Assembly (NCBI RefSeq): GCF_001306135.1
Contig: NZ_LGKP01000037.1
Span: forward strand, 1 to 54,008
Source: Herpetosiphon geysericola
GTDB lineage: Bacteria; Chloroflexota; Chloroflexia; Chloroflexales; Herpetosiphonaceae
Direction: 5' to 3'
Length of the DNA stretch: 54,008 bases
This document shows, in pieces, positions 1 to 54,008 of this stretch. Numbering within the stretch: position 1 is the stretch's first letter; each line of letters opens with the position of its first letter. The notes under the pieces are model-generated. The model made no database searches and was not told the DNA's origin. It was given only the letters and a program-made list of their open reading frames with translations. The translations under genes and the position numbers were made by a program.

Positions 1-39
1 CGCCACCCGTTCCAACGGCGGCGTGGATCAACCCGCCGC

Positions 40-297
40 TCAGCATGGCTGCGCAGCCAGACGACCCGGCGCGGCTGAAACGGAATTCCTGATCGTCACC
101 CGTCTCAAAAATATTGACACGTTCCGATGCAGCCCATTATCTTGATTGGGTGATGCGGCTGCGGTCGCAAGAACCGAGGTCGTGGCATCAATCACGGTAA
201 CCGTTCCTGCAACAATGGTCGCAAGATTGGTTACGACCGGAGCGACCTGGGCCATCGTGAGCGTTGGACATGACCAAACACGATAATCGGTATGCAT
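40..297 (-). CDS. Small hypothetical protein, 85 aa
   Basis: I do not recognise this protein. The frame can be opened further upstream, but the ATG at 297 has a good ribosome-binding site (GAAGGATA about 6 nt upstream), which decides the start. The middle of the protein (about residues 15-50) is Ala/Val/Thr-rich and mildly hydrophobic; the C-terminus is basic. It is divergent from the secreted protein at 644. The same AAGGAT-type leader precedes other small surface-protein genes in this window, which slightly favours a real gene. It could equally be a chance frame or a remnant. Confidence 0.35.
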   Translation of the reverse strand: MHTDYRVWSCPTLTMAQVAPVVTNLATIVAGTVTVIDATTSVLATAAASPNQDNGLHRNVSIFLRRVTIRNSVSAAPGRLAAQPC

Positions 298-643
298 AGG
301 GTATCCTTCTATCGATGCGCGCCATGAAGGCGATGCGTCATATGGCAAACGTCCGTGCCCTGCACTATCGGATGGCATGATCGTCTTCACAGGAAGAGTG
401 CGATACGCCGGTGATGGATTGTTCAACGTGCGTGGGCGGTGACGATGGAATTGCTGAGGAGCGATGATTGGGTCTCTTCCCACCACTTAAGCACATGTCG
501 TGCCAAAAAGGGTCATGGAATCAGTAGAGAGCCGTATGCGCAACCTTTCCGCGGCTCGCCCGTAGTGACCCGTGAACGCGCAAGCGCTCGCGCGTATCGG
601 ACGAACTCTCTCGAGAATGTCGTCGTGTGAAAGAAGGCTTTTA
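298..643. other. Intergenic region between divergent genes
   Basis: This stretch separates the minus-strand small ORF from the plus-strand secreted protein. Reading frames here overlap on both strands and none has convincing features. It presumably carries the promoters of both flanking genes, but I see no clear consensus promoter. Confidence 0.4.
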
Positions 644-1177
644 ATGCGGAAAACCCTCTCGACCATCCTGCTCGCCCTGACGGTCATCGCGCCAACGCTC
701 ATCACTCCAGCACCCACCCACGCAACAACCAATGATGTTCCACTGATGAATATCGATTGTAATTCACCGTCAATCAATTTTAGCCCTGAGTATATGATTG
801 ATAATACCGATCCCTCAGTCAAATATACGGGGGTCTGGCGCTCTGAATCGGGGCACCCGCTCACCAATGCCTATAACGGCACGCAGCATGTTTCCATGGG
901 CGGCGGCTATACGGTTTCCTACACGGTTACGACCGGTGCCTATCGCTTTGCCATGGGCTATGTCATGCGCCCTGATGGTGGCAAAGTCAGTGTGTTCTAC
1001 AACGGGCAACTGTTGGGGATTGTCGATACCTACGCACCAACCCTGCAAAAAAATTGTGCCGTTGAATTCTACTGGGGCCCCGGCCCAGGCAAGTATGAAT
1101 TCCGCACGATGGCAGCCCACAATCCCTTATCAACCGGCTCACGCTTCTTCTTTGATTTCGTCAATCTTGAACCATAG
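644..1177 (+). CDS. Secreted protein of unknown function, 177 aa
   Basis: An N-terminal signal peptide is obvious: MRK followed by a hydrophobic run (LSTILLALTVIAPTLI) and a probable cleavage site after THA near residue 27. The mature part is about 150 residues of short beta-type segments rich in Tyr, Gly and Asn, suggesting a small extracellular beta-sandwich. No catalytic motif is seen. The start at 644 is chosen because AGAAGG lies just upstream and the signal peptide begins exactly there; the longer frame from 572 is not needed. A perfect 15-bp hairpin 28 nt after the stop is the likely transcript end. Function unknown. Confidence 0.75.
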   Translation: MRKTLSTILLALTVIAPTLITPAPTHATTNDVPLMNIDCNSPSINFSPEYMIDNTDPSVKYTGVWRSESGHPLTNAYNGTQHVSMGGGYTVSYTVTTGAYRFAMGYVMRPDGGKVSVFYNGQLLGIVDTYAPTLQKNCAVEFYWGPGPGKYEFRTMAAHNPLSTGSRFFFDFVNLEP

Positions 1178-1205
1178 GCTATCAGACTACCCATGATTGG
1201 GTCTT

Positions 1206-1240
1206 GCACAAACGCGTCACGGCATGTGACGCGTTTGTGC
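1206..1240 (+). terminator. Perfect 15-bp stem-loop after the secreted-protein gene
   Basis: Arms 1206-1220 and 1226-1240 are perfectly complementary around a 5-base loop (GGCAT). No T-tract follows, so it may be a factor-dependent terminator or an mRNA-stabilising hairpin. Confidence 0.5.
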
Positions 1241-1447
1241 CATCACGAGGCTGGTCCAACCACGTGGACACGAGGAGACCGCTATGGAGAGCTTTTCTGT
1301 GGGGAACCGTGCGCTTTTCTCCAAAAAGGGTGTCATGACCTATGTCGCACCACCGCCCATCCCGCGCTGTTCCCGTCGTTCCGGGTGGTGAGGGATTCCT
1401 TGACCAGCTGACGATCGGGGGTGGAATGCACATCGAGGAATTGTGTT

Positions 1448-2965
1448 TTAAGGGCGTGGTCGCCAACCGATGCTCGTCCCCTCAACGGTTCCATGCTCTC
1501 GCAGGTCGGAATCAAGAATCACCACGAGCGGATTACTGAGACTGATAGCGCGGTACCCACTGGGCGATTCGGTCATACACGGCGCATTGGCAAACACCAC
1601 ATTCGGATAGGTTTTCACAACGATGATCCCGCCATCCTGATCCAGTTCGGTCAGATGCGCCCCGACATCCCGCACACCCTGGCAGACCCACAAACGAGCA
1701 CTATCGGCCGACCAACTCGCCTGCGTTCCCTGCACGACAGGACGATCAGGAAGTCGCCCATGAGCGCTTCCATCATCGGTATAGATCTGCCAGCCTGTTG
1801 CCTCATGCAGAGCAATCTGGCGACCATTTGGTGCAAGGACATACGGGGCAACAGAATCACCGGTAGACCCCACGAGGTTCTGGAAGGGCGGAGGGAGCGT
1901 GGAAAAGCGAATCAGCGACGCCTCAGACAATCGTTGAAGGGTTGATCCCCCATCCCACCGATACACGCGGGGCTGAGGATCAGTGGCGCGTTGACCTACG
2001 ATCACGAGCTGCTGATCCGCAACCACCGTCACTCTTGTGAACCCAAAGCGCTCGGAGGCATCAAAATCAGCAATGCGGCGAATCGTGGAGTCGGCGAGTG
2101 ACCAGATCCAGAGGGATTCACGGGACGACCGTGCTCCTTCCGCAGCATCTTCCTGATGGAGATGAACGATCAGCTGCTCATCGGGAATGAGCCATGGACC
2201 GAGCCCAACTTCATCAATCCCCGATGGGCGATCCCGCTGCCACGATGGATCGTAGACCAACGGGCGGGTCGGTGGCGTTACCCGCAGCCAGAGGCCCGCC
2301 TCAACATCGAGGAGCGCCGATGTCGCGTAGGTATTCAGCCCCTGACAGCTAGCAACGAGATAGCGTCCGCTGGCCGACCAAAAGCCTGACGGTGAATACG
2401 CATCCCGAAGAGGGCTACACCATTCCAGCCGTTCTTGGTCAGCCGTGGGTGCACCCACCGGCTTTCCCGTTGCGTCAACCAAGAGCAGCTGACGATGCAA
2501 CGAATCTGGTTCTGCAGGAGGAATGTCACGCGTTTCAATGAGCAGCACATCATCCGGCAACCCACGAACGGCCGGATCGGCCAGGGCGGTCTCGATAGTC
2601 AGGGTGATCGGCGGTGTCTCATCCAAGAGCGCCGGAACCTCCTGCGGTGGTGATTCCGGCGACGCGGTTGGACGAACGCTGGCGAGCACCGTCGGGATGG
2701 AGGTCGGAGGATGAGCAACCTGCGTTGTCGCTGTGCTGGTTGGAAGGGTGGTTGTCGGCGGGAGCGCAGCCTGCCTCGTGGTGGCGGTTGCTGATGAGAT
2801 CAGCGGCTGTGTTGCGCGACCACAGCCCACCAGCAGCACCAAGAGCATACTAACCGCGCAGGATGGCAGCATCCACACCGTTCTAGCGATTAGCGCTCGA
2901 GGCCGGAGTCGCGGGGAGTCATGGGCTGCACGTCGTGCAGCATAGCCATGGAGTGTCTGTTTCAT
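1448..2965 (-). CDS. Propeller-type lipoprotein, 505 aa
   Basis: A basic N-terminus is followed by a hydrophobic segment ending in a lipobox-like LLVGCG (about residues 42-48), so the protein is probably lipid-anchored on the outer face of the membrane. Residues 50-120 are a Thr/Pro/Ser linker. The remaining 380 residues read as repeated beta-strand units with phrases such as SASGRYLVAS, APNGRQIALH and WSADSARLWV, typical of TolB/WD40-like propeller blades. A GAGG ribosome-binding site lies 6 nt before the ATG. Monocistronic. Probably a surface binding or sensing protein; ligand unknown. Confidence 0.75.
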   Translation of the reverse strand: MKQTLHGYAARRAAHDSPRLRPRALIARTVWMLPSCAVSMLLVLLVGCGRATQPLISSATATTRQAALPPTTTLPTSTATTQVAHPPTSIPTVLASVRPTASPESPPQEVPALLDETPPITLTIETALADPAVRGLPDDVLLIETRDIPPAEPDSLHRQLLLVDATGKPVGAPTADQERLEWCSPLRDAYSPSGFWSASGRYLVASCQGLNTYATSALLDVEAGLWLRVTPPTRPLVYDPSWQRDRPSGIDEVGLGPWLIPDEQLIVHLHQEDAAEGARSSRESLWIWSLADSTIRRIADFDASERFGFTRVTVVADQQLVIVGQRATDPQPRVYRWDGGSTLQRLSEASLIRFSTLPPPFQNLVGSTGDSVAPYVLAPNGRQIALHEATGWQIYTDDGSAHGRLPDRPVVQGTQASWSADSARLWVCQGVRDVGAHLTELDQDGGIIVVKTYPNVVFANAPCMTESPSGYRAISLSNPLVVILDSDLREHGTVEGTSIGWRPRP

Positions 2966-3412
2966 ACAAACCTCGCTGAATCAGGGACGGTTGATCCGTC
3001 AGTTTTGATCGCGTGGGCAACAACCCCACGATGCGACCAAAAAGATGCGCAATGGCGCTGATTATTTTAACAAGGATCTGCGGAAAAGAAAGGGGAGTTC
3101 TCGTGACACGATGGGCGGGCGTTTTTCTACACCATCGCCTAGCGCGGCCGTTGCGCACGCTGCGCACTGCGGAATTGGAGGGCTTTCATCGCTGCTCGTG
3201 CGTGCCGCGCCGAAATCCATCGACCTTGTTTCGAGTAGCTGATCACCGACCACGTGGCTGAACGAGAACAGGTGTTGAAAGCACAGTGTGTGGTGGTCAA
3301 CGCCCGCTCTTCCCTCACCTACGTCGGCAGAGGCAACAGTGCGATGGCTGCCACCCTCGTAATTAATGGCGTTCCGGTCAAATGTCTAACGGATCAGTGC
3401 CAACGACCAACA
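2966..3412. other. Intergenic region, nothing recognised
   Basis: Upstream region of the propeller lipoprotein and downstream region of the sortase operon. Several short overlapping frames exist but none has a ribosome-binding site plus sensible composition. A 6-bp inverted repeat (CGTGGG/CCCACG) at about 3012-3030 is the only structure I see before the terminator. Confidence 0.4.
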
Positions 3413-3449
3413 AAAAACAGGCCATCCCATAAGGGATGGCCTGTTTTTA
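3412..3449 (-). terminator. Strong hairpin terminator of the sortase operon
   Basis: Arms 3413-3428 and 3433-3448 are perfectly complementary (16 bp) around an ATAA loop, with A5 on one side and T5 on the other. It can therefore act on both strands. It lies 5 nt after the stop of the last operon gene. Confidence 0.85.
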
Positions 3450-3453
3450 ATGA

Positions 3454-4491
3454 CTAAGGCACCAATGCGATGGGAAAGCCCATGCGCAACAACGGTATCC
3501 GGTCGGTCTCAGCACGCCGCAGCCGATCCCACCGCCCATCACGATACTGCCAATAATCAATCCCATCGCTCGCATACAGCCCAATCACCCGAATGGGCCG
3601 ACCCGCCCGTGGCGTTGGCCAAAAGGCCTGGACAACTGCCGCATCAGACCATGGCCGCGTCGGGGTTGGCTGGACAGTCGCGACCGGGTCGGCGACCAGC
3701 GGCAGCAGCGTTTTGGCGGGCGGCGTGCTGGTTGTCCGCTGCTTGCGCGTCGTGGCAAACGTCGCACCGGTCACGGGATCAAGCAGCGTCACATTGGTCA
3801 TGGCATCCTGCATCCACCAGTAGATCGGATGATCCGTCGCCTCGGCATTGGGCAAGCTCGATAGCCGAAAGGTGTGATTGGGTCGATCCAGCGTTTTCCA
3901 CAGGTCACCAAACGTCAGAAACAGGACCCGCGCCTGGTCGCTATCGAGGAAGGGCTGTGACTCGAGCGGAATATCCACCGGCAGCGTTCCGACAAACAGA
4001 TCGCGGTAGCTGCGTTCATCCGCATACTGTCGCTCCACCACGCCATCGCGCACCGCAAGAACCAGGGTTTGTTTCAAGCGGGCCGAGGCAAAGGTGTAGA
4101 CCCACAGCCGTCCTGTCCCATCATTCGCAGCAATGCCTGCGTAAAGTCCATCACCCCGATAGCCAAGCCCTGCATCGACGAGCACCGCATCGGCTGCCCA
4201 CATTGTGCCCCGTTCGCGAATCCCGGCGAGGGCAAAGGCCTCCCGCAGCGTGAGATAGCGGGCAGCGGGTTGCGCCAACGCTGTTGCCCGTTCATCCTGC
4301 GCAAACGCGGTCTGAATCGGCGCGTTGGTTGCGGCCACCATGGTGTGCGTTGCCTGACGTGCGGCAAGCGGATGCAGTGTCGGTGTAGGCGAGACCGCCA
4401 CGGTTGGGGTCGGGATGACGACGGCTACCACATCCTGCCCACAGCCCATCAACACACTTCCCAGTATGAATCCAACCATCCATCGTCGCAT
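3454..4491 (-). CDS. Lipoprotein of unknown function, 345 aa, last gene of sortase operon
   Basis: The N-terminus (MRRWMVGFILGSVLMGCG) is a lipoprotein signal with the lipobox Cys near residue 17. It is followed by a Pro/Thr spacer and then about 300 residues of mixed alpha/beta sequence with many Trp and Tyr, without a family I can name. A strong AAAGGAGG precedes the ATG. The gene starts 11 nt after the stop of the HTH gene, so it is co-transcribed with the sortase. Likely exposed on the cell surface; a role connected to surface assembly is only inferred from context. Confidence 0.7.
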   Translation of the reverse strand: MRRWMVGFILGSVLMGCGQDVVAVVIPTPTVAVSPTPTLHPLAARQATHTMVAATNAPIQTAFAQDERATALAQPAARYLTLREAFALAGIRERGTMWAADAVLVDAGLGYRGDGLYAGIAANDGTGRLWVYTFASARLKQTLVLAVRDGVVERQYADERSYRDLFVGTLPVDIPLESQPFLDSDQARVLFLTFGDLWKTLDRPNHTFRLSSLPNAEATDHPIYWWMQDAMTNVTLLDPVTGATFATTRKQRTTSTPPAKTLLPLVADPVATVQPTPTRPWSDAAVVQAFWPTPRAGRPIRVIGLYASDGIDYWQYRDGRWDRLRRAETDRIPLLRMGFPIALVP

Positions 4492-4502
4492 CCGTCCCTC
4501 CT

Positions 4503-5273
4503 TTATAAGGCAGCAGCCAGCGCCGGCGCCACTTGACTGCGCACCATGCGGCTCACCCAGTCGCGTGACCGCCCGATGCTATAACTCAGTTCGCTATAAC
4601 TCTTGCCTTGGGCCAACCCCAACAAAATCTGTTGCTGTTCCTTGAGCCACTGTCCATCTTGGGCCTGCACGCGTAACCACCGCCGAAATCCGACAATCCC
4701 GCCGATCACGTCCAAACGGGCTTGAATGGCTAGCGGCATTCGGGTCATCCGCCCCGACACCACGGAGAGCACCAGCATGATCTCCTCCAGCGTCCAGGTC
4801 GATCGTGGTGCGGTCGGACGGGTATCGAGCACCAACGGCAAGGAGCGCCGTAAGGCCCGATAGGTCGCCGCCGCGTGCTGGGTGCTGGTCGTGGGCGCAC
4901 CAAGCAGCGGTAATGTCTCAAGCAGCGGGGTAAGGACGGTGGGCAACAGCGGCGCAAGCACCTGCAAGCCCGGGACGACCTCTTGATGGACAATCGTCGC
5001 AAGCTCTTCGTCAAGGACAGCCATCACACAGCGCTGTAAGACACCCGCATGCATCTGGATGGCCAGCGCCGCGCCGAGCAGCCAGGTGGCAACACCATGG
5101 CTATCGACCGCCCGACAAAGCAGAACGCCGGGATTCGGCGTTTCGCAATCGAGCAAGGCCAGTAACTGATACTCCGCCGCAAAGACCGTGCTGGTGGCAA
5201 TAACCGTGGCATTTGTTTCCCGAACCAGCTGTTCCTGCATCTGGGTTAAGCCAATCGTCACAATCCAGCTCAT
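4503..5273 (-). CDS. Protein with C-terminal LuxR/sigma-4-like HTH, 256 aa
   Basis: Residues 1-120 contain stretches reminiscent of a sensory or ligand-binding domain (VIATSTVF..EYQLLALLDCETPNPGVLLC). The middle is helical and Leu-rich. The C-terminal 50 residues carry a helix-turn-helix of LuxR/sigma region 4 type (LAQGKSYSELSYSIGRSRDWVSRMVRS). A role as operon regulator is an inference. It overlaps the sortase stop by 4 nt (ATGA), so it is translationally coupled. It has no receiver domain and no ATPase motif. It could also be a non-regulatory DNA-binding protein. Confidence 0.6.
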   Translation of the reverse strand: MSWIVTIGLTQMQEQLVRETNATVIATSTVFAAEYQLLALLDCETPNPGVLLCRAVDSHGVATWLLGAALAIQMHAGVLQRCVMAVLDEELATIVHQEVVPGLQVLAPLLPTVLTPLLETLPLLGAPTTSTQHAAATYRALRRSLPLVLDTRPTAPRSTWTLEEIMLVLSVVSGRMTRMPLAIQARLDVIGGIVGFRRWLRVQAQDGQWLKEQQQILLGLAQGKSYSELSYSIGRSRDWVSRMVRSQVAPALAAAL

Positions 5274-5992
5274 GGCTGTTCCTCCTGCCGGACGGCGCGG
5301 ACAATCAGGCGTTGGTCAAAGGCATTCGGCCCGGACGGCGGCCAGCAGGTAATCAAGGTCACCACCTCGTGATCGGTGGGACTGAGCAACCGCTCCGCTT
5401 CCGCGCCAACCTGATCCGGCGCAGCCCCAACCACCTGAATGCGCAGCGTATCGCTGACCACATAGGCGGTCGCCAGTGTGCCGCGATAGAGCCAGAGCAC
5501 ATCGCCTGGCTGGAGCAGCGCCAAATCGGCGAAGACCGGATCACTGCCCCCCACATGGCCGTTTAAAACAATGTTGGTGCCGTCGCCCGGCTGGCCACTG
5601 TCCGTGTGATGGCCCACAGCGTATTGTGGTACATCCCATGCCCCCGCGACAAACGGCGCAGGCAAAACGGGTCGGGCGAGGTTAATCGCCGGAATCCGCA
5701 ACGCATCGAGGGGCAGCAGCGGCAGGGCGGTTGGCATGGGCGTTGCGGTTGGCAGTGGGGTTGCGGTCACGGTCGGAGGAATCAATCGCGGTGGTTCGAC
5801 CGTCGCCGTCGGCGCTGCCGCAGGCCGCACACTGGGTAACGGAGGCAGCATCGCTTGGCGCGCCTGCACGGTCTGTGTCGTGGATACAAACGACCAGACC
5901 ACCCAGCCAACCCCGCTCAGCATGCCAATGCCGGCCACCGCGACCAGGATGGTGACAAGGGCGAGTAAGTGGCGTGTCATGTCAGTCTTCAT
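5270..5992 (-). CDS. Sortase, class D/E/F-like, 240 aa
   Basis: Membrane-anchored transpeptidase expected to cleave a C-terminal sorting signal and join the protein to the cell envelope. The order is: cytoplasmic MKTDMTRH, one transmembrane helix (about 9-36), a long Pro/Thr linker (48-92), then the sortase barrel. The catalytic residues are visible: His146 in NGHVGG, Cys216 in TLITCWPP and Arg228 in FDQRLIVRA. AAGGAG precedes the start. The gene overlaps the upstream small TM gene by 11 nt and the downstream HTH gene by 4 nt. The most plausible substrate is the DUF11 protein three genes upstream, which has a C-terminal FPVTA-TM-RR tail. The sortase class is not certain. Confidence 0.9.
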   Translation of the reverse strand: MKTDMTRHLLALVTILVAVAGIGMLSGVGWVVWSFVSTTQTVQARQAMLPPLPSVRPAAAPTATVEPPRLIPPTVTATPLPTATPMPTALPLLPLDALRIPAINLARPVLPAPFVAGAWDVPQYAVGHHTDSGQPGDGTNIVLNGHVGGSDPVFADLALLQPGDVLWLYRGTLATAYVVSDTLRIQVVGAAPDQVGAEAERLLSPTDHEVVTLITCWPPSGPNAFDQRLIVRAVRQEEQP

Positions 5993-6290
5993 CAGCAGCT
6001 CCTTGGATCACGGGGATCTGAGCGGGACTCCCCTGGGACCAATCAATCGGTAACCATACACCCAACGACAGCGGCGGCACCCCAACGTGGGGCAACCACG
6101 GGCCGAGCACGGGAGCCACGGCATCCTGCGTTGGCAACCAGTGGCCGAGCGGAGGCGGGGGCAGCGTGACCACCCCCGTTGCGAGCCGGGTCACCAACCA
6201 GCGCCGCAGCACCACCGCCAGCACCGCGACCACGGCCCAACCGAGCGTCCAGAGCACCACCGCGCTTTGCATGCCCGTACTCATCGTCAT
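5982..6290 (-). CDS. Small membrane protein, 102 aa
   Basis: One transmembrane segment (about residues 8-28, AVVLWTLGWAVVAVLAVVL) is followed by RRW and a Pro/Leu/Trp-rich tail with repeated LGxWLP-like units (LGHWLPT, LGPWLPH, LGVWLPI), suggesting a threefold short repeat. No known family. The start overlaps the upstream stop by 4 nt and the stop overlaps the sortase start by 11 nt, so it is part of the operon. An accessory role for the sortase is possible but unproven. Confidence 0.6.
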   Translation of the reverse strand: MTMSTGMQSAVVLWTLGWAVVAVLAVVLRRWLVTRLATGVVTLPPPPLGHWLPTQDAVAPVLGPWLPHVGVPPLSLGVWLPIDWSQGSPAQIPVIQGAADED

Positions 6291-6952
6291 CGACTCCGCA
6301 CTGCGGCGAGCACTGGTAGCGGCACCCGCAGCGGCGCATCCAGCAGCAACCGCTGGGGCTGGCGCGTCCCCACGAGGGTCAGCAGCCAGCCATCGCCATC
6401 CGCAACCAGGGTCGCATGCGCCCCAATAATCGGCGGCGTGGGACGGGTATGGATAGCCAGTTGGGTCGTCGCCCGGGCAATCGTCAACGGCGCTGGGTCA
6501 TCCCATGTCACGAGACAGGGCGGGGTCAATAAGCGGCCCATGACTTGGGTCAGCCAGGGCCACACCGTCCGCATGAGCTGGGTGGTCACCAAACCAGGCG
6601 GCAGCGCAACCACGACCGTGCCGCGTCCAACCAGCAGGTCTTCAAGCGCCTCGGCCTCCGTTAGCACCGCATCCAATCCCACGACCTGCACCTGCGGCAG
6701 ATAGCGCAGCGCCTCGGCGACGGCTTGCGGGGCCAAGACGACTGCACTACTGCCCCCGCCCCCGTCCCGCTGCATCATGCGCGGGATGAGGGTTTGGAGC
6801 AATGTCGTCGCGTCGGCGATCGCGGGATGGGTGACCTGCACCACCATTCCGGCGCGCCAAGCCAAATAGAGCGGCTCAGGATAGGCAGCCAGGTAGCCGA
6901 GCAGAATCCCGCGTGCCGCATCGGTCAAAATCGTCAGTTCGCTCTTGTTCAT
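6287..6952 (-). CDS. Unknown cytoplasmic protein of sortase operon, 221 aa
   Basis: The frame can be read open to 7240, but the ATG at 6952 overlaps the upstream stop in an ATGA arrangement, which fixes the start. The sequence (MNKSELTILTDAARG...) has no signal peptide and no transmembrane helix. It contains alternating hydrophobic segments (VVGLDAVLT, GTVVVALPPGL) that look like an alpha/beta fold, and a Gly run (GGGGSS) near residue 64. I cannot assign a family. It is coupled by 4-nt overlaps on both sides. Confidence 0.6.
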   Translation of the reverse strand: MNKSELTILTDAARGILLGYLAAYPEPLYLAWRAGMVVQVTHPAIADATTLLQTLIPRMMQRDGGGGSSAVVLAPQAVAEALRYLPQVQVVGLDAVLTEAEALEDLLVGRGTVVVALPPGLVTTQLMRTVWPWLTQVMGRLLTPPCLVTWDDPAPLTIARATTQLAIHTRPTPPIIGAHATLVADGDGWLLTLVGTRQPQRLLLDAPLRVPLPVLAAVRSR

Positions 6953-7851
6953 CCCAGCCTCCGAGGCCAGAGCATCCAGGCCACGACTAGCGTTGCCAGC
7001 ACGATTAAGCCGATCGGCAGCGCGACAGATACCGCCGCATCGCTCGCCGTCACCGGAAAGGTGCGCTGGGGTTGGGCCGCAGGCCGTGGGGTCGCGCTTG
7101 GTTGCACGCCACCAGCAATCTTGGGCGTGACACTCGACCACGCCGTGTTGTTCTCGGTAGACGTTTCGGTCGTTGTGGTTGAGGCTTGCGCAAGGTTGGT
7201 CAAGGGGCCGTCGAGGGAGACCACAGTCCCATCGATCCAAATGGTGATTGTTTGTGCAGCAGACAATTCCGCAATTTGAACACTGACGATCCCATCGACG
7301 AGTGTTGCCTCGCCGAGACTGGTCGTGACGTGCAGGCCGCGAAAAAAGGCAGGCAAGACATCCCGCACCACCACGTTGGCCGCTGGGGCACTGCCGCGAT
7401 TTGCCACCGTCAACGTCCAGCGCAGACTATCGCCCACGGCCACGGTTTGCTGATCCGCCGTTTTTTCCAGCACCAGATCGGGCAAGGCTACGGGCGTCAC
7501 CGTTGCGCCGTCGCTCGGCGTTGCGGTCGGGAGCATGGTCGCCGTGGCCGTCGGGGTCAGCTCAATCGGCGTTGCCGTTAACTCGAATGGCTGCCGCGTT
7601 GGGCGGGGGGTCACGGTCGCGCCATCGCTCGGCGTGCTGGTTGGTAGCGGCACATCAGTTGGGCGTGGCGTTGCAGTCGGATTCGGCACCTCGGTGGGCA
7701 CATCCGTCGGCAACTCCGTTGGTTCGGGCGAGGGGGTCAGGCTCATCGCCTGCTGGGCCGCGCTCGATTGCGCGGGAAAGAGTTTGGCCATGCCCATGAC
7801 CACCGCCACCACCACGAACATCCCAAAGGCGAGTGTTTCGAACTTTTTCAT
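6949..7851 (-). CDS. DUF11 surface protein with sortase-like tail, 300 aa
   Basis: The N-terminal hydrophobic segment (about 8-25) is a signal or anchor. It is followed by roughly 100 residues of Pro/Thr-rich repeats built from units such as PTPRPT and TPSDGATVTP (the last occurs more than once). One DUF11-type Ig-like repeat (about 130-220) follows, starting LVLEKTADQQTVAVGD. The C-terminus has FPVTA (265-269), a hydrophobic helix and a final RRLG, the architecture of a cell-wall sorting signal. The gene is 16 nt downstream of the large DUF11 gene and overlaps the next gene. Probably the substrate of the adjacent sortase. Confidence 0.75.
   Translation of the reverse strand: MKKFETLAFGMFVVVAVVMGMAKLFPAQSSAAQQAMSLTPSPEPTELPTDVPTEVPNPTATPRPTDVPLPTSTPSDGATVTPRPTRQPFELTATPIELTPTATATMLPTATPSDGATVTPVALPDLVLEKTADQQTVAVGDSLRWTLTVANRGSAPAANVVVRDVLPAFFRGLHVTTSLGEATLVDGIVSVQIAELSAAQTITIWIDGTVVSLDGPLTNLAQASTTTTETSTENNTAWSSVTPKIAGGVQPSATPRPAAQPQRTFPVTASDAAVSVALPIGLIVLATLVVAWMLWPRRLG
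7045..7059 (-). other. Candidate sorting motif FPVTA
   Basis: Codons for F-P-V-T-A sit 19 nt before those for the C-terminal transmembrane helix and RR tail. This resembles LPxTG/LAxTG/LPxTA-type sorting signals, with Phe replacing Leu. Assignment as the sortase recognition site is inferred. Confidence 0.45.
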
Positions 7852-7867
7852 CAGGGTGTTCCTTCTC

Positions 7868-10294
7868 CTACCGCACGACGGCAGGCATATACACGGTCTG
7901 CATCCGCACGGTCACCGGGCCATACCAGGTAGTTTGGCCGTTTAACTCGACTTCTTCTAGCCAATACGACCACTGGCCAAGCGGCCCGGTGGCCTGGGTA
8001 TCCGTCATCCGGTAACTGCCACCCGTCGCGCCCTGTGAGGGAATCAGGCTGGTGGTCACCCGCGTTGCGTCATTGCGATTCGGGGTTGTGCTGCGATACA
8101 GCTGGAAGCCCAGCGTATTGACTTCGCTGCCCGTCACCCAATGTAGATCGACGGCGTTGCCAGAAGCCAAGGCCGCAAACGACACCAAGCTAATACTGGT
8201 CGGGTCGAAGGGATGGATGATCAGATTCGAGTCTTCCTCGATCGTCTGGTCACTATCAGCACTCGCCATATTGCGAATTGCGACCGTGGTTCCAATCGGC
8301 AACACGCGCACGCGAAACTGGACGGTGCGGGTTGCTCCAACCGCCAGATCGCCAAGCGTCCAGGTCAACATCCCGTCAACCGGAGCCACCGCCGGGTCGG
8401 CATCGAGGAAGGCCGTCGCCTCGGGAATCGCGTCCTGAACCATGACCCCGGTCAGCGGGGCCGTACCGGTATTGGTGACATCAAGGAAGTACGTAATCGT
8501 ATTCCCCGCCGCCACCGCCGTGCCGTTGGGTGGATTTGAGCGCTTGACGATGCCCAGATCGGGATGCAGGATGGTCGTCGAGTCGTCGTCACAATCGTTG
8601 GTTGGGTTGGCATCATTTTGGGTATCGACACAGGCCCGATTAACAACCGTTGTACCAATGCCTGCGTCCGGCACTACCCGAATCTGTACCGTGCCCGTTT
8701 CCAGGGCGGGCATTGCTGCGGTGGCGGTGCACGTCACCGTTTGGCCAGCCACGGTACACGACCAATGCGGGCCACTCGCCCCAACAACCCGCAAGTCAGC
8801 GGGCACCACATCCGTGATTGTCGCGCCGACGGGCATGGCGGCGGGGCCATGGTTCGTGACGGCGATGGTGTACACGCCTTCCTGCCCAACAACCAAATCC
8901 CCAGCATGCGTCTTTTGGACACTTAAGTCAGCACTGAGATCAACCCGGAACGTCACACTCGCGGTTGCGGTTGCGACGCGCCGGAGCCAGTCAAACTCAT
9001 AGACCGAGTTATCCAGTCCGGCAGTGATGTCCAAATTGGGCTGACGCTCGTCGTCGGCGAAGACCATCACCCCATTGCCACCCCCAAAATAGAGCATGCC
9101 AGTTTCCGGATGGCGCGTTGCCGCACGTGCGCCCCAGACCGGATTCGCTTGCGGCCAACGCAGTTCATCGGGCAGCCAGCGGTTGGTCGCCGTGTCCAAG
9201 ATCAGTGCCCGGTTTTGTGGCGTGAAGCTATCGCCGATGCGGTAGACCACGACATAGAGTTTTGACTCATCAGGGCTAAGCACAATCCCCTCCAGCTGGG
9301 GGCGATAGGGATTCGTTACGGCAATGCGGGTAAAACTGCTCGTTACGGTATCGACCGCGTAGAGGGCATTCCCTTGGCGGGTGGCCAAATACAGCCGCGT
9401 CCCGGCCTGATTCAGCAGCACTCGCCGTCCAACCGCTGCGTCACCTTCGCGAATCAGGCGTGACCGCACGGTTCGACTGGCGACATCCAGTACCGTGAGA
9501 CTGTAGTCGCCCATATCCGCAGCGTAGGCCGTTTGGCCATCGGGCGAAAACACTAAGTCTTGGGCAGCGCTCGCCGTCACCACGGTATTGCCCGTCCCGT
9601 AGACCGCCGTGTCAAACATGGTCATCACGGTATTCGTCGCGGTATCGATCACCGCCATGCCGCCCCGGCCATCACTGGCATCTTGGGGCACCCAGAGTTC
9701 AAGCCCATTGGGGGTGAGTGCTCCCATGCGCACGGTTTTCGGCAACGGGATGCGGGTTACGAAGCCTCCATCGTGGGTATAGACATCCACCCCGGTTGAG
9801 TGCCCAATGTAGAGCCGATCCATCGTTGGGTGGACAATCAGCAGTTCCCCGCCTGCTGAGTCAGGGCTGGTGCGGATCGTCGTGTGGATCGTCGCTGTTG
9901 CCGGATCGGCAATCCGCACACAGGTCTCGCGGCCAACCGCACACGATGGGTCGAGCATGTACAACCACGTGCCTACGTCGACCGTACTGGTCGCGGAAAT
10001 CGTGTGGGTTCCGTCCGTCAGGCCGCTCACAGGCAAGCTCCATTGGCCATTTGTCCCAACGGTCAGGGTTTGCATTGCCCTCCCATCAAGCCACACCGTC
10101 ACCCGCGAGCCAGCGGTCGCCGTTCCGGTCACGGTCGAATCCCTGTCCGTCACCACCTGCCCCGCCGTCGGACTGCCAATGGATACCGCGACCGGGGGCA
10201 AGCCCGGCTCGTGGGGTTCCATTGCGGACACCGAGGCCATGCTCAGCAAGCCCACGAGCAGGCCAACAACCCCAAACCAACGCCATCGAGTCAT
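7868..10294 (-). CDS. Large secreted propeller/DUF11 protein, 808 aa
   Basis: The signal peptide (MTRWRWFGVVGLLVGLLSMASVSA, cleavage near 24) is followed by a bacterial Ig-like domain (about 33-105; phrases TVTGTATAGSRVTVWLDG, DGTHTISA). Next comes a YVTN/SMP30-like beta-propeller (about 110-430; VFSPDGQTAYAADM, VLSPDESKLYVVV), then two DUF11 repeats (about 455-570 and 575-680). A C-terminal FnIII-like region (about 690-795) ends in TVYMPAVVR. AGGAGG precedes the start. It is the first gene of the sortase operon. It lacks a C-terminal membrane helix, so it is probably secreted or held non-covalently. Confidence 0.85.
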   Translation of the reverse strand: MTRWRWFGVVGLLVGLLSMASVSAMEPHEPGLPPVAVSIGSPTAGQVVTDRDSTVTGTATAGSRVTVWLDGRAMQTLTVGTNGQWSLPVSGLTDGTHTISATSTVDVGTWLYMLDPSCAVGRETCVRIADPATATIHTTIRTSPDSAGGELLIVHPTMDRLYIGHSTGVDVYTHDGGFVTRIPLPKTVRMGALTPNGLELWVPQDASDGRGGMAVIDTATNTVMTMFDTAVYGTGNTVVTASAAQDLVFSPDGQTAYAADMGDYSLTVLDVASRTVRSRLIREGDAAVGRRVLLNQAGTRLYLATRQGNALYAVDTVTSSFTRIAVTNPYRPQLEGIVLSPDESKLYVVVYRIGDSFTPQNRALILDTATNRWLPDELRWPQANPVWGARAATRHPETGMLYFGGGNGVMVFADDERQPNLDITAGLDNSVYEFDWLRRVATATASVTFRVDLSADLSVQKTHAGDLVVGQEGVYTIAVTNHGPAAMPVGATITDVVPADLRVVGASGPHWSCTVAGQTVTCTATAAMPALETGTVQIRVVPDAGIGTTVVNRACVDTQNDANPTNDCDDDSTTILHPDLGIVKRSNPPNGTAVAAGNTITYFLDVTNTGTAPLTGVMVQDAIPEATAFLDADPAVAPVDGMLTWTLGDLAVGATRTVQFRVRVLPIGTTVAIRNMASADSDQTIEEDSNLIIHPFDPTSISLVSFAALASGNAVDLHWVTGSEVNTLGFQLYRSTTPNRNDATRVTTSLIPSQGATGGSYRMTDTQATGPLGQWSYWLEEVELNGQTTWYGPVTVRMQTVYMPAVVR

Positions 10295-10387
10295 ACAAAC
10301 CTCCTAAAGACCAAAAAAGGACAGACAAAACCCCACCGTGAGCATCACGCCGGGGACACATAAACGAAGTCAGATTGTCATAGCACC

Positions 10388-10819
10388 TTAGCCGCCGCGC
10401 AGCTCGCGCAACGTGCAGCTGACACCAGCCTGCTGGCCGTAGCTGCGCCAGCGCTGGTCAAGATAGGCAAGATCAAGGGGGCGGCCTGCGTGGCTAAAGA
10501 GCAATGCTACTGCACGGGCGCGCCGGGGGAGATAGTCGACCAAGGCGGTCACCGTCGGATGTTCGGTCAGGATACGCCAGCGCTCGCCACACCGGACCAG
10601 CGGCAGCGACGATTGGATATCCACATCGGCCAGCGTTAGTCGACATAACGGCATAACCCGCAGTTGGCTATCGTACATGAGCCAAAACACCGCGCGATCA
10701 AGCCACGCATGCGGCGGAATGACCGCCAACACCCGTTCCACCACCTGGCGAGGCCGCGCCGTCCGCAGCACCCGCACGTGCCCCTGGATAGGTGGGGCCA
10801 AGGGTTCTAGCATCGTCAT
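10388..10819 (-). CDS. Truncated tyrosine-recombinase-like protein, 143 aa
   Basis: The core resembles the catalytic domain of phage integrase/XerD proteins. Box I-like QLRVMPLCRLTLADVD retains an Arg in the expected place. A beta region (LVRCGERWRILTEHP) and the segment LLFSHAGRPLDLAYLDQRW..YGQQAGVSCTLRELRGG correspond to the stretch leading into the HxxR box. The protein stops exactly there: the HxxR His is replaced in TLRELR, and no catalytic Tyr follows. It is therefore probably inactive as a recombinase. AAGGAG lies upstream of the ATG at 10819, so it is likely expressed. It could be a decayed integrase or an adapted DNA-binding protein. Confidence 0.6.
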   Translation of the reverse strand: MTMLEPLAPPIQGHVRVLRTARPRQVVERVLAVIPPHAWLDRAVFWLMYDSQLRVMPLCRLTLADVDIQSSLPLVRCGERWRILTEHPTVTALVDYLPRRARAVALLFSHAGRPLDLAYLDQRWRSYGQQAGVSCTLRELRGG

Positions 10820-11090
10820 AGAAGACTCCTTCAGAAGTATGCTTAGGCGTTCCACGGCCACCTGCCCGCTGCAACCGAGCATGCCGTCCCGTGATCACAA
10901 CCGATCGTCGCCGTGGGTAGGGCCATGAATGCCACTACACGACACGCATGAAACGGCCATGCAGCATGCCGCTTGAGCGGAGCGACACACCATGGCCGTC
11001 GAAAAAAACCTTATTCGCAGGGGCATCCTGGTGGAATGTGGAAGAAAGATGAAAGAGGACAGGCCTCATGGCAGGCACGGGTGCGATCGA

Positions 11091-12101
11091 TTAATCATCG
11101 CGCAGTCGCACCACCACCTTACCTTTGGCATGACCTGCTTCCAGATAGGCAAAGGCCTCCTGAATGGCGGTAAAGGGAACGACCCGATCAATGATGGGTT
11201 CGAGGCGCTGGGTTTCGACGAGGTGGGCAAGTGTGGCCAAATCCGCGCCGCTCGGGTGCATAAACAGATAGCGATAGCTGACCCCAGCACGCCGCGCCCG
11301 TGCTCGGATGCGATACGATGCGACCCAAAACAGGGCTTGCAATGCGAAGCCACGGCTAAGATCCTTGCGAGCCGTCATCGGCTCGGGAATGGCGGCAATC
11401 GAGACCACCGTGCTGCCCGGTTTGAGGACGCGGAAGGATTTTTCAAGTGTCTCGCCACCAATGAGATCAAAGACCCCATCCATATCGTAGACCAGTTCTT
11501 CAAACGGCTCTGTTGTGTAGTCAATCACCCGATCCGCGCCGAGGCGATCAACCAACGCCCGTCCGCGCGGGGAAGCGGTGGTCGTGACGGTCGCGCCGAG
11601 CCATTTGGCGATCTGAATTGCGAAGGTACCAACGCCGCCCGCCCCACCAGGGATAAAGATACTGCTACCGGGCTGGACGTGCAGCTCGTCGCGCAGCGCT
11701 TGCAGGGCCGTGAGGCCCGCCAAGGGCATGCCCGCTGCGGTCGTACAGTCCAGCGTATCAGGGATGCGCGCGAGGAGTGCTTCCGGAACGACCGCATATT
11801 CCGCGAACGCCCCCATCGACGTTTTGGGCATCCGCGCAAAGACGCGATCACCATCCCGAAATTGCGTCACCCCAGCACCACAGGCGGCGACCACCCCCGC
11901 CAGTTCATTGCCCAAAATGACCGGAAAACGCAGGCGTTGAATGACGCGTAACCCACCAGCGCGGGTCTTGTAATCGACCGGATTCAGACCCGCCGCATGC
12001 ACCTGCACCAAGACTTCACCGGGGCCAGGGCGCGGCTGCGGCATGGCGCGCAGTTCGGCGGCATCGGGGCCACCATAGCGCGTAAGCACAAAGGCTTGCA
12101 T
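11091..12101 (-). CDS. NADP-dependent MDR oxidoreductase (quinone reductase type), 336 aa
   Basis: Medium-chain dehydrogenase/reductase of the zinc-free quinone-oxidoreductase branch, expected to reduce quinones or enones with NAD(P)H in the cytoplasm. The N-terminal GroES-like domain (1-125) contains PGPGEVLVQVHAAGLNPVDYK. The Rossmann fold has GGAGGVG at 152-158, followed by a GADRVIDY-type strand. The C-terminus ends AGHAKGKVVVRL, the usual family signature. The classical catalytic zinc Cys/His set is not visible. The start at 12101 is preferred (AAAGGAC upstream and family-like MQAFVLTRYGG) over the longer frame at 12140. It appears monocistronic. Confidence 0.9.
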   Translation of the reverse strand: MQAFVLTRYGGPDAAELRAMPQPRPGPGEVLVQVHAAGLNPVDYKTRAGGLRVIQRLRFPVILGNELAGVVAACGAGVTQFRDGDRVFARMPKTSMGAFAEYAVVPEALLARIPDTLDCTTAAGMPLAGLTALQALRDELHVQPGSSIFIPGGAGGVGTFAIQIAKWLGATVTTTASPRGRALVDRLGADRVIDYTTEPFEELVYDMDGVFDLIGGETLEKSFRVLKPGSTVVSIAAIPEPMTARKDLSRGFALQALFWVASYRIRARARRAGVSYRYLFMHPSGADLATLAHLVETQRLEPIIDRVVPFTAIQEAFAYLEAGHAKGKVVVRLRDD

Positions 12102-12133
12102 CGACGTCCTTTCTCTGATGCATTCGGATTCTA

Positions 12134-13765
12134 TCAACAACGCCGCATCGACGCGGCAATGACCAAACTGGTGATCTCATCCTTGTACTCGGTCAGCTGG
12201 TGTTGTCGCCAGCTATCACAAGCAATGACGGTTCTTCCCCGCAGTCGCGAACGATACAAGGCATGGCGTAGTGGTCGCCACAATGTTTGCCACCGGGCAG
12301 GCGCAATCCAGTCGGGGCAATCATCATCATCTGTGGTATCCACCGGCGGCGCAATAGCATCAAGCGGTGGTGTTTCCTCCAGCACGGTATCGGGTGCAGC
12401 AGCAACGGTTTCGTCCACGCGATCACGCCGCGCGTTGAACTTGGCAAACATCGCGTCCGGATCACGCCATGCATCGGTTGGCGGCTCGCCACGCTGCTTC
12501 CGCGCAGCCTCCCAGCCACGCTTCTGGACATCACGTACCATCGCGACCGTCCATGCTGCAAGGTCACGAACGGCAGGTCGGGCCTTACCGTCAGCAATAC
12601 ACGCCTCAATCACATCGAGCGGCACATCAGCCAATTCGGCACAGGTCTGCGGCCAGACATCGATGCTGCGGAGCCGAGTAGCGCTTGGCGTTTCTGGAAT
12701 TGACATAATGTTTCGGCGGCGCGGAATATTTTTGGTTTTGGGGTTTCGTGATCCTTGGTCGGATACTGCTTCGTTTTCAACGTTTTCACTATCAGAAAAA
12801 GACAATCCATCACAATATTGTATGCTATGCAGAGTGTTCTCTGATGGTTGGTTTATTCTGCTTTTTTTGGTTAATCTGCCTGTGACGGTACATGTGTCAT
12901 CGACCATGAGCGATTGAGGCCATTCTGATGGGCTACATCCGTTCTCGGACGGTGTGTCCGTCATCGCCAGGTTCGTCGCCATGGTGCTGACCATGATCGT
13001 CGCCAGGTTCGGATCAACAAAAAAAAGTGGCGGGCGCGGATCGGCATCCATCGGTCGCGCGATCCCACCGCGAGGGACGAGATTGAAGCGCTGTGCCCCA
13101 TGTAAACTCAGCGTCCCCTGCTGCACAATCTCGCGCAGCGTCGGGACGGCTAAGGCGATGGTATCTTGACATAAGCCGAGTTTCGTTAAAGTCGTGGTGG
13201 GATGGTCGTGTGGCACACCAACGAGCAGTAGCAGATACACCCCAACATCGGTGAGCGTCAACACGGGGTCGGTGAGGTAGCGGGTAATTCGTGGTTGGCC
13301 ATGCAGCTGCGGCTCAAAGCGGCCAAGGTAACCATCGAGCAGATTTCGATCAAGGCGATGGGTGGCCACCCTGCCTCGGTTGAAGGCTGGTTGGTTCTGA
13401 TCCCATAGGCGTACACCTTCGCGCTGGCGGCCCCAGGTTGGCAGGTAGGCAATTTTTCGCCCTGGTTGCGGCTCGGTGGGAACCGCGATCCATTGCCCAC
13501 GGACGAGCTGGGCCAAGGCCGTCCGAATCATCGAACGGGTTAGCGATGGATCGTAGGCATGGAGATCCGCCGCCGAAATGGGAACGGCACATTGAGTCAC
13601 CAGCCAGCGCCGGACGATCAAGGCATAAATGCCGAGCGCAAGCGGGGCATGGGCCAAGGTTTCGATGAGTTTGGTCGGAATCCAGAGGTAGGCGGTATCG
13701 GGCGGCGAGAGCCATGGCGGTGTGCGCATGACCTCCGCCCCACCAGATGGATGGGTTGATGGCAT
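12134..13765 (-). CDS. Replication-initiator-like HTH protein, 543 aa
   Basis: The N-terminal 200 residues contain winged-helix-like segments (YLWIPTKLIETLAHAPLALGIYALIVRRWL, SLTRSMIRTALAQLVRGQWI, LTLTDVGVYLLLLVGV), the layout of plasmid or element replication proteins and HTH initiators. A long low-complexity, charged linker (about 255-345) leads to a C-terminal domain (ATRLRSIDVWPQTCAELADV, CPDWIAPARWQTLW). The family is not certain and a phage or element DNA-binding protein is the alternative. Start at 13765 (weak GGAGT); an internal ATG at 13729 follows GGAGG closely. Upstream lies the candidate sRNA and an excisionase-like gene, consistent with a mobile-element control region. Confidence 0.55.
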   Translation of the reverse strand: MPSTHPSGGAEVMRTPPWLSPPDTAYLWIPTKLIETLAHAPLALGIYALIVRRWLVTQCAVPISAADLHAYDPSLTRSMIRTALAQLVRGQWIAVPTEPQPGRKIAYLPTWGRQREGVRLWDQNQPAFNRGRVATHRLDRNLLDGYLGRFEPQLHGQPRITRYLTDPVLTLTDVGVYLLLLVGVPHDHPTTTLTKLGLCQDTIALAVPTLREIVQQGTLSLHGAQRFNLVPRGGIARPMDADPRPPLFFVDPNLATIMVSTMATNLAMTDTPSENGCSPSEWPQSLMVDDTCTVTGRLTKKSRINQPSENTLHSIQYCDGLSFSDSENVENEAVSDQGSRNPKTKNIPRRRNIMSIPETPSATRLRSIDVWPQTCAELADVPLDVIEACIADGKARPAVRDLAAWTVAMVRDVQKRGWEAARKQRGEPPTDAWRDPDAMFAKFNARRDRVDETVAAAPDTVLEETPPLDAIAPPVDTTDDDDCPDWIAPARWQTLWRPLRHALYRSRLRGRTVIACDSWRQHQLTEYKDEITSLVIAASMRRC

Positions 13766-13798
13766 AGGGTATACGACTCCATGCCGTCTCTCAGATGC

Positions 13799-13827
13799 TT
13801 GACATTTTCATGATGTCAGCATATACT
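13799..13827 (+). promoter_or_regulatory. Consensus sigma-70-type promoter
   Basis: TTGACA at 13799-13804, exactly 17 bp spacing, then TATACT at 13822-13827. This is the best promoter match I found in the window. It points away from the replication-like gene, and no convincing gene follows before a terminator. Confidence 0.7.
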
Positions 13828-13833
13828 GAGGTA

Positions 13834-13916
13834 CAGCAAAGGCCCCTTGGATAAGGGCTGGATATACGATGGAAATAGAACGCAATGGGCTGCCACCCGC
13901 GTTCTTTTCTTTTTTT
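13834..13916 (+). ncRNA. Candidate small RNA (about 80 nt), possible countertranscript
   Basis: Begins about 7 nt after the -10 of a consensus promoter and ends in a hairpin plus T-tract. A first hairpin has arms 13844-13848 and 13853-13857 (CCCTT/AAGGG, loop GGAT). The terminator hairpin has arms 13877-13883 and 13899-13905 (AGAACGC/GCGTTCT) with a GGG/CCC inner pairing, followed by a T-rich run to 13917. The locus lies between the excisionase-like gene and the replication-like gene, both on the minus strand, so the RNA would be antisense to a transcript spanning them. That is the geometry of plasmid copy-control RNAs. A short reading frame from 13869 runs through the terminator and is less convincing. 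Confidence 0.45.
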
Positions 13917-13917
13917 A
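13877..13917 (+). terminator. Rho-independent terminator of the candidate sRNA
   Basis: Perfect 7-bp closing stem (13877-13883 with 13899-13905) followed directly by TTTCTTTTTTT. No plus-strand protein gene upstream needs it, which supports an independent short transcript. Confidence 0.6.
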
Positions 13918-13949
13918 GCCTTCTTTTCTGGCCTGGAAAGCTAGCAGGC

Positions 13950-13966
13950 TCGTATTGTCAATACGA
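13950..13966. promoter_or_regulatory. Palindromic operator-like site
   Basis: TCGTATTG-T-CAATACGA is a perfect inverted repeat with 8-bp arms and a single central base. It lies between the excisionase-like gene and the replication-like gene. A binding site for either protein or another regulator is possible. Confidence 0.4.
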
Positions 13967-13988
13967 TGATATTCAAAAGCGAATAGCG

Positions 13989-14189
13989 TTAGGCATCATC
14001 CTTATAGGTATTTTTTCGTGGTGCGCCAATTTTGCGATGGGCAACACGGACTAAATCGGCCTCATTGATCACCCACCCATTTCCAACCTTCGTTGCTGGC
14101 AATCGCTGGGCAGTAATGAGACTGATTACACGACGGCGGCTAATTCCTAAACGAACTGCCGCGTCTTTGGTTGATAAAAGTGCGCTCAT
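13989..14189 (-). CDS. Excisionase-family HTH protein, 66 aa
   Basis: Small MerR/excisionase-type DNA-binding protein (helix-turn-helix 17 family). The sequence LLSTKDAAVRLGISRRRVISLITAQRLPATKVGNGWVI is the classic winged helix, followed by a basic tail. It probably binds DNA next to an attachment or replication site. The ATG at 14189 is chosen because the domain begins there; GGAGG lies about 10 nt upstream. Its partner may be the replication-like gene 223 nt downstream on the same strand. Confidence 0.85.
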   Translation of the reverse strand: MSALLSTKDAAVRLGISRRRVISLITAQRLPATKVGNGWVINEADLVRVAHRKIGAPRKNTYKDDA

Positions 14190-14515
14190 TGTGTCACAGC
14201 CTCCACTGTTATGGGTTGCGATGACGCAATTATACGTGATCTGGAATAGTTTAATCAAGTAGCAAAATTGATAGCGTCCCTTCTATCAGAATCGCCTTTG
14301 TTATGCCTGCGATAGGGCTTTGATCAATGTATCCACTAATGGTATGATCAGGGACGTTTTATTGTTTAGGTGCAATAAATTAAAGGGCGTATCTCTATAC
14401 GCGCCTCACCTGCTAACCTTTGCTATGCAGAAACTATGATTTCTCCAGTTTCATTATAGATATTTAATGCATACTTGTCAATTTAATGCATTTTTATTCA
14501 TTGTATGGAGTTGCA
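14190..14515. other. Divergent intergenic region with repeats
   Basis: This stretch separates the excisionase-like gene from the first XRE gene and is the left edge of the defence island. It contains an inverted repeat TTATTG/CAATAA (14359-14364 and 14373-14378). Two direct copies of ATTTAATGCAT (14462-14472 and 14481-14491), 19 bp apart, lie just upstream of the XRE start and may be binding sites for the regulator. No gene is seen. Confidence 0.45.
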
Positions 14516-14863
14516 ATGAGCGAACAGAATATTGCAGATCTCATCAACGGTCTATTCCGTTCATATCCTAGACCAGATGGACGAGAATATACTAATAAAG
14601 AAGTGTGTGAAGCCTTGCAACAATCGTTGCAAGAGTCACATTTATCACGCTTAAGAAAAGGGAAAATCCCTAATCCTAGTCGCGAAACGATATTAGCTCT
14701 GTGTCAATTTTTTAAAGTTCCAGCCTCCTATTTTTTTCCTGAGCTGTACGACGACCAAGTTCAATCCAATCCAGATGTTATTAATGCACTTTTTAACACG
14801 GTGAGTATTGATATTAAACAAAAAGTACTTGAATTAATTCAAACTATTGGTCGCGACAGATAA
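14516..14863 (+). CDS. XRE-family HTH regulator, 115 aa (copy 1)
   Basis: Small cytoplasmic DNA-binding regulator. The family phrases YTNKEVCEALQQSL, LSRLRKGKIPNPSR and ILALCQFFKVPASYFFPE match the XRE type that in Actinobacteria sits next to ImmA/IrrE peptidases and MAB_1171c membrane proteins (recalled family knowledge). The C-terminal 30 residues are probably an oligomerisation helix. The start at 14516 (MSEQN) is favoured over the upstream ATG at 14486 because the family begins with this short N-terminus and TGGAG precedes it. A paralogue follows at 15062. Confidence 0.85.
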   Translation: MSEQNIADLINGLFRSYPRPDGREYTNKEVCEALQQSLQESHLSRLRKGKIPNPSRETILALCQFFKVPASYFFPELYDDQVQSNPDVINALFNTVSIDIKQKVLELIQTIGRDR

Positions 14864-14943
14864 TTTACATAAAATTTGTGCTACTAAGAGGATCATTGAA
14901 GTGGAGAAAGATAGTAGAACTATTTAATGGTTGTTTGAATTTA

Positions 14944-14962
14944 GTAATAAAAGTTTTATTAC
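14944..14962. promoter_or_regulatory. Perfect palindrome upstream of second XRE gene
   Basis: GTAATAAAA-G-TTTTATTAC has 9-bp perfect arms and a one-base centre. It lies between the two XRE genes, about 40 bp upstream of the predicted promoter. Likely an operator for one of these regulators. Confidence 0.45.
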
Positions 14963-15002
14963 AGGCTTATTATATAGTGATATTGATTCCTGTCAAAATA
15001 AT

Positions 15003-15031
15003 TTGAATATTTTCAAAATAGGTATTATACT
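15003..15031 (+). promoter_or_regulatory. Promoter of the XRE2-ImmA-P450 operon
   Basis: TTGAAT at 15003-15008, 17 bp spacing, TATACT at 15026-15031, about 30 nt before the ATG at 15062. The -35 region overlaps an inverted repeat TTGAA-TATT-TTCAA (15003-15016), so a repressor bound there would block the polymerase. Confidence 0.55.
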
Positions 15032-15061
15032 ACAGTCCATGATTTTGAAAGGCTGTAGCGA

Positions 15062-15454
15062 ATGAAGACACTTGCAGATCTCATTAACGAACTTTTTGAT
15101 ACTCATCGTAAGCCGAATGGAGACCGATATACTAATAAAGAGGTGAGCCAAGCTCTTGATGGAGCGATTGACCAATCTACACTATCGCTGCTTCGGAGTG
15201 GACGCAATGCCAACCCTGGACGAATGATACTATTACATCTTTGTCGCTTCTTTGAGGTTTCTCCCTCCTATTTTTTTCCTGAATTAACTCCCACAAATCA
15301 TCATCCCAATACACAAGCACAAGGATTTGCTAAAGTGCTTTTACGTGGTGTTCAAACATTTAGCCCTCAGACTCAGCAGAAACTTTTTGACTTACTTGAA
15401 TCCATCGCTGCTGAAGAGATTAGCACGGACGAAGAAAGTCATGACCAAGCATGA
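15062..15454 (+). CDS. XRE-family HTH regulator, 130 aa (copy 2)
   Basis: Paralogue of the gene at 14516: both share ADLIN-x-LF, YTNKEV, a LS-x-LR-x-G segment, NP-x-R, and SYFFPEL. The HTH covers about residues 20-75. It is followed by a helical, acidic C-terminus (about 85-130). The stop overlaps the start of the peptidase gene by 14 nt, so translation is coupled. XRE/ImmA pairs usually work as repressor and repressor-cleaving peptidase, and this one likely controls the downstream cytochrome P450 and membrane genes. Confidence 0.88.
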   Translation: MKTLADLINELFDTHRKPNGDRYTNKEVSQALDGAIDQSTLSLLRSGRNANPGRMILLHLCRFFEVSPSYFFPELTPTNHHPNTQAQGFAKVLLRGVQTFSPQTQQKLFDLLESIAAEEISTDEESHDQA

Positions 15455-15956
15455 AAATTCATTTATCTATACGTCTGTTAATACTGAAGTAACACACTTA
15501 ATGCGAGGTATCCATACATTTCTTGGGAAGCGTTTTTCGCTCAACGAGCTGTACCTCTATACCGAATGTTGTAGACAACGTCCGCTAGTAATTGAAGATC
15601 ACGCACATTCATCCCTCAGCCCAGAAGTCAATGGATATTCAATTGCCCTTGCTGATGTTGATTACATAGCGATTCGTTTAGGAATCAACTCATTCCTACG
15701 AATAACAACCATTGCTCATGAAATTGGCCATTTGCTTGCAGGTCATCATCTCACCCACAATGAAACATTGAAACAGTTTCAACGCCACTATTGTCCAACA
15801 GAGGCTCAATTTCGCGATGGTTCAGTATTGAACAATCTCTATTGTGAATCAGTCGCAAATTTATTAGAGACACTCATTGTGGAGAGTCTTGATACAGCTA
15901 TTATCGATGATTCAACGCAACAGGTCTGGACATACTTTGGGGGAGAATACCGCTAA
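15441..15956 (+). CDS. ImmA/IrrE-type metallopeptidase, 171 aa
   Basis: Zinc peptidase of the M78 type, expected to cleave or inactivate its partner XRE regulator. The zinc motif HEIGH is at residues 93-97 (IAHEIGHLLAGHH). A likely third ligand is a Glu in LYCESVANLLETLIVES about 45 residues later. No signal peptide. The start at 15441 lies inside the end of the XRE gene. The stop TAATG shares one base with the P450 start, giving a compact operon. Confidence 0.85.
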   Translation: MTKHENSFIYTSVNTEVTHLMRGIHTFLGKRFSLNELYLYTECCRQRPLVIEDHAHSSLSPEVNGYSIALADVDYIAIRLGINSFLRITTIAHEIGHLLAGHHLTHNETLKQFQRHYCPTEAQFRDGSVLNNLYCESVANLLETLIVESLDTAIIDDSTQQVWTYFGGEYR

Positions 15957-17368
15957 TGGCAAATGTACATAAATCTTTGAAACAGAAAAGTATTCCAGGT
16001 CCAAAACCACTATTATTGGGTGGCAATATTGGAAAACGATTTGCATTTTCATTGGATCGCGTTAAATCCGTCATGGATCTCTATACTCACTTTGGTGATG
16101 TTGCTGCGATGGTTGCGAATGATACGCGTAGAATATTTGCTTTTGGTCCAGCTTTTAACCATCAAATACTGAGTAATACCGATCTTTTTCAGGTTGTTCC
16201 GTTTCTGAAGGCTCCTCCTCATTCTTCGCTTGAACGTTTGGGTCAAGGCTTGATAATGATGAATGGAGATGAACATCGTTATTATCGATCGTTGCTCCAA
16301 CCAGCATTCCATAAAAATGCCATTGAATCCTATCATCGTGATATTGCGTCCCTTACGGTATCTATGCTCGATTCGTGGGAGAAACAAACGAGTGTTTGGA
16401 TTGTTGAGGAAATACGATCATTAAATATTGCTATTGCCAATAAAATTCTCTTTGGCATTGCTGAAGCGAAAAACAATGATTCCTTGGGCAAAGACTTTCA
16501 AACATGGCTTCAACATATTACCCGTCCTAGCACAATTTTATTTCCGATTAATGCTTATCCATTTCCCTATGCAAAGATGCTTGCATTTTCATCCTTACTT
16601 GAACAAAAAGTTGTAGCATTAATGTATCAAAAAGCTTCGATACAGACTACAGATGTATTGAGTATTCTTCTTGATTCTATTAAGACGAGCGATGAACCAA
16701 CATCCATGATCGATTTAGTTGGCCAAGTCGCAACTATCTTTCTTGCCAGCTATGAAACAACAACCAACGCATTAATTTGGACGCTTCTTTTACTGTGTCA
16801 ACATCCGGCTATTATGGACCAGGTTGTTGCTGAAATCCAAGCAGTCTGTGGTCAATCATCGATTGAACCATTACATCTTCGATCGCTTCCTTATTTAGGT
16901 TCAGTTATTAAGGAAAGCTTACGTCTTTTGCCTCCAGCTATTTATAGTCATCGCGTGACAACGGATGATTGTTTTCTTGGTGATTACGCTATTGCTCAAG
17001 GTTCCCGGGTGAGTTATAGCCCCTATGTAACACATCGGATGCCCGAACTCTATCAGGAACCGAATCGGTTTGACCCACATCGTTGGGAATCGATTAAGCC
17101 ATCACCCTACGAATATTTACCCTTTGGTGCAGGGTCAAGAATGTGTATTGGAGTAGGGCTTGCCACAACGCAATTGACAATTATTCTCGCTATGATTATC
17201 CAACGCTACTCTTGGAGACTTGCACCGAAGGCAAAGGTCGATTACCAGGTATTAGTAAGCCTTGGAATAAAAGGGGATATTCAACTTCAGCTCGAAAAGC
17301 CTGATAACACAACCATACCACAGCCGATCCAAGGAACGATTCGTCGATTAGTTGATTTTCCTGTGTAG
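15956..17368 (+). CDS. Cytochrome P450, 470 aa
   Basis: Haem monooxygenase. The haem-binding loop FGAGSRMCIG places the thiolate Cys at residue 397. The ExxR motif is E320-S-L-R323, the I-helix is FLASYETTTNALIW, and a PERF-like segment reads PNRFDPHRW. The N-terminus has a Pro-rich start (PGPKPLLLGG) but no clear membrane anchor. No ferredoxin or reductase gene is nearby, so it must use partners from elsewhere. It sits between a regulator/peptidase pair and a membrane protein, which is unusual for a biosynthetic P450 and suggests a regulated signalling or defence-like cassette. Substrate unknown. Confidence 0.95.
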   Translation: MANVHKSLKQKSIPGPKPLLLGGNIGKRFAFSLDRVKSVMDLYTHFGDVAAMVANDTRRIFAFGPAFNHQILSNTDLFQVVPFLKAPPHSSLERLGQGLIMMNGDEHRYYRSLLQPAFHKNAIESYHRDIASLTVSMLDSWEKQTSVWIVEEIRSLNIAIANKILFGIAEAKNNDSLGKDFQTWLQHITRPSTILFPINAYPFPYAKMLAFSSLLEQKVVALMYQKASIQTTDVLSILLDSIKTSDEPTSMIDLVGQVATIFLASYETTTNALIWTLLLLCQHPAIMDQVVAEIQAVCGQSSIEPLHLRSLPYLGSVIKESLRLLPPAIYSHRVTTDDCFLGDYAIAQGSRVSYSPYVTHRMPELYQEPNRFDPHRWESIKPSPYEYLPFGAGSRMCIGVGLATTQLTIILAMIIQRYSWRLAPKAKVDYQVLVSLGIKGDIQLQLEKPDNTTIPQPIQGTIRRLVDFPV

Positions 17369-17386
17369 AAGAGGGTTTGATTTACG

Positions 17387-18475
17387 ATGACTACGCTTGA
17401 TCCATTAATGATTCGCTACTTAAGTATTCCACTGATGCTACTCTGCTTTATTTATCCATTGTATCGTCGTTATCGGCGTGGTGAACGCGGAACATTGTAT
17501 CTCATTACTCCGGTTATTATTGGTACAATCTTAATGGTTATTTCAACTATTGTGGCTTTACCAAAACCTGTGACTTGGATGAATCATGGCATACGCGTTG
17601 CAACCATGCATACGAGCATGCTCTATTTTTACTTGATGGCGGAACGGTTATCAAAACGAACGTTATCAATCAATTTACAGACACACCCTGTTGTATGGGG
17701 CACACTCATTATCACATGCGTTGGTTTTATTATTGATACCCAACGAATTAATAATTTAGGTATGCTGATGGATAAGGATTCGATCCAGATAACCTATTCC
17801 TATATTGCATCTTATGTGCTGAGTTATGGTTTGATGTTAATACTATCTGTGGGATTAACATATCGTTGGTGGCAGTGTTTTCAGCAATTTGCAGCTTTAG
17901 AGATTAAAATTCGTGCACTCTTTTGCATCATTGGCTTTCTATGCTCTAGTGTTATGGCCCTCTCCGTTATCATTGTCAGCATGCTCGTTTTGATTGATGG
18001 AGAAGGGTATCGCCAATGGCTTGCCTGGAGCTACCATGGCGTTAAGCCAGCTACAATTCTTTTTTTGATTCTCTCGTTTGGTATTCCACAGGCTGCATAC
18101 CGCAGACTTATTCCTCAATGGCTTCGCAAAAGATATGAGCAATACCAATTGAGAGAAATTAAACGGGTTCATACAGTTCTGATGACGCTTACGCCGCAAG
18201 TACGGAGAGCCGTTGATTTGCTTGAGAACAATCGAACAAGACTCATGATCGATATTATTGATGCGCGTGATTTGATTTTAAGTCATTCACCAAAACCATG
18301 TGATGGAAAGATTGATGAAATGTATTGGATTCTTGCAATGTATCCAACAGCACCTATCGATGCTTCTGGTCCAGCAACTCCTGCCCTCAATACGCATCCA
18401 ATTGATTATATTATGCAATTTGCACGCGTTATTCGTCGTTGGCAACGACAGCGGTTAATGACACATCAATCATAA
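17387..18475 (+). CDS. MAB_1171c/DUF6545-type membrane protein, 362 aa
   Basis: About seven transmembrane helices occupy residues 8-245 (for example LSIPLMLLCFIYPLY, YLITPVIIGTILMVISTIV, ALFCIIGFLCSSVMALSVIIV). The cytoplasmic C-terminal 110 residues contain RLMIDIIDARDLILSHSP, matching the RRVIEIRDA-type motif of DUF6545 proteins. In Actinobacteria this family accompanies XRE and ImmA/IrrE genes (recalled family knowledge), exactly the present arrangement. The molecular role is unknown; the family is annotated only as a putative transporter. It starts 18 nt after the P450 stop in the same operon. Confidence 0.8.
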   Translation: MTTLDPLMIRYLSIPLMLLCFIYPLYRRYRRGERGTLYLITPVIIGTILMVISTIVALPKPVTWMNHGIRVATMHTSMLYFYLMAERLSKRTLSINLQTHPVVWGTLIITCVGFIIDTQRINNLGMLMDKDSIQITYSYIASYVLSYGLMLILSVGLTYRWWQCFQQFAALEIKIRALFCIIGFLCSSVMALSVIIVSMLVLIDGEGYRQWLAWSYHGVKPATILFLILSFGIPQAAYRRLIPQWLRKRYEQYQLREIKRVHTVLMTLTPQVRRAVDLLENNRTRLMIDIIDARDLILSHSPKPCDGKIDEMYWILAMYPTAPIDASGPATPALNTHPIDYIMQFARVIRRWQRQRLMTHQS

Positions 18476-18606
18476 AAATAGAGTCTATTGTGTGATAGTA
18501 TGCATCCTTTTTCTAGAGAAAGTTAAAAAATGGCACCATCAACTGCGTTTCAGAATTTATCAGCACTGAACGCACTTCATTCGTAGTCTCTATATAAAGA
18601 AGCATC

Positions 18607-19185
18607 ATGACCAAGTTCGCAACCATCACATCCTATGTTCTGCATCCCGCTGTTCTCATGCTTGCCACCGTTGTTGCCTATAGTTCCCTCATTCGTCCCT
18701 CGTTGCATGCAGTTCTGCTCGATGTCGGGATTTTATTACTTGGATTGTTCCCTGGTCTGCTTTATCTTATCCTTCAAACCAAACGTGGCGTTTTTACATC
18801 CTATCACCTCGTCATTAAGGAACAGCGGCGCGTAACGCTGCTCCTCTTGCTTGCCGGACTCCTCGTCTCCTTTTTGCTGTATCGCATGATTGGGGTCCCC
18901 GCCATGATGACGGATGGGATGGCAATCGCCTTGATTGGTGGAATTATCATTGCCCTGATTACCTGGTTTTGGAAAATTAGTTTTCATGCAGCAGTAGCAA
19001 TGGGGTGTTCTGCATTATTTCTCGCGGTTTCCCTTCCTTATATGCTGATCTTTTTCGGTTTAGGAATACTCTCGGGGATCGTGCGTATCCCCGTTAAAGA
19101 TCACACGCCGATGCAAGTTCTTGGCGGCTGGGTGTATGGCTTTGGGGTCACGGTCGGATTGCTCTGGATGTTTAACTATCTTTAG
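18607..19185 (+). CDS. PAP2-like membrane protein, 192 aa
   Basis: Five or six transmembrane helices. Two stretches recall the PAP2/phosphatidic-acid phosphatase active site: KISFHAAVAMG (the SGHxA-like box) and GIVRIPVKDHTPMQVLGGWVYG (the R-x5-HT-x2-Q box). The usual final Asp is Gln here, so activity could be altered, although similar variants occur in isoprenoid-type PAP2 proteins. It follows the MAB_1171c gene by 131 nt on the same strand. A lipid phosphate substrate is likely, but its link with the P450 is an inference. Confidence 0.65.
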   Translation: MTKFATITSYVLHPAVLMLATVVAYSSLIRPSLHAVLLDVGILLLGLFPGLLYLILQTKRGVFTSYHLVIKEQRRVTLLLLLAGLLVSFLLYRMIGVPAMMTDGMAIALIGGIIIALITWFWKISFHAAVAMGCSALFLAVSLPYMLIFFGLGILSGIVRIPVKDHTPMQVLGGWVYGFGVTVGLLWMFNYL

Positions 19186-19437
19186 AATCCAGATAATGAT
19201 GTGGACTTTCTTGCTCCTTCTTCACGATTACGGAAAATACATGAGAGAGGCAGGAATGCAGAAGCAATCCACCTATATCAGTATGGATTAATTCACTATC
19301 TCTGTCTCGCCTATCGTAGCAAAGAAGGCTATCGTAGATTGGATTCAGATGATAAACTATATCCATGCGATTTGGAGATGTGCAAGGTGTAGCTTGTGTA
19401 TAGCGCGTTGATGTATCGACTTAATTAGGAGAAATAT

Positions 19438-20220
19438 ATGTCGGTTTTATCCCATCTAGATAAACTAGCACGTGATTTGAACATAGCTGAAAATGAGGCA
19501 TTTAAAATTAATCGCTCATTGACCACTCTAGAGTCACGTATTGATAGATATTTTGTGAATGACGTTAAACAACGTTTTCGATTCGGATCATCAGTGAGAA
19601 AGACTATGCTGCCAAGGATAGCAGATCAAACATCGGATGTTGACTACATGGTAGTATTCGATAACAGTAATAATTATAAGCCGCAAACATTTATGACTAA
19701 GCTGAAAAATTTTGCTACTACCTATTATGGTAGTTCTGAAATATATCAATCATCTCCAACTATCGTCTTAGAATTAGAACACATCAAATTTGAACTTGTG
19801 CCATCATATAAATCTGGTATTGGTTTTTATATTCCCGCACCTCGAACAGCGTATACTGATTGGCTATATAGTGATCCTACTGGATTTAATGCAGATGTTG
19901 ATAGTGCAAATATTAATACTAAATTTCTAATGAAACCTTCTATTAGGTTGATCAAATATTGGAACGCACGTAATGGCATATATTCTTCATATGAACTTGA
20001 AAAAACAGTTATTGGTACACAGTACAGTTACTGTAATAACGTTAAAGAATATTTTTTCTTAGCAGTAAATCTTCTTCCGACGTATGGACTTACAGAAACC
20101 AATAAAAGGAAGGTAGAAGGATTTAAATTAAAAATTAATGAAATAAAGAATAATGAACGCAATGGTTTATTGCTTACTGCTGAAAATGAAATTAAATCTT
20201 TGCTTCCTAGTATAAATTAA
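19438..20220 (+). CDS. CD-NTase (CBASS cyclic oligonucleotide synthase), 260 aa
   Basis: Cytoplasmic enzyme that, on phage infection, makes a cyclic oligonucleotide messenger. The nucleotidyltransferase signature FGSSVRKT gives Gly50-Ser51, and QTSDVDYMVVF gives Asp67 and Asp69. The third acidic residue is probably Glu119 in IKFELVPSY. The rest is the helical C-terminal part typical of SMODS proteins. AGGAG precedes the start. The base composition is strongly AT-rich relative to the surface-protein regions, suggesting transfer. The effector gene begins 10 nt downstream. The product nucleotide cannot be told from sequence alone. Confidence 0.85.
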   Translation: MSVLSHLDKLARDLNIAENEAFKINRSLTTLESRIDRYFVNDVKQRFRFGSSVRKTMLPRIADQTSDVDYMVVFDNSNNYKPQTFMTKLKNFATTYYGSSEIYQSSPTIVLELEHIKFELVPSYKSGIGFYIPAPRTAYTDWLYSDPTGFNADVDSANINTKFLMKPSIRLIKYWNARNGIYSSYELEKTVIGTQYSYCNNVKEYFFLAVNLLPTYGLTETNKRKVEGFKLKINEIKNNERNGLLLTAENEIKSLLPSIN

Positions 20221-20230
20221 GGAATATCGT

Positions 20231-21070
20231 ATGAATAATCTGAAATCTGGTATATACAAACATAATATAAGATTTTTGGAAAGAAATCTATTCGGAAGCG
20301 CTAAATTATGGCATTCTATTTCGCTTGCTACTAGGATTATATCATTTTTATTTAGTATCGCCTCCATTTTATTTTCATTTCTCTCCAAATCCTCACCTTT
20401 TGTAACCATTGCTTTGTCTATAACAGCTGATATTTTTCTATGGAGATCCGATAATTATAAATCCGCAGCAGAAGCGCTACATAGAAAACTAGATTTTATG
20501 GATTCGTTTGGATGGCAAATATCCAAGTTAGAAGTAGCTGATATTTTAGCAAACTTACCTGATAGTGTAGCTAAAAAGGCAGAAAATAATCACGACCAAG
20601 AACCTTTCTTTGCAAGTACGCTGGAACCAGGACCAAAGAAGGCATTAGATAATCTAAAGGAATCTACATGGTGGAGTAAGCATCTGTCAAACACCATGTT
20701 GAGTTTGTACTCTCTTGTAACATTCGCATTTATTTCTCTTTCGATAATAATACTTATTGTAAGTATAGTAACTATAAACAACTTTGATATATTATCTACG
20801 GTTGGTAGAATAGTTACCTCAGCTATTTCTTTAGTTTTTTCCCTTGGGTTAATAAAGACCACCTATGGATATTATAAGTTTAATAATAAATCCACACAAG
20901 TAGAATCCCAGATTAAGTCGCTTGAGATGCATAACCTCGAGATAATAGATGTTATAAAGCTTTGGCATGATTACCAATTAGCCCGAGCTTCCTCACCAAT
21001 GATCCCAACAGTTATTTGGTTGATGAAAAGAAAAAAATTGAATAGCTTGTGGAATGAATATCAGTCTTAG
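20231..21070 (+). CDS. S-4TM CBASS effector, 279 aa
   Basis: Membrane effector of the SMODS-associated 4TM family. Two hydrophobic hairpins are visible: residues about 30-72 (ATRIISFLFSIASILFSFL and FVTIALSITADIFLW) and about 155-215 (LYSLVTFAFISLSIIILIVSIVTI and RIVTSAISLVFSLGLI). Between them lies a helical cytoplasmic region with AAEALHRKLDF and WWSKHLS; the C-terminus is helical and basic. In the CBASS model the second messenger opens or assembles the effector to damage the membrane and abort infection. It is co-transcribed with the CD-NTase, giving a minimal two-gene type I CBASS without ancillary genes. Confidence 0.8.
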   Translation: MNNLKSGIYKHNIRFLERNLFGSAKLWHSISLATRIISFLFSIASILFSFLSKSSPFVTIALSITADIFLWRSDNYKSAAEALHRKLDFMDSFGWQISKLEVADILANLPDSVAKKAENNHDQEPFFASTLEPGPKKALDNLKESTWWSKHLSNTMLSLYSLVTFAFISLSIIILIVSIVTINNFDILSTVGRIVTSAISLVFSLGLIKTTYGYYKFNNKSTQVESQIKSLEMHNLEIIDVIKLWHDYQLARASSPMIPTVIWLMKRKKLNSLWNEYQS

Positions 21071-21233
21071 CAAATTTGATAAGATATATTAGGGATTCGA
21101 AAATCTAGCTAGGAGTAGTTCCATCCCTATCACTCTTACCCTATCAGTTTCTTAAAAAATGACGCCAATCATAATTGGTCGCAAGCCATGATCTGTATCG
21201 TTGAACCATGTAGTGTGAGGGAACGATTCGTCT

Positions 21234-22385
21234 ATGGATACTGAAGAACGACGTACCCGCTTTAACGCCCTTCAGACGGCCTATGACCGTGGCCATGAAA
21301 TCAATGAATATCTTCGCTTCCTGCAATCCTCGCGAACACCGCTTTCGTCGGAGGATGCACAGCATCGGATTGATGCCTATCATGCATGGTTTCGACAAAC
21401 ATTGCCCCTGCTCAATGCGGAGGAGCGTATCCGATTTGAATTTGCCTATACCGGTGATCCGCTGAAGCCTCGTTTACGGCAGTATCTGAATCATTACGCC
21501 GATGAGCGTGATCCCGAATCACTTCCCAAGGAACAGCCATTTGCCCGGATGTACCGCTGGCTTCATCCCTATAGTAGTCACTATGATCGCTTTATGGCTG
21601 AACAAATCAACATTGTTGCCACTGCCCGGAAGCGGATGCTGGATGTCCCTTCAGTATTTCCTCCTGAACTCCTCCCCTTAATCAGTCAACCCTTCGCAAG
21701 CCGAAAATAGAGTATTCCCGCGATTGATGGTCTTTTTCTGTCAGCAGGCGCAGATCGCGCGTGGTATGTCTATCCCCCACGCCAGATAGTAGAAAGCCAA
21801 AAGGCAACGCGGGTCTATGGCTGGCTCGATGGGATTCGGCTCCATGCACCTGATCAAGAATATACGATTGTTGCCAAAGTGTGTCGGATTATGATGCAAC
21901 AAAATATGGTTGGGGCGGGCACAGGAAAAGCAATGGAACAACTGCTCGCCTCCGTGACATCCGAATCATCCCAAGCCCTTCCCGCTATCGCCGTGGTTGA
22001 TCCGCAGCGTCTTACCACATTGCGCGCCATCGCAGCGCATAATCCCCCATTTGATCTGCGCAAATTGATTCAGCTGTTGGAAGAGCTGGTACGCTGTATG
22101 GATCAGCGTGCATTGTTTGTTGCCGCCATGCTGACCCGAGCCATTGTGGATCATGTCCCACCGATCTTTGCATGCAAAACCTTTAATGAGGTGGTCAATA
22201 ACTATCCTGGTTCGCGTTCCTTTAAGGAATCGATGGGAATTCTGAATACCTCCATCCGTAAGATTGCCGATGCCCATTTACACACACCGATTCGAGCATC
22301 TGAGGTGTTACCGACTCGAATTCAGGTCGATTGTGCGCGTGAACTGGATGTATTGCTTGGTGAAATTATTCGGATTCTGCAATAA
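21234..22385 (+). pseudogene. Unknown defence-island ORF split by an in-frame amber codon
   Basis: A 158-residue frame (21234-21710, MDTEERRTRF...) ends in TAG at 21708-21710. The same frame then continues open for another 224 codons to 22385, starting SIPAIDGLFLSAGADRAW. Both halves look like real protein. The second half has no start codon near its beginning (first candidates GTG 21879, ATG 21891). The C-terminus (QRALFVAAMLTRAIVDHV, SFKESMGIL, RKIADAHLHTPIR, LDVLLGEIIRIL) is a helical domain I have a sense of from uncharacterised island proteins but cannot name. It may be a recent nonsense mutation, readthrough, or a sequencing error. No tyrosine or metal catalytic motif is obvious. Confidence 0.6.
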
Positions 22386-22758
22386 GAACTATCGACGCTC
22401 AATGCGTATTAGCTACCTCATACTCTATATTTCTTTGATCTGTACCATGGTGATGGCCTGTTGTCGTGCAAGGCATGAAACGTTCAATGCTGCCTTCGTG
22501 TGGGTGTGGTCTGTAGCCACCACGACTAATCTCACGTACTAGGTTCCCATCGCGCTTCAAGACGCATCCGATCCCACGCCGATCCCATGCTGCCCATGAC
22601 CTTAACCAAATCCTTTCGGATCGACTGCGGTTCTATCCGACCGTGTAGGTGGTTACCCGGCGGATGGTTTCGCCGATCAAGCTGCACGCTCCCAGTGGAC
22701 CATCTCTTTTTTCCTTAAGGAAGTGACGTTGGATTGGATACTGATTATCGAATCCATT
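22386..22758. other. Intergenic region with a possible lipoprotein scrap
   Basis: A short frame at 22402-22542 encodes MRISYLILYISLICTMVMACC and 25 more residues, which looks like a lipoprotein signal peptide with no mature protein. It has no good ribosome-binding site. The rest shows no recognisable gene. Confidence 0.3.
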
Positions 22759-22792
22759 AACCGGCCCATAGCATGATTGCTATGAGCCGGTT
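22759..22792 (-). terminator. Hairpin downstream of the Dna2-like gene
   Basis: Arms 22759-22773 and 22778-22792 pair over 15 bp with one mismatch around a TGAT loop. It lies 53 nt beyond the stop of the minus-strand helicase gene and is its likely terminator, though the following T-run is short. Confidence 0.6.
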
Positions 22793-22845
22793 ATAAAACA
22801 GTTGCGGTTGTAGGTATCGCAACACGCAGGTCTCCAGCGCACGGA

Positions 22846-25800
22846 TTACGCGCGTGTTCGGAGTATGCCAGATCGCAGAATATCGATACCGTTCTCGCGA
22901 TAGCCAAGGGTGAGAGAAGTCGACAATTGACAGAATGATTCGGCATAATTCTTCAACAGACGAGACTCCTCCAACACGTCACTATCATCAGCCAAATGAT
23001 CGACGAGCGAACGCGTCAGCAAGACAATCAGTTTTGCCCGTGCCCGTGATGCCATCACGTTAAACCGGTTGAGGCTGTAGAGAAATTCATCCTCGCTTCG
23101 GATGAGATCAGCATCGCCCAAGCCAAAGGATGCAATAATCACATCACGCTGTTGTCCCTGAAAGCGCTCAACAGTATCGACTGCGTTCCAAATCGCGGTT
23201 GGATTGTGTTCAGGAAAGATGGTGTGCAGCCGACTGACAATACTACTCATTTGCGCCCGATGCGGTGTAACCACCCCTACCGCTCGCTCCCAGAAGCGTT
23301 TCTCATCATAGGTCTGGCCACTGAGCGCTCGTTCGGTCGTTCCTTGGTACTCGCCTGTCAGCTGTTGATCCAATCGTCCATACAATAGCCAGAGAAGCGC
23401 GGTTACCGCATCCGCTTCAAAAGCATTTGCTTGGCCAGCAACATCATCCTCGTAGATAAAACATACCGCTGGATCAGCAGGGTTTAACACCCGAAGCCAG
23501 TCTGGAGTCCAATAGAGGTCGTTTGGCCACAACGGAGGACGCTCCACGGGTAACCCTGGTGGCAAGATGGATAAGCGCAAATTGGAATGAAATGCTGATA
23601 GTCCCGGATCATAGCCCACCTGTTTGGTAAAATCCACCAGCGTTTGGCAGGACCGATAGTTAATTTGAAGGGGTAGCGGATCAACATTGTGATAATGGCG
23701 AACATAGTTGTAGACCGATCCAACCAGATATTCAAGTCCTTCAGGCGGCGTTGCGGGGTGGATCGGAGGAAGCTGTTTGTCATCACCTGCAAGGATAAAG
23801 GCGGCGTTTGTTGCCGCCTTGGACACGATGAGTGTCGCCTCCGCAACCCCAAGCTGGGATGCCTCGTCGATCAGAATCAGATCAAACCAACGCTTTTGTG
23901 TATGTTTTATTTGAACTGGTGGGGATTTGCTCTTCTTATCAGTTGCAATGGCAAGGTTATGGAGTTGCTGCGGCGGGCCTGCTACAATCACAATGCCTGT
24001 TGGGGCATCGAGGAGCGCTTGTAACGCTTGAACTTCAGATGAGGACTGGGTCTTTTTAACTGGAATAGGCGTAATGGCCGGATGGGTTACCAGTTCTGCG
24101 GGAGGCTCGCTATACTGGCTGTGCAGGCGATAGAGACGGCATGCCTTCGCGGCATTTGTGCCGAAGATAGTTTGCAGCACGGTGTCCAGACCGAGCAAGA
24201 CATTATCAATCGCCGTATAGGTATTAGATGCAATCAGGATACGGAGTGGGTGCTGCTGTTTCTGCGCGCTTAAGACCGCCCCAGCAATAATTGCGCGGAG
24301 TGTTTGGCTTTTTCCCGTACCTGGTGGTCCCCAGATTAATGCCAACCGTTGGGTCAGTGCGGCGCGCCATGCGGCCCATTGCGAATCGTTAAGCGGTTCG
24401 TGCATCTGAAGTTGTGCTTGAACACTATCCACATCCCGGGCAATGGTTTGGGTTGCCAAGCGTGCAGCCTGCCATAAAAATTCGGCTGCTGGTGTCTCCG
24501 GGGTTGAAGCTGCGCTACTCGGGGTGGACCGTCCTAAGGCAAATGCGGCCTCGGCGTGGTCACCCGCTGTAGCAGGATGGCCAATGCCTTGCAACGTCAA
24601 TGATAGTTTTCTCGAAAGATAATCATCCCCGACCGGGTCAAGCATCATATCAGTGGAAAAGTCGATTGCTCCCGCCTGCTCAAGAGGCATGACACAATTC
24701 GTAAAGGCCGGCTTCAGGGCAATCAAGCCATTAACGCGATCAATCGCCTCAACTGATACCTTGGTCAAGCCTGCCTCCGCGATCGTTCCATTCGCATAAA
24801 CGTTGATACCGTGTGACGATGTCAAAGGATAGGCTGGTGTGTTCAGAAATGCCGGATTATGGCGCGGTGACAGCGCATACCCGAGGGCCGGTGGGCGGAC
24901 ATTGAAGGCATACGAGTCAGGATTGAGCGTATAAATGAACAGGTCGGTTATCCGATCAAGCGTCTGTGGAGCCGTTTTTTGCAGGAGGGCGTAGGCCGTA
25001 TTTTTAGCGGCACCATCAAGCCGCTGAAGGAGATGGGCCGATTTGAAGCGGGCCTCCCGCTCATGCGCTGGCATGGTTCGGAGCGTATGATCATCCAACT
25101 CGGCCATGGCCTGATTGAGCCGCGTATATTCGTACCATAGCAGGCTTTGGAATGGTAGACTTGTTAGTTGGGGTGGCTTTTTAACGAGCGGTGGCGCTGC
25201 TGCATGATTGAGCAAGGGCTTCAGGTCTTTTTCCAGCTGTGCTACGACAAATGCAAGGGCATTTAATTTTTTTGCGGTTGTCTCCTCAATTGTTCGCAGT
25301 GTCTGTGTATAATCTCCTCGACGTGTCCACATTTCATGGATGCGTTCACCAGGAATAAGATCACTTAATGGCTCCCGATACAATGGATGCACAGAGATTT
25401 CCCCCACAGACGGGGGATGATAGGTTCTTGCAACATCTAACAGGGTATAGTGATGCGGTACCGGAACCGCAACCGTATTCTGCACGACGCTTGAAACAAC
25501 CGTAAAGGACGATTTATAGGATGCTTCTTCCGCATGGCTCAGCAACTCTGGTGGCGGAAAGAGCCATGCCAAATTCCGCAGCTTGGGATCAGCAAGAATA
25601 GCATCAAGATGGCGACCAACGATCCGCGTTAATTGCTTGCGCTGAGCTTCATCCCAGAGATAGATTTGGTACGTACTACGGGTTTGTTTCTCTGGCTTAC
25701 TTGGATCACCGCGCCGGTTAGCCGTACAATCGTGGTCGTCCTGCTGCTTAACATCATTCATAATCGCGTGCAGTGCGCGCAAGAATTTGAGCAACTCCTC

Positions 25801-27249
25801 ACGTTCGCGTGTCAGGCTGCGCTGATCGACGAGGTAGACCTCTTGAAAGCGGGTGTCCTTCGCCCAACGTTTGCTTTCTGCTTTTTCAGCCGACCCGAAC
25901 GGCAGCGGTTCTTTCCAAAAGGCACGGAGACTTAATGTCGCCGTAATCGCACTTGAGAGATCATAGTCGAGGAAGAGATAGATGTGGAGGTCGGGCCAGC
26001 GTGGCATCAGCGCACTCCCACCCGCGTTAGGAATCGTCCCTGTCAGGTTGTGCGCTAAGGCTCGGGCGCGATGCGGATAGATGGTTCGCTTTGCCCGTAA
26101 CGAGGGGCTACGGTTAAAGATGTTATCCGCGTCTGATACTTGGGCAAGAACGGAGATATCCGCAACCGCGTCTCGGAGCAGTTTGGCTCCCCCTTTTGAG
26201 AGACCCACAACCCGCGAAAGGTGGCCTGTGGCTTCGGCGGTTGGCCAGCAATGCAGCGGGCTGTTAGCCACCGCGCCGGTTCTATCTTTCCATGGATAGC
26301 CAAGAAACTCACATCCATTACAGGTGTTGGTCACATGCCACGGGAGCTGATCCCATGGTGTCTGAAGAACCATGGGGAGTTCTTCGTGAAAAAAGCGGCG
26401 GAGCCGTGGCGCGAATGCATCAAACGGCGCGATCTCAATGTCGTCTTCAAGCGCTGAGGCCAACACGTCCGGCGATGCTTGCTGTCCTTTTTTCTGGTAC
26501 TCATAAAAGACGCGCTGGATCCGGGAGGCTTCATAGGAGCCAGGCCAGACCGCTGGGGCGGCAATGACTACATAGTCCTGATCCCATCCATGATCTTTGA
26601 GCCATGCAGCCAGAGTAATCGAGTAATAGACAACCTCGGCAAAGTAGTGGGCACCCGGTTCGGCTGCTAATTTGATATCGATCACACGCAGGCGCAACCG
26701 ATCATCGGTTGCCTCAAGGGTCACGACATCCCCATTCGGCTGGACAGCTTGCAGCGTTGGGATCTGACCACGATCGGGTTGGATCGTCTCCCAAGCCGCA
26801 GGATGGCGCGCTGGTGGAAGCACTTGAATCAGATCGGGCAAAGCGTTTCCCACATCCAGCGGCATCCCAAAGCGATCGTGCAGGGATGAAAGCCCAACGG
26901 CATCCTTGAAGGTTTGGGTTGCCGCATCGTACTGACCCTCAACAATGAATTGATATGGTTTGAGGTGCGGTAATACGGTAGGAAGCGGCAACGCTGCTGG
27001 CCGATTGTTGGTCATCGTCGCACTGACGTGCACTGCATCCTTCCCAAAGACCGATGCGAGTTCGCTGACTTTTTCGTCTTGCCATGTATAGCCCATGGCA
27101 CCAACTAAACCTAAGCCAGCGCGTGCTTGTTGCCGTTCGGGCATGCCATAGGTCTTCCGCTCTGCATCAGAATACAGATTCAAGAGAAGCTGGCGCTGAC
27201 AGGTGTTTCGCAAATAGAGCGAGAGTGCTTTTTTCTTTAACGATGGCAT
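22846..27249 (-). CDS. Dna2-like protein: Fe-S RecB-family nuclease fused to SF1 helicase, 1467 aa
   Basis: The N-terminal part carries a Cas4/RecB-type nuclease: a D-x-K core at Asp191 and Lys193 (LRVIDIKLA) followed by AEVVYYSITLAAWL. Four cysteines are spaced like the Cas4/AddB/Dna2 iron-sulfur cluster (Cys17; Cys310-x2-Cys313; Cys334). A long helical middle follows. The C-terminus is an SF1B Upf1/Dna2-like helicase: Walker A GPPGTGKSQ (about 972), DEAS box ILIDEASQL (about 1126), GDDKQLPP, INYRSCQTLV, and VERFQGQQRDVIIASF with NVMASRARAKLIVL. The frame is open up to 27582, but the ATG at 27249, one base after the methyltransferase stop, is the sensible start. Probably a DNA-degrading partner of that methyltransferase. 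Confidence 0.85.
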   Translation of the reverse strand: MPSLKKKALSLYLRNTCQRQLLLNLYSDAERKTYGMPERQQARAGLGLVGAMGYTWQDEKVSELASVFGKDAVHVSATMTNNRPAALPLPTVLPHLKPYQFIVEGQYDAATQTFKDAVGLSSLHDRFGMPLDVGNALPDLIQVLPPARHPAAWETIQPDRGQIPTLQAVQPNGDVVTLEATDDRLRLRVIDIKLAAEPGAHYFAEVVYYSITLAAWLKDHGWDQDYVVIAAPAVWPGSYEASRIQRVFYEYQKKGQQASPDVLASALEDDIEIAPFDAFAPRLRRFFHEELPMVLQTPWDQLPWHVTNTCNGCEFLGYPWKDRTGAVANSPLHCWPTAEATGHLSRVVGLSKGGAKLLRDAVADISVLAQVSDADNIFNRSPSLRAKRTIYPHRARALAHNLTGTIPNAGGSALMPRWPDLHIYLFLDYDLSSAITATLSLRAFWKEPLPFGSAEKAESKRWAKDTRFQEVYLVDQRSLTREREELLKFLRALHAIMNDVKQQDDHDCTANRRGDPSKPEKQTRSTYQIYLWDEAQRKQLTRIVGRHLDAILADPKLRNLAWLFPPPELLSHAEEASYKSSFTVVSSVVQNTVAVPVPHHYTLLDVARTYHPPSVGEISVHPLYREPLSDLIPGERIHEMWTRRGDYTQTLRTIEETTAKKLNALAFVVAQLEKDLKPLLNHAAAPPLVKKPPQLTSLPFQSLLWYEYTRLNQAMAELDDHTLRTMPAHEREARFKSAHLLQRLDGAAKNTAYALLQKTAPQTLDRITDLFIYTLNPDSYAFNVRPPALGYALSPRHNPAFLNTPAYPLTSSHGINVYANGTIAEAGLTKVSVEAIDRVNGLIALKPAFTNCVMPLEQAGAIDFSTDMMLDPVGDDYLSRKLSLTLQGIGHPATAGDHAEAAFALGRSTPSSAASTPETPAAEFLWQAARLATQTIARDVDSVQAQLQMHEPLNDSQWAAWRAALTQRLALIWGPPGTGKSQTLRAIIAGAVLSAQKQQHPLRILIASNTYTAIDNVLLGLDTVLQTIFGTNAAKACRLYRLHSQYSEPPAELVTHPAITPIPVKKTQSSSEVQALQALLDAPTGIVIVAGPPQQLHNLAIATDKKSKSPPVQIKHTQKRWFDLILIDEASQLGVAEATLIVSKAATNAAFILAGDDKQLPPIHPATPPEGLEYLVGSVYNYVRHYHNVDPLPLQINYRSCQTLVDFTKQVGYDPGLSAFHSNLRLSILPPGLPVERPPLWPNDLYWTPDWLRVLNPADPAVCFIYEDDVAGQANAFEADAVTALLWLLYGRLDQQLTGEYQGTTERALSGQTYDEKRFWERAVGVVTPHRAQMSSIVSRLHTIFPEHNPTAIWNAVDTVERFQGQQRDVIIASFGLGDADLIRSEDEFLYSLNRFNVMASRARAKLIVLLTRSLVDHLADDSDVLEESRLLKNYAESFCQLSTSLTLGYRENGIDILRSGILRTRA

Positions 27250-27250
27250 C

Positions 27251-28438
27251 TTAGTCTGCTTTCTGTGATACATGGTCGAGCACGAGATCAATGCCAATCG
27301 CGTGACGGCCAAGGGTTTGTGCAACGCTAAGGGTGGTGCCACTGCCCATAAATGGATCGAGCACGGTGCCAGCCGTAAACGCGGCATTGCAATCGCACTT
27401 CGTCCATCCAACCGCGCGTTTGGGCCCAAAAGTAAACTCACGAAAGTAGCCGCCGAGGACTTCTTTTGCATGTGCCGCCAATTGCTGGACACGCGCAGCA
27501 TTGCGACCCGCGCCCTTTTGAATCTGTTTGCCTTTTCCAGCGTCGGAGATGCCGACCGCCCGAATTGCAGCAAGGTGTTCATCAGTTAACCCGTGCTCGT
27601 GAAATAATTCCATTGCCCGGATGGCTTGGGGTCGTGCGGGATCAAGGTCTGCCGTCGGCTCTAGCGTGCGAAGATGCGGACGCTGACAGCTAGGACAGAT
27701 GCGTTCTGGGCAGGCAAGGAGAATAGCGCGATGGGCTAACTCAGGCGGAAAGGGAGCAAGATGCTCACTCTTACTTCGGGTGGGATACAATTCCCACAAA
27801 TCGTCAGGAATCGTTGCTGCAGCACCGTCCCACACATCGCCGGGGTTTGCCGCTTTGCCCCGATCAGCCGCTAATGCATAGAGATCAAAATAAATGTCGC
27901 GGGCATTGCGTGCCCGCGTGAGATGAAAGACCGATTCATGCCGTGATGCGAGGCGATAGGAAACGGGTTCCGGACGACCCACGGATTTTGCCCAGACAAT
28001 ATGATTCACAATATTCCATCCCGCTGCACGTGCACCGATCTCGAACATGGCTGGTATCCCGACAAGGAAGCCGTCTTTATAACTATCGCCTAGATTGAGA
28101 AAGAGCGATCCGTGGGGGCGAAGCAGACGAATCCAACCCGCTAAAATAGCTATTAAGGCCGTAATATACGCCTCGGGGGTTGCCTCCTGGCCCAGTTGAT
28201 CAGGATGGCCATAGTCGCGACGTTGCCAGTAGGGCGGCGAGGTAACAATAACATCCACACTGCTATTCGGGAGAAACGACAAATCACGGGCATCGCCTTG
28301 ATAGATGGTCGTCGTGGTTGACTGTGCAGGAGTACGTGCTCCCGGATGCTGTTCTGGTGTATAAGCGTCACTTGGGAGAAGCAGAGCTTCTTCAAGGAGT
28401 GGAGATTGAAGGAGCGTATCATTTTCTCGTGCGTGCAT
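27251..28438 (-). CDS. Beta-class DNA methyltransferase (m4C or m6A), 395 aa
   Basis: Cytoplasmic SAM-dependent DNA methyltransferase. Catalytic motif IV TSPPYW (Ser67-Tyr70) precedes the SAM motif I VLDPFMGSGTT near the C-terminus, the beta-class order. SPPY favours N4-cytosine methylation but does not prove it. A zinc-knuckle-like set (CPERICPSC and later CDC) lies before motif I, as in related enzymes. GAGG precedes the ATG. Its stop is one base before the start of the Dna2-like gene, giving a two-gene operon. It presumably protects self DNA from the nuclease-helicase. The target site is unknown. Confidence 0.88.
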   Translation of the reverse strand: MHARENDTLLQSPLLEEALLLPSDAYTPEQHPGARTPAQSTTTTIYQGDARDLSFLPNSSVDVIVTSPPYWQRRDYGHPDQLGQEATPEAYITALIAILAGWIRLLRPHGSLFLNLGDSYKDGFLVGIPAMFEIGARAAGWNIVNHIVWAKSVGRPEPVSYRLASRHESVFHLTRARNARDIYFDLYALAADRGKAANPGDVWDGAAATIPDDLWELYPTRSKSEHLAPFPPELAHRAILLACPERICPSCQRPHLRTLEPTADLDPARPQAIRAMELFHEHGLTDEHLAAIRAVGISDAGKGKQIQKGAGRNAARVQQLAAHAKEVLGGYFREFTFGPKRAVGWTKCDCNAAFTAGTVLDPFMGSGTTLSVAQTLGRHAIGIDLVLDHVSQKAD

Positions 28439-29018
28439 AGGAAGCCTCGATAACAGAATGGATCAACCAGTCGTAGAAGGACATTGTTTGCGCATTGGAG
28501 CGCGCTCAGGAAAGGAGCCAATGAGAAAGGTCGCTCGCGGTCGCTTACCGATATGATGGTATCTCGCCACAGTATATCATTTTCTCATATGATGAGTACG
28601 ATGAGCGTACTAAAATACGCTCAGGACTTGCATCAGGTGCGGTACAGATGGAATTGTACTAAATAGTATCAAGATGGATATTACACTAGGCAGCAGCTGC
28701 TATCAAGAAAGAGATGTAGAGAAGGTGTTTATATGGATGGCCATATAGCCCGATATATGCTTGTTATGCGGTCATTCCATTTACCCTAGTTTTGGTACGT
28801 ATGTTGACCTGCGCTGCAAGGCCGATTGTATCGCACCTGCATTGTTATAGAATGAATGTTCTTTTTAAGATGCGTTTCTAGCGAAAATATGATAGACTCT
28901 GCTATGATCCGCCTACTGCGCGTTACACCATTTTTAGATCATGATCGTTATTGTAGGTCACCCCTAACAGACCTCGATCATTATGCCTACATCATACTAG
29001 GATGAGGATTATTGCCCC
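28439..29018. other. Divergent promoter region between two modification systems
   Basis: About 580 bp between the methyltransferase (minus) and hsdM (plus). It contains an inverted repeat GAGCGTA/TACGCTC near 28602-28621 and several AT-rich blocks. Promoters for both operons must lie here, but I see no strong consensus pair. No gene is visible. Confidence 0.4.
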
Positions 29019-31520
29019 ATGGCTTTAAAGAAATCGCACTTGTATCGTTCACTCTGGAGTAGCTGTGATGCACTACGGGGTGGCATGGATGCATCCCAAT
29101 ATAAAGATTATGTTCTGACCTTACTCTTTATGAAATATGTCTCCGATAAAACGGATAGCCTGATTGAGATTCCGACTGGAGGCAGCTTTGCGGATATGGT
29201 CAAGCTCAAGGGACAAAAAGATATTGGCGATCAGATCAACATTATTATTCGTCGATTGGCCGATGCGAATGGACTGCGTGGCGTAATTGATATTGCTGAT
29301 TTTAATGATGAGACCAAGCTGGGAAGTGGGAAGGAGATGCAGGACAAGCTCTCCAAACTCATCGGCATTTTTGAAGGGGTGGACTTGCGGGCGAATCGCG
29401 CCGATGGCGATGACTTGCTGGGTGATGCCTATGAGTATTTAATGCGCAACTTTGCCACAGAATCGGGCAAGAGCAAAGGGCAATTCTATACCCCTGCCGA
29501 AGTATCGCGCGTGATGGCCAAGTTGCTTGGAATAGGGGCTGATACCCGTCCCGACCACACGATCTATGATCCGACGTGCGGCTCCGGCTCGCTCTTGCTT
29601 AAAGTCGCCGATGAAGCTCCCAACGGGATCTCGATTTATGGACAGGAAATGGATAATGCCACCTGGGCGTTGGCGCGAATGAATATGTTCTTGCATGGCT
29701 ATGCCACGCATGAGCTTCGCCGTGGTAACACCTTGGCGGCTCCCCAGTTCAAAGATGCCTATGGAAAGTTAATGACCTTTGACTTTGCCGTGTCGAATCC
29801 GCCCTTCTCGACCAAAGCATGGTCGAGTGGATTTGACCCACTTGCGGATGTCTTTGAACGCTTTGCCTATGGTGTTCCGCCCGAAAAGAATGGGGATTAT
29901 GCCTTCTTGCTGCATCTGATTAAATCGCTCAACAGCAGGGGCAAAGGGGCCATCATTTTGCCGCATGGGGTGTTATTTCGGGGCAATAAAGAAGGGGATA
30001 TTCGGCGCACCTTAATTCAGCAAGGCGTGATCAAAGGGATTATTGGGTTGCCCGCGAACTTGTTTTATGGCACGGGGATTCCTGCCTGCATTCTGGTGAT
30101 TGATAAAGCCCATGCCCATACCCGAACTGGTATTTTTATGATCGATGCCTCAAAAGGCTTTATCAAAGATGGCAATAAGAATCGGCTGCGGGCGCAGGAT
30201 ATCCATAAGATTGTGGATGTCTTTACCGCCTTGCGCGATATTCCAGGCTATTCCCGCATGGTTCCGGTGAGCGAAATTGCTTGCAAAACAACTAATAATT
30301 ACAATTTGAATATTCCGCGTTATATCGATGCGAACGAACTCGAGGATCTGCACGATCTGGATGCCCACTTAAATGGTGGCATCCCTAACCGCGATCTGGA
30401 TGCCTTAGCACCTTACTGGCGTGAGTTTCCGAGCCTACGCAATGCCTTGTTTCAACCCGTGCGGCCTGACTATTCCCAACCCATCGTTGCGCCCCAGCAG
30501 GTCAAAGCCACAGTCTTGGCCCATCCTGAGTTTCAGCGTTATCACCAGTCGGTGTTGGATGTCTTTACGGCATGGAAAGCGGCTCATGCTGCACAGTTAC
30601 GGGGCCTTCGGCAAGCGATCCATCCGAAAGCCGTGATCCACGCCCTCTCGGAAGATTTATTAGCCAATTTTTCCACGGTTAAGCTCTTGGATCGCTATGC
30701 GACTTATCAACGACTGATGGACTATTGGGAATCGGTGATGCAGGATGATGTCTATCTGATTGCTGCCGATGGATGGGTGCAGGCAGCGAGTCCGCGCGGG
30801 ATTATCGACGATGCTGCTAAGGGGATTCGCGAAACGCCGGATCTCGTAGTTGGGGGCAAGAAGTATAAGGTGGATCTGATTCCCCCAGCGCTCATCATTG
30901 CGCGGTATTGTCAAAAAGAACAGGCTGCATTGACGAAGGCACAAACCACGGCGGAAGCTGCTGCGAGTGAGCTTGAGGCATTTCTTGAGGAATACACGAG
31001 TGAGGAGGGCTTGCTGGCCGATGCGCTGAATGAAAAAGGGAGATTAACCCGCATTAGTATCAAGGATCGGCTAAAAGCATTACGGGCTGATGGGCATCAA
31101 TTGCCGTTCGGACGTGATCCCGAGGAGGAGGCTGAAATTGCGGCGCTCAAAGAGGGATTGTTCTTGTTTGATCGGGATGCTGATGCGACGAAAGCCGTCA
31201 AAGAGGCGCAAATAGTGCTTGATAGAGCAGTATTGGAGCGCTATGAGATGCTGGCGCGGGAGGAAGCCGCGATTCAAGCATTGGTTGTGGATGATAAGTG
31301 GATGGCGACGATTCAAGCGATGATTGTCGATCAGTATGTTGCAGCAGAACTGGCGACGATCACCAGCGAAGTCCAACGAGTGATGCAGCAGTTTGCCCAG
31401 CGTATGAAGGAGCTTGACGAACGCTATGCCCATCCATTATCCACGCTGGAGCAGGATGTAGCAGTATTGAGTGATCGCGTGGCTGCGCATTTGAAACGCA
31501 TGGGCTTGCAGTGGGAGTGA
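29019..31520 (+). CDS. hsdM: Type I restriction-modification methylase HsdM, 833 aa
   Basis: N6-adenine methyltransferase subunit of a type I system. The N-terminal helical HsdM domain (LYRSLWSSCDALRGGMDASQYKDYVLTLLFMKYVSDK) precedes the SAM motif DPTCGSGSLL (184-193) and catalytic NPPF (260-263). Typical HsdM proteins are about 500-550 residues. Here about 280 extra residues form a coiled-coil-rich C-terminus (LTKAQTTAEAAASELEAFLEEY, RVMQQFAQRMKELDERY), as in longer HsdM variants. hsdS starts 3 nt after its stop. It is first in the operon hsdM-hsdS-hsdR-peptidase. Confidence 0.95.
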   Translation: MALKKSHLYRSLWSSCDALRGGMDASQYKDYVLTLLFMKYVSDKTDSLIEIPTGGSFADMVKLKGQKDIGDQINIIIRRLADANGLRGVIDIADFNDETKLGSGKEMQDKLSKLIGIFEGVDLRANRADGDDLLGDAYEYLMRNFATESGKSKGQFYTPAEVSRVMAKLLGIGADTRPDHTIYDPTCGSGSLLLKVADEAPNGISIYGQEMDNATWALARMNMFLHGYATHELRRGNTLAAPQFKDAYGKLMTFDFAVSNPPFSTKAWSSGFDPLADVFERFAYGVPPEKNGDYAFLLHLIKSLNSRGKGAIILPHGVLFRGNKEGDIRRTLIQQGVIKGIIGLPANLFYGTGIPACILVIDKAHAHTRTGIFMIDASKGFIKDGNKNRLRAQDIHKIVDVFTALRDIPGYSRMVPVSEIACKTTNNYNLNIPRYIDANELEDLHDLDAHLNGGIPNRDLDALAPYWREFPSLRNALFQPVRPDYSQPIVAPQQVKATVLAHPEFQRYHQSVLDVFTAWKAAHAAQLRGLRQAIHPKAVIHALSEDLLANFSTVKLLDRYATYQRLMDYWESVMQDDVYLIAADGWVQAASPRGIIDDAAKGIRETPDLVVGGKKYKVDLIPPALIIARYCQKEQAALTKAQTTAEAAASELEAFLEEYTSEEGLLADALNEKGRLTRISIKDRLKALRADGHQLPFGRDPEEEAEIAALKEGLFLFDRDADATKAVKEAQIVLDRAVLERYEMLAREEAAIQALVVDDKWMATIQAMIVDQYVAAELATITSEVQRVMQQFAQRMKELDERYAHPLSTLEQDVAVLSDRVAAHLKRMGLQWE

Positions 31521-31522
31521 TA

Positions 31523-32764
31523 ATGGCGATGCTGAATCCAACGACTGAATCAGGGACTGATGCCGTTCCGGCAGGGTATAAACGCACCGAGGTGGGGATT
31601 ATTCCCGAAGATTGGCCTGTTGTTCAATTAGGTGATTTGGCGACTTTTATAACCGGACCTTTTGGTAGTGCAATCCATAAGTCGGACTATATCGATTATG
31701 GGATTCCTTTAATTAACCCCATGCATATTATTGAGGGATCTATTGTACCTTCATCAAATATGTCTATCAGCAGCGAGGCAGCAAAAAACTTAGTTAGTTT
31801 TCATTTACGGTTTGGCGACGTTATTATTGGTAGACGTGGTGATATGGGTCGTTGTGCGGTGGTACAAAAGGAAAATGTTGGATGGATTTGTGGAACGGGA
31901 TCATTAATTATTCGCTGTTTTAAGGATGTATCTCCTAGTTTTATTCAAAGAATATTGTCAAGTCCACAGGCTATAGCAGCTATAGAAGATACCTCTGTGG
32001 GTTCGACGATGATCAATCTTAATCAAAATACACTTAAATTACTTTCTATCCAATATCCTCCCTACCAAGAACAACGAGCGATAGCCGAAGCTCTATCTGA
32101 TACCGATGCCCTCATTACGGCATTGGATCGCCTGATTGCGAAGAAGCGAGCCATCAAACAGGCGACGATGCAGCAGTTGCTTACAGGGAAAACACGCTTG
32201 CCTGGGTTTGATGGCGAGTGGCATACTAAACATTTAGGTGATATCTTGTCAATCAAGAAAGGACAGCTTATCACCGAATCTTCTATATCGCATGGTTCTA
32301 TCCCTGTTGTTGCAGGTGGAAAGAAGCCTGCATATTTTCATAATCGGGCAAATCGTTTTGGTAAAACGATAACAATCAGTGCTTCCGGTGCTAATGCAGG
32401 GTATATACACTTTTATGACATTCCAATTTATGCATCCGATTGCCTAACGATTAGTGAGGGGGTAAGCTATTGTCTAGAATTTATCTATTACCAATTACTC
32501 AATCAACAACAGATAATTTATGATTCGCAAACGGGTGGAGCACAACCCCATATTTATTCTGGACATTTGAGTTCTCTTACATTTGTACTCCCCTTACTTG
32601 ACGAACAACGTGCGATTGCTACGGTTTTATCAGATATGGATGCTGAACTGTATGCCCTTGAGCAACGACGTGCGAAAACCATCCAGATCAAACAAGGCAT
32701 GATGCAGCAATTACTCACCGGACGGATTCGTTTGCGTGCGCCATTGGCTGAGGAGGATGCATGA
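31523..32764 (+). CDS. hsdS: Type I specificity subunit HsdS, 413 aa
   Basis: DNA-recognition subunit with two target-recognition domains. Each is followed by the conserved helical repeat: QEQRAIAEALSDTDALITALDRL...QATMQQLLTGKTRLPGF (about residues 180-235) and DEQRAIATVLSDMDAELYALE...QGMMQQLLTGRIRL (about 360-405). The second recognition domain lies between the repeats. The ATG at 31523 is preceded by GGGAG and is preferred to the GTG at 31511. Its stop overlaps the hsdR start (ATGA). The recognition sequence cannot be predicted from sequence. Confidence 0.93.
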   Translation: MAMLNPTTESGTDAVPAGYKRTEVGIIPEDWPVVQLGDLATFITGPFGSAIHKSDYIDYGIPLINPMHIIEGSIVPSSNMSISSEAAKNLVSFHLRFGDVIIGRRGDMGRCAVVQKENVGWICGTGSLIIRCFKDVSPSFIQRILSSPQAIAAIEDTSVGSTMINLNQNTLKLLSIQYPPYQEQRAIAEALSDTDALITALDRLIAKKRAIKQATMQQLLTGKTRLPGFDGEWHTKHLGDILSIKKGQLITESSISHGSIPVVAGGKKPAYFHNRANRFGKTITISASGANAGYIHFYDIPIYASDCLTISEGVSYCLEFIYYQLLNQQQIIYDSQTGGAQPHIYSGHLSSLTFVLPLLDEQRAIATVLSDMDAELYALEQRRAKTIQIKQGMMQQLLTGRIRLRAPLAEEDA

Positions 32765-35700
32765 CGAGTGTCGGCGAAAAGGAACGTGCTACCCAAGAGA
32801 CGGTGATTGAATGGTTCACCGACACCCTTGGCTATCGCTATCTTGGGTTCTGGAAAGAGCGCCCTAACAATCGCAACATCGAAGAATCCTATCTTTCGGC
32901 ATGGCTGGAATCGCGGGGATACGACGCGGCGATCATCACCAAAGTCATCCGAAAAGTCACCGATGCCGCAACGCTGGGCGGGACGAAAACCCTCTATGAT
33001 GCCAATCGGGCAGTCTATGATCTGTTGCGCTATGGGGTTAAGATCCAGCCTTCATTGGGCGAACCCTACCAGACGGTGTGGCTCGTCGATTGGGAGACTC
33101 CAGCGGCCAATGATTTTGGGATTGCTGAAGAAGTCACGGTGGCCGGAGTGCATGGGAAACGTCCTGATCTGGTGCTCTATCTGAATGGGATTGCGGTTGG
33201 GGTCATCGAATTAAAACGCTCAACCGTCTCGGTCAGCGAAGGTATTCGGCAGAACCTCGACAGTCAACGCAAAGAGTTTATTCGCCCCTTTTATACGACC
33301 GTGCAGTTGGTGATGGCGGGCAATGCGACCGAAGGATTACGCTATGGGGTGATCGAAACGCCCGAAAAGTATTACCTCGAATGGAAAGAAGACAACAATT
33401 CCATTCCCTCGCCCTTGTTGCGTGGACTCAGCCAAGTGTGTTCCAAACCACGGCTGCTTGAACTCATCCATGACTTTATGGTCTTTGATAGCGGCACGAA
33501 AAAGACCTGTCGGCATAATCAATACTTTGGCGTGAACGCGGCCCAAACCCATATTCAGCGCCGTGAGGGTGGGATCATCTGGCATACCCAAGGCAGCGGC
33601 AAAAGTCTCACGATGGTCTGGCTGGCTAAGTGGATTCGTGAGCATGTCCCGCAGAGTCGCGTGTTACTGATTACGGATCGCACCGAGCTTGATGAACAGA
33701 TTGAAGGCGTGTTCTTAGGAGTCCAAGAAACGATTCATCGCACGTCGAGCGGAGCCGATCTGGTGCAGGTCTTAGGGCGTGACGAGGAATGGTTGATCTG
33801 CTCGCTGATTCATAAGTTTGGCCGCAGCGACGAAGGCGATATTGATGGATTTTTGGAAGAGATTCGCCGCCATCTCCCCGCGCAATTTCAGCCACGCGGT
33901 GACATCGTGGTGTTCGTTGATGAATGTCACCGGACGCAATCCGGCAAACTCCACCACGCCATGAAAGCCCTCTTGCCGAATGCGATGTTAATTGGCTTTA
34001 CCGGAACCCCGTTGCTGAAGCGCGATAAGCAGACCAGTATTGAAGTCTTTGGCCCCTATATCCATACCTACAAATATAACGAGGCGGTGCGTGATGGGGT
34101 AGTGCTGGATTTGCGCTATGAGGCCCGCGATATTGACCAACGCCTGACGGCTCCCGCCAAGATTGATCAGTGGTTTGCCAGTAAAACCAGCGGGTTGACC
34201 GATGTTGCCAAAGCCCAGATCAAACGGCGGTGGGGCACGCTCCAACAGGTCTTGAGTAGCCGCGAACGGTTACAAATGATTGTGGCCGATATTCTGATGG
34301 ATATGGAAACGCGCGATCGGCTGAAGAGTGGTCACGGGAATGCGTTGCTGGTATCCAGTAGTATTTATTCAGCCTGCCGCTTGTATGAGTTTTTTCAAGC
34401 AACAGATTTAGCAGGCAAGTGTGCGATTATTACATCCTATAAACCGTCGCCTGCCGATATGAAGGGCGAGGAGAGCGGCGAAGGGTTGACCGAGAAACTG
34501 CGCCAGTATGCGATCTATTGTACGATGCTTGCGAAGCACTTTGACGAGCCAGCTGAAACGGCCATGTATAAAACCGCCCAGTTTGAGCGCGAAGTCAAGC
34601 ACCGCTTTATCCATCAACCGGGCCAGATGAAGCTCTTGATTGTTGTGGACAAACTCTTGACCGGATTTGATGCGCCACCTGCAACCTATTTATATATTGA
34701 TAAGCAGATGCGCGATCATGGGTTGTTTCAGGCTATTTGTCGGGTCAATCGGCTCGATGGCAACGATAAAGCCTATGGCTATATTATTGATTATAAAGAC
34801 CTGTTTCAATCCCTGGAACATTCCATTCGTGAGTATACCGGAGCCGCCCTTGATGGCTATGATGCCGCTGATGTCGCAGGCTTGCTCAAGGATCGTATCC
34901 AGATGGAGCGCGAGCGTCTTAATGAAGCCCGTGAGGCCGTGATGGCTTTGTGTGAGCCAGTCTTGGCCCCGCGTGATACGCCTGCCTATTTGGCCTATTT
35001 TTGTGGATCGAGTGATCAGCCTGCGCAGCTTAACGAGCGTGAGCCACGGCGGGTCTTGCTGTATAAGCTGGTGGCGACCCTCGTTCGGTCTTATGCGAAT
35101 CTCGCTAATGACATGGCTGCCGCAGGCTACAGCGCTGCCGAAACCCAAGCGATCAAAGCCGACGTGACCAAGTACGAAGCCATCCGTAGCGAAGTCAAGA
35201 TCGGAAGTGGCGACGCGGTGGATCTGAAGCGGTTTGAGCCAGCGATGCGTCACCTGATTGATACCTATATTCGGGCGGATGCGAGTGAAAAAGTATCGGC
35301 GTTTGAGGATATTCCGTTGGTGCAATTGATTGTGGAGCGCGGCGAGCAGGCCATTGACGCACTTCCCCCAGGAATTGCCACCAATCAGCAGGCGGTTGCG
35401 GAGACGATTGAGCAGAACGTGCGGCGGGTGATTCTTGATGAAATGGCGATCAACCCGCGCTATTACGAGCGCATGTCCGATCTGCTGGATGCACTGATTC
35501 AAGCCCGCAAACAACAAGCGCTGGACTATCAGGCATACCTTGCCAAGATGGTTGCCTTAACTCGTACTGTCATGCAGCCAGAAACCCAAACCACCTATCC
35601 TCCAACCATCACGAGTGGGGCACTGCGGGCTTTGTATGATACGTTGGAGGGGCAGCTTGGTGTAGCTCAGACCGATGGTGGTGAGGGGCAGGATGCCGCA

Positions 35701-35880
35701 ACGATTGCCGCGTTGGCCGTGCGGTTGGATACGACGATTCGCCAGGTCAAAAAAGCCCAATGGCGCGATAATCCCTTTAAGCTGCGTGAAGTCCAGCAGG
35801 CGATTCGCACCGTGCTGCATCCTGATGTGGCACTCGCTGCCATGATCATGGAGATTGTGAAACAGCAACATGACTACTAA
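32761..35880 (+). CDS. hsdR: Type I restriction endonuclease HsdR, 1039 aa
   Basis: Restriction and translocation subunit. The N-terminal PD-(D/E)xK nuclease core is RPDLVLYLNGIAVGVIELKR (about 135-152). The SF2 translocase has Walker A GSGKS (about 278-282), DECH box (387-390), a motif III GFTGTPL, and the motor C-domain with VDKLLTGFDAPPATYLYIDK. The C-terminal helical region is the usual HsdR domain that binds the methylase core. AGGAGG precedes the ATG. Full length with all key residues present, so probably active. It overlaps the peptidase gene by 11 nt. Confidence 0.95.
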   Translation: MTSVGEKERATQETVIEWFTDTLGYRYLGFWKERPNNRNIEESYLSAWLESRGYDAAIITKVIRKVTDAATLGGTKTLYDANRAVYDLLRYGVKIQPSLGEPYQTVWLVDWETPAANDFGIAEEVTVAGVHGKRPDLVLYLNGIAVGVIELKRSTVSVSEGIRQNLDSQRKEFIRPFYTTVQLVMAGNATEGLRYGVIETPEKYYLEWKEDNNSIPSPLLRGLSQVCSKPRLLELIHDFMVFDSGTKKTCRHNQYFGVNAAQTHIQRREGGIIWHTQGSGKSLTMVWLAKWIREHVPQSRVLLITDRTELDEQIEGVFLGVQETIHRTSSGADLVQVLGRDEEWLICSLIHKFGRSDEGDIDGFLEEIRRHLPAQFQPRGDIVVFVDECHRTQSGKLHHAMKALLPNAMLIGFTGTPLLKRDKQTSIEVFGPYIHTYKYNEAVRDGVVLDLRYEARDIDQRLTAPAKIDQWFASKTSGLTDVAKAQIKRRWGTLQQVLSSRERLQMIVADILMDMETRDRLKSGHGNALLVSSSIYSACRLYEFFQATDLAGKCAIITSYKPSPADMKGEESGEGLTEKLRQYAIYCTMLAKHFDEPAETAMYKTAQFEREVKHRFIHQPGQMKLLIVVDKLLTGFDAPPATYLYIDKQMRDHGLFQAICRVNRLDGNDKAYGYIIDYKDLFQSLEHSIREYTGAALDGYDAADVAGLLKDRIQMERERLNEAREAVMALCEPVLAPRDTPAYLAYFCGSSDQPAQLNEREPRRVLLYKLVATLVRSYANLANDMAAAGYSAAETQAIKADVTKYEAIRSEVKIGSGDAVDLKRFEPAMRHLIDTYIRADASEKVSAFEDIPLVQLIVERGEQAIDALPPGIATNQQAVAETIEQNVRRVILDEMAINPRYYERMSDLLDALIQARKQQALDYQAYLAKMVALTRTVMQPETQTTYPPTITSGALRALYDTLEGQLGVAQTDGGEGQDAATIAALAVRLDTTIRQVKKAQWRDNPFKLREVQQAIRTVLHPDVALAAMIMEIVKQQHDY

Positions 35881-36598
35881 ACAGACACAGATCATGGTTG
35901 CAGATATTCCAGTGGAGATCGTGCGCAAACCGATCAAGCATCTGCATCTTGGGGTGTATCCGCCGTATGGCCATGTGCGGGTATCTGTTCCGCTGCGGGT
36001 GGATGATGATGCCATCCGTTTGGCCGTGATTACGCGGTTGCGTTGGATACGCCAGCAACAGGCGCAGTTTGTCCAGCAAGCTCGCCAAGACCAACGGGCC
36101 ATGGTGAGCGGCGAAAGCCACTATGTGGAAGGGCGGCGCTATCGCCTGAGTGTGGTTGAGCAGCATGGCCCCCCGCATGTTCGCCGTTTAAACAATCAGT
36201 ATTTAGAGCTTCAGGTTCGCCCAGAGCACACCCGTGTTCAACGCGAGGCCGTGTTACAACAGTGGTATCGGCAGCAATTGCGCAGCCAGATTCCAGCCTT
36301 GATTGCGAAATGGGAACCACAGATCGGCGTAGCCGTGGCCGCATGGGGCATTAAGCGGATGAAAACGCGCTGGGGAACCTGTAATACGGCGGCACGGCGG
36401 ATTTGGCTGAACTTGGAATTAGCCAAGAAGCCGCTCCCTTGCCTTGAATATGTGGTCGTGCATGAAATGGTGCATTTGCTGGAGCGCCATCACAATACCC
36501 GTTTTCAGGCACACTTGGATCGGCTCTTGCCCCACTGGCGGTTCTATCGTGCTATCTTGAATCAAGCACCGCTTGCCCACGAGGAATGGACGGTGTAG
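35870..36598 (+). CDS. YgjP/SprT-like zinc metallopeptidase (DUF45), 242 aa
   Basis: Member of the YgjP-type metallopeptidase family often found inside type I restriction operons. The zinc motif is HEMVH (198-202) in VVVHEMVHLLERHHNTRF, with a likely third ligand His at 207/208. Upstream are the family phrases TRWGTCN and RIWLNLELAKKPL. There is no signal peptide, so it acts in the cytoplasm. It is coupled to hsdR by an 11-nt overlap. A role in turning over HsdR, or in handling DNA-protein complexes, is conceivable but not shown. Confidence 0.85.
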   Translation: MTTKQTQIMVADIPVEIVRKPIKHLHLGVYPPYGHVRVSVPLRVDDDAIRLAVITRLRWIRQQQAQFVQQARQDQRAMVSGESHYVEGRRYRLSVVEQHGPPHVRRLNNQYLELQVRPEHTRVQREAVLQQWYRQQLRSQIPALIAKWEPQIGVAVAAWGIKRMKTRWGTCNTAARRIWLNLELAKKPLPCLEYVVVHEMVHLLERHHNTRFQAHLDRLLPHWRFYRAILNQAPLAHEEWTV

Positions 36599-36696
36599 TA
36601 TGATTCGCGGGTAAGATTGGGCTAAATATTTGAACTATCGATGCTTGCATTATTCTCTGATACCATGGCTGTAGTGTTAACCTGTGGGGTAAAACC

Positions 36697-38376
36697 ATGT
36701 ACTTAAAGTCGATTACAATCCAAAAATTTGGCCCATTCTTTGAGCCAGCGACATTAATCCTTGAACCTAGTATCACAGTGTTGACGGGACGAAATGATAC
36801 AGGGAAATCGGCTCTGCTTCGGGCTATCCAGTTACTGTATTCTCGTAAGGCTATTGTTGAGGATGATGCGAATATTGATTGGTTATCAGAGAATACAGTA
36901 TCTTGGAAAGATGATCCTGATATTCGATGTAATGCTATTTTTACAACGAAGAATATGCAACAATATGTTACAGGAAGCAATATAACCAATGAAACAGGAG
37001 ATATTGAGTTACAATTCACTATGTCACCAAATATGAGGAAGGCTCGTGTTAATAAAGTTATCTATGATGATCGCAAAGAAGAAGGTAGTATGGTACTTAA
37101 AGGATTGCCGGGTCTTATGGCATTTCCAATAGAGGAGAACATTAATGGTCTCTTGATTGAAGAAAAAATGAACCAATTAGAAATAGAGTTAATGACGTTA
37201 GCGTTTGGTGAAAATGCAATAAAAAGAATCCAAGATTTAAATAAAACAAATTTTTTAAAGATATTAAAAGAAGCAAACAAAAAAATTAATGATTTATTGA
37301 AAAGCATGCTACAGAATAGTAATCTAGATATCGTTTTAGAAATTTCTAGAATCTCATCTAATCCTCTAGAATTGTCAATCAGTATTTTGGATGAATACCA
37401 AGGAGAAACTCCCCTTAATGTGCGAGGTTATGGTGTCCGGAAGATTATATCGCTTCTTGTTGCTCTCCTTACGAGAAAAGATACTAAAAAGCCACTTTTA
37501 ATTCTCTTTGATGAACCAGAGAATGGACTTCATGCCGATGCTCAGCATTTTCTTCGGATAGTTTTGGAAGGGCTAGCAAAAAATGAGAATATTCAAGTTA
37601 TTTATACAACCCACTCCCCATCTATGATTAATCCAATGCTTCCAACACACATTCGTCTCTTGGAACGAAAAACAGTTGATGGCAAGGCAACAACCATTAT
37701 TAATAATCAACCAATCGAGGAGAATTTTGCGCTTGTTCGATCAAGCCTTGGGATGAACCCGGCTGATTCGCTCCTTTATGCGCCGATTACGATTGTCGTC
37801 GAAGGAATTACAGAAGTATTTACGCTTCCCTTAATTCTAATGAAGTTCCACGCTCATCAGGTTGCTGGATTCGAGAAAGTAAAGGTCTTTCTTTCAATTA
37901 TCCATCTTCTTGATGGCCGAGGTGGTGAGATGGATTATTGGTGCCGAATGGCGCAATCACAAGGATGTCAACCTATTATTTTTGCTGATGGTGACCAACG
38001 CAAAAGATTGGCGCGGCCCGGCGTTCGTGAAAAATTAGGGGATATCCCAAAGGTCTTGCTTGATGAAGGTTCAGAAATTGAGGACACTGTTTCCAAGAAT
38101 ATCTATTTTTCTGCGCTTCGTGTCATCATAAAAGAGGATGGAATAACAAATGAAGCATTTGAGCATTGGCTATCCACTTCTAGCCTTGCTCCACAGATGA
38201 TGTTTAGTAAAAAGGTTGATGCTTGGCTTGCAAAAGAGTTTCCATTGATAAGTCACGATTACAATAAGCCGCAAACTATGGCGAAAGCAATAGAAATAGC
38301 ATCCATTGAGGATATTAATCAAGCACCTTTTTTAGAACTGGTTCAAACTATTGATAGACTTTTGAATCAGCGGTAA
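36697..38376 (+). CDS. OLD-family ATPase/Toprim nuclease, 559 aa
   Basis: N-terminal ABC/SMC-like ATPase: Walker A GRNDTGKS (31-38), a signature-like GYGVRKIISLL, and Walker B ILFDEPENGL with Asp272-Glu273 and the following His in LHADA. C-terminal Toprim nuclease: VVEGITE (Glu369) and FADGDQRKR (Asp431, Asp433). OLD-family proteins are DNA nucleases used in phage defence. The next gene is not a UvrD helicase, so this is not a Gabija pair. It begins 98 nt after the type I operon and is more AT-rich than it, suggesting separate acquisition. Confidence 0.85.
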   Translation: MYLKSITIQKFGPFFEPATLILEPSITVLTGRNDTGKSALLRAIQLLYSRKAIVEDDANIDWLSENTVSWKDDPDIRCNAIFTTKNMQQYVTGSNITNETGDIELQFTMSPNMRKARVNKVIYDDRKEEGSMVLKGLPGLMAFPIEENINGLLIEEKMNQLEIELMTLAFGENAIKRIQDLNKTNFLKILKEANKKINDLLKSMLQNSNLDIVLEISRISSNPLELSISILDEYQGETPLNVRGYGVRKIISLLVALLTRKDTKKPLLILFDEPENGLHADAQHFLRIVLEGLAKNENIQVIYTTHSPSMINPMLPTHIRLLERKTVDGKATTIINNQPIEENFALVRSSLGMNPADSLLYAPITIVVEGITEVFTLPLILMKFHAHQVAGFEKVKVFLSIIHLLDGRGGEMDYWCRMAQSQGCQPIIFADGDQRKRLARPGVREKLGDIPKVLLDEGSEIEDTVSKNIYFSALRVIIKEDGITNEAFEHWLSTSSLAPQMMFSKKVDAWLAKEFPLISHDYNKPQTMAKAIEIASIEDINQAPFLELVQTIDRLLNQR

Positions 38377-38775
38377 ACTGTGTTTGGATTGGAATCCAAG
38401 GCAATAGTGACCAAAAATGATATAAAAAGCAAATAGAAATGCTGGTTTTGTTGTATCCAGCATCTTTACAATACTGTATTTACATTGATTATTGCTTTTA
38501 TTCCCCCATGTAGCGTATCATCAGGCGGTGGAGAAATGGTAACAACACACGCCGTTGAAGCGTATCAAATATTGTCAGTCCAAAATACGCAGATCATAAA
38601 CCGGTCTATTCATACCATAGATAAAGATCCCACACATCAATAACAATACATATGATGTTTATCGTATTTTGGCCACCCATAAGTTCGCCTTTTCAGACAG
38701 TATTCCAGCGTTTAATCCAAAAGAAGAGATGGGATTCTAATCTACCCATCCTTGAATATTTCTATGGAGGGAATG
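38377..38775. other. Intergenic region between OLD and ATPase genes
   Basis: AT-rich spacer with no gene. Near its start a stem (ATGCTGG at 38439-38445 with CCAGCAT at 38457-38463) followed by CTTT may end the OLD transcript. The promoter of the next gene is presumably in the second half. Confidence 0.4.
38439..38467 (+). terminator. Weak terminator after the OLD gene
   Basis: 7-bp perfect stem, 11-base loop rich in T, followed by CTTT. Position after the stop fits a terminator, but the loop is long. Confidence 0.35.
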
Positions 38776-40482
38776 ATGACACCATTTGATATCCATAGCC
38801 TCATCTTCGGTAGCGACGATGCCGAATTTGATCAGAAAAATGGCTTTCTCAGTAAGGTTTTTCTGAGTACCGCAGTCTATGAACGGATTAAACGATACAA
38901 TAAGGAAGTTGTTATTGGTCGAAAAGGGTCTGGGAAAAGTGCAATCTGTATTATGCTCAAGAATGCGCTGGATGAAGATGGCAAAGTGATATTAATTACG
39001 CCTGACTCATTATCTCAAAGTAAGATTAGCTCATTGAAAAGCAGTAGCATTAACGAAGAAGAATCATATATCCTAAGTTGGAAATACTTGATAGCAACAA
39101 TACTAGGAAAAGCAATAGTCGAAGATAAAAAAATATTTAGTAAATATAGTGAATTTAAGAAAATTAAAAGGTTTCTTATTGAAAACAGAGAAATAAAAAA
39201 AAGACTATTTAATTTTAAAGTAGGATCTTTTGCAAAAATGACGATTAGTACCCCTATTGGGTCAATCGAATTTGATCCAAAACAGACTCAAATAGATGCG
39301 GCAACCGAGCTTGATGAATTTATTCAAAGTATAAGCAGAATATTGATTAAAGATAATAATCGTAAATATACCTTATTGATGGATAAAATAGATGATATTT
39401 GGAATCAAACGAATGAGTCAAGAATGATGGTTATTGGACTTCTAAAATCTATACATATTCTCAATAATATATTTCATAATATTAAAATTATAACTTTTTT
39501 GAGATCAGATATCTATGACATATTAATATTTAATGATCGTGATAAATTGAGGAGTAGAGAAGAGAGGATTGAATGGGATAAAGATGGGTTAAAAAGAATG
39601 ATTTGTAATAGAGCAAGAATATCCTCAAATATAGATGAGGATGATATAGATACAGTATGGAGGATGGTTTTTCCTGAAAATGTAAAGAACCAAGCTTCGT
39701 TTCAATATATGATTGATAGGACGCTTATGCGGCCAAGAGATATAATTTATTTTTGCAATATCTCATTAAATGAAGCACAAAATAAACAAAGAACAAAAAT
39801 ATCTGAAGAAGATGTTCTTCTTGCAGAAGAACAATATTCAGTATGGAAATCACAAGATATTATTAGTGAATTCTTTGTTCAATATCCCTATTTAGAGAAT
39901 ATATTTAACGAGTTTTATGACTGTACCAGTCCTTTACCTGACGGAAAGTTATTAGATGTTCATGGGAATTTAATTTCATCATCGAATAAATATCAAGAAG
40001 ATGGTATTTCTGTGGAAAAGCTATTCCAAATCCTCTATTATGTTGGGTTTTTAGGTATAAGAAGAGATAATGTCGATAATTTTAGTCATAAAAATCAATA
40101 TATGACAGCTAATGAGAATGATTTATTAATCATACATCCATTATTTTTCTCTTCATTAAGAATAAAATATTCATCAATTATTAAAGTTAGTGATATGAAT
40201 ATTAATTCAGGTATAGCACATGGAGTAGTGATAGGTGTAAATAGTGGCTCGATAATTCGATCTTCCCCAATTGGAAAAGAAGATTCTATAAATCACTATA
40301 AAAAAATACTAGAATTATATATTAGCAACTTAAAGAATATAGAAAGGAATATAGAATTGCAGCGTGCTAAATATGGCACTCTCACGACTCTTCAATTACA
40401 TAATCAGTTTACTAGTGTACAGGCAGAAATAGACACTATTCGTAAAATAATCATAGGCCTAGAAGATGAGAGTAGTCAATGA
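38776..40482 (+). CDS. Sll1717-type P-loop ATPase with helical-hairpin tail, 568 aa
   Basis: The start ATG at 38776 follows GGAGGG by about 4 nt. N-terminal FGSDDAEFD and GRKGSGKSA (Walker A, 48-55) match the Sll1717 family of AAA/KAP-like ATPases. The later MDKIDDIW and FLRSDIYD fit the Walker B and sensor regions. Residues 330-480 are helical. The last 60 residues form a predicted helical hairpin (NLKNIERNIELQRAKYGTLT, QLHNQFTSVQAEIDTIRKI) resembling the N-terminus of the protein at 45268 and probably a protein-interaction module. AT-rich. Family members are common in defence islands but their mechanism is not known to me. Confidence 0.7.
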   Translation: MTPFDIHSLIFGSDDAEFDQKNGFLSKVFLSTAVYERIKRYNKEVVIGRKGSGKSAICIMLKNALDEDGKVILITPDSLSQSKISSLKSSSINEEESYILSWKYLIATILGKAIVEDKKIFSKYSEFKKIKRFLIENREIKKRLFNFKVGSFAKMTISTPIGSIEFDPKQTQIDAATELDEFIQSISRILIKDNNRKYTLLMDKIDDIWNQTNESRMMVIGLLKSIHILNNIFHNIKIITFLRSDIYDILIFNDRDKLRSREERIEWDKDGLKRMICNRARISSNIDEDDIDTVWRMVFPENVKNQASFQYMIDRTLMRPRDIIYFCNISLNEAQNKQRTKISEEDVLLAEEQYSVWKSQDIISEFFVQYPYLENIFNEFYDCTSPLPDGKLLDVHGNLISSSNKYQEDGISVEKLFQILYYVGFLGIRRDNVDNFSHKNQYMTANENDLLIIHPLFFSSLRIKYSSIIKVSDMNINSGIAHGVVIGVNSGSIIRSSPIGKEDSINHYKKILELYISNLKNIERNIELQRAKYGTLTTLQLHNQFTSVQAEIDTIRKIIIGLEDESSQ

Positions 40483-41287
40483 TTTCTCGTGATAATGCAC
40501 CTGTTTTTCTGTACATTGGATTATATCGGTGGAGGTGCGAATCGCATTTCAGATATCAGGCAGGATTTATAAAAAACTCGGACTATCGAGTAATGTGCAA
40601 TAAACCCATTCTCGTATTACTTGCTACTTTTTGGATTGTGGCATCGACTCGATCACTGTCGAGTGGGAAAGATCTGAGTTTCCTCAGCCATAAACTATTT
40701 CCATCATCGTGAAGGATACTGGACAATTTTACTTGGCCACCTATATGGCCACCCATGGCTATTATCAGCCTAGCAGCAGCGACCAACGAGGACAAAACAA
40801 TGGCCGATGGCTGAGAGAAGCATGGCGGCAAACGCGACGGTGTAGGCCGCAAGCCCAGTTTGAATCCATTGGCAGAGGTGCTACTACACACCCTCTTCAA
40901 CTCAAGATGTCCGCCATAATCCGTCATGAGTACGAGCGATTTGTTACAGGAATATAGTATTAGCCAAGAACAGCTGATTGAGGAACCCACCTCGAGCTGA
41001 GGGCGTTTCAGGTCGCAGCCGCGCCACAGATTGATTCTGCGAGCAAGCTCGTTATTTGTTGGTATACTTCGAAATCCTTTATAATCACCAATAGCTCCAT
41101 TCTCGTGTGGGCTATCAACCATCGGTGATGGTTGACGCTATTGGGAACGGATTCAGACGCTTATTCAGTCCATTGTGATCACATCAGCCATATAGACCGA
41201 GAATTGTGGTCCGTCGGTTGTTGCCACATCCCGAACTAATGCAAGAAGTCGAATGTGCCAGTGATGGACAGTAGAAAAGGAGATGCA
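40483..41287. other. Intergenic region with possible transposase scrap
   Basis: No intact gene. On the plus strand around 40821-40916 a frame reads GKRDGVGRKPSLNPLAEVLLHTLF, reminiscent of the N-terminus of IS5-type transposases, then stops. A perfect 8-bp hairpin (41116-41123 with 41127-41134, loop GGT) follows. This marks the right edge of the defence island. Confidence 0.35.
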
Positions 41288-42550
41288 ATGGCACGGTTGC
41301 CAAGTGTCGATGGAGATCAAGATGCCTGGGGTGATATTCTCAACGAGTATCTCCTCGTCGGCCACCATCCTGATGGAACCCATAAGACGGAGGTCTTCGG
41401 AATCTTCAATGTCCAGGCGTTTGGAGCCGTCGGCGATGGAGTTACTGATGACACCAATGCTATCCAAGCCGCGTTGAATGCTGCTGCTCCCGTCGGCGGC
41501 GTTGTCTGGCTCACGCCGACTGCTCATGCCTATCGGTGTAATGGGGGACTCATCATTCCACCCCATGTGACCCTTAAAGGTGGGTATAGCGGCATGCGAC
41601 GTGGCCTCCAACTATGGGGTGAGCCAGCCCGTGGTTCCACGATCCATGTGTACACCACGGATGTCTTTCTTACCATGCGGCATAACACGGTTCTTGATGG
41701 GGTGGAACTATTTTATCCCGAGCAGGTTACCCAAGGGATTCCCATTCCCTACGGGTGGACGATTCATGTGCCCACGGATCAGCATGGGGTCACGATTCGG
41801 AACATCACCTGTCCCAATCCCTATCAACTGCTGTCGGTGAACGCTGATGGGATCTTGATTGACAGCATTCAAGGGTATCCCCTGCTAGTGGGCATTAAAC
41901 TTGGTCGGGTTGCCGATGTAGCACGCATCACGAATATTCAATTCAATCCGAATGTGTGGGCTGCCGCTGGAGCGTCACTGCGGACGTGGGTCCAAACAAC
42001 AGGCTATTGTTTGGATATTGAGCAAGCGGAGGAGTTCATGGTCCAGAATTTCTTTGGCTATGGCTACCTTCGCGGCATCTGGTTCCGCGAGAATCTCAGT
42101 AGCACGGGATTCCCGGGTAGTTATGGCAGCATTAACAATTTCGGTTTTGATAGTGTTCAAGAAGGGATTATTGTTGAAACCCGAGGGGTATCGAATCGCC
42201 AGGGGCTTTCAATCAGTAACGGGCGAATTATTCCCTTTGCCGGCACGGTTGGCGCACGCACGGGCATCAAACTATCCGATACAGGGACACCCCAAGGACC
42301 CGCGTTGAGTATTAGCAATGTGAGCTTTTTTGGCGCTCATGAACGTTCAATCTGGATTCAGTCGAATTCGGGTGTGCGCATGACCATGCTGGGGGGACAA
42401 GCAACCGAATATACCAACGAGATGGTACTGTGTGAAAGCGCAACAGGGGTGGTGCGCTTGGTCGGTGTTCGCTCATTCAACGGCATTGGGCCACGCATTA
42501 ATAACGGTGGCGGTGGCAACGTGAGCGATACCGCACCAATGGCACTTTAA
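41288..42550 (+). CDS. Pectate-lyase-like right-handed beta-helix protein, 420 aa
   Basis: The N-terminal phrase FNVQAFGAVGDGVTDDTNAIQAAL is the hallmark of the pectate-lyase-3/GH28-like superfamily, found in polysaccharide lyases and phage tailspikes. The rest shows regular short repeats (ITNIQFNPN, ISNGRIIP, ISNVSFFGA) of a parallel beta-helix. No signal peptide is seen, which is odd for a polysaccharide enzyme and may suggest a tail-fibre-like or domain-only origin. The ATG at 41288 follows AGGAGA. The Tat-signal small protein lies 16 nt downstream. Substrate unknown. Confidence 0.75.
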   Translation: MARLPSVDGDQDAWGDILNEYLLVGHHPDGTHKTEVFGIFNVQAFGAVGDGVTDDTNAIQAALNAAAPVGGVVWLTPTAHAYRCNGGLIIPPHVTLKGGYSGMRRGLQLWGEPARGSTIHVYTTDVFLTMRHNTVLDGVELFYPEQVTQGIPIPYGWTIHVPTDQHGVTIRNITCPNPYQLLSVNADGILIDSIQGYPLLVGIKLGRVADVARITNIQFNPNVWAAAGASLRTWVQTTGYCLDIEQAEEFMVQNFFGYGYLRGIWFRENLSSTGFPGSYGSINNFGFDSVQEGIIVETRGVSNRQGLSISNGRIIPFAGTVGARTGIKLSDTGTPQGPALSISNVSFFGAHERSIWIQSNSGVRMTMLGGQATEYTNEMVLCESATGVVRLVGVRSFNGIGPRINNGGGGNVSDTAPMAL

Positions 42551-42566
42551 TGGAAGGATGGTATCT

Positions 42567-42800
42567 ATGGATTCCACCGCGAAGAGTACGTCCTTCTTGG
42601 TTCGCAGGCGTGACTTCTTGAAACTTGTCTGCGTCTTGGCGGTTGCTCTTGGGACAAACACTGCTGAGGAAGCAGCCAGCCGTTCGCTCAACCCCACGCC
42701 TCAAGGCAGATCTGGCTATGGGGCTGGGCCTTATGGGCGCGGCAAGTATGGGAAGTCAACACCCTTAGAACGCGTCTTCATTCCACTGGTCACGAAATGA
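42567..42800 (+). CDS. Tiny Tat-signal protein with GYG repeats, 77 aa
   Basis: MDSTAKSTSFLVRRRDFLKLVCVLAVALG contains a twin-arginine export motif (RRRDFLK) followed by a hydrophobic core. The remainder has Gly/Tyr repeats (GYGAGPYGRGKYG) and ends RVFIPLVTK. The Tat signal implies export of a folded or cofactor-bound product, unusual for a 45-residue mature peptide; it may be exported with a partner such as the upstream beta-helix protein. GGAAGG precedes the ATG at 42567, deciding the start. No cysteine is in the mature part. Function unknown. Confidence 0.65.
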   Translation: MDSTAKSTSFLVRRRDFLKLVCVLAVALGTNTAEEAASRSLNPTPQGRSGYGAGPYGRGKYGKSTPLERVFIPLVTK

Positions 42801-43660
42801 AGTGATGGCGTGATTGGTCTCGTCTCATCGTGTCAGCCCAGTACGAGAGCAGTACACTACCGAGTCGGGAATACCGAGCCATGGCCACTAAGTACGGCAC
42901 TAGTGGCCATCTGATGGAAAACTCACTACAGAAAACGCATTGTATGGTGGATAAGACTATAGTGCAATCAGTCGTCCTTCAATGATCGCACAGTAGGAGC
43001 ACACATCATGGTTTCTCGTTAAACGTATGATATTCCCGCTCCACTATCGCCGCTACGGGCTATTTGGTAGTTTCGTATCACTCGTATATGTGAAGCCCAT
43101 GAAGCACCGATGAACCAATGTGGTGTATGAAATTAACCTAACACCCAATCATATAATGGCCTTATTGAGTAATAATTAACAAGAGTGTATTGACATAATT
43201 AATGGTGTTATTGTGCTCTATTTCCTTGCAAGGTGGATGATTATGCGGCTAAAAACGCATGATCATCCCGTCGTTAACTACACGTTTGAGAAGAACATTA
43301 TTATCGCCAATTCAGGAACCTTCACTCAGACTGATAGTTCTGCTTGAAAGACACTATGAGCATCCCATGCAATTATGAACAACTATCATGAGATTTCCAA
43401 TCACGATCCGTTGCGGATTCAGCGACGACACTATAATAATTGACATAATAAAAGGTATGTCGCTTGTGTCTATCAAATAACTTTTCCTCAAGACCGAAGC
43501 GAACCTCTGGATAAGGGCACTTAACCACAATGGATCGCGCCGTAACGAATAATGCAGAAATAAACATGCATAATTTTCCTTAAAACCCTTTGCACCTCTT
43601 GACGGTAGCTGTATGCTAGGCATAAGGCTTAATGTACGTAATCGTGAAGGAGGCATGCTG
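42801..43660. other. Long intergenic region
   Basis: 860 bp without a recognisable gene. A 10-bp inverted repeat (ATGGCCACTA at 42881-42890, TAGTGGCCAT at 42901-42910) could be a terminator or site. TTGACA occurs near 43190 without a good -10. Fragmentary frames on both strands suggest decay. Confidence 0.4.
42881..42910. repeat. 10-bp perfect inverted repeat
   Basis: Arms ATGGCCACTA and TAGTGGCCAT around a 10-base loop, about 80 nt after the Tat-protein gene. No T-tract, so function is uncertain. Confidence 0.4.
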
Positions 43661-44404
43661 ATGCTCCCCGATCGCTTCTGGTTTTATGCAGCGCTGGTCC
43701 AGGTAACGCGGAAGCCCGCTCCGGTCTTTTGTCGTCGCTGTCATCGTGTTATCCACGTCATGGGCGATCCGCAGATCTGTGGCCCGCACTATTGCAGCCC
43801 TGCCTGTCAGGAAACGGCGCGCCATACCTATCGGCAAACGATGCAGCCATCTCCATCAACACACGACCCAGCATCGTTTGTTCCTTCTACCTATCCCCAT
43901 CCCGTATGCTTTGTCTGTTGGCCCTCGGAGGTCAGGCTCGATGCGCTCGATATCGTGCACGCATCCTTGCAGGCGATGACGACAACTGCCCAGGCGCAGC
44001 AAGTCATTCCCTTAATCCGTGCCCTGCTCGATGAGTACCGTGCGGTCATGCTGCGGGTGGTTGTGCTCGATGGATTCCTCTATCAGCCATCAGCCATTGA
44101 GTCTCGGGTGGCACGCCTCTTTATTTTCGATCCCGAGCGCACCGATCAGCGATGGACGGATCACCTTTCTGCGATGGCCGCACGCCTTGCCACCGACACC
44201 ACCCTCGATGCGGAACGACGGGCAGACCTTATGGCTCTTGGGAGCGCCGTGCGTGAGGGGTTTTTGCGCATGCACGCCGCCAGTTGTGCGTTTGAGCAGC
44301 AGTGTGACCCAGACCAGCGCCCATATGCTACCTATTTGCTTGCGACCCTTCTGTGCCAGCTGGAAACTACGATTCGGGCAGACCATGCGTGGGATCGTCG
44401 TTGA
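43661..44404 (+). CDS. Zinc-ribbon protein of unknown function, 247 aa
   Basis: Residues about 20-55 hold paired cysteines (CRRCH..., CGPHYCSPAC) that could bind one zinc ion. The rest is helical (LIRALLDEYRAVMLRVVVLDGFLY, RTDQRWTDHL) without a named family. The AAGGAGG at 43647-43653 is 7 nt from the ATG at 43661, preferred over 43655 and 43613. It stands alone in a gene-poor stretch. A DNA- or RNA-binding role would be a guess. Confidence 0.6.
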   Translation: MLPDRFWFYAALVQVTRKPAPVFCRRCHRVIHVMGDPQICGPHYCSPACQETARHTYRQTMQPSPSTHDPASFVPSTYPHPVCFVCWPSEVRLDALDIVHASLQAMTTTAQAQQVIPLIRALLDEYRAVMLRVVVLDGFLYQPSAIESRVARLFIFDPERTDQRWTDHLSAMAARLATDTTLDAERRADLMALGSAVREGFLRMHAASCAFEQQCDPDQRPYATYLLATLLCQLETTIRADHAWDRR

Positions 44405-45267
44405 GGGACGGATGACCATTGCGGAAAACATGCCACATGTACTGTGGTGTGCGGCGACCTCCTCGTCCAACGCCCCGTGGTGCTTCCACGCGTGTAATCG
44501 GATGGATTAATTCCACCGTCGAGGGGCATCAGATGTTGCCGCAGTATAGATAGCATAGCATCCTCCGTTCATCACTCGTTGGCTCCGTCACAATGTGGTC
44601 AATTGATGACGATCAGCATGTGGTGTGCGCCCTTCATAGGGTGCGAGGGATCATCCTCACCTATAGGGGTGATTTTTTTCAATCTATGCAAGAAATAACC
44701 ATCCAGTGTATCTATATAGTAGTATCACAGCTATTACAAGCCGAATGCGTCGTTCTCAGGTTGATCTCAACCATGAGGTGCTTCCCTATCGCGAGGCGAA
44801 AAGTACCCATTGTTTATGCTACAAGCGCTCATGCATCTATGAGAAACTATACACCGAACTAGGTATACCAGCCTCGTCCATCGCTCTATAGCGACCAACG
44901 CATCAACGTGTACTTACGCATTTGTCCATACACAGATACCCTCGCTGCAAGCAATCCCTGTCCTACTGACCGTCTTGCAGCCTACACAGCACTTGACCAA
45001 GGATGGATTATCACGCACCAGCGCTGGTCATCACGCGATGCAGATGCGACGTTCTTGGCGCACCAATAATAGGTTTTGGCGTATCCATGGAGCGATGGTT
45101 GACCATTAATGGGTTCTTTCTGTCCCTATTGATGACGATGTCACCGAGGACGGGGAGTTGCGGTCGCAGATATCCTCTATCGGAATGGTGGATCGGTCAA
45201 TGGAGCAATCGAGGCACGAGGAGATCGCTTAGATTATTCTTTCATTGATTGTGGAAGGATGGCTTCT
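44405..45267. other. Gene-poor region with broken frames
   Basis: A frame without a start codon at about 44863-45069 (INVYLRICPYTDTLAASN..., DRLAAYTALDQGWIITHQRW) has the cadence of a serine-recombinase N-terminus. It follows in frame after a stop at 44860-44862. A second open stretch at about 45140-45258 (VAVADILYRNGGSVNG) leads in frame into the next gene but has no start codon. Both look like decayed coding sequence. Confidence 0.3.
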
Positions 45268-46746
45268 ATGGATACATCAGATAAGGAACGGCAATCGCTG
45301 CTACGCCAATTAGCCATGTATCAACAGAATCTGAATACGTTAAATGAGCAAGCCGCTCAATTTGGCCGCATTCATGAGCCCGTTTCATTAACCAATCAGA
45401 TTGATGAGACGCGCACGCGTATTGATGAGATTAAAACAACGCTCGCCTCGCTGGGAGAACCCGATCGGCTTGTATCGGCCAACGTCCTGCGGAAGGAAAA
45501 GGGTATGCCCATGAAACGAACATCCTCGCCATGGTTCTGGTTTGGTGGTTTGATCATGCTGGTGGTCGTCGTAGGGGGTACGTTCTGGATATGGAATAGG
45601 TCACAGGCTTCCTTTTTGGAATATAGTGGCATCGTGCGTGATGCGCAAACCAATCAGCCATTGGCGCATGCAAAAGTAACACTTGAACTGCCGACGACAA
45701 CGCATGTGTTGTATACCGATTCCGAAGGATTCTATCGGTTCAAAATTGGAGATACCGATCTCCCAATCCAAGGGATAACCAATGTTGAACTTGCCATCTA
45801 TGAGCCTTATCGGCGCAATACACTCCTTGTCGAAACTCAATTACAGCTTGACGATATTCGACTAAAAAAGCCTCCAATCGATCCTGTGAGCAGTATTCCG
45901 ACTCCATCCATTCCTCCAGCGGTTAGTCCAACACCCGAATCCGAACCAGCATCCGATGGGCAGGGCAGTGATGCCCTTGCGATCAGTAGTCGAATCCAGT
46001 GTAATTTTGCAACCAAGTGCTATCAATTGAAACCAGATCAATGGGAACCGCTCTTACCCGCATCCGCACGTGGTTCAGCCGCCAATCCCAAGGATGTTGC
46101 TTCGCTTATGAGCCAATATGGCGCCGATACGTTTGTCTTTTTTCCATGGGGAACACCCATTCCTTCTGAGGTTGCGCCCGCACCCAATGAATCCCCAACC
46201 TACTATGCCTGTATTCCTGGTTCATCTGTGTATATCGAGGTATCAGTGCATAATACCGGAACGCGTCAGATGATTATTGAGCGTGATCCGGTGCTCAAAC
46301 TCATCGGCTATGAGTCATTTTCGGGTCCCGTCCATGCGTTTCTCTATAAGCCGGAAGGCGGCGTCTTAATACGAACCTATGCCGCACTGATTCAGCCGGT
46401 TCCCATTGGCGAACAGGTGGGCGTGACTGCTGTTGATGAAGCTGCCACCTTTGGCGCTTACACGTTGCAACCGGATGAGATCGAAATCTTTCACGTCTAT
46501 CTTGATTGTGCTGCTCCAGGCAAATATCTGGTGCAGGTTGGGATTAAAGTACAAAATGCGCAAAATATCGTATGGGATTTTGATGGGATCAATATCAGTA
46601 GTCCAGCAGCATACTACGATTGGGTCTATGGGATTGAATCGAATGGCTATAGCGGCGTTTTGGATGGGTTGAAACAGTACAATCCACAATCAGGCGCTTG
46701 GGATCTGATAGAGAAAAAGACGGTTGATCAATGGGTGTCTGAGTGA
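45268..46746 (+). CDS. Membrane protein with helical hairpin and carboxypeptidase-regulatory-like domain, 492 aa
   Basis: Residues 1-60 are a helical hairpin (RQLAMYQQNLNTLNEQAAQFG, LTNQIDETRTRIDEIKTTL). A transmembrane helix (about 85-108, FGGLIMLVVVVGGTFWIW) follows. Outside lie a CarboxypepD_reg-like Ig fold (YSGIVRDAQTNQPLAHAKVTL, TDSEGFYRFKI), a Pro-rich linker, and a C-terminal beta domain of about 230 residues. The hairpin would face the cytoplasm, a possible docking module connecting inside to outside. GGAAGG before the ATG at 45268 decides the start over 45259. It starts a series of three genes with the same extracellular domain. Confidence 0.7.
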   Translation: MDTSDKERQSLLRQLAMYQQNLNTLNEQAAQFGRIHEPVSLTNQIDETRTRIDEIKTTLASLGEPDRLVSANVLRKEKGMPMKRTSSPWFWFGGLIMLVVVVGGTFWIWNRSQASFLEYSGIVRDAQTNQPLAHAKVTLELPTTTHVLYTDSEGFYRFKIGDTDLPIQGITNVELAIYEPYRRNTLLVETQLQLDDIRLKKPPIDPVSSIPTPSIPPAVSPTPESEPASDGQGSDALAISSRIQCNFATKCYQLKPDQWEPLLPASARGSAANPKDVASLMSQYGADTFVFFPWGTPIPSEVAPAPNESPTYYACIPGSSVYIEVSVHNTGTRQMIIERDPVLKLIGYESFSGPVHAFLYKPEGGVLIRTYAALIQPVPIGEQVGVTAVDEAATFGAYTLQPDEIEIFHVYLDCAAPGKYLVQVGIKVQNAQNIVWDFDGINISSPAAYYDWVYGIESNGYSGVLDGLKQYNPQSGAWDLIEKKTVDQWVSE

Positions 46747-46792
46747 TCTGGCCTTATTCAGAATTCTTGACTAGTAGAAGGAGGATGTATCT

Positions 46793-48139
46793 ATGAATCA
46801 GCAGAACGAAATCCGTATTGATAGCGTTATGAGCCGCCTCTGGCAGACGATATTGATGGTATGGATAGGGAGTATGATGCTCGTCTTGGTAGCATGTGGC
46901 CAACCAGCGGCAGAGAAATTTATTTATACAGGGATGATTTATGACCAAGAAAACAAACCTATCCTCGATGCAGATGTTTCCATATCTATTAATGAAACCG
47001 ATCATAAGGCACGAACTGATTCCGAAGGGAGATATATCTTTGTTATTCCCAGTAACCATCAGATTAAGGCACTGAATGCTACGGCACGTGGCTATACTAC
47101 ATATTATAGTGATACAATAACGGCTGAGCAGAATGGTATTGAGTCACACATTCCATTAATTGTGTTAGCACCATTAACTGATACAATCCAGATTGGACAA
47201 ACCAGTATTCCCGTAGTGTCTTCATCAATCACTCCTTCGGCCTCGATACCACCAACGCTTGGACCAACCAGGCAACCGCAAGGACGAATTGCGTTTGCTG
47301 CGATGCGTGAATTGGAAATGGGCTCCAACATTTATGTTATAAACGCCGATGGAACCGACGAACGCCGCCTGACAAACGCAGAAGGTCAAGCAGCCTTCTT
47401 TCTTTCGCCACGGTGGTCTCCTAATGGACGTTTTATTGCTGCGACAGGTCCAGGAGCAGAGGAGTATGATATTTATCTCTTAAACCCAGATGGATCGGGC
47501 GGTACGAACTTAACGAATAGCCGTGATCTCTCTGAAGAAGCACCTGCATGGTCGCCTGATGGTCAGAAGATTGTATACATTGGATCGCAAGCGCATCGAG
47601 GTGGACCTACCGATATCTATGTCATAAATAGTGATGGATCTGGTCGTACCGCGGTAGCATCAGGTCTTGAGTCTCCACGCCAACCAGAGTGGTCGCCTGA
47701 TGGTAAGTTTATAGCATTTTCTGCCTATGATGGAAATGATTTAACCATTTTTATCATGAATGCTGATGGTACAAATATAAAACGGCTCATACCAAAAGAT
47801 AGTGTCGTCTCAGCGAATCATCCACGTTGGTCACCGAATGGTCTATCGATTCTCTTTAATGATATTAATGTTAATTATAGTATTGCTCCTGATGGAACGA
47901 ACTTAAAACGATTAACCGATGAAGCTGTCAATGCGACTCATCCAATTTGGTCTTCTGATGGGGAACAAATTGCTTATAGTACCGATACTATAAAAGATGT
48001 GTCAGTAAGTATTGAAGAGTCCATAAGCATTATCGAACTAACCGTAATTGATACCAACGGCTCAATACCGAGAGTCATCCATCGTGAGGAAATGTTAAGT
48101 GCCTATGCATCATTTTTTGAACCAGATTGGCATAAATAG
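46793..48139 (+). CDS. Propeller lipoprotein with carboxypeptidase-regulatory-like domain, 448 aa
   Basis: An N-terminal hydrophobic segment ends in LVLVACG, a lipobox with Cys near residue 36. A CarboxypepD_reg-like domain (YTGMIYDQENKPILDADVSI, TDSEGRYIFVIP) covers about 43-125. It is followed by a TolB-like propeller with several PD40 blades: WSPNGRFIAA, WSPDGQKIVY, WSPDGKFIAF, WSPNGLSILF and WSSDGEQIAY. GGAGG precedes the ATG. It lies 46 nt after the previous gene, probably the same operon. Anchored on the outer side of the membrane; ligand unknown. Confidence 0.8.
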   Translation: MNQQNEIRIDSVMSRLWQTILMVWIGSMMLVLVACGQPAAEKFIYTGMIYDQENKPILDADVSISINETDHKARTDSEGRYIFVIPSNHQIKALNATARGYTTYYSDTITAEQNGIESHIPLIVLAPLTDTIQIGQTSIPVVSSSITPSASIPPTLGPTRQPQGRIAFAAMRELEMGSNIYVINADGTDERRLTNAEGQAAFFLSPRWSPNGRFIAATGPGAEEYDIYLLNPDGSGGTNLTNSRDLSEEAPAWSPDGQKIVYIGSQAHRGGPTDIYVINSDGSGRTAVASGLESPRQPEWSPDGKFIAFSAYDGNDLTIFIMNADGTNIKRLIPKDSVVSANHPRWSPNGLSILFNDINVNYSIAPDGTNLKRLTDEAVNATHPIWSSDGEQIAYSTDTIKDVSVSIEESISIIELTVIDTNGSIPRVIHREEMLSAYASFFEPDWHK

Positions 48140-48332
48140 GAATCAAAAAACTGAATACCTCCCTATCCAAAATAAACCCAACGTTTATATAGCCAAGAGC
48201 AAATTAAGGCTTTTAGCCTATTTTGATAGGTTAATTCCGCGCTACATCCATGATTATTAGATATGTAACCGATTCTTTATATTTAATCTGCCGCATGTCG
48301 CACAAATATTGACACTGGTGGCGAATTCATGG

Positions 48333-49410
48333 TTACGCCAAAGAAATCCCGACCCTAAGCGACTGAAGCGCAGAGACGCGCGTCAATCCGATGGGAACTC
48401 CAGCCCACCATGCACTGATACGGATCAGGTTGAGTGCGACCGCTGTCACGATTTGTTGGAATGCAACCCGTGCAAGTCCTCGATAGCGCGCATGTTGAAG
48501 GTAACTCCGGCGTATGCCCTGCGCCATGGTACTTTCAATACCAGCCCGATGGGCATAGAGCGCCTTAAACGTTGGACTCGCTTGACGGTCTCTCGCCGCT
48601 TGCATCACCAGATAGAGCGGTTGGCTTCGCAGTTTCAGATGATGTGGGGCTGTGATCGCCTTGGTACACTGAGTCCGACTTGGAGAGTGACGGCAGACCG
48701 CAACTGGAAAGCGGATATCGATACAGTCGATCCCGCCGATATCGTGTTTTTGATGCCATTGTGTGCTCTGGATGCCCTGGGGACATGTCGCCGTTTTGGT
48801 TTCCCAATCAAGCTGGAAGGCGGTATGGTCATAGCCTGTCTGTTGCCGTGCCTGCCAACTCGGATCAGCCGCGACCGGGCCATAGAGGTCAATCCCATAC
48901 TGCTGCTGGCTGTGCAGTAAGAGCGTTGTATCCGTATACCCTGCATCAACAAAATGGATGGATGGAAGTACCTGCTTCTCCGCTAAAGCGGCATGAATGG
49001 TTGGCACAATTTGGTCATCAGGGGTCGTGGCAACCAACGGTCGTTGCCACATGGGTGATGAGGCGTGGTTGCTGGTCATCGCATGTTTCCGTGATATGGA
49101 CTGTATACCCAATCCATGTTTTATCACGCTTCATACTTCATCGCCCATCAGGGTCATACGGCGAAACGATCTGGTCCGCAGCGGATGGCATCTCGGCAAT
49201 GGTTTGCCAGCCTATGGGTTCAGGGATAGTGGTATAGTGATCCGCCCAAACAGCACGTAGTGTTTTGACCGCAGGAATCTCGGCGAGCCATGGCTCGGCA
49301 GCGGTATCGATCTGTGCAAGCAACAGCGCCCCATCCGTGCCAATTTGGTTGGCCATGGCCGTCCGGGTCGATTCAGCTTTCTGAGTGATCTTTCTATTGC
49401 CATCATGATA
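48333..49410 (-). pseudogene. Decayed IS1182-family transposase
   Basis: The C-terminal part reads as a typical IS1182 transposase (HFVDAGYTDTTLLLHSQQQ, YGIDLYGPV, HRAGIESTMAQGIRR, TAVALNLIRI). Upstream a frameshift near 49021-49045 is needed to continue into IGYTVHITETCDDQQPRLIT, and a TGA at 49138-49140 separates this from AADQIVSPYDPDGR. The N-terminal domain is missing, cut close to the start of the next gene. No clear terminal inverted repeats are visible. It is inactive. Confidence 0.8.
48333..49410. mobile_element. Remnant of an IS1182-family insertion sequence
   Basis: The remnant lies between two members of a related lipoprotein family (46793 and 49423). The left boundary is probably near 48310 and the right boundary near 49410, but the ends have eroded and no target duplication is recognisable. 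Confidence 0.6.
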
Positions 49411-49422
49411 AGGAGCCATGCT

Positions 49423-50880
49423 ATGCATACATCCCGAGTAGGATTAAGCCGTGCTATTCATCTCTGGTGTCTCCTTTGTCTCCTTTTGCTCTTGGGAAAC
49501 TGTGGAAAGTCAAGTTCGACGTCTATTTATAAAGGAACAGTCTATAGTCGCGATACCCATATCCCCATCGTTGGTGCTAACGTGGAATTACATGTAGCGG
49601 GAATGCGCTATTCGTCAGTCACAGATTCGGATGGTACTTATATATTTATCCTTCCCTCACTGGAACACACAGGAGTCATAAGTATTACATCTAATGGATT
49701 CACTGCTTATTATAGTCCTACTGCAAAAATCAATACTGACGACTCAGCGCAAATTCTTTTGCAGCAAGCTATTGATTATTCGCAGACGATCTCCAATACC
49801 GTTGTATCGATGAATACGGTAGTTTCAAAGACCACTGAGTTAAAGGCACACTTATTAAGTGAAGCAAGGTTTGACTATAACACTATTGGTATAATTGAGG
49901 AAAGCGCTGATAAGACAACGATACCAAATAATGAGCTTGCATTCATGGCGTATCAAGAATGGAAACAGAATTTTATTTTCATCATTAATACAAAGGGTGA
50001 ATTACTACATACAATTGACTATCTTAATATTGATTATTTAAATGATGTCTATTATAATAATAGCTATTTATATTTTCGTTGTGCTATTAATAAATCATGT
50101 ATTTTTGATACAGAGCGTAAGTTGTTAATTGAAGAGATAGTTTTCGATTTGAATATACAGAAAACCTATCCTATTTTTATATTATCACCTTCAAAAGAGA
50201 AAATACTATTTGAAAATCTAACACAGACAAATGGATTTGAGGTTTCTATTGTTGATATTAAAAAAAATAGCGTCATATCAATCGATAATCTCAATATACC
50301 CTCAAATTTATCATGGTCACCCAATGGCCAAAAAATCATGTTTATTAAGGATCATAGTTTAGAACCATATAAGATTGATCCAATAACTGGCCTTGAAATG
50401 GGATTGGAAGGATATGATAGATCCATCATCGTGATAAATATGAGTGATATTGGTACAGGTCTTGATCTTCCTGCGAATGCCGATGATAATAATACGCTAT
50501 TACGACCATTTCGAATAAATCCACAGTATATTAATGTTGTATCTGCAACATGGGGGAGTGATAATGAAACGATCATCTTTAATGCGAGTGATGCTAATGA
50601 TTCATCCCAGCGATTAAGAATCTACACATTTCATCCCACAACCGGAACGAAAATGATTGATATCGATGTTGGAGAAGATGAAGAGTTATTCTGTCCTAGT
50701 TATTCGCCAGATATGCAGCATATCGCGTTTATTAAACGAAAAACTTTGTATAACAAAAATACGGGAAATTCCTATATCCTTACCATCTCTATTCTCGAAT
50801 CCAGAAATACGCAACCCGTCGATATTTATAGCTATACCTCTGAGCAGAGTCAACTGTCATGCGTCGCTTGGAAAAATTAA
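49423..50880 (+). CDS. AT-rich propeller-type lipoprotein, 485 aa
   Basis: The signal ends in LLLLLGNCG with the lipobox Cys near residue 27. A CarboxypepD_reg-like domain (YKGTVYSRDTHIPIVGANVEL, TDSDGTYIFILP) is followed by a long, divergent propeller (LSWSPNGQKIMFIKD, SPDMQHIAFIK). AAGGAG at 49410-49415 decides the ATG at 49423. It is the third member of the family with the genes at 45268 and 46793, separated from them by the IS remnant. Its central portion is much more AT-rich and Asn/Ile-rich than its relatives, suggesting recent acquisition or relaxed selection. Confidence 0.7.
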   Translation: MHTSRVGLSRAIHLWCLLCLLLLLGNCGKSSSTSIYKGTVYSRDTHIPIVGANVELHVAGMRYSSVTDSDGTYIFILPSLEHTGVISITSNGFTAYYSPTAKINTDDSAQILLQQAIDYSQTISNTVVSMNTVVSKTTELKAHLLSEARFDYNTIGIIEESADKTTIPNNELAFMAYQEWKQNFIFIINTKGELLHTIDYLNIDYLNDVYYNNSYLYFRCAINKSCIFDTERKLLIEEIVFDLNIQKTYPIFILSPSKEKILFENLTQTNGFEVSIVDIKKNSVISIDNLNIPSNLSWSPNGQKIMFIKDHSLEPYKIDPITGLEMGLEGYDRSIIVINMSDIGTGLDLPANADDNNTLLRPFRINPQYINVVSATWGSDNETIIFNASDANDSSQRLRIYTFHPTTGTKMIDIDVGEDEELFCPSYSPDMQHIAFIKRKTLYNKNTGNSYILTISILESRNTQPVDIYSYTSEQSQLSCVAWKN

Positions 50881-51704
50881 TAGGGCAGAAGTTAACCATG
50901 GTAGCCTCTGCCCATTCCATGCTAAAAAAGCGACTACTACGGGATTTTGCCATGTCTACGGAGGCGACGGCGGAGAAGGTCTCAAATCATGGATATGCAT
51001 TAACGAAAACGTGAGTAGTTAACATACATCCTAACCGATGACCACGGTGCTGGATACCAGGAATTTTTCAGAGCATGCGATCGGATGGATGAATCCGCCG
51101 TTGACGGCCTACGAGGCTGCCGCAGTGCGCACAGCCTCCTGCACTTGGCTCCGTTGGCCCTTGTATCATCCGTGTCTTCATCCCTCCACTCTCCGCTTAG
51201 GGGCTTGACGATGCACCTATACTGGCACATAACCGTTTGTCCTCGTATCGTATTCCACGCACCACGACCCTCCTCCGCACCCTGTGCTTGGGATTGCTCG
51301 ACAGCCAGCCCATATGGGCATGGTCCGCCGTAGCCTCGGCATGCAGCAATCGTTGCCCGACGATGCGTCGACCATTGGCCGCGATGACACGCTGTGATGC
51401 ATCTTTGTGCTCCATAGCGTCTAGTGCAGTACCCCTGATCGCAGCGCACTAACACGCATTCCGATGGCATCATGGGGTAAGGCTGCTCTCATTCCTCGCG
51501 CATGCGGGGGCTGCCCATAGTTGCTCTATCAGCAACGCGGCATTCGTGGAAGCTACGAGATCGGGACATGCACATCCACGGCTGGTTACGCGATCGGCAT
51601 CGTCCATTGTTGGCCAAGGGGATTCACGGTTCTGGTTCGGGCACGCGCGGCGATGGCTCACGCACGTGCAGACGGCATGGTGTGGTTGTGGCATGGAGAT
51701 AGTT
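50881..51704. other. Long intergenic region, nothing convincing
   Basis: About 820 bp with overlapping open frames on both strands but no supported gene. A frame on the minus strand (51197-51415, with SQRVIAANGRRIVGQRLLHAEA) resembles coding sequence but lacks a start site I trust. Confidence 0.35.
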
Positions 51705-52736
51705 ATGGATCGGCAACAACGCGGGTGGTCAATCATGGGTCGACGCTGGAGTATTGTCAGCCTGCTGCTGGTCGTGGTTGCGGGATGTGGAGGTTTGCAC
51801 GCGACGCCTACCACGGTCCCGCTGGATACGGTCACGATGCAATTGAATTGGGTCAATGATTTTTCGTCGGCTGGGTTTTTCGCTGCCGAAAAAAATGGCC
51901 ATTTTGCGGATCAGCAGATCCAGGCCACGTTGCGCGAAGGGGGCTTTGATGCTAATGGGTATATTGATGGCACCGAGCGCGTTAGCAGTGGCGATGCTGA
52001 TTTTGGCGTGGCGAGTGCCGACCGTATTCTGCAAGCCCGGGCCGAGGGCAAGCCGGTGGTGGGCATCGCGGCACTGACCCAAAATAGTCCTCTAGCCGTG
52101 CTGTCGCTCCCGAACACCAATATTCGAACGCCGCAGGATTTGATTGGCAAACGGGTCCTGGTATCGGAAGGCGGAGCAACCCAGCTCTATACGGCCTTAT
52201 TAGCCTCCCAACAGATTGATCTCGCCCAAGCGCCCCCTATTGCGCGCACGGATGCAGGAATTGACCAGTTAATTGCGGGCGAAATTGATGCGCTGGTCGC
52301 CTGGAATGTCAATGAGGCGATTGCACTCAGCGAGCTGGGCTATCCGCCATCGATCATGCGCTTCAGCGATTATGGCATTAATAGCTATGAATTGGTGGTC
52401 ATCACCACCGAACAGATGGTGACCGAGAAACCAGAACTCGTATCGCGGTTCTTGAAAGCGATTATGCAGGGGTGGCAGGATGTGATTCGGACCCCATCGC
52501 AAGCCGTGGACTATGTAAAAGACTATGCGCCGACTGTCGATCGCCATGGACAAATGCAACGCTTAAGCGTCTTCATTGAGTTAGTCCAACCCGGATCGAC
52601 CCCGCTGGGGACGATGACGGCGGAGCGCTGGGCCTTTACCCAGCAGCTGTTACAAACCCAAGGCATCCTCAAAACACCGATCGACCTTGACCGTGCCTAT
52701 TCGACGCGCTTCCTTGATGGGCTGTCGGATCGCTAG
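51705..52736 (+). CDS. NMT1/THI5-like ABC substrate-binding lipoprotein, 343 aa
   Basis: Lipoprotein signal (IVSLLLVVVAGCGG) with the acylated Cys near residue 26, then a periplasmic-binding-protein type II fold. LNWVNDFSSAGFFAAEKNGHF is the NMT1/THI5/SsuA signature. GGDADFGV-like (SSGDADFGVASADRI) and DLIGKRVLVSEGG follow. These proteins bring pyrimidine precursors, sulfonates or similar small molecules to an ABC transporter. No permease or ATPase gene is adjacent. GGAGA lies 6 nt before the ATG at 51705; 51735 is an alternative start. Ligand unknown. Confidence 0.85.
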   Translation: MDRQQRGWSIMGRRWSIVSLLLVVVAGCGGLHATPTTVPLDTVTMQLNWVNDFSSAGFFAAEKNGHFADQQIQATLREGGFDANGYIDGTERVSSGDADFGVASADRILQARAEGKPVVGIAALTQNSPLAVLSLPNTNIRTPQDLIGKRVLVSEGGATQLYTALLASQQIDLAQAPPIARTDAGIDQLIAGEIDALVAWNVNEAIALSELGYPPSIMRFSDYGINSYELVVITTEQMVTEKPELVSRFLKAIMQGWQDVIRTPSQAVDYVKDYAPTVDRHGQMQRLSVFIELVQPGSTPLGTMTAERWAFTQQLLQTQGILKTPIDLDRAYSTRFLDGLSDR

Positions 52737-53354
52737 CCTGTTGCATGGGTGACTTCCTCTGCACACATGCTGCACGGCAAGAGCACCAACCATAGTCGTC
52801 GATAACGAGATGACGACGATCCACATGTGACACCGTTCCGCTGCCAGCGCATGTCGCTGATCGGAGGCCCGGAGCGCAATCGATACGGCGCAAGGGAACA
52901 AGCGGCCTAAAACCACAAACGGCTCGCATAATGGAGCCGCTTGTGGGAGAGAAGAGAGAGGAGAAGGTTTGACACCAGTATATCATAAAAGCATCCATGG
53001 TGATCATCGCTAGCACGGATCGATGAACGACCTTGATTTTGTGATGTTAAGGATGTATCCATCGGTGCAGGCCTGTCGTGCCTCCAATCAGGCATCTGCT
53101 CGGGTCTTAGCAAACGTGGGGATGCACGCTGAGGGACGGGTGTAGGAAGATCGGGTGACGGATGCTGGTGAACGGGATGATTGGCATCCTAGCGAGGCTC
53201 TGACGAGGGTGTCGGCTTCCACAGTGACGCTCGCGTGCCGCCAATGCCGCATTTTTCCTGATTGATGGCGGCTTGACCGACTGGGACAAGCGGCGGCTGA
53301 TTAGCGCTGGGGGCAGCGAATCGTGTATAGTGTGTGTTTTGCAGGAGGCAACCA
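52737..53354. other. Intergenic region
   Basis: About 620 bp without a gene, with a hairpin at 52913-52946. The composition shifts to higher GC towards the right. Confidence 0.4.
52913..52946. terminator. Hairpin, possible terminator
   Basis: CCACAAACGGCTC (52913-52925) pairs with GAGCCGCTTGTGG (52934-52946) with one G-T-type mismatch and an 8-base loop. On the minus strand it is followed by TTTTAGG, so it may terminate leftward transcription. Confidence 0.4.
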
Positions 53355-54008
53355 ATGAGTCTTGAGCAGCTTTGGGACGCGTACCAGGAGCATGGCTACC
53401 ATGCCGATCTTCCAGTCGGCACTGATCCGCTCGATCGATTCTATGCCGCGCTGTTGGCGTTCGGTCACCAGGACTTGGCGCGTGCTGCTGAACTGGCCAG
53501 CAGTGCGGCGGCGGACGACCCAGACGAGCGGGTGTTTACCGAGGCGGCGGCCTACCTCGGTCGGGTAGCTCGCCAGGGGAAGCAGAATGTCTACGTCAGC
53601 GGCGATGCCTTCGCGGCCTTCATCGACGGCGGTGGCAACATCCCATTGTACGCGGCGACGAGCGCCGCCCTGCGTGCCGTCTACGCCGAATACGAGCGGC
53701 TGGATGTGCTGGATATCGGCGCTGGTAATGGCCACGCTCTCCTCCCTGCCCTAACCCCCACCATTGACCGCTTGGGTATCGTCGAGCCGTCGGCGGCGCT
53801 GCTGGCCGACCTCCGCGAGCGCCTGGATGCCATTGGACGGCCCATCGAGGCTTTCGCCGGCACTGCGCAGGAGTTCGTGCATCAGGAGAGCGGCGGCTGG
53901 ACCATCATCCAGGCAACCTATAGCCTGCATTCGATCCCACCTGAGGAACGACCGGGGCTGCTGCGTCGGCTGCGCGATCTAGGCCAGCGTCTGCTGATCG
54001 TCGAGTTC
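53355..54008 (+). CDS. SAM-dependent methyltransferase, partial (218 aa seen)
   Basis: Open to the right edge of the window, so the stop is not seen. The N-terminal 110 residues are helical (LWDAYQEHGYHADLPVG, DLARAAELASSAAADDPDE). SAM-binding motif I is VLDIGAGNGHALLP, followed by LGIVEPSAAL (motif II region) and the motif IV-like IIQATYSLHSIP. AGGAGG precedes the ATG. Codon use is GC-rich (mostly G or C in third position), unlike the genes to the left, which suggests foreign origin or a different genomic block. Substrate unknown. Confidence 0.85.
   Translation, partial: MSLEQLWDAYQEHGYHADLPVGTDPLDRFYAALLAFGHQDLARAAELASSAAADDPDERVFTEAAAYLGRVARQGKQNVYVSGDAFAAFIDGGGNIPLYAATSAALRAVYAEYERLDVLDIGAGNGHALLPALTPTIDRLGIVEPSAALLADLRERLDAIGRPIEAFAGTAQEFVHQESGGWTIIQATYSLHSIPPEERPGLLRRLRDLGQRLLIVEF

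Follow-up and report, generated by a model that had tools for sequence, protein, structure and literature searches.

A DNA methyltransferase gene conserved beside a Bad-like nuclease-helicase gene: a putative two-gene restriction-modification-like module in Herpetosiphon geysericola and distant bacteria

Results

The gene pair and its surroundings

The DNA analyzed here (the window) is a stretch of 54,008 nucleotides from Herpetosiphon geysericola. It contains two adjacent genes, for a beta-class DNA methyltransferase (MTase) and for a large protein with predicted nuclease and helicase domains, whose features are listed in Table 1. The open reading frames and the junction between them (TAA-G-ATG, a one-base gap) agree with the preliminary description of a beta-class MTase gene separated by a single base from a following gene for a protein of 1467 aa.

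Table 1. Coordinates of the two genes and of the features assigned to their products
Feature	Position	Strand	Details or basis
Nuclease-helicase	22846..27249	(-)	1467 aa; predicted iron-staple RecB-type nuclease, RNase H-like centre and SF1B helicase
Beta-class DNA MTase	27251..28438	(-)	395 aa; motif IV TSPPYW, motif I DPFMGSGT
Predicted Fe-S RecB/Cas4/Dna2-type nuclease domain, residues 1-360	26170..27249	(-)	motifs and homology to Bad
Nuclease motifs D139 (PD), D191/K193 (VIDIK), E205-x3-Y209	26623..26835	(-)	alignment
C310-x2-C313-x20-C334, three Cys of the predicted Fe-S site	26248..26322	(-)	alignment
C17, fourth Cys of the predicted Fe-S site	27199-27201	(-)	alignment
Predicted RNase H-like/DEDD 3'-5' exonuclease fold, residues 420-725	25075..25992	(-)	structure model
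SF1B (DNA2/UPF1-like) helicase, residues 941-1467	22849..24429	(-)	Pfam and sequence relatives
Walker A GPPGTGKS, residues 974-981	24307..24330	(-)	motif

A complete, divergent Type I operon (HsdM/S/R) is present at positions 29019-35880 and starts 580 bp from the MTase gene. One window ORF matches Pfam ResIII (E 2e-18); its identification as a Type III Res was rejected, since the HSDR_N and PADLOC REase_I matches reveal a Type I HsdR, which belongs to this operon. DrmA/B, BREX proteins (PglZ/BrxC/PglX) and Type III Res were not found among the window ORFs scanned (20 with Pfam and 10, partly the same, with PADLOC), and the pair was not assigned to DISARM or BREX for this reason. The earlier claim that no such genes accompany the pair thus holds for these ORFs, but not family-wide with respect to Type III and BREX (Type III in 1/20 loci, UvrD-Cas4+Mod+Res in 5/20, BREX in 2/20). 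The locus includes a low-GC stretch; no tRNA or Rfam family was detected in the window, and promoter- and terminator-like sites were no commoner than in shuffled sequences.

The methyltransferase

In the MTase, motif IV (SPPY, residue 67) precedes motif I (DPFMGSGT, residue 361), which is the beta order. The protein matches Pfam N6_N4_Mtase (E 9.3e-33) and its best PADLOC model is MTase_II (E 1e-116), with no MTase_III model among the 25 listed of the 59 matching PADLOC families. SPPY hints at N4-cytosine methylation, and DPPY at N6-adenine methylation. Five cysteines are conserved (C243, C248, C251, C348 and C350). The structure model of the MTase is poor (pLDDT 63.5), and the motif-I pattern had no match in the MTases of two relatives (L089 and L095).

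Domains of the nuclease-helicase

Based on its motifs and its homology to the protein Bad (see below), the region of residues 1-360 is predicted to be an Fe-S nuclease of the RecB/Cas4/Dna2 type. Among 19 aligned full-length members, comprising the window protein and relatives that share 27-72% identity with it, the residues C17, C310, C313, C334, D139, K193, E205 and Y209 are invariant (19/19), and D191 is kept in 18/19. The RecB/Cas4-type motif around Asp191 and Lys193 and the C-x292-C-x2-C-x20-C spacing noticed earlier were both recovered, and the four cysteines proved to be conserved throughout, contrary to the loss of conservation that had been named as a refutation. They are also kept in all 18 rows of another alignment, in which nucleases of the Bad type and of Dpd systems are present. 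Structure-based searches and sequence-profile searches of the PDB gave no clear match for this region: the fold list for the window protein was filled by residues 419-725, viral PD-(D/E)XK rows were weak (best E 0.34), the nuclease profile had 0 matches to PDB sequences up to E 10, a profile of residues 1-940 gave only PDB rows at E above 0.5, and whole-model Foldseek against PDB and viral models returned nothing under E 0.001.

The centre of the protein is predicted, from a structure model with a mean pLDDT of 81.9, to adopt an RNase H-like (DEDD-exonuclease) fold; VIA-align of residues 420-686 to 5mdn_A gave Z 13.4 and rmsd 3.1 over 184 aligned residues. The usual catalytic residues are only partly kept: D430 is present in 19/19 members and residue 533 is acidic in 19/19, while Asp at 428 is replaced by Asn or Phe in one clade (the permuted clade, described below).

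The C-terminal part was correctly described at the outset as an SF1B helicase, as Pfam AAA_11/AAA_12 matches within residues 953-1410 agree with the best sequence relatives of solved structure (DNA2, IGHMBP2, SEN1 and UPF1). The same matches led us to reject the protein as an SF2 motor subunit of Type I or III systems. None of the Pfam, PADLOC (2023) and NCBIfam models searched covers the window protein or its relatives beyond the helicase part; NCBIfam matches were far below their cut-offs, and DpdJ, MkoA and PLuB were dismissed as identities because they match the helicase only (a literature search on PLuB gave no result). Given this lack of a PADLOC (2023) or NCBIfam model, loci of this kind probably go unrecognized at present.

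Relationship to Bad and other known systems

The closest known protein is Bad of Geobacillus stearothermophilus, a full-length but distant homologue. According to PMC7430649 (Wilkinson et al. 2020), Bad (1245 aa) was purified as a DNA2-like 5'-3' helicase and ssDNA nuclease, for which Fe-S content, ssDNA endonuclease and 5'-3' helicase activity are reported. Both proteins have an N-terminal iron-staple nuclease, a middle region and a C-terminal SF1B helicase, the window protein being longer (1467 versus 1245 aa). Comparison by hhalign of the whole proteins gave E 1.5e-65 (1150 columns, 23% identity); HMM-HMM comparison, which had been proposed as a check, gave E 5.9e-17 for the nuclease alone and 2.7e-5, at a probability of 75%, for the middle, and a helicase profile matched three proteins of the Bad type with E values of 3.5e-74 to 5.8e-76. 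The four window cysteines (C17, C310, C313, C334) align with those of Bad, and D191 with Bad D150 (alignment-row D163 minus 13).

The partners of the two proteins differ. The window MTase has SPPY, matches a Type II PADLOC model and is encoded 1 bp upstream, whereas the partner of Bad in Geobacilli is of the Type III Mod kind, with DPPY, and is encoded 269-500 bp downstream. An MTase neighbour was found in 2/3 closely related Bad-type loci fetched and, counting all Bad-type stretches fetched, in 2/4 (L135 and L136, but not L134 or L146); Zorya genes are present in L134, whose fetched stretch yielded no MTase. Some short IGHMBP2/UPF1-like helicases (L055, L061, L070, L071, L072 and L078) were considered as possible Bad proteins and dropped.

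Several other systems share parts of this architecture: (i) TM0106 (TIGR03491)-type proteins, with a RecB-like nuclease and an AAA_11-AAA_12 helicase, have the same domain order and cysteine pattern, although the window protein has no match to TIGR03491 up to E 0.1, some of them (L006) match below its cut-off, and the queried MTase kinds were found in 0/16 loci of other relatives (Bad-type L134-L136 and Dpd L005 and L007 left out); (ii) the 7-deazaguanine (Dpd) system has an SF1 helicase module and an Fe-S nuclease homologous to those of the window protein, but in L005 and L007 the nuclease is a separate gene (753/768 aa) beside a long DpdJ, of which the helicase is the front part (an L005 ORF matches DpdJ over 31-2128, while the model was matched by the window protein over only 44-479 of 2112 positions, so that we rejected it as a full-length DpdJ); and (iii) UvrD-Cas4 fusions with Type III Mod/Res, as described in PMC5704561, likewise place a RecB-family nuclease and an SF1 helicase beside MTases, but are of the UvrD type with a C-terminal nuclease (Pfam PDDEXK_1). 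The window protein is not such a fusion, as it has no PDDEXK_1 match up to E 1, a weak UvrD match (E 5.1e-5) and N-terminal nuclease motifs; moreover, the fusion is present as a separate gene upstream of the pair in 5/20 loci.

Linkage of the pair among relatives

Relatives were gathered by similarity of the nuclease-helicase alone, and not of the MTase. An adjoining MTase gene was found beside all 20 full-length members (the 19 aligned and one added later by a profile search). The gap is 216 bp in L030 and ranges from -28 to +27 bp in the other 19. The 19 aligned members form 15 clusters at 80% identity and 11 at 60%, and are not all independent. The 20 do not include L096 (coordinates and scores identical to L094), L023 (both genes truncated), L026 (a remnant), L002 (nuclease-helicase split between two frames), G825 (gene split over contigs L139/L140; a permuted MTase adjoins) or short copies of loci already represented (L001, L008, L009, L010, L017, L021, L099-L101, L132, L133, L141 and L142).

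As an outside control, the same MTase queries were run against 21 stretches whose helicases are related but do not belong to the family (19 of the 21 have a nuclease match); they found an MTase in two, both Bad-type. The difference from the family is significant (Fisher p 9e-10, kinship ignored), on the understanding that the queries came from the family and from Bad, Mod, PglX and HsdM genes, so that other MTase kinds could escape, and that some control contigs end near the helicase gene.

The MTase partners have three layouts, two of which follow the nuclease-helicase tree (beta clade 100/100, permuted clade 100/100). The third does not form a single clade, with L095 apart from L024, L031 and L032 (from Chromobacterium). 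The label 'large' required 3 changes, equalled or beaten by 500/500 shuffles, partly because L024 was labelled 'none' and the long-branch L095 stands apart; L024 does have an MTase beside its nuclease-helicase, and the tree run flags some members, L024, L030 and L031 among them, for long branches and unusual composition. Permuted-layout pairs are convergent in 11/12 cases and are therefore linked without co-transcription. These observations support the view that the MTase and the nuclease-helicase constitute a conserved unit, as judged from their sequences and gene order.

Decay of the pair looks asymmetric, on few cases. The MTase is retained beside the nuclease-helicase remnant in L026; L002, the only relative with no MTase found in its vicinity (22 kb, and one large MTase had no match anywhere in the record), has a nuclease-helicase that is itself split between frames.

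Distribution

The family was found in 5/400 sampled genomes of the phylum of the window, two of them (G260 and G329) with degenerate copies, and in 2/398, 2/297, 1/369 and 0/299 genomes of other samples, all counts including the genome on which the sample was centred. The last sample was centred on Bacillus testis and presumably represents the order Bacillales. Members are located on plasmids and on contigs in which genes resembling those of phage tails were recognized by eye. The pair is rare and patchy, and is found both among very different bacteria and on mobile DNA. A match was observed on a plasmid of Candidatus Chlorohelix (class Chloroflexia).

Discussion

We consider it probable that the pair is a two-gene restriction-modification-like module, in which the nuclease-helicase would unwind and cut unmarked DNA and the MTase would mark that of the host. 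In the proposed mechanism, (i) the MTase would mark its own sites on host DNA, (ii) the nuclease-helicase would load on unmarked incoming DNA, (iii) the SF1B motor would unwind this DNA, presumably 5'-3' like Bad and DNA2, and (iv) the Fe-S nuclease would cut it. The MTase would probably also be the part that recognizes the target, like its counterparts in Type I, Type III and BREX systems, since no DNA-specificity domain was recognized in the nuclease-helicase and relatives keep their MTase layout. Fe-S binding and catalysis by the nuclease-helicase, complex formation, protection by the mark and a role in defence are all inferred.

Such a compact restriction-modification or degradation system had been suggested for this locus from the outset, and the conserved unit (20/20), the conserved cysteines and the homology to Bad speak for it. 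The idea of an MTase with a DNA2-like nuclease as restriction enzyme is partly anticipated in print, as the authors of Bad noticed a Type III-M-like MTase next to it and suggested a new restriction enzyme (PMC7430649). The accessible part of PMC12458937 contains nothing on the pair, and an earlier notice in the subscription literature is possible.

Another R-M-like system adjoins or lies near the pair in 9/20 loci: Type III Mod/Res in L030, UvrD-Cas4+Mod+Res in L033, L091, L092, L094 and L098, BREX genes in L034 and L090, and Type I in the window. This would fit an ancillary enzyme that finishes DNA cut by these neighbours, the MTase protecting local sites only, and a comparable role has been argued for UvrD-Cas4 (PMC5704561). 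We regard this as unlikely, because the ten query proteins had no match in the stretches fetched for the other 11 loci (only 7 kb for L031) and because within one close clade the neighbour switches (BREX or UvrD-Cas4+Mod+Res), whereas the MTase stays. One of these 11 loci, L145, does have a further MTase gene, at a distance of approx. 1.5 kb from the pair.

Less likely still is a role outside defence, in which the nuclease-helicase would serve in repair or replication, like DNA2, and the MTase in regulation: relatives of DNA2 and AddAB do act in replication or resection (PMC7430649), and enzymes of the DNA2 type also in repair, but the patchy presence in the genome samples, the location on plasmids and beside phage-like genes, and the partner layout that differs between branches argue against it. 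The linkage by itself does not reveal whether the mark protects DNA or exposes it, and the nuclease-helicase might instead be aimed at, or switched by, the mark of its partner. This is the least probable of the three, since self-marking would be suicidal for the host unless the MTase were silent, and the MTase motifs are conserved.

For the restriction-modification-like reading, the survey converts the remark on Bad of the Geobacilli into a rule that can be tested: in our sample, this branch of DNA2-like nuclease-helicases was never found intact without an adjoining MTase. More tentatively, and at somewhat less than even chances, the pairs may represent a distinct R-M class in Chloroflexota, Acidobacteriota and Pseudomonadota, in which an SF1B unwinding motor, joined to an Fe-S nuclease and to an exonuclease fold put to a new use, would be the restriction enzyme, with MTases of three layouts recruited as its modification-and-specificity subunit. 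If the pair does restrict, it would provide a restriction enzyme that unwinds DNA while destroying it, unlike the Type I and III motors, and whose modification partner changed during evolution.

Gene organization of the pair

The preliminary description had the nuclease-helicase gene following that of the beta-class DNA methyltransferase (MTase) after one base, and the junction in the window, TAA-G-ATG, bears this out. In the MTase, motif IV (TSPPYW) precedes motif I (DPFMGSGT). The protein matches Pfam N6_N4_Mtase, and its low-confidence model (pLDDT 63.5) gave Foldseek matches to TTHA0409, CcrM and M.PvuII. Five cysteines before motif I, common to this MTase and four aligned relatives, perhaps form a zinc site.

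AAA_11/AAA_12 matches lie within residues 953-1410 of the nuclease-helicase, whose best solved sequence relatives are DNA2, IGHMBP2, SEN1 and UPF1. Pfam gave no match to the N-terminal part up to E 1, yet that part carries the nuclease motifs D139, D191-x-K193 and E205-x3-Y209, and four cysteines whose spacing agrees with that originally described.

Features of the window in and around the pair
Feature	Position	Strand	Size	Remark
Cytochrome P450 gene	15956-17368			inside lower-GC stretch
CBASS-like pair (SMODS cyclase, 4TM effector)	19438-21070	opposite to nuclease-helicase		~1.8 kb past nuclease-helicase end
Nuclease-helicase	22846-27249	minus	1467 aa	
MTase	27251-28438	minus	395 aa	
Complete Type I R-M operon HsdM-HsdS-HsdR	29019-35880	divergent		starts 580 bp from MTase
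OLD/AriA/GajA-like ATPase	36697-38376			
Same ATPase, then 576-aa protein	36697-40482			576-aa protein with weak PDC-M28C match

Residues 1-940 were modeled from 17 sequences (mean pLDDT 81.9), and residues 420-725 are predicted to adopt an RNase H-like fold. Foldseek alone returned zero rows under E 0.001 for the 1-940 model. VIA-align, which re-aligns Foldseek's own list only and whose fold result concerns residues 420-725, superimposed this region on the exonuclease region of a family B polymerase (5mdn_A; Z 13.4, rmsd 3.1, 184 residues) and on RNase T (Z about 10). All 19 aligned proteins retain D430 and have an acidic residue at position 533. Asp428, however, is replaced by Asn or Phe in the permuted clade (nuclease-helicases paired with MTases in which motif I precedes motif IV), so this may be an altered exonuclease or one without catalytic activity.

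Conservation of the linkage

The host genome has 12 N6_N4_Mtase matches (two of them halves of the pair's MTase), so an MTase neighbor by accident is conceivable; conservation across relatives was the chosen test. Relatives were collected by nuclease-helicase similarity only, never by MTase, from plasmid and phage records, 400 genomes of the window's phylum, and genome and viral contigs searched with a 5-row profile (for genome contigs, among the matches listed). A 19-row profile was later applied to 299 genomes around Bacillus testis (order), 398 around Chromobacterium (phylum), 297 around a Pyrinomonadaceae genome (phylum) and 369 around a gammaproteobacterium (class).

An MTase adjoins all 19 aligned full-length nuclease-helicases of this family, and a twentieth, found after alignment (L145, genome G1226), has one 3 bp away. 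The gap is -28 to +27 bp at 19 of the 20 loci and 216 bp at L030. Clustering reduces the 19 proteins to 15 groups at 80% identity and to 11 at 60%, so independent cases are fewer than rows. The control comprised 21 stretches with related helicases outside the family, 19 of them matching the nuclease profile (L037 is a fragment; the Dpd loci L005 and L007 carry the nuclease as a separate gene). Queried with family MTases plus Mod, HsdM and PglX, it yielded an MTase in 2/21, both of the Bad type considered below; some contigs end near the gene, and other MTase kinds could escape.

The partners fall into three layouts: (i) beta MTases, encoded upstream and in the same direction as the nuclease-helicase (window, L022, L030, L089), (ii) MTases of 369-385 aa in which motif I comes first and motif IV second (12 loci, 11 convergent and one, L093, same-strand), and (iii) 684-721-aa MTases, weak relatives of HmaB and DUF1156 enzymes, upstream in L024, L031 and L032 and downstream in L095. 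A maximum-likelihood tree built from the 19 nuclease-helicases and three outside rows gave the beta and permuted clades 100/100 each and grouped L024, L031 and L032 at 93/96, with L095 (a long branch) standing separately. This support indicates that layout tracks nuclease-helicase ancestry for both smaller-MTase kinds and three of the four larger ones. The linkage persists in the convergent arrangement, which co-transcription cannot explain.

Relationship to Bad and Dpd nucleases

Wilkinson et al. (2020, PMC7430649) describe Bad, of Geobacillus stearothermophilus, as a purified, iron-containing protein of 1245 aa with ssDNA endonuclease, 5'-3' translocase and helicase activities. A Type III-M-like MTase adjoins it in all Geobacilli that its authors examined, and they proposed it as a novel restriction enzyme. 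The search around B. testis recovered three ORFs of 1267-1280 aa, which we take to be Bad or close orthologues; D163 and K828 of their alignment's first row, minus 13, equal the published D150 and K815. For two of them an MTase of 497/499 aa lies nearby, at 500 and 269 bp. Beside the third (L134, 1-9637), ZorA, ZorB and an EH_Signature gene (Zorya-like) directly adjoin the Bad-type gene instead. At L137 (734-11620), another nuclease-helicase likewise has Zorya-like genes, of the MotA/ExbB and OmpA families, a few kb away. Near a more distant, 1254-aa Bad-like protein of the gammaproteobacterial sample (L146, 740-4504), no MTase was found within 10 kb.

Bad aligns with the window family over 1150 columns (23% identity, E 1.5e-65); compared separately, the nuclease parts reached E 5.9e-17 and the middle regions E 2.7e-5 (probability 75%). 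The nuclease profile matched 19/2255 ORFs of outside-family loci and no reversed ORF; judged by place, all 19 are parts of nuclease-helicases or Dpd nucleases. In L005 (8653-17237) and L007 (6552-15243), a separate Fe-S nuclease (753/768 aa) directly precedes a long DpdJ-like ORF. At E 1e-5 no PADLOC model matches either nuclease; the one in L005 matches TIGR03491 weakly.

Proposed function

The window pair sits in a lower-GC stretch. In some relatives a further system lies upstream of the pair: Type III Mod/Res (L030), UvrD-Cas4+Mod+Res as an operon (L033, L091, L092, L094, L098) or BREX PglX/PglZ/BrxL (L034, L090); none of ten query proteins of neighboring systems was found in the fetched stretches of 11/20 loci. 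Within one close clade BREX alternates with UvrD-Cas4+Mod+Res while the MTase stays constant, and the pair is therefore best seen as its own unit, traveling with other systems. That the nuclease-helicase is a helper nuclease for those systems, as such company might suggest, we regard as unlikely.

We consider it probable that the pair acts in defence: the MTase would mark, and thereby protect, self DNA and probably aims a complex of the two proteins, and the nuclease-helicase, with its predicted Fe-S cluster, catalysis and polarity, would unwind and then cut unmarked DNA. Of this scheme the analysis demonstrates the genes, their motifs, linkage and partner layouts, and the homology to Bad. A service in repair, for which the DNA2 relationship might speak, seems distinctly improbable, and attack by the nuclease-helicase on marked DNA more improbable still. 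The core idea, an MTase with a Dna2-like nuclease-helicase as restriction enzyme, is already printed for Bad in PMC7430649. The preliminary description was right in its observation, and its compact restriction-modification or degradation system was a reasonable interpretation of which the core is not new. To Bad the present analysis adds a separate branch in which every intact member collected adjoins an MTase, with partners in three layouts and a further domain in the nuclease-helicase.

Decay and distribution

No intact family nuclease-helicase without an MTase was seen among the members collected. L026 retains an MTase adjoining a 172-aa nuclease-helicase remnant. In L023 (1-3859; G260, a 70%-identical relative), the MTase end and the first part of the neighboring nuclease-helicase are gone, a deletion, real or an assembly fault, joining the MTase start to the helicase end. 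On the Methylorubrum extorquens AM1 megaplasmid (L002), the nuclease-helicase is split over two frames, and a search for a nearby MTase found none. Such a pattern, though seen in small numbers, would be expected of a nuclease-helicase that does harm when its MTase is absent.

Family members are rare. In the window's phylum 5/400 sampled genomes have one, a count that takes in the window's own genome and two in which the copy is degenerate. The other samples gave 0/299 around B. testis for a full-length match and, counting the centring genome in each, 2/398 (one split between contigs), 2/297 and 1/369 in the Chromobacterium, Pyrinomonadaceae and gammaproteobacterial samples. Members occur on plasmids, and viral-collection contigs contributed 9 distinct loci of 10; on some of these contigs, phage tail-like genes (identified by eye, with no model) flank the pair on one side.
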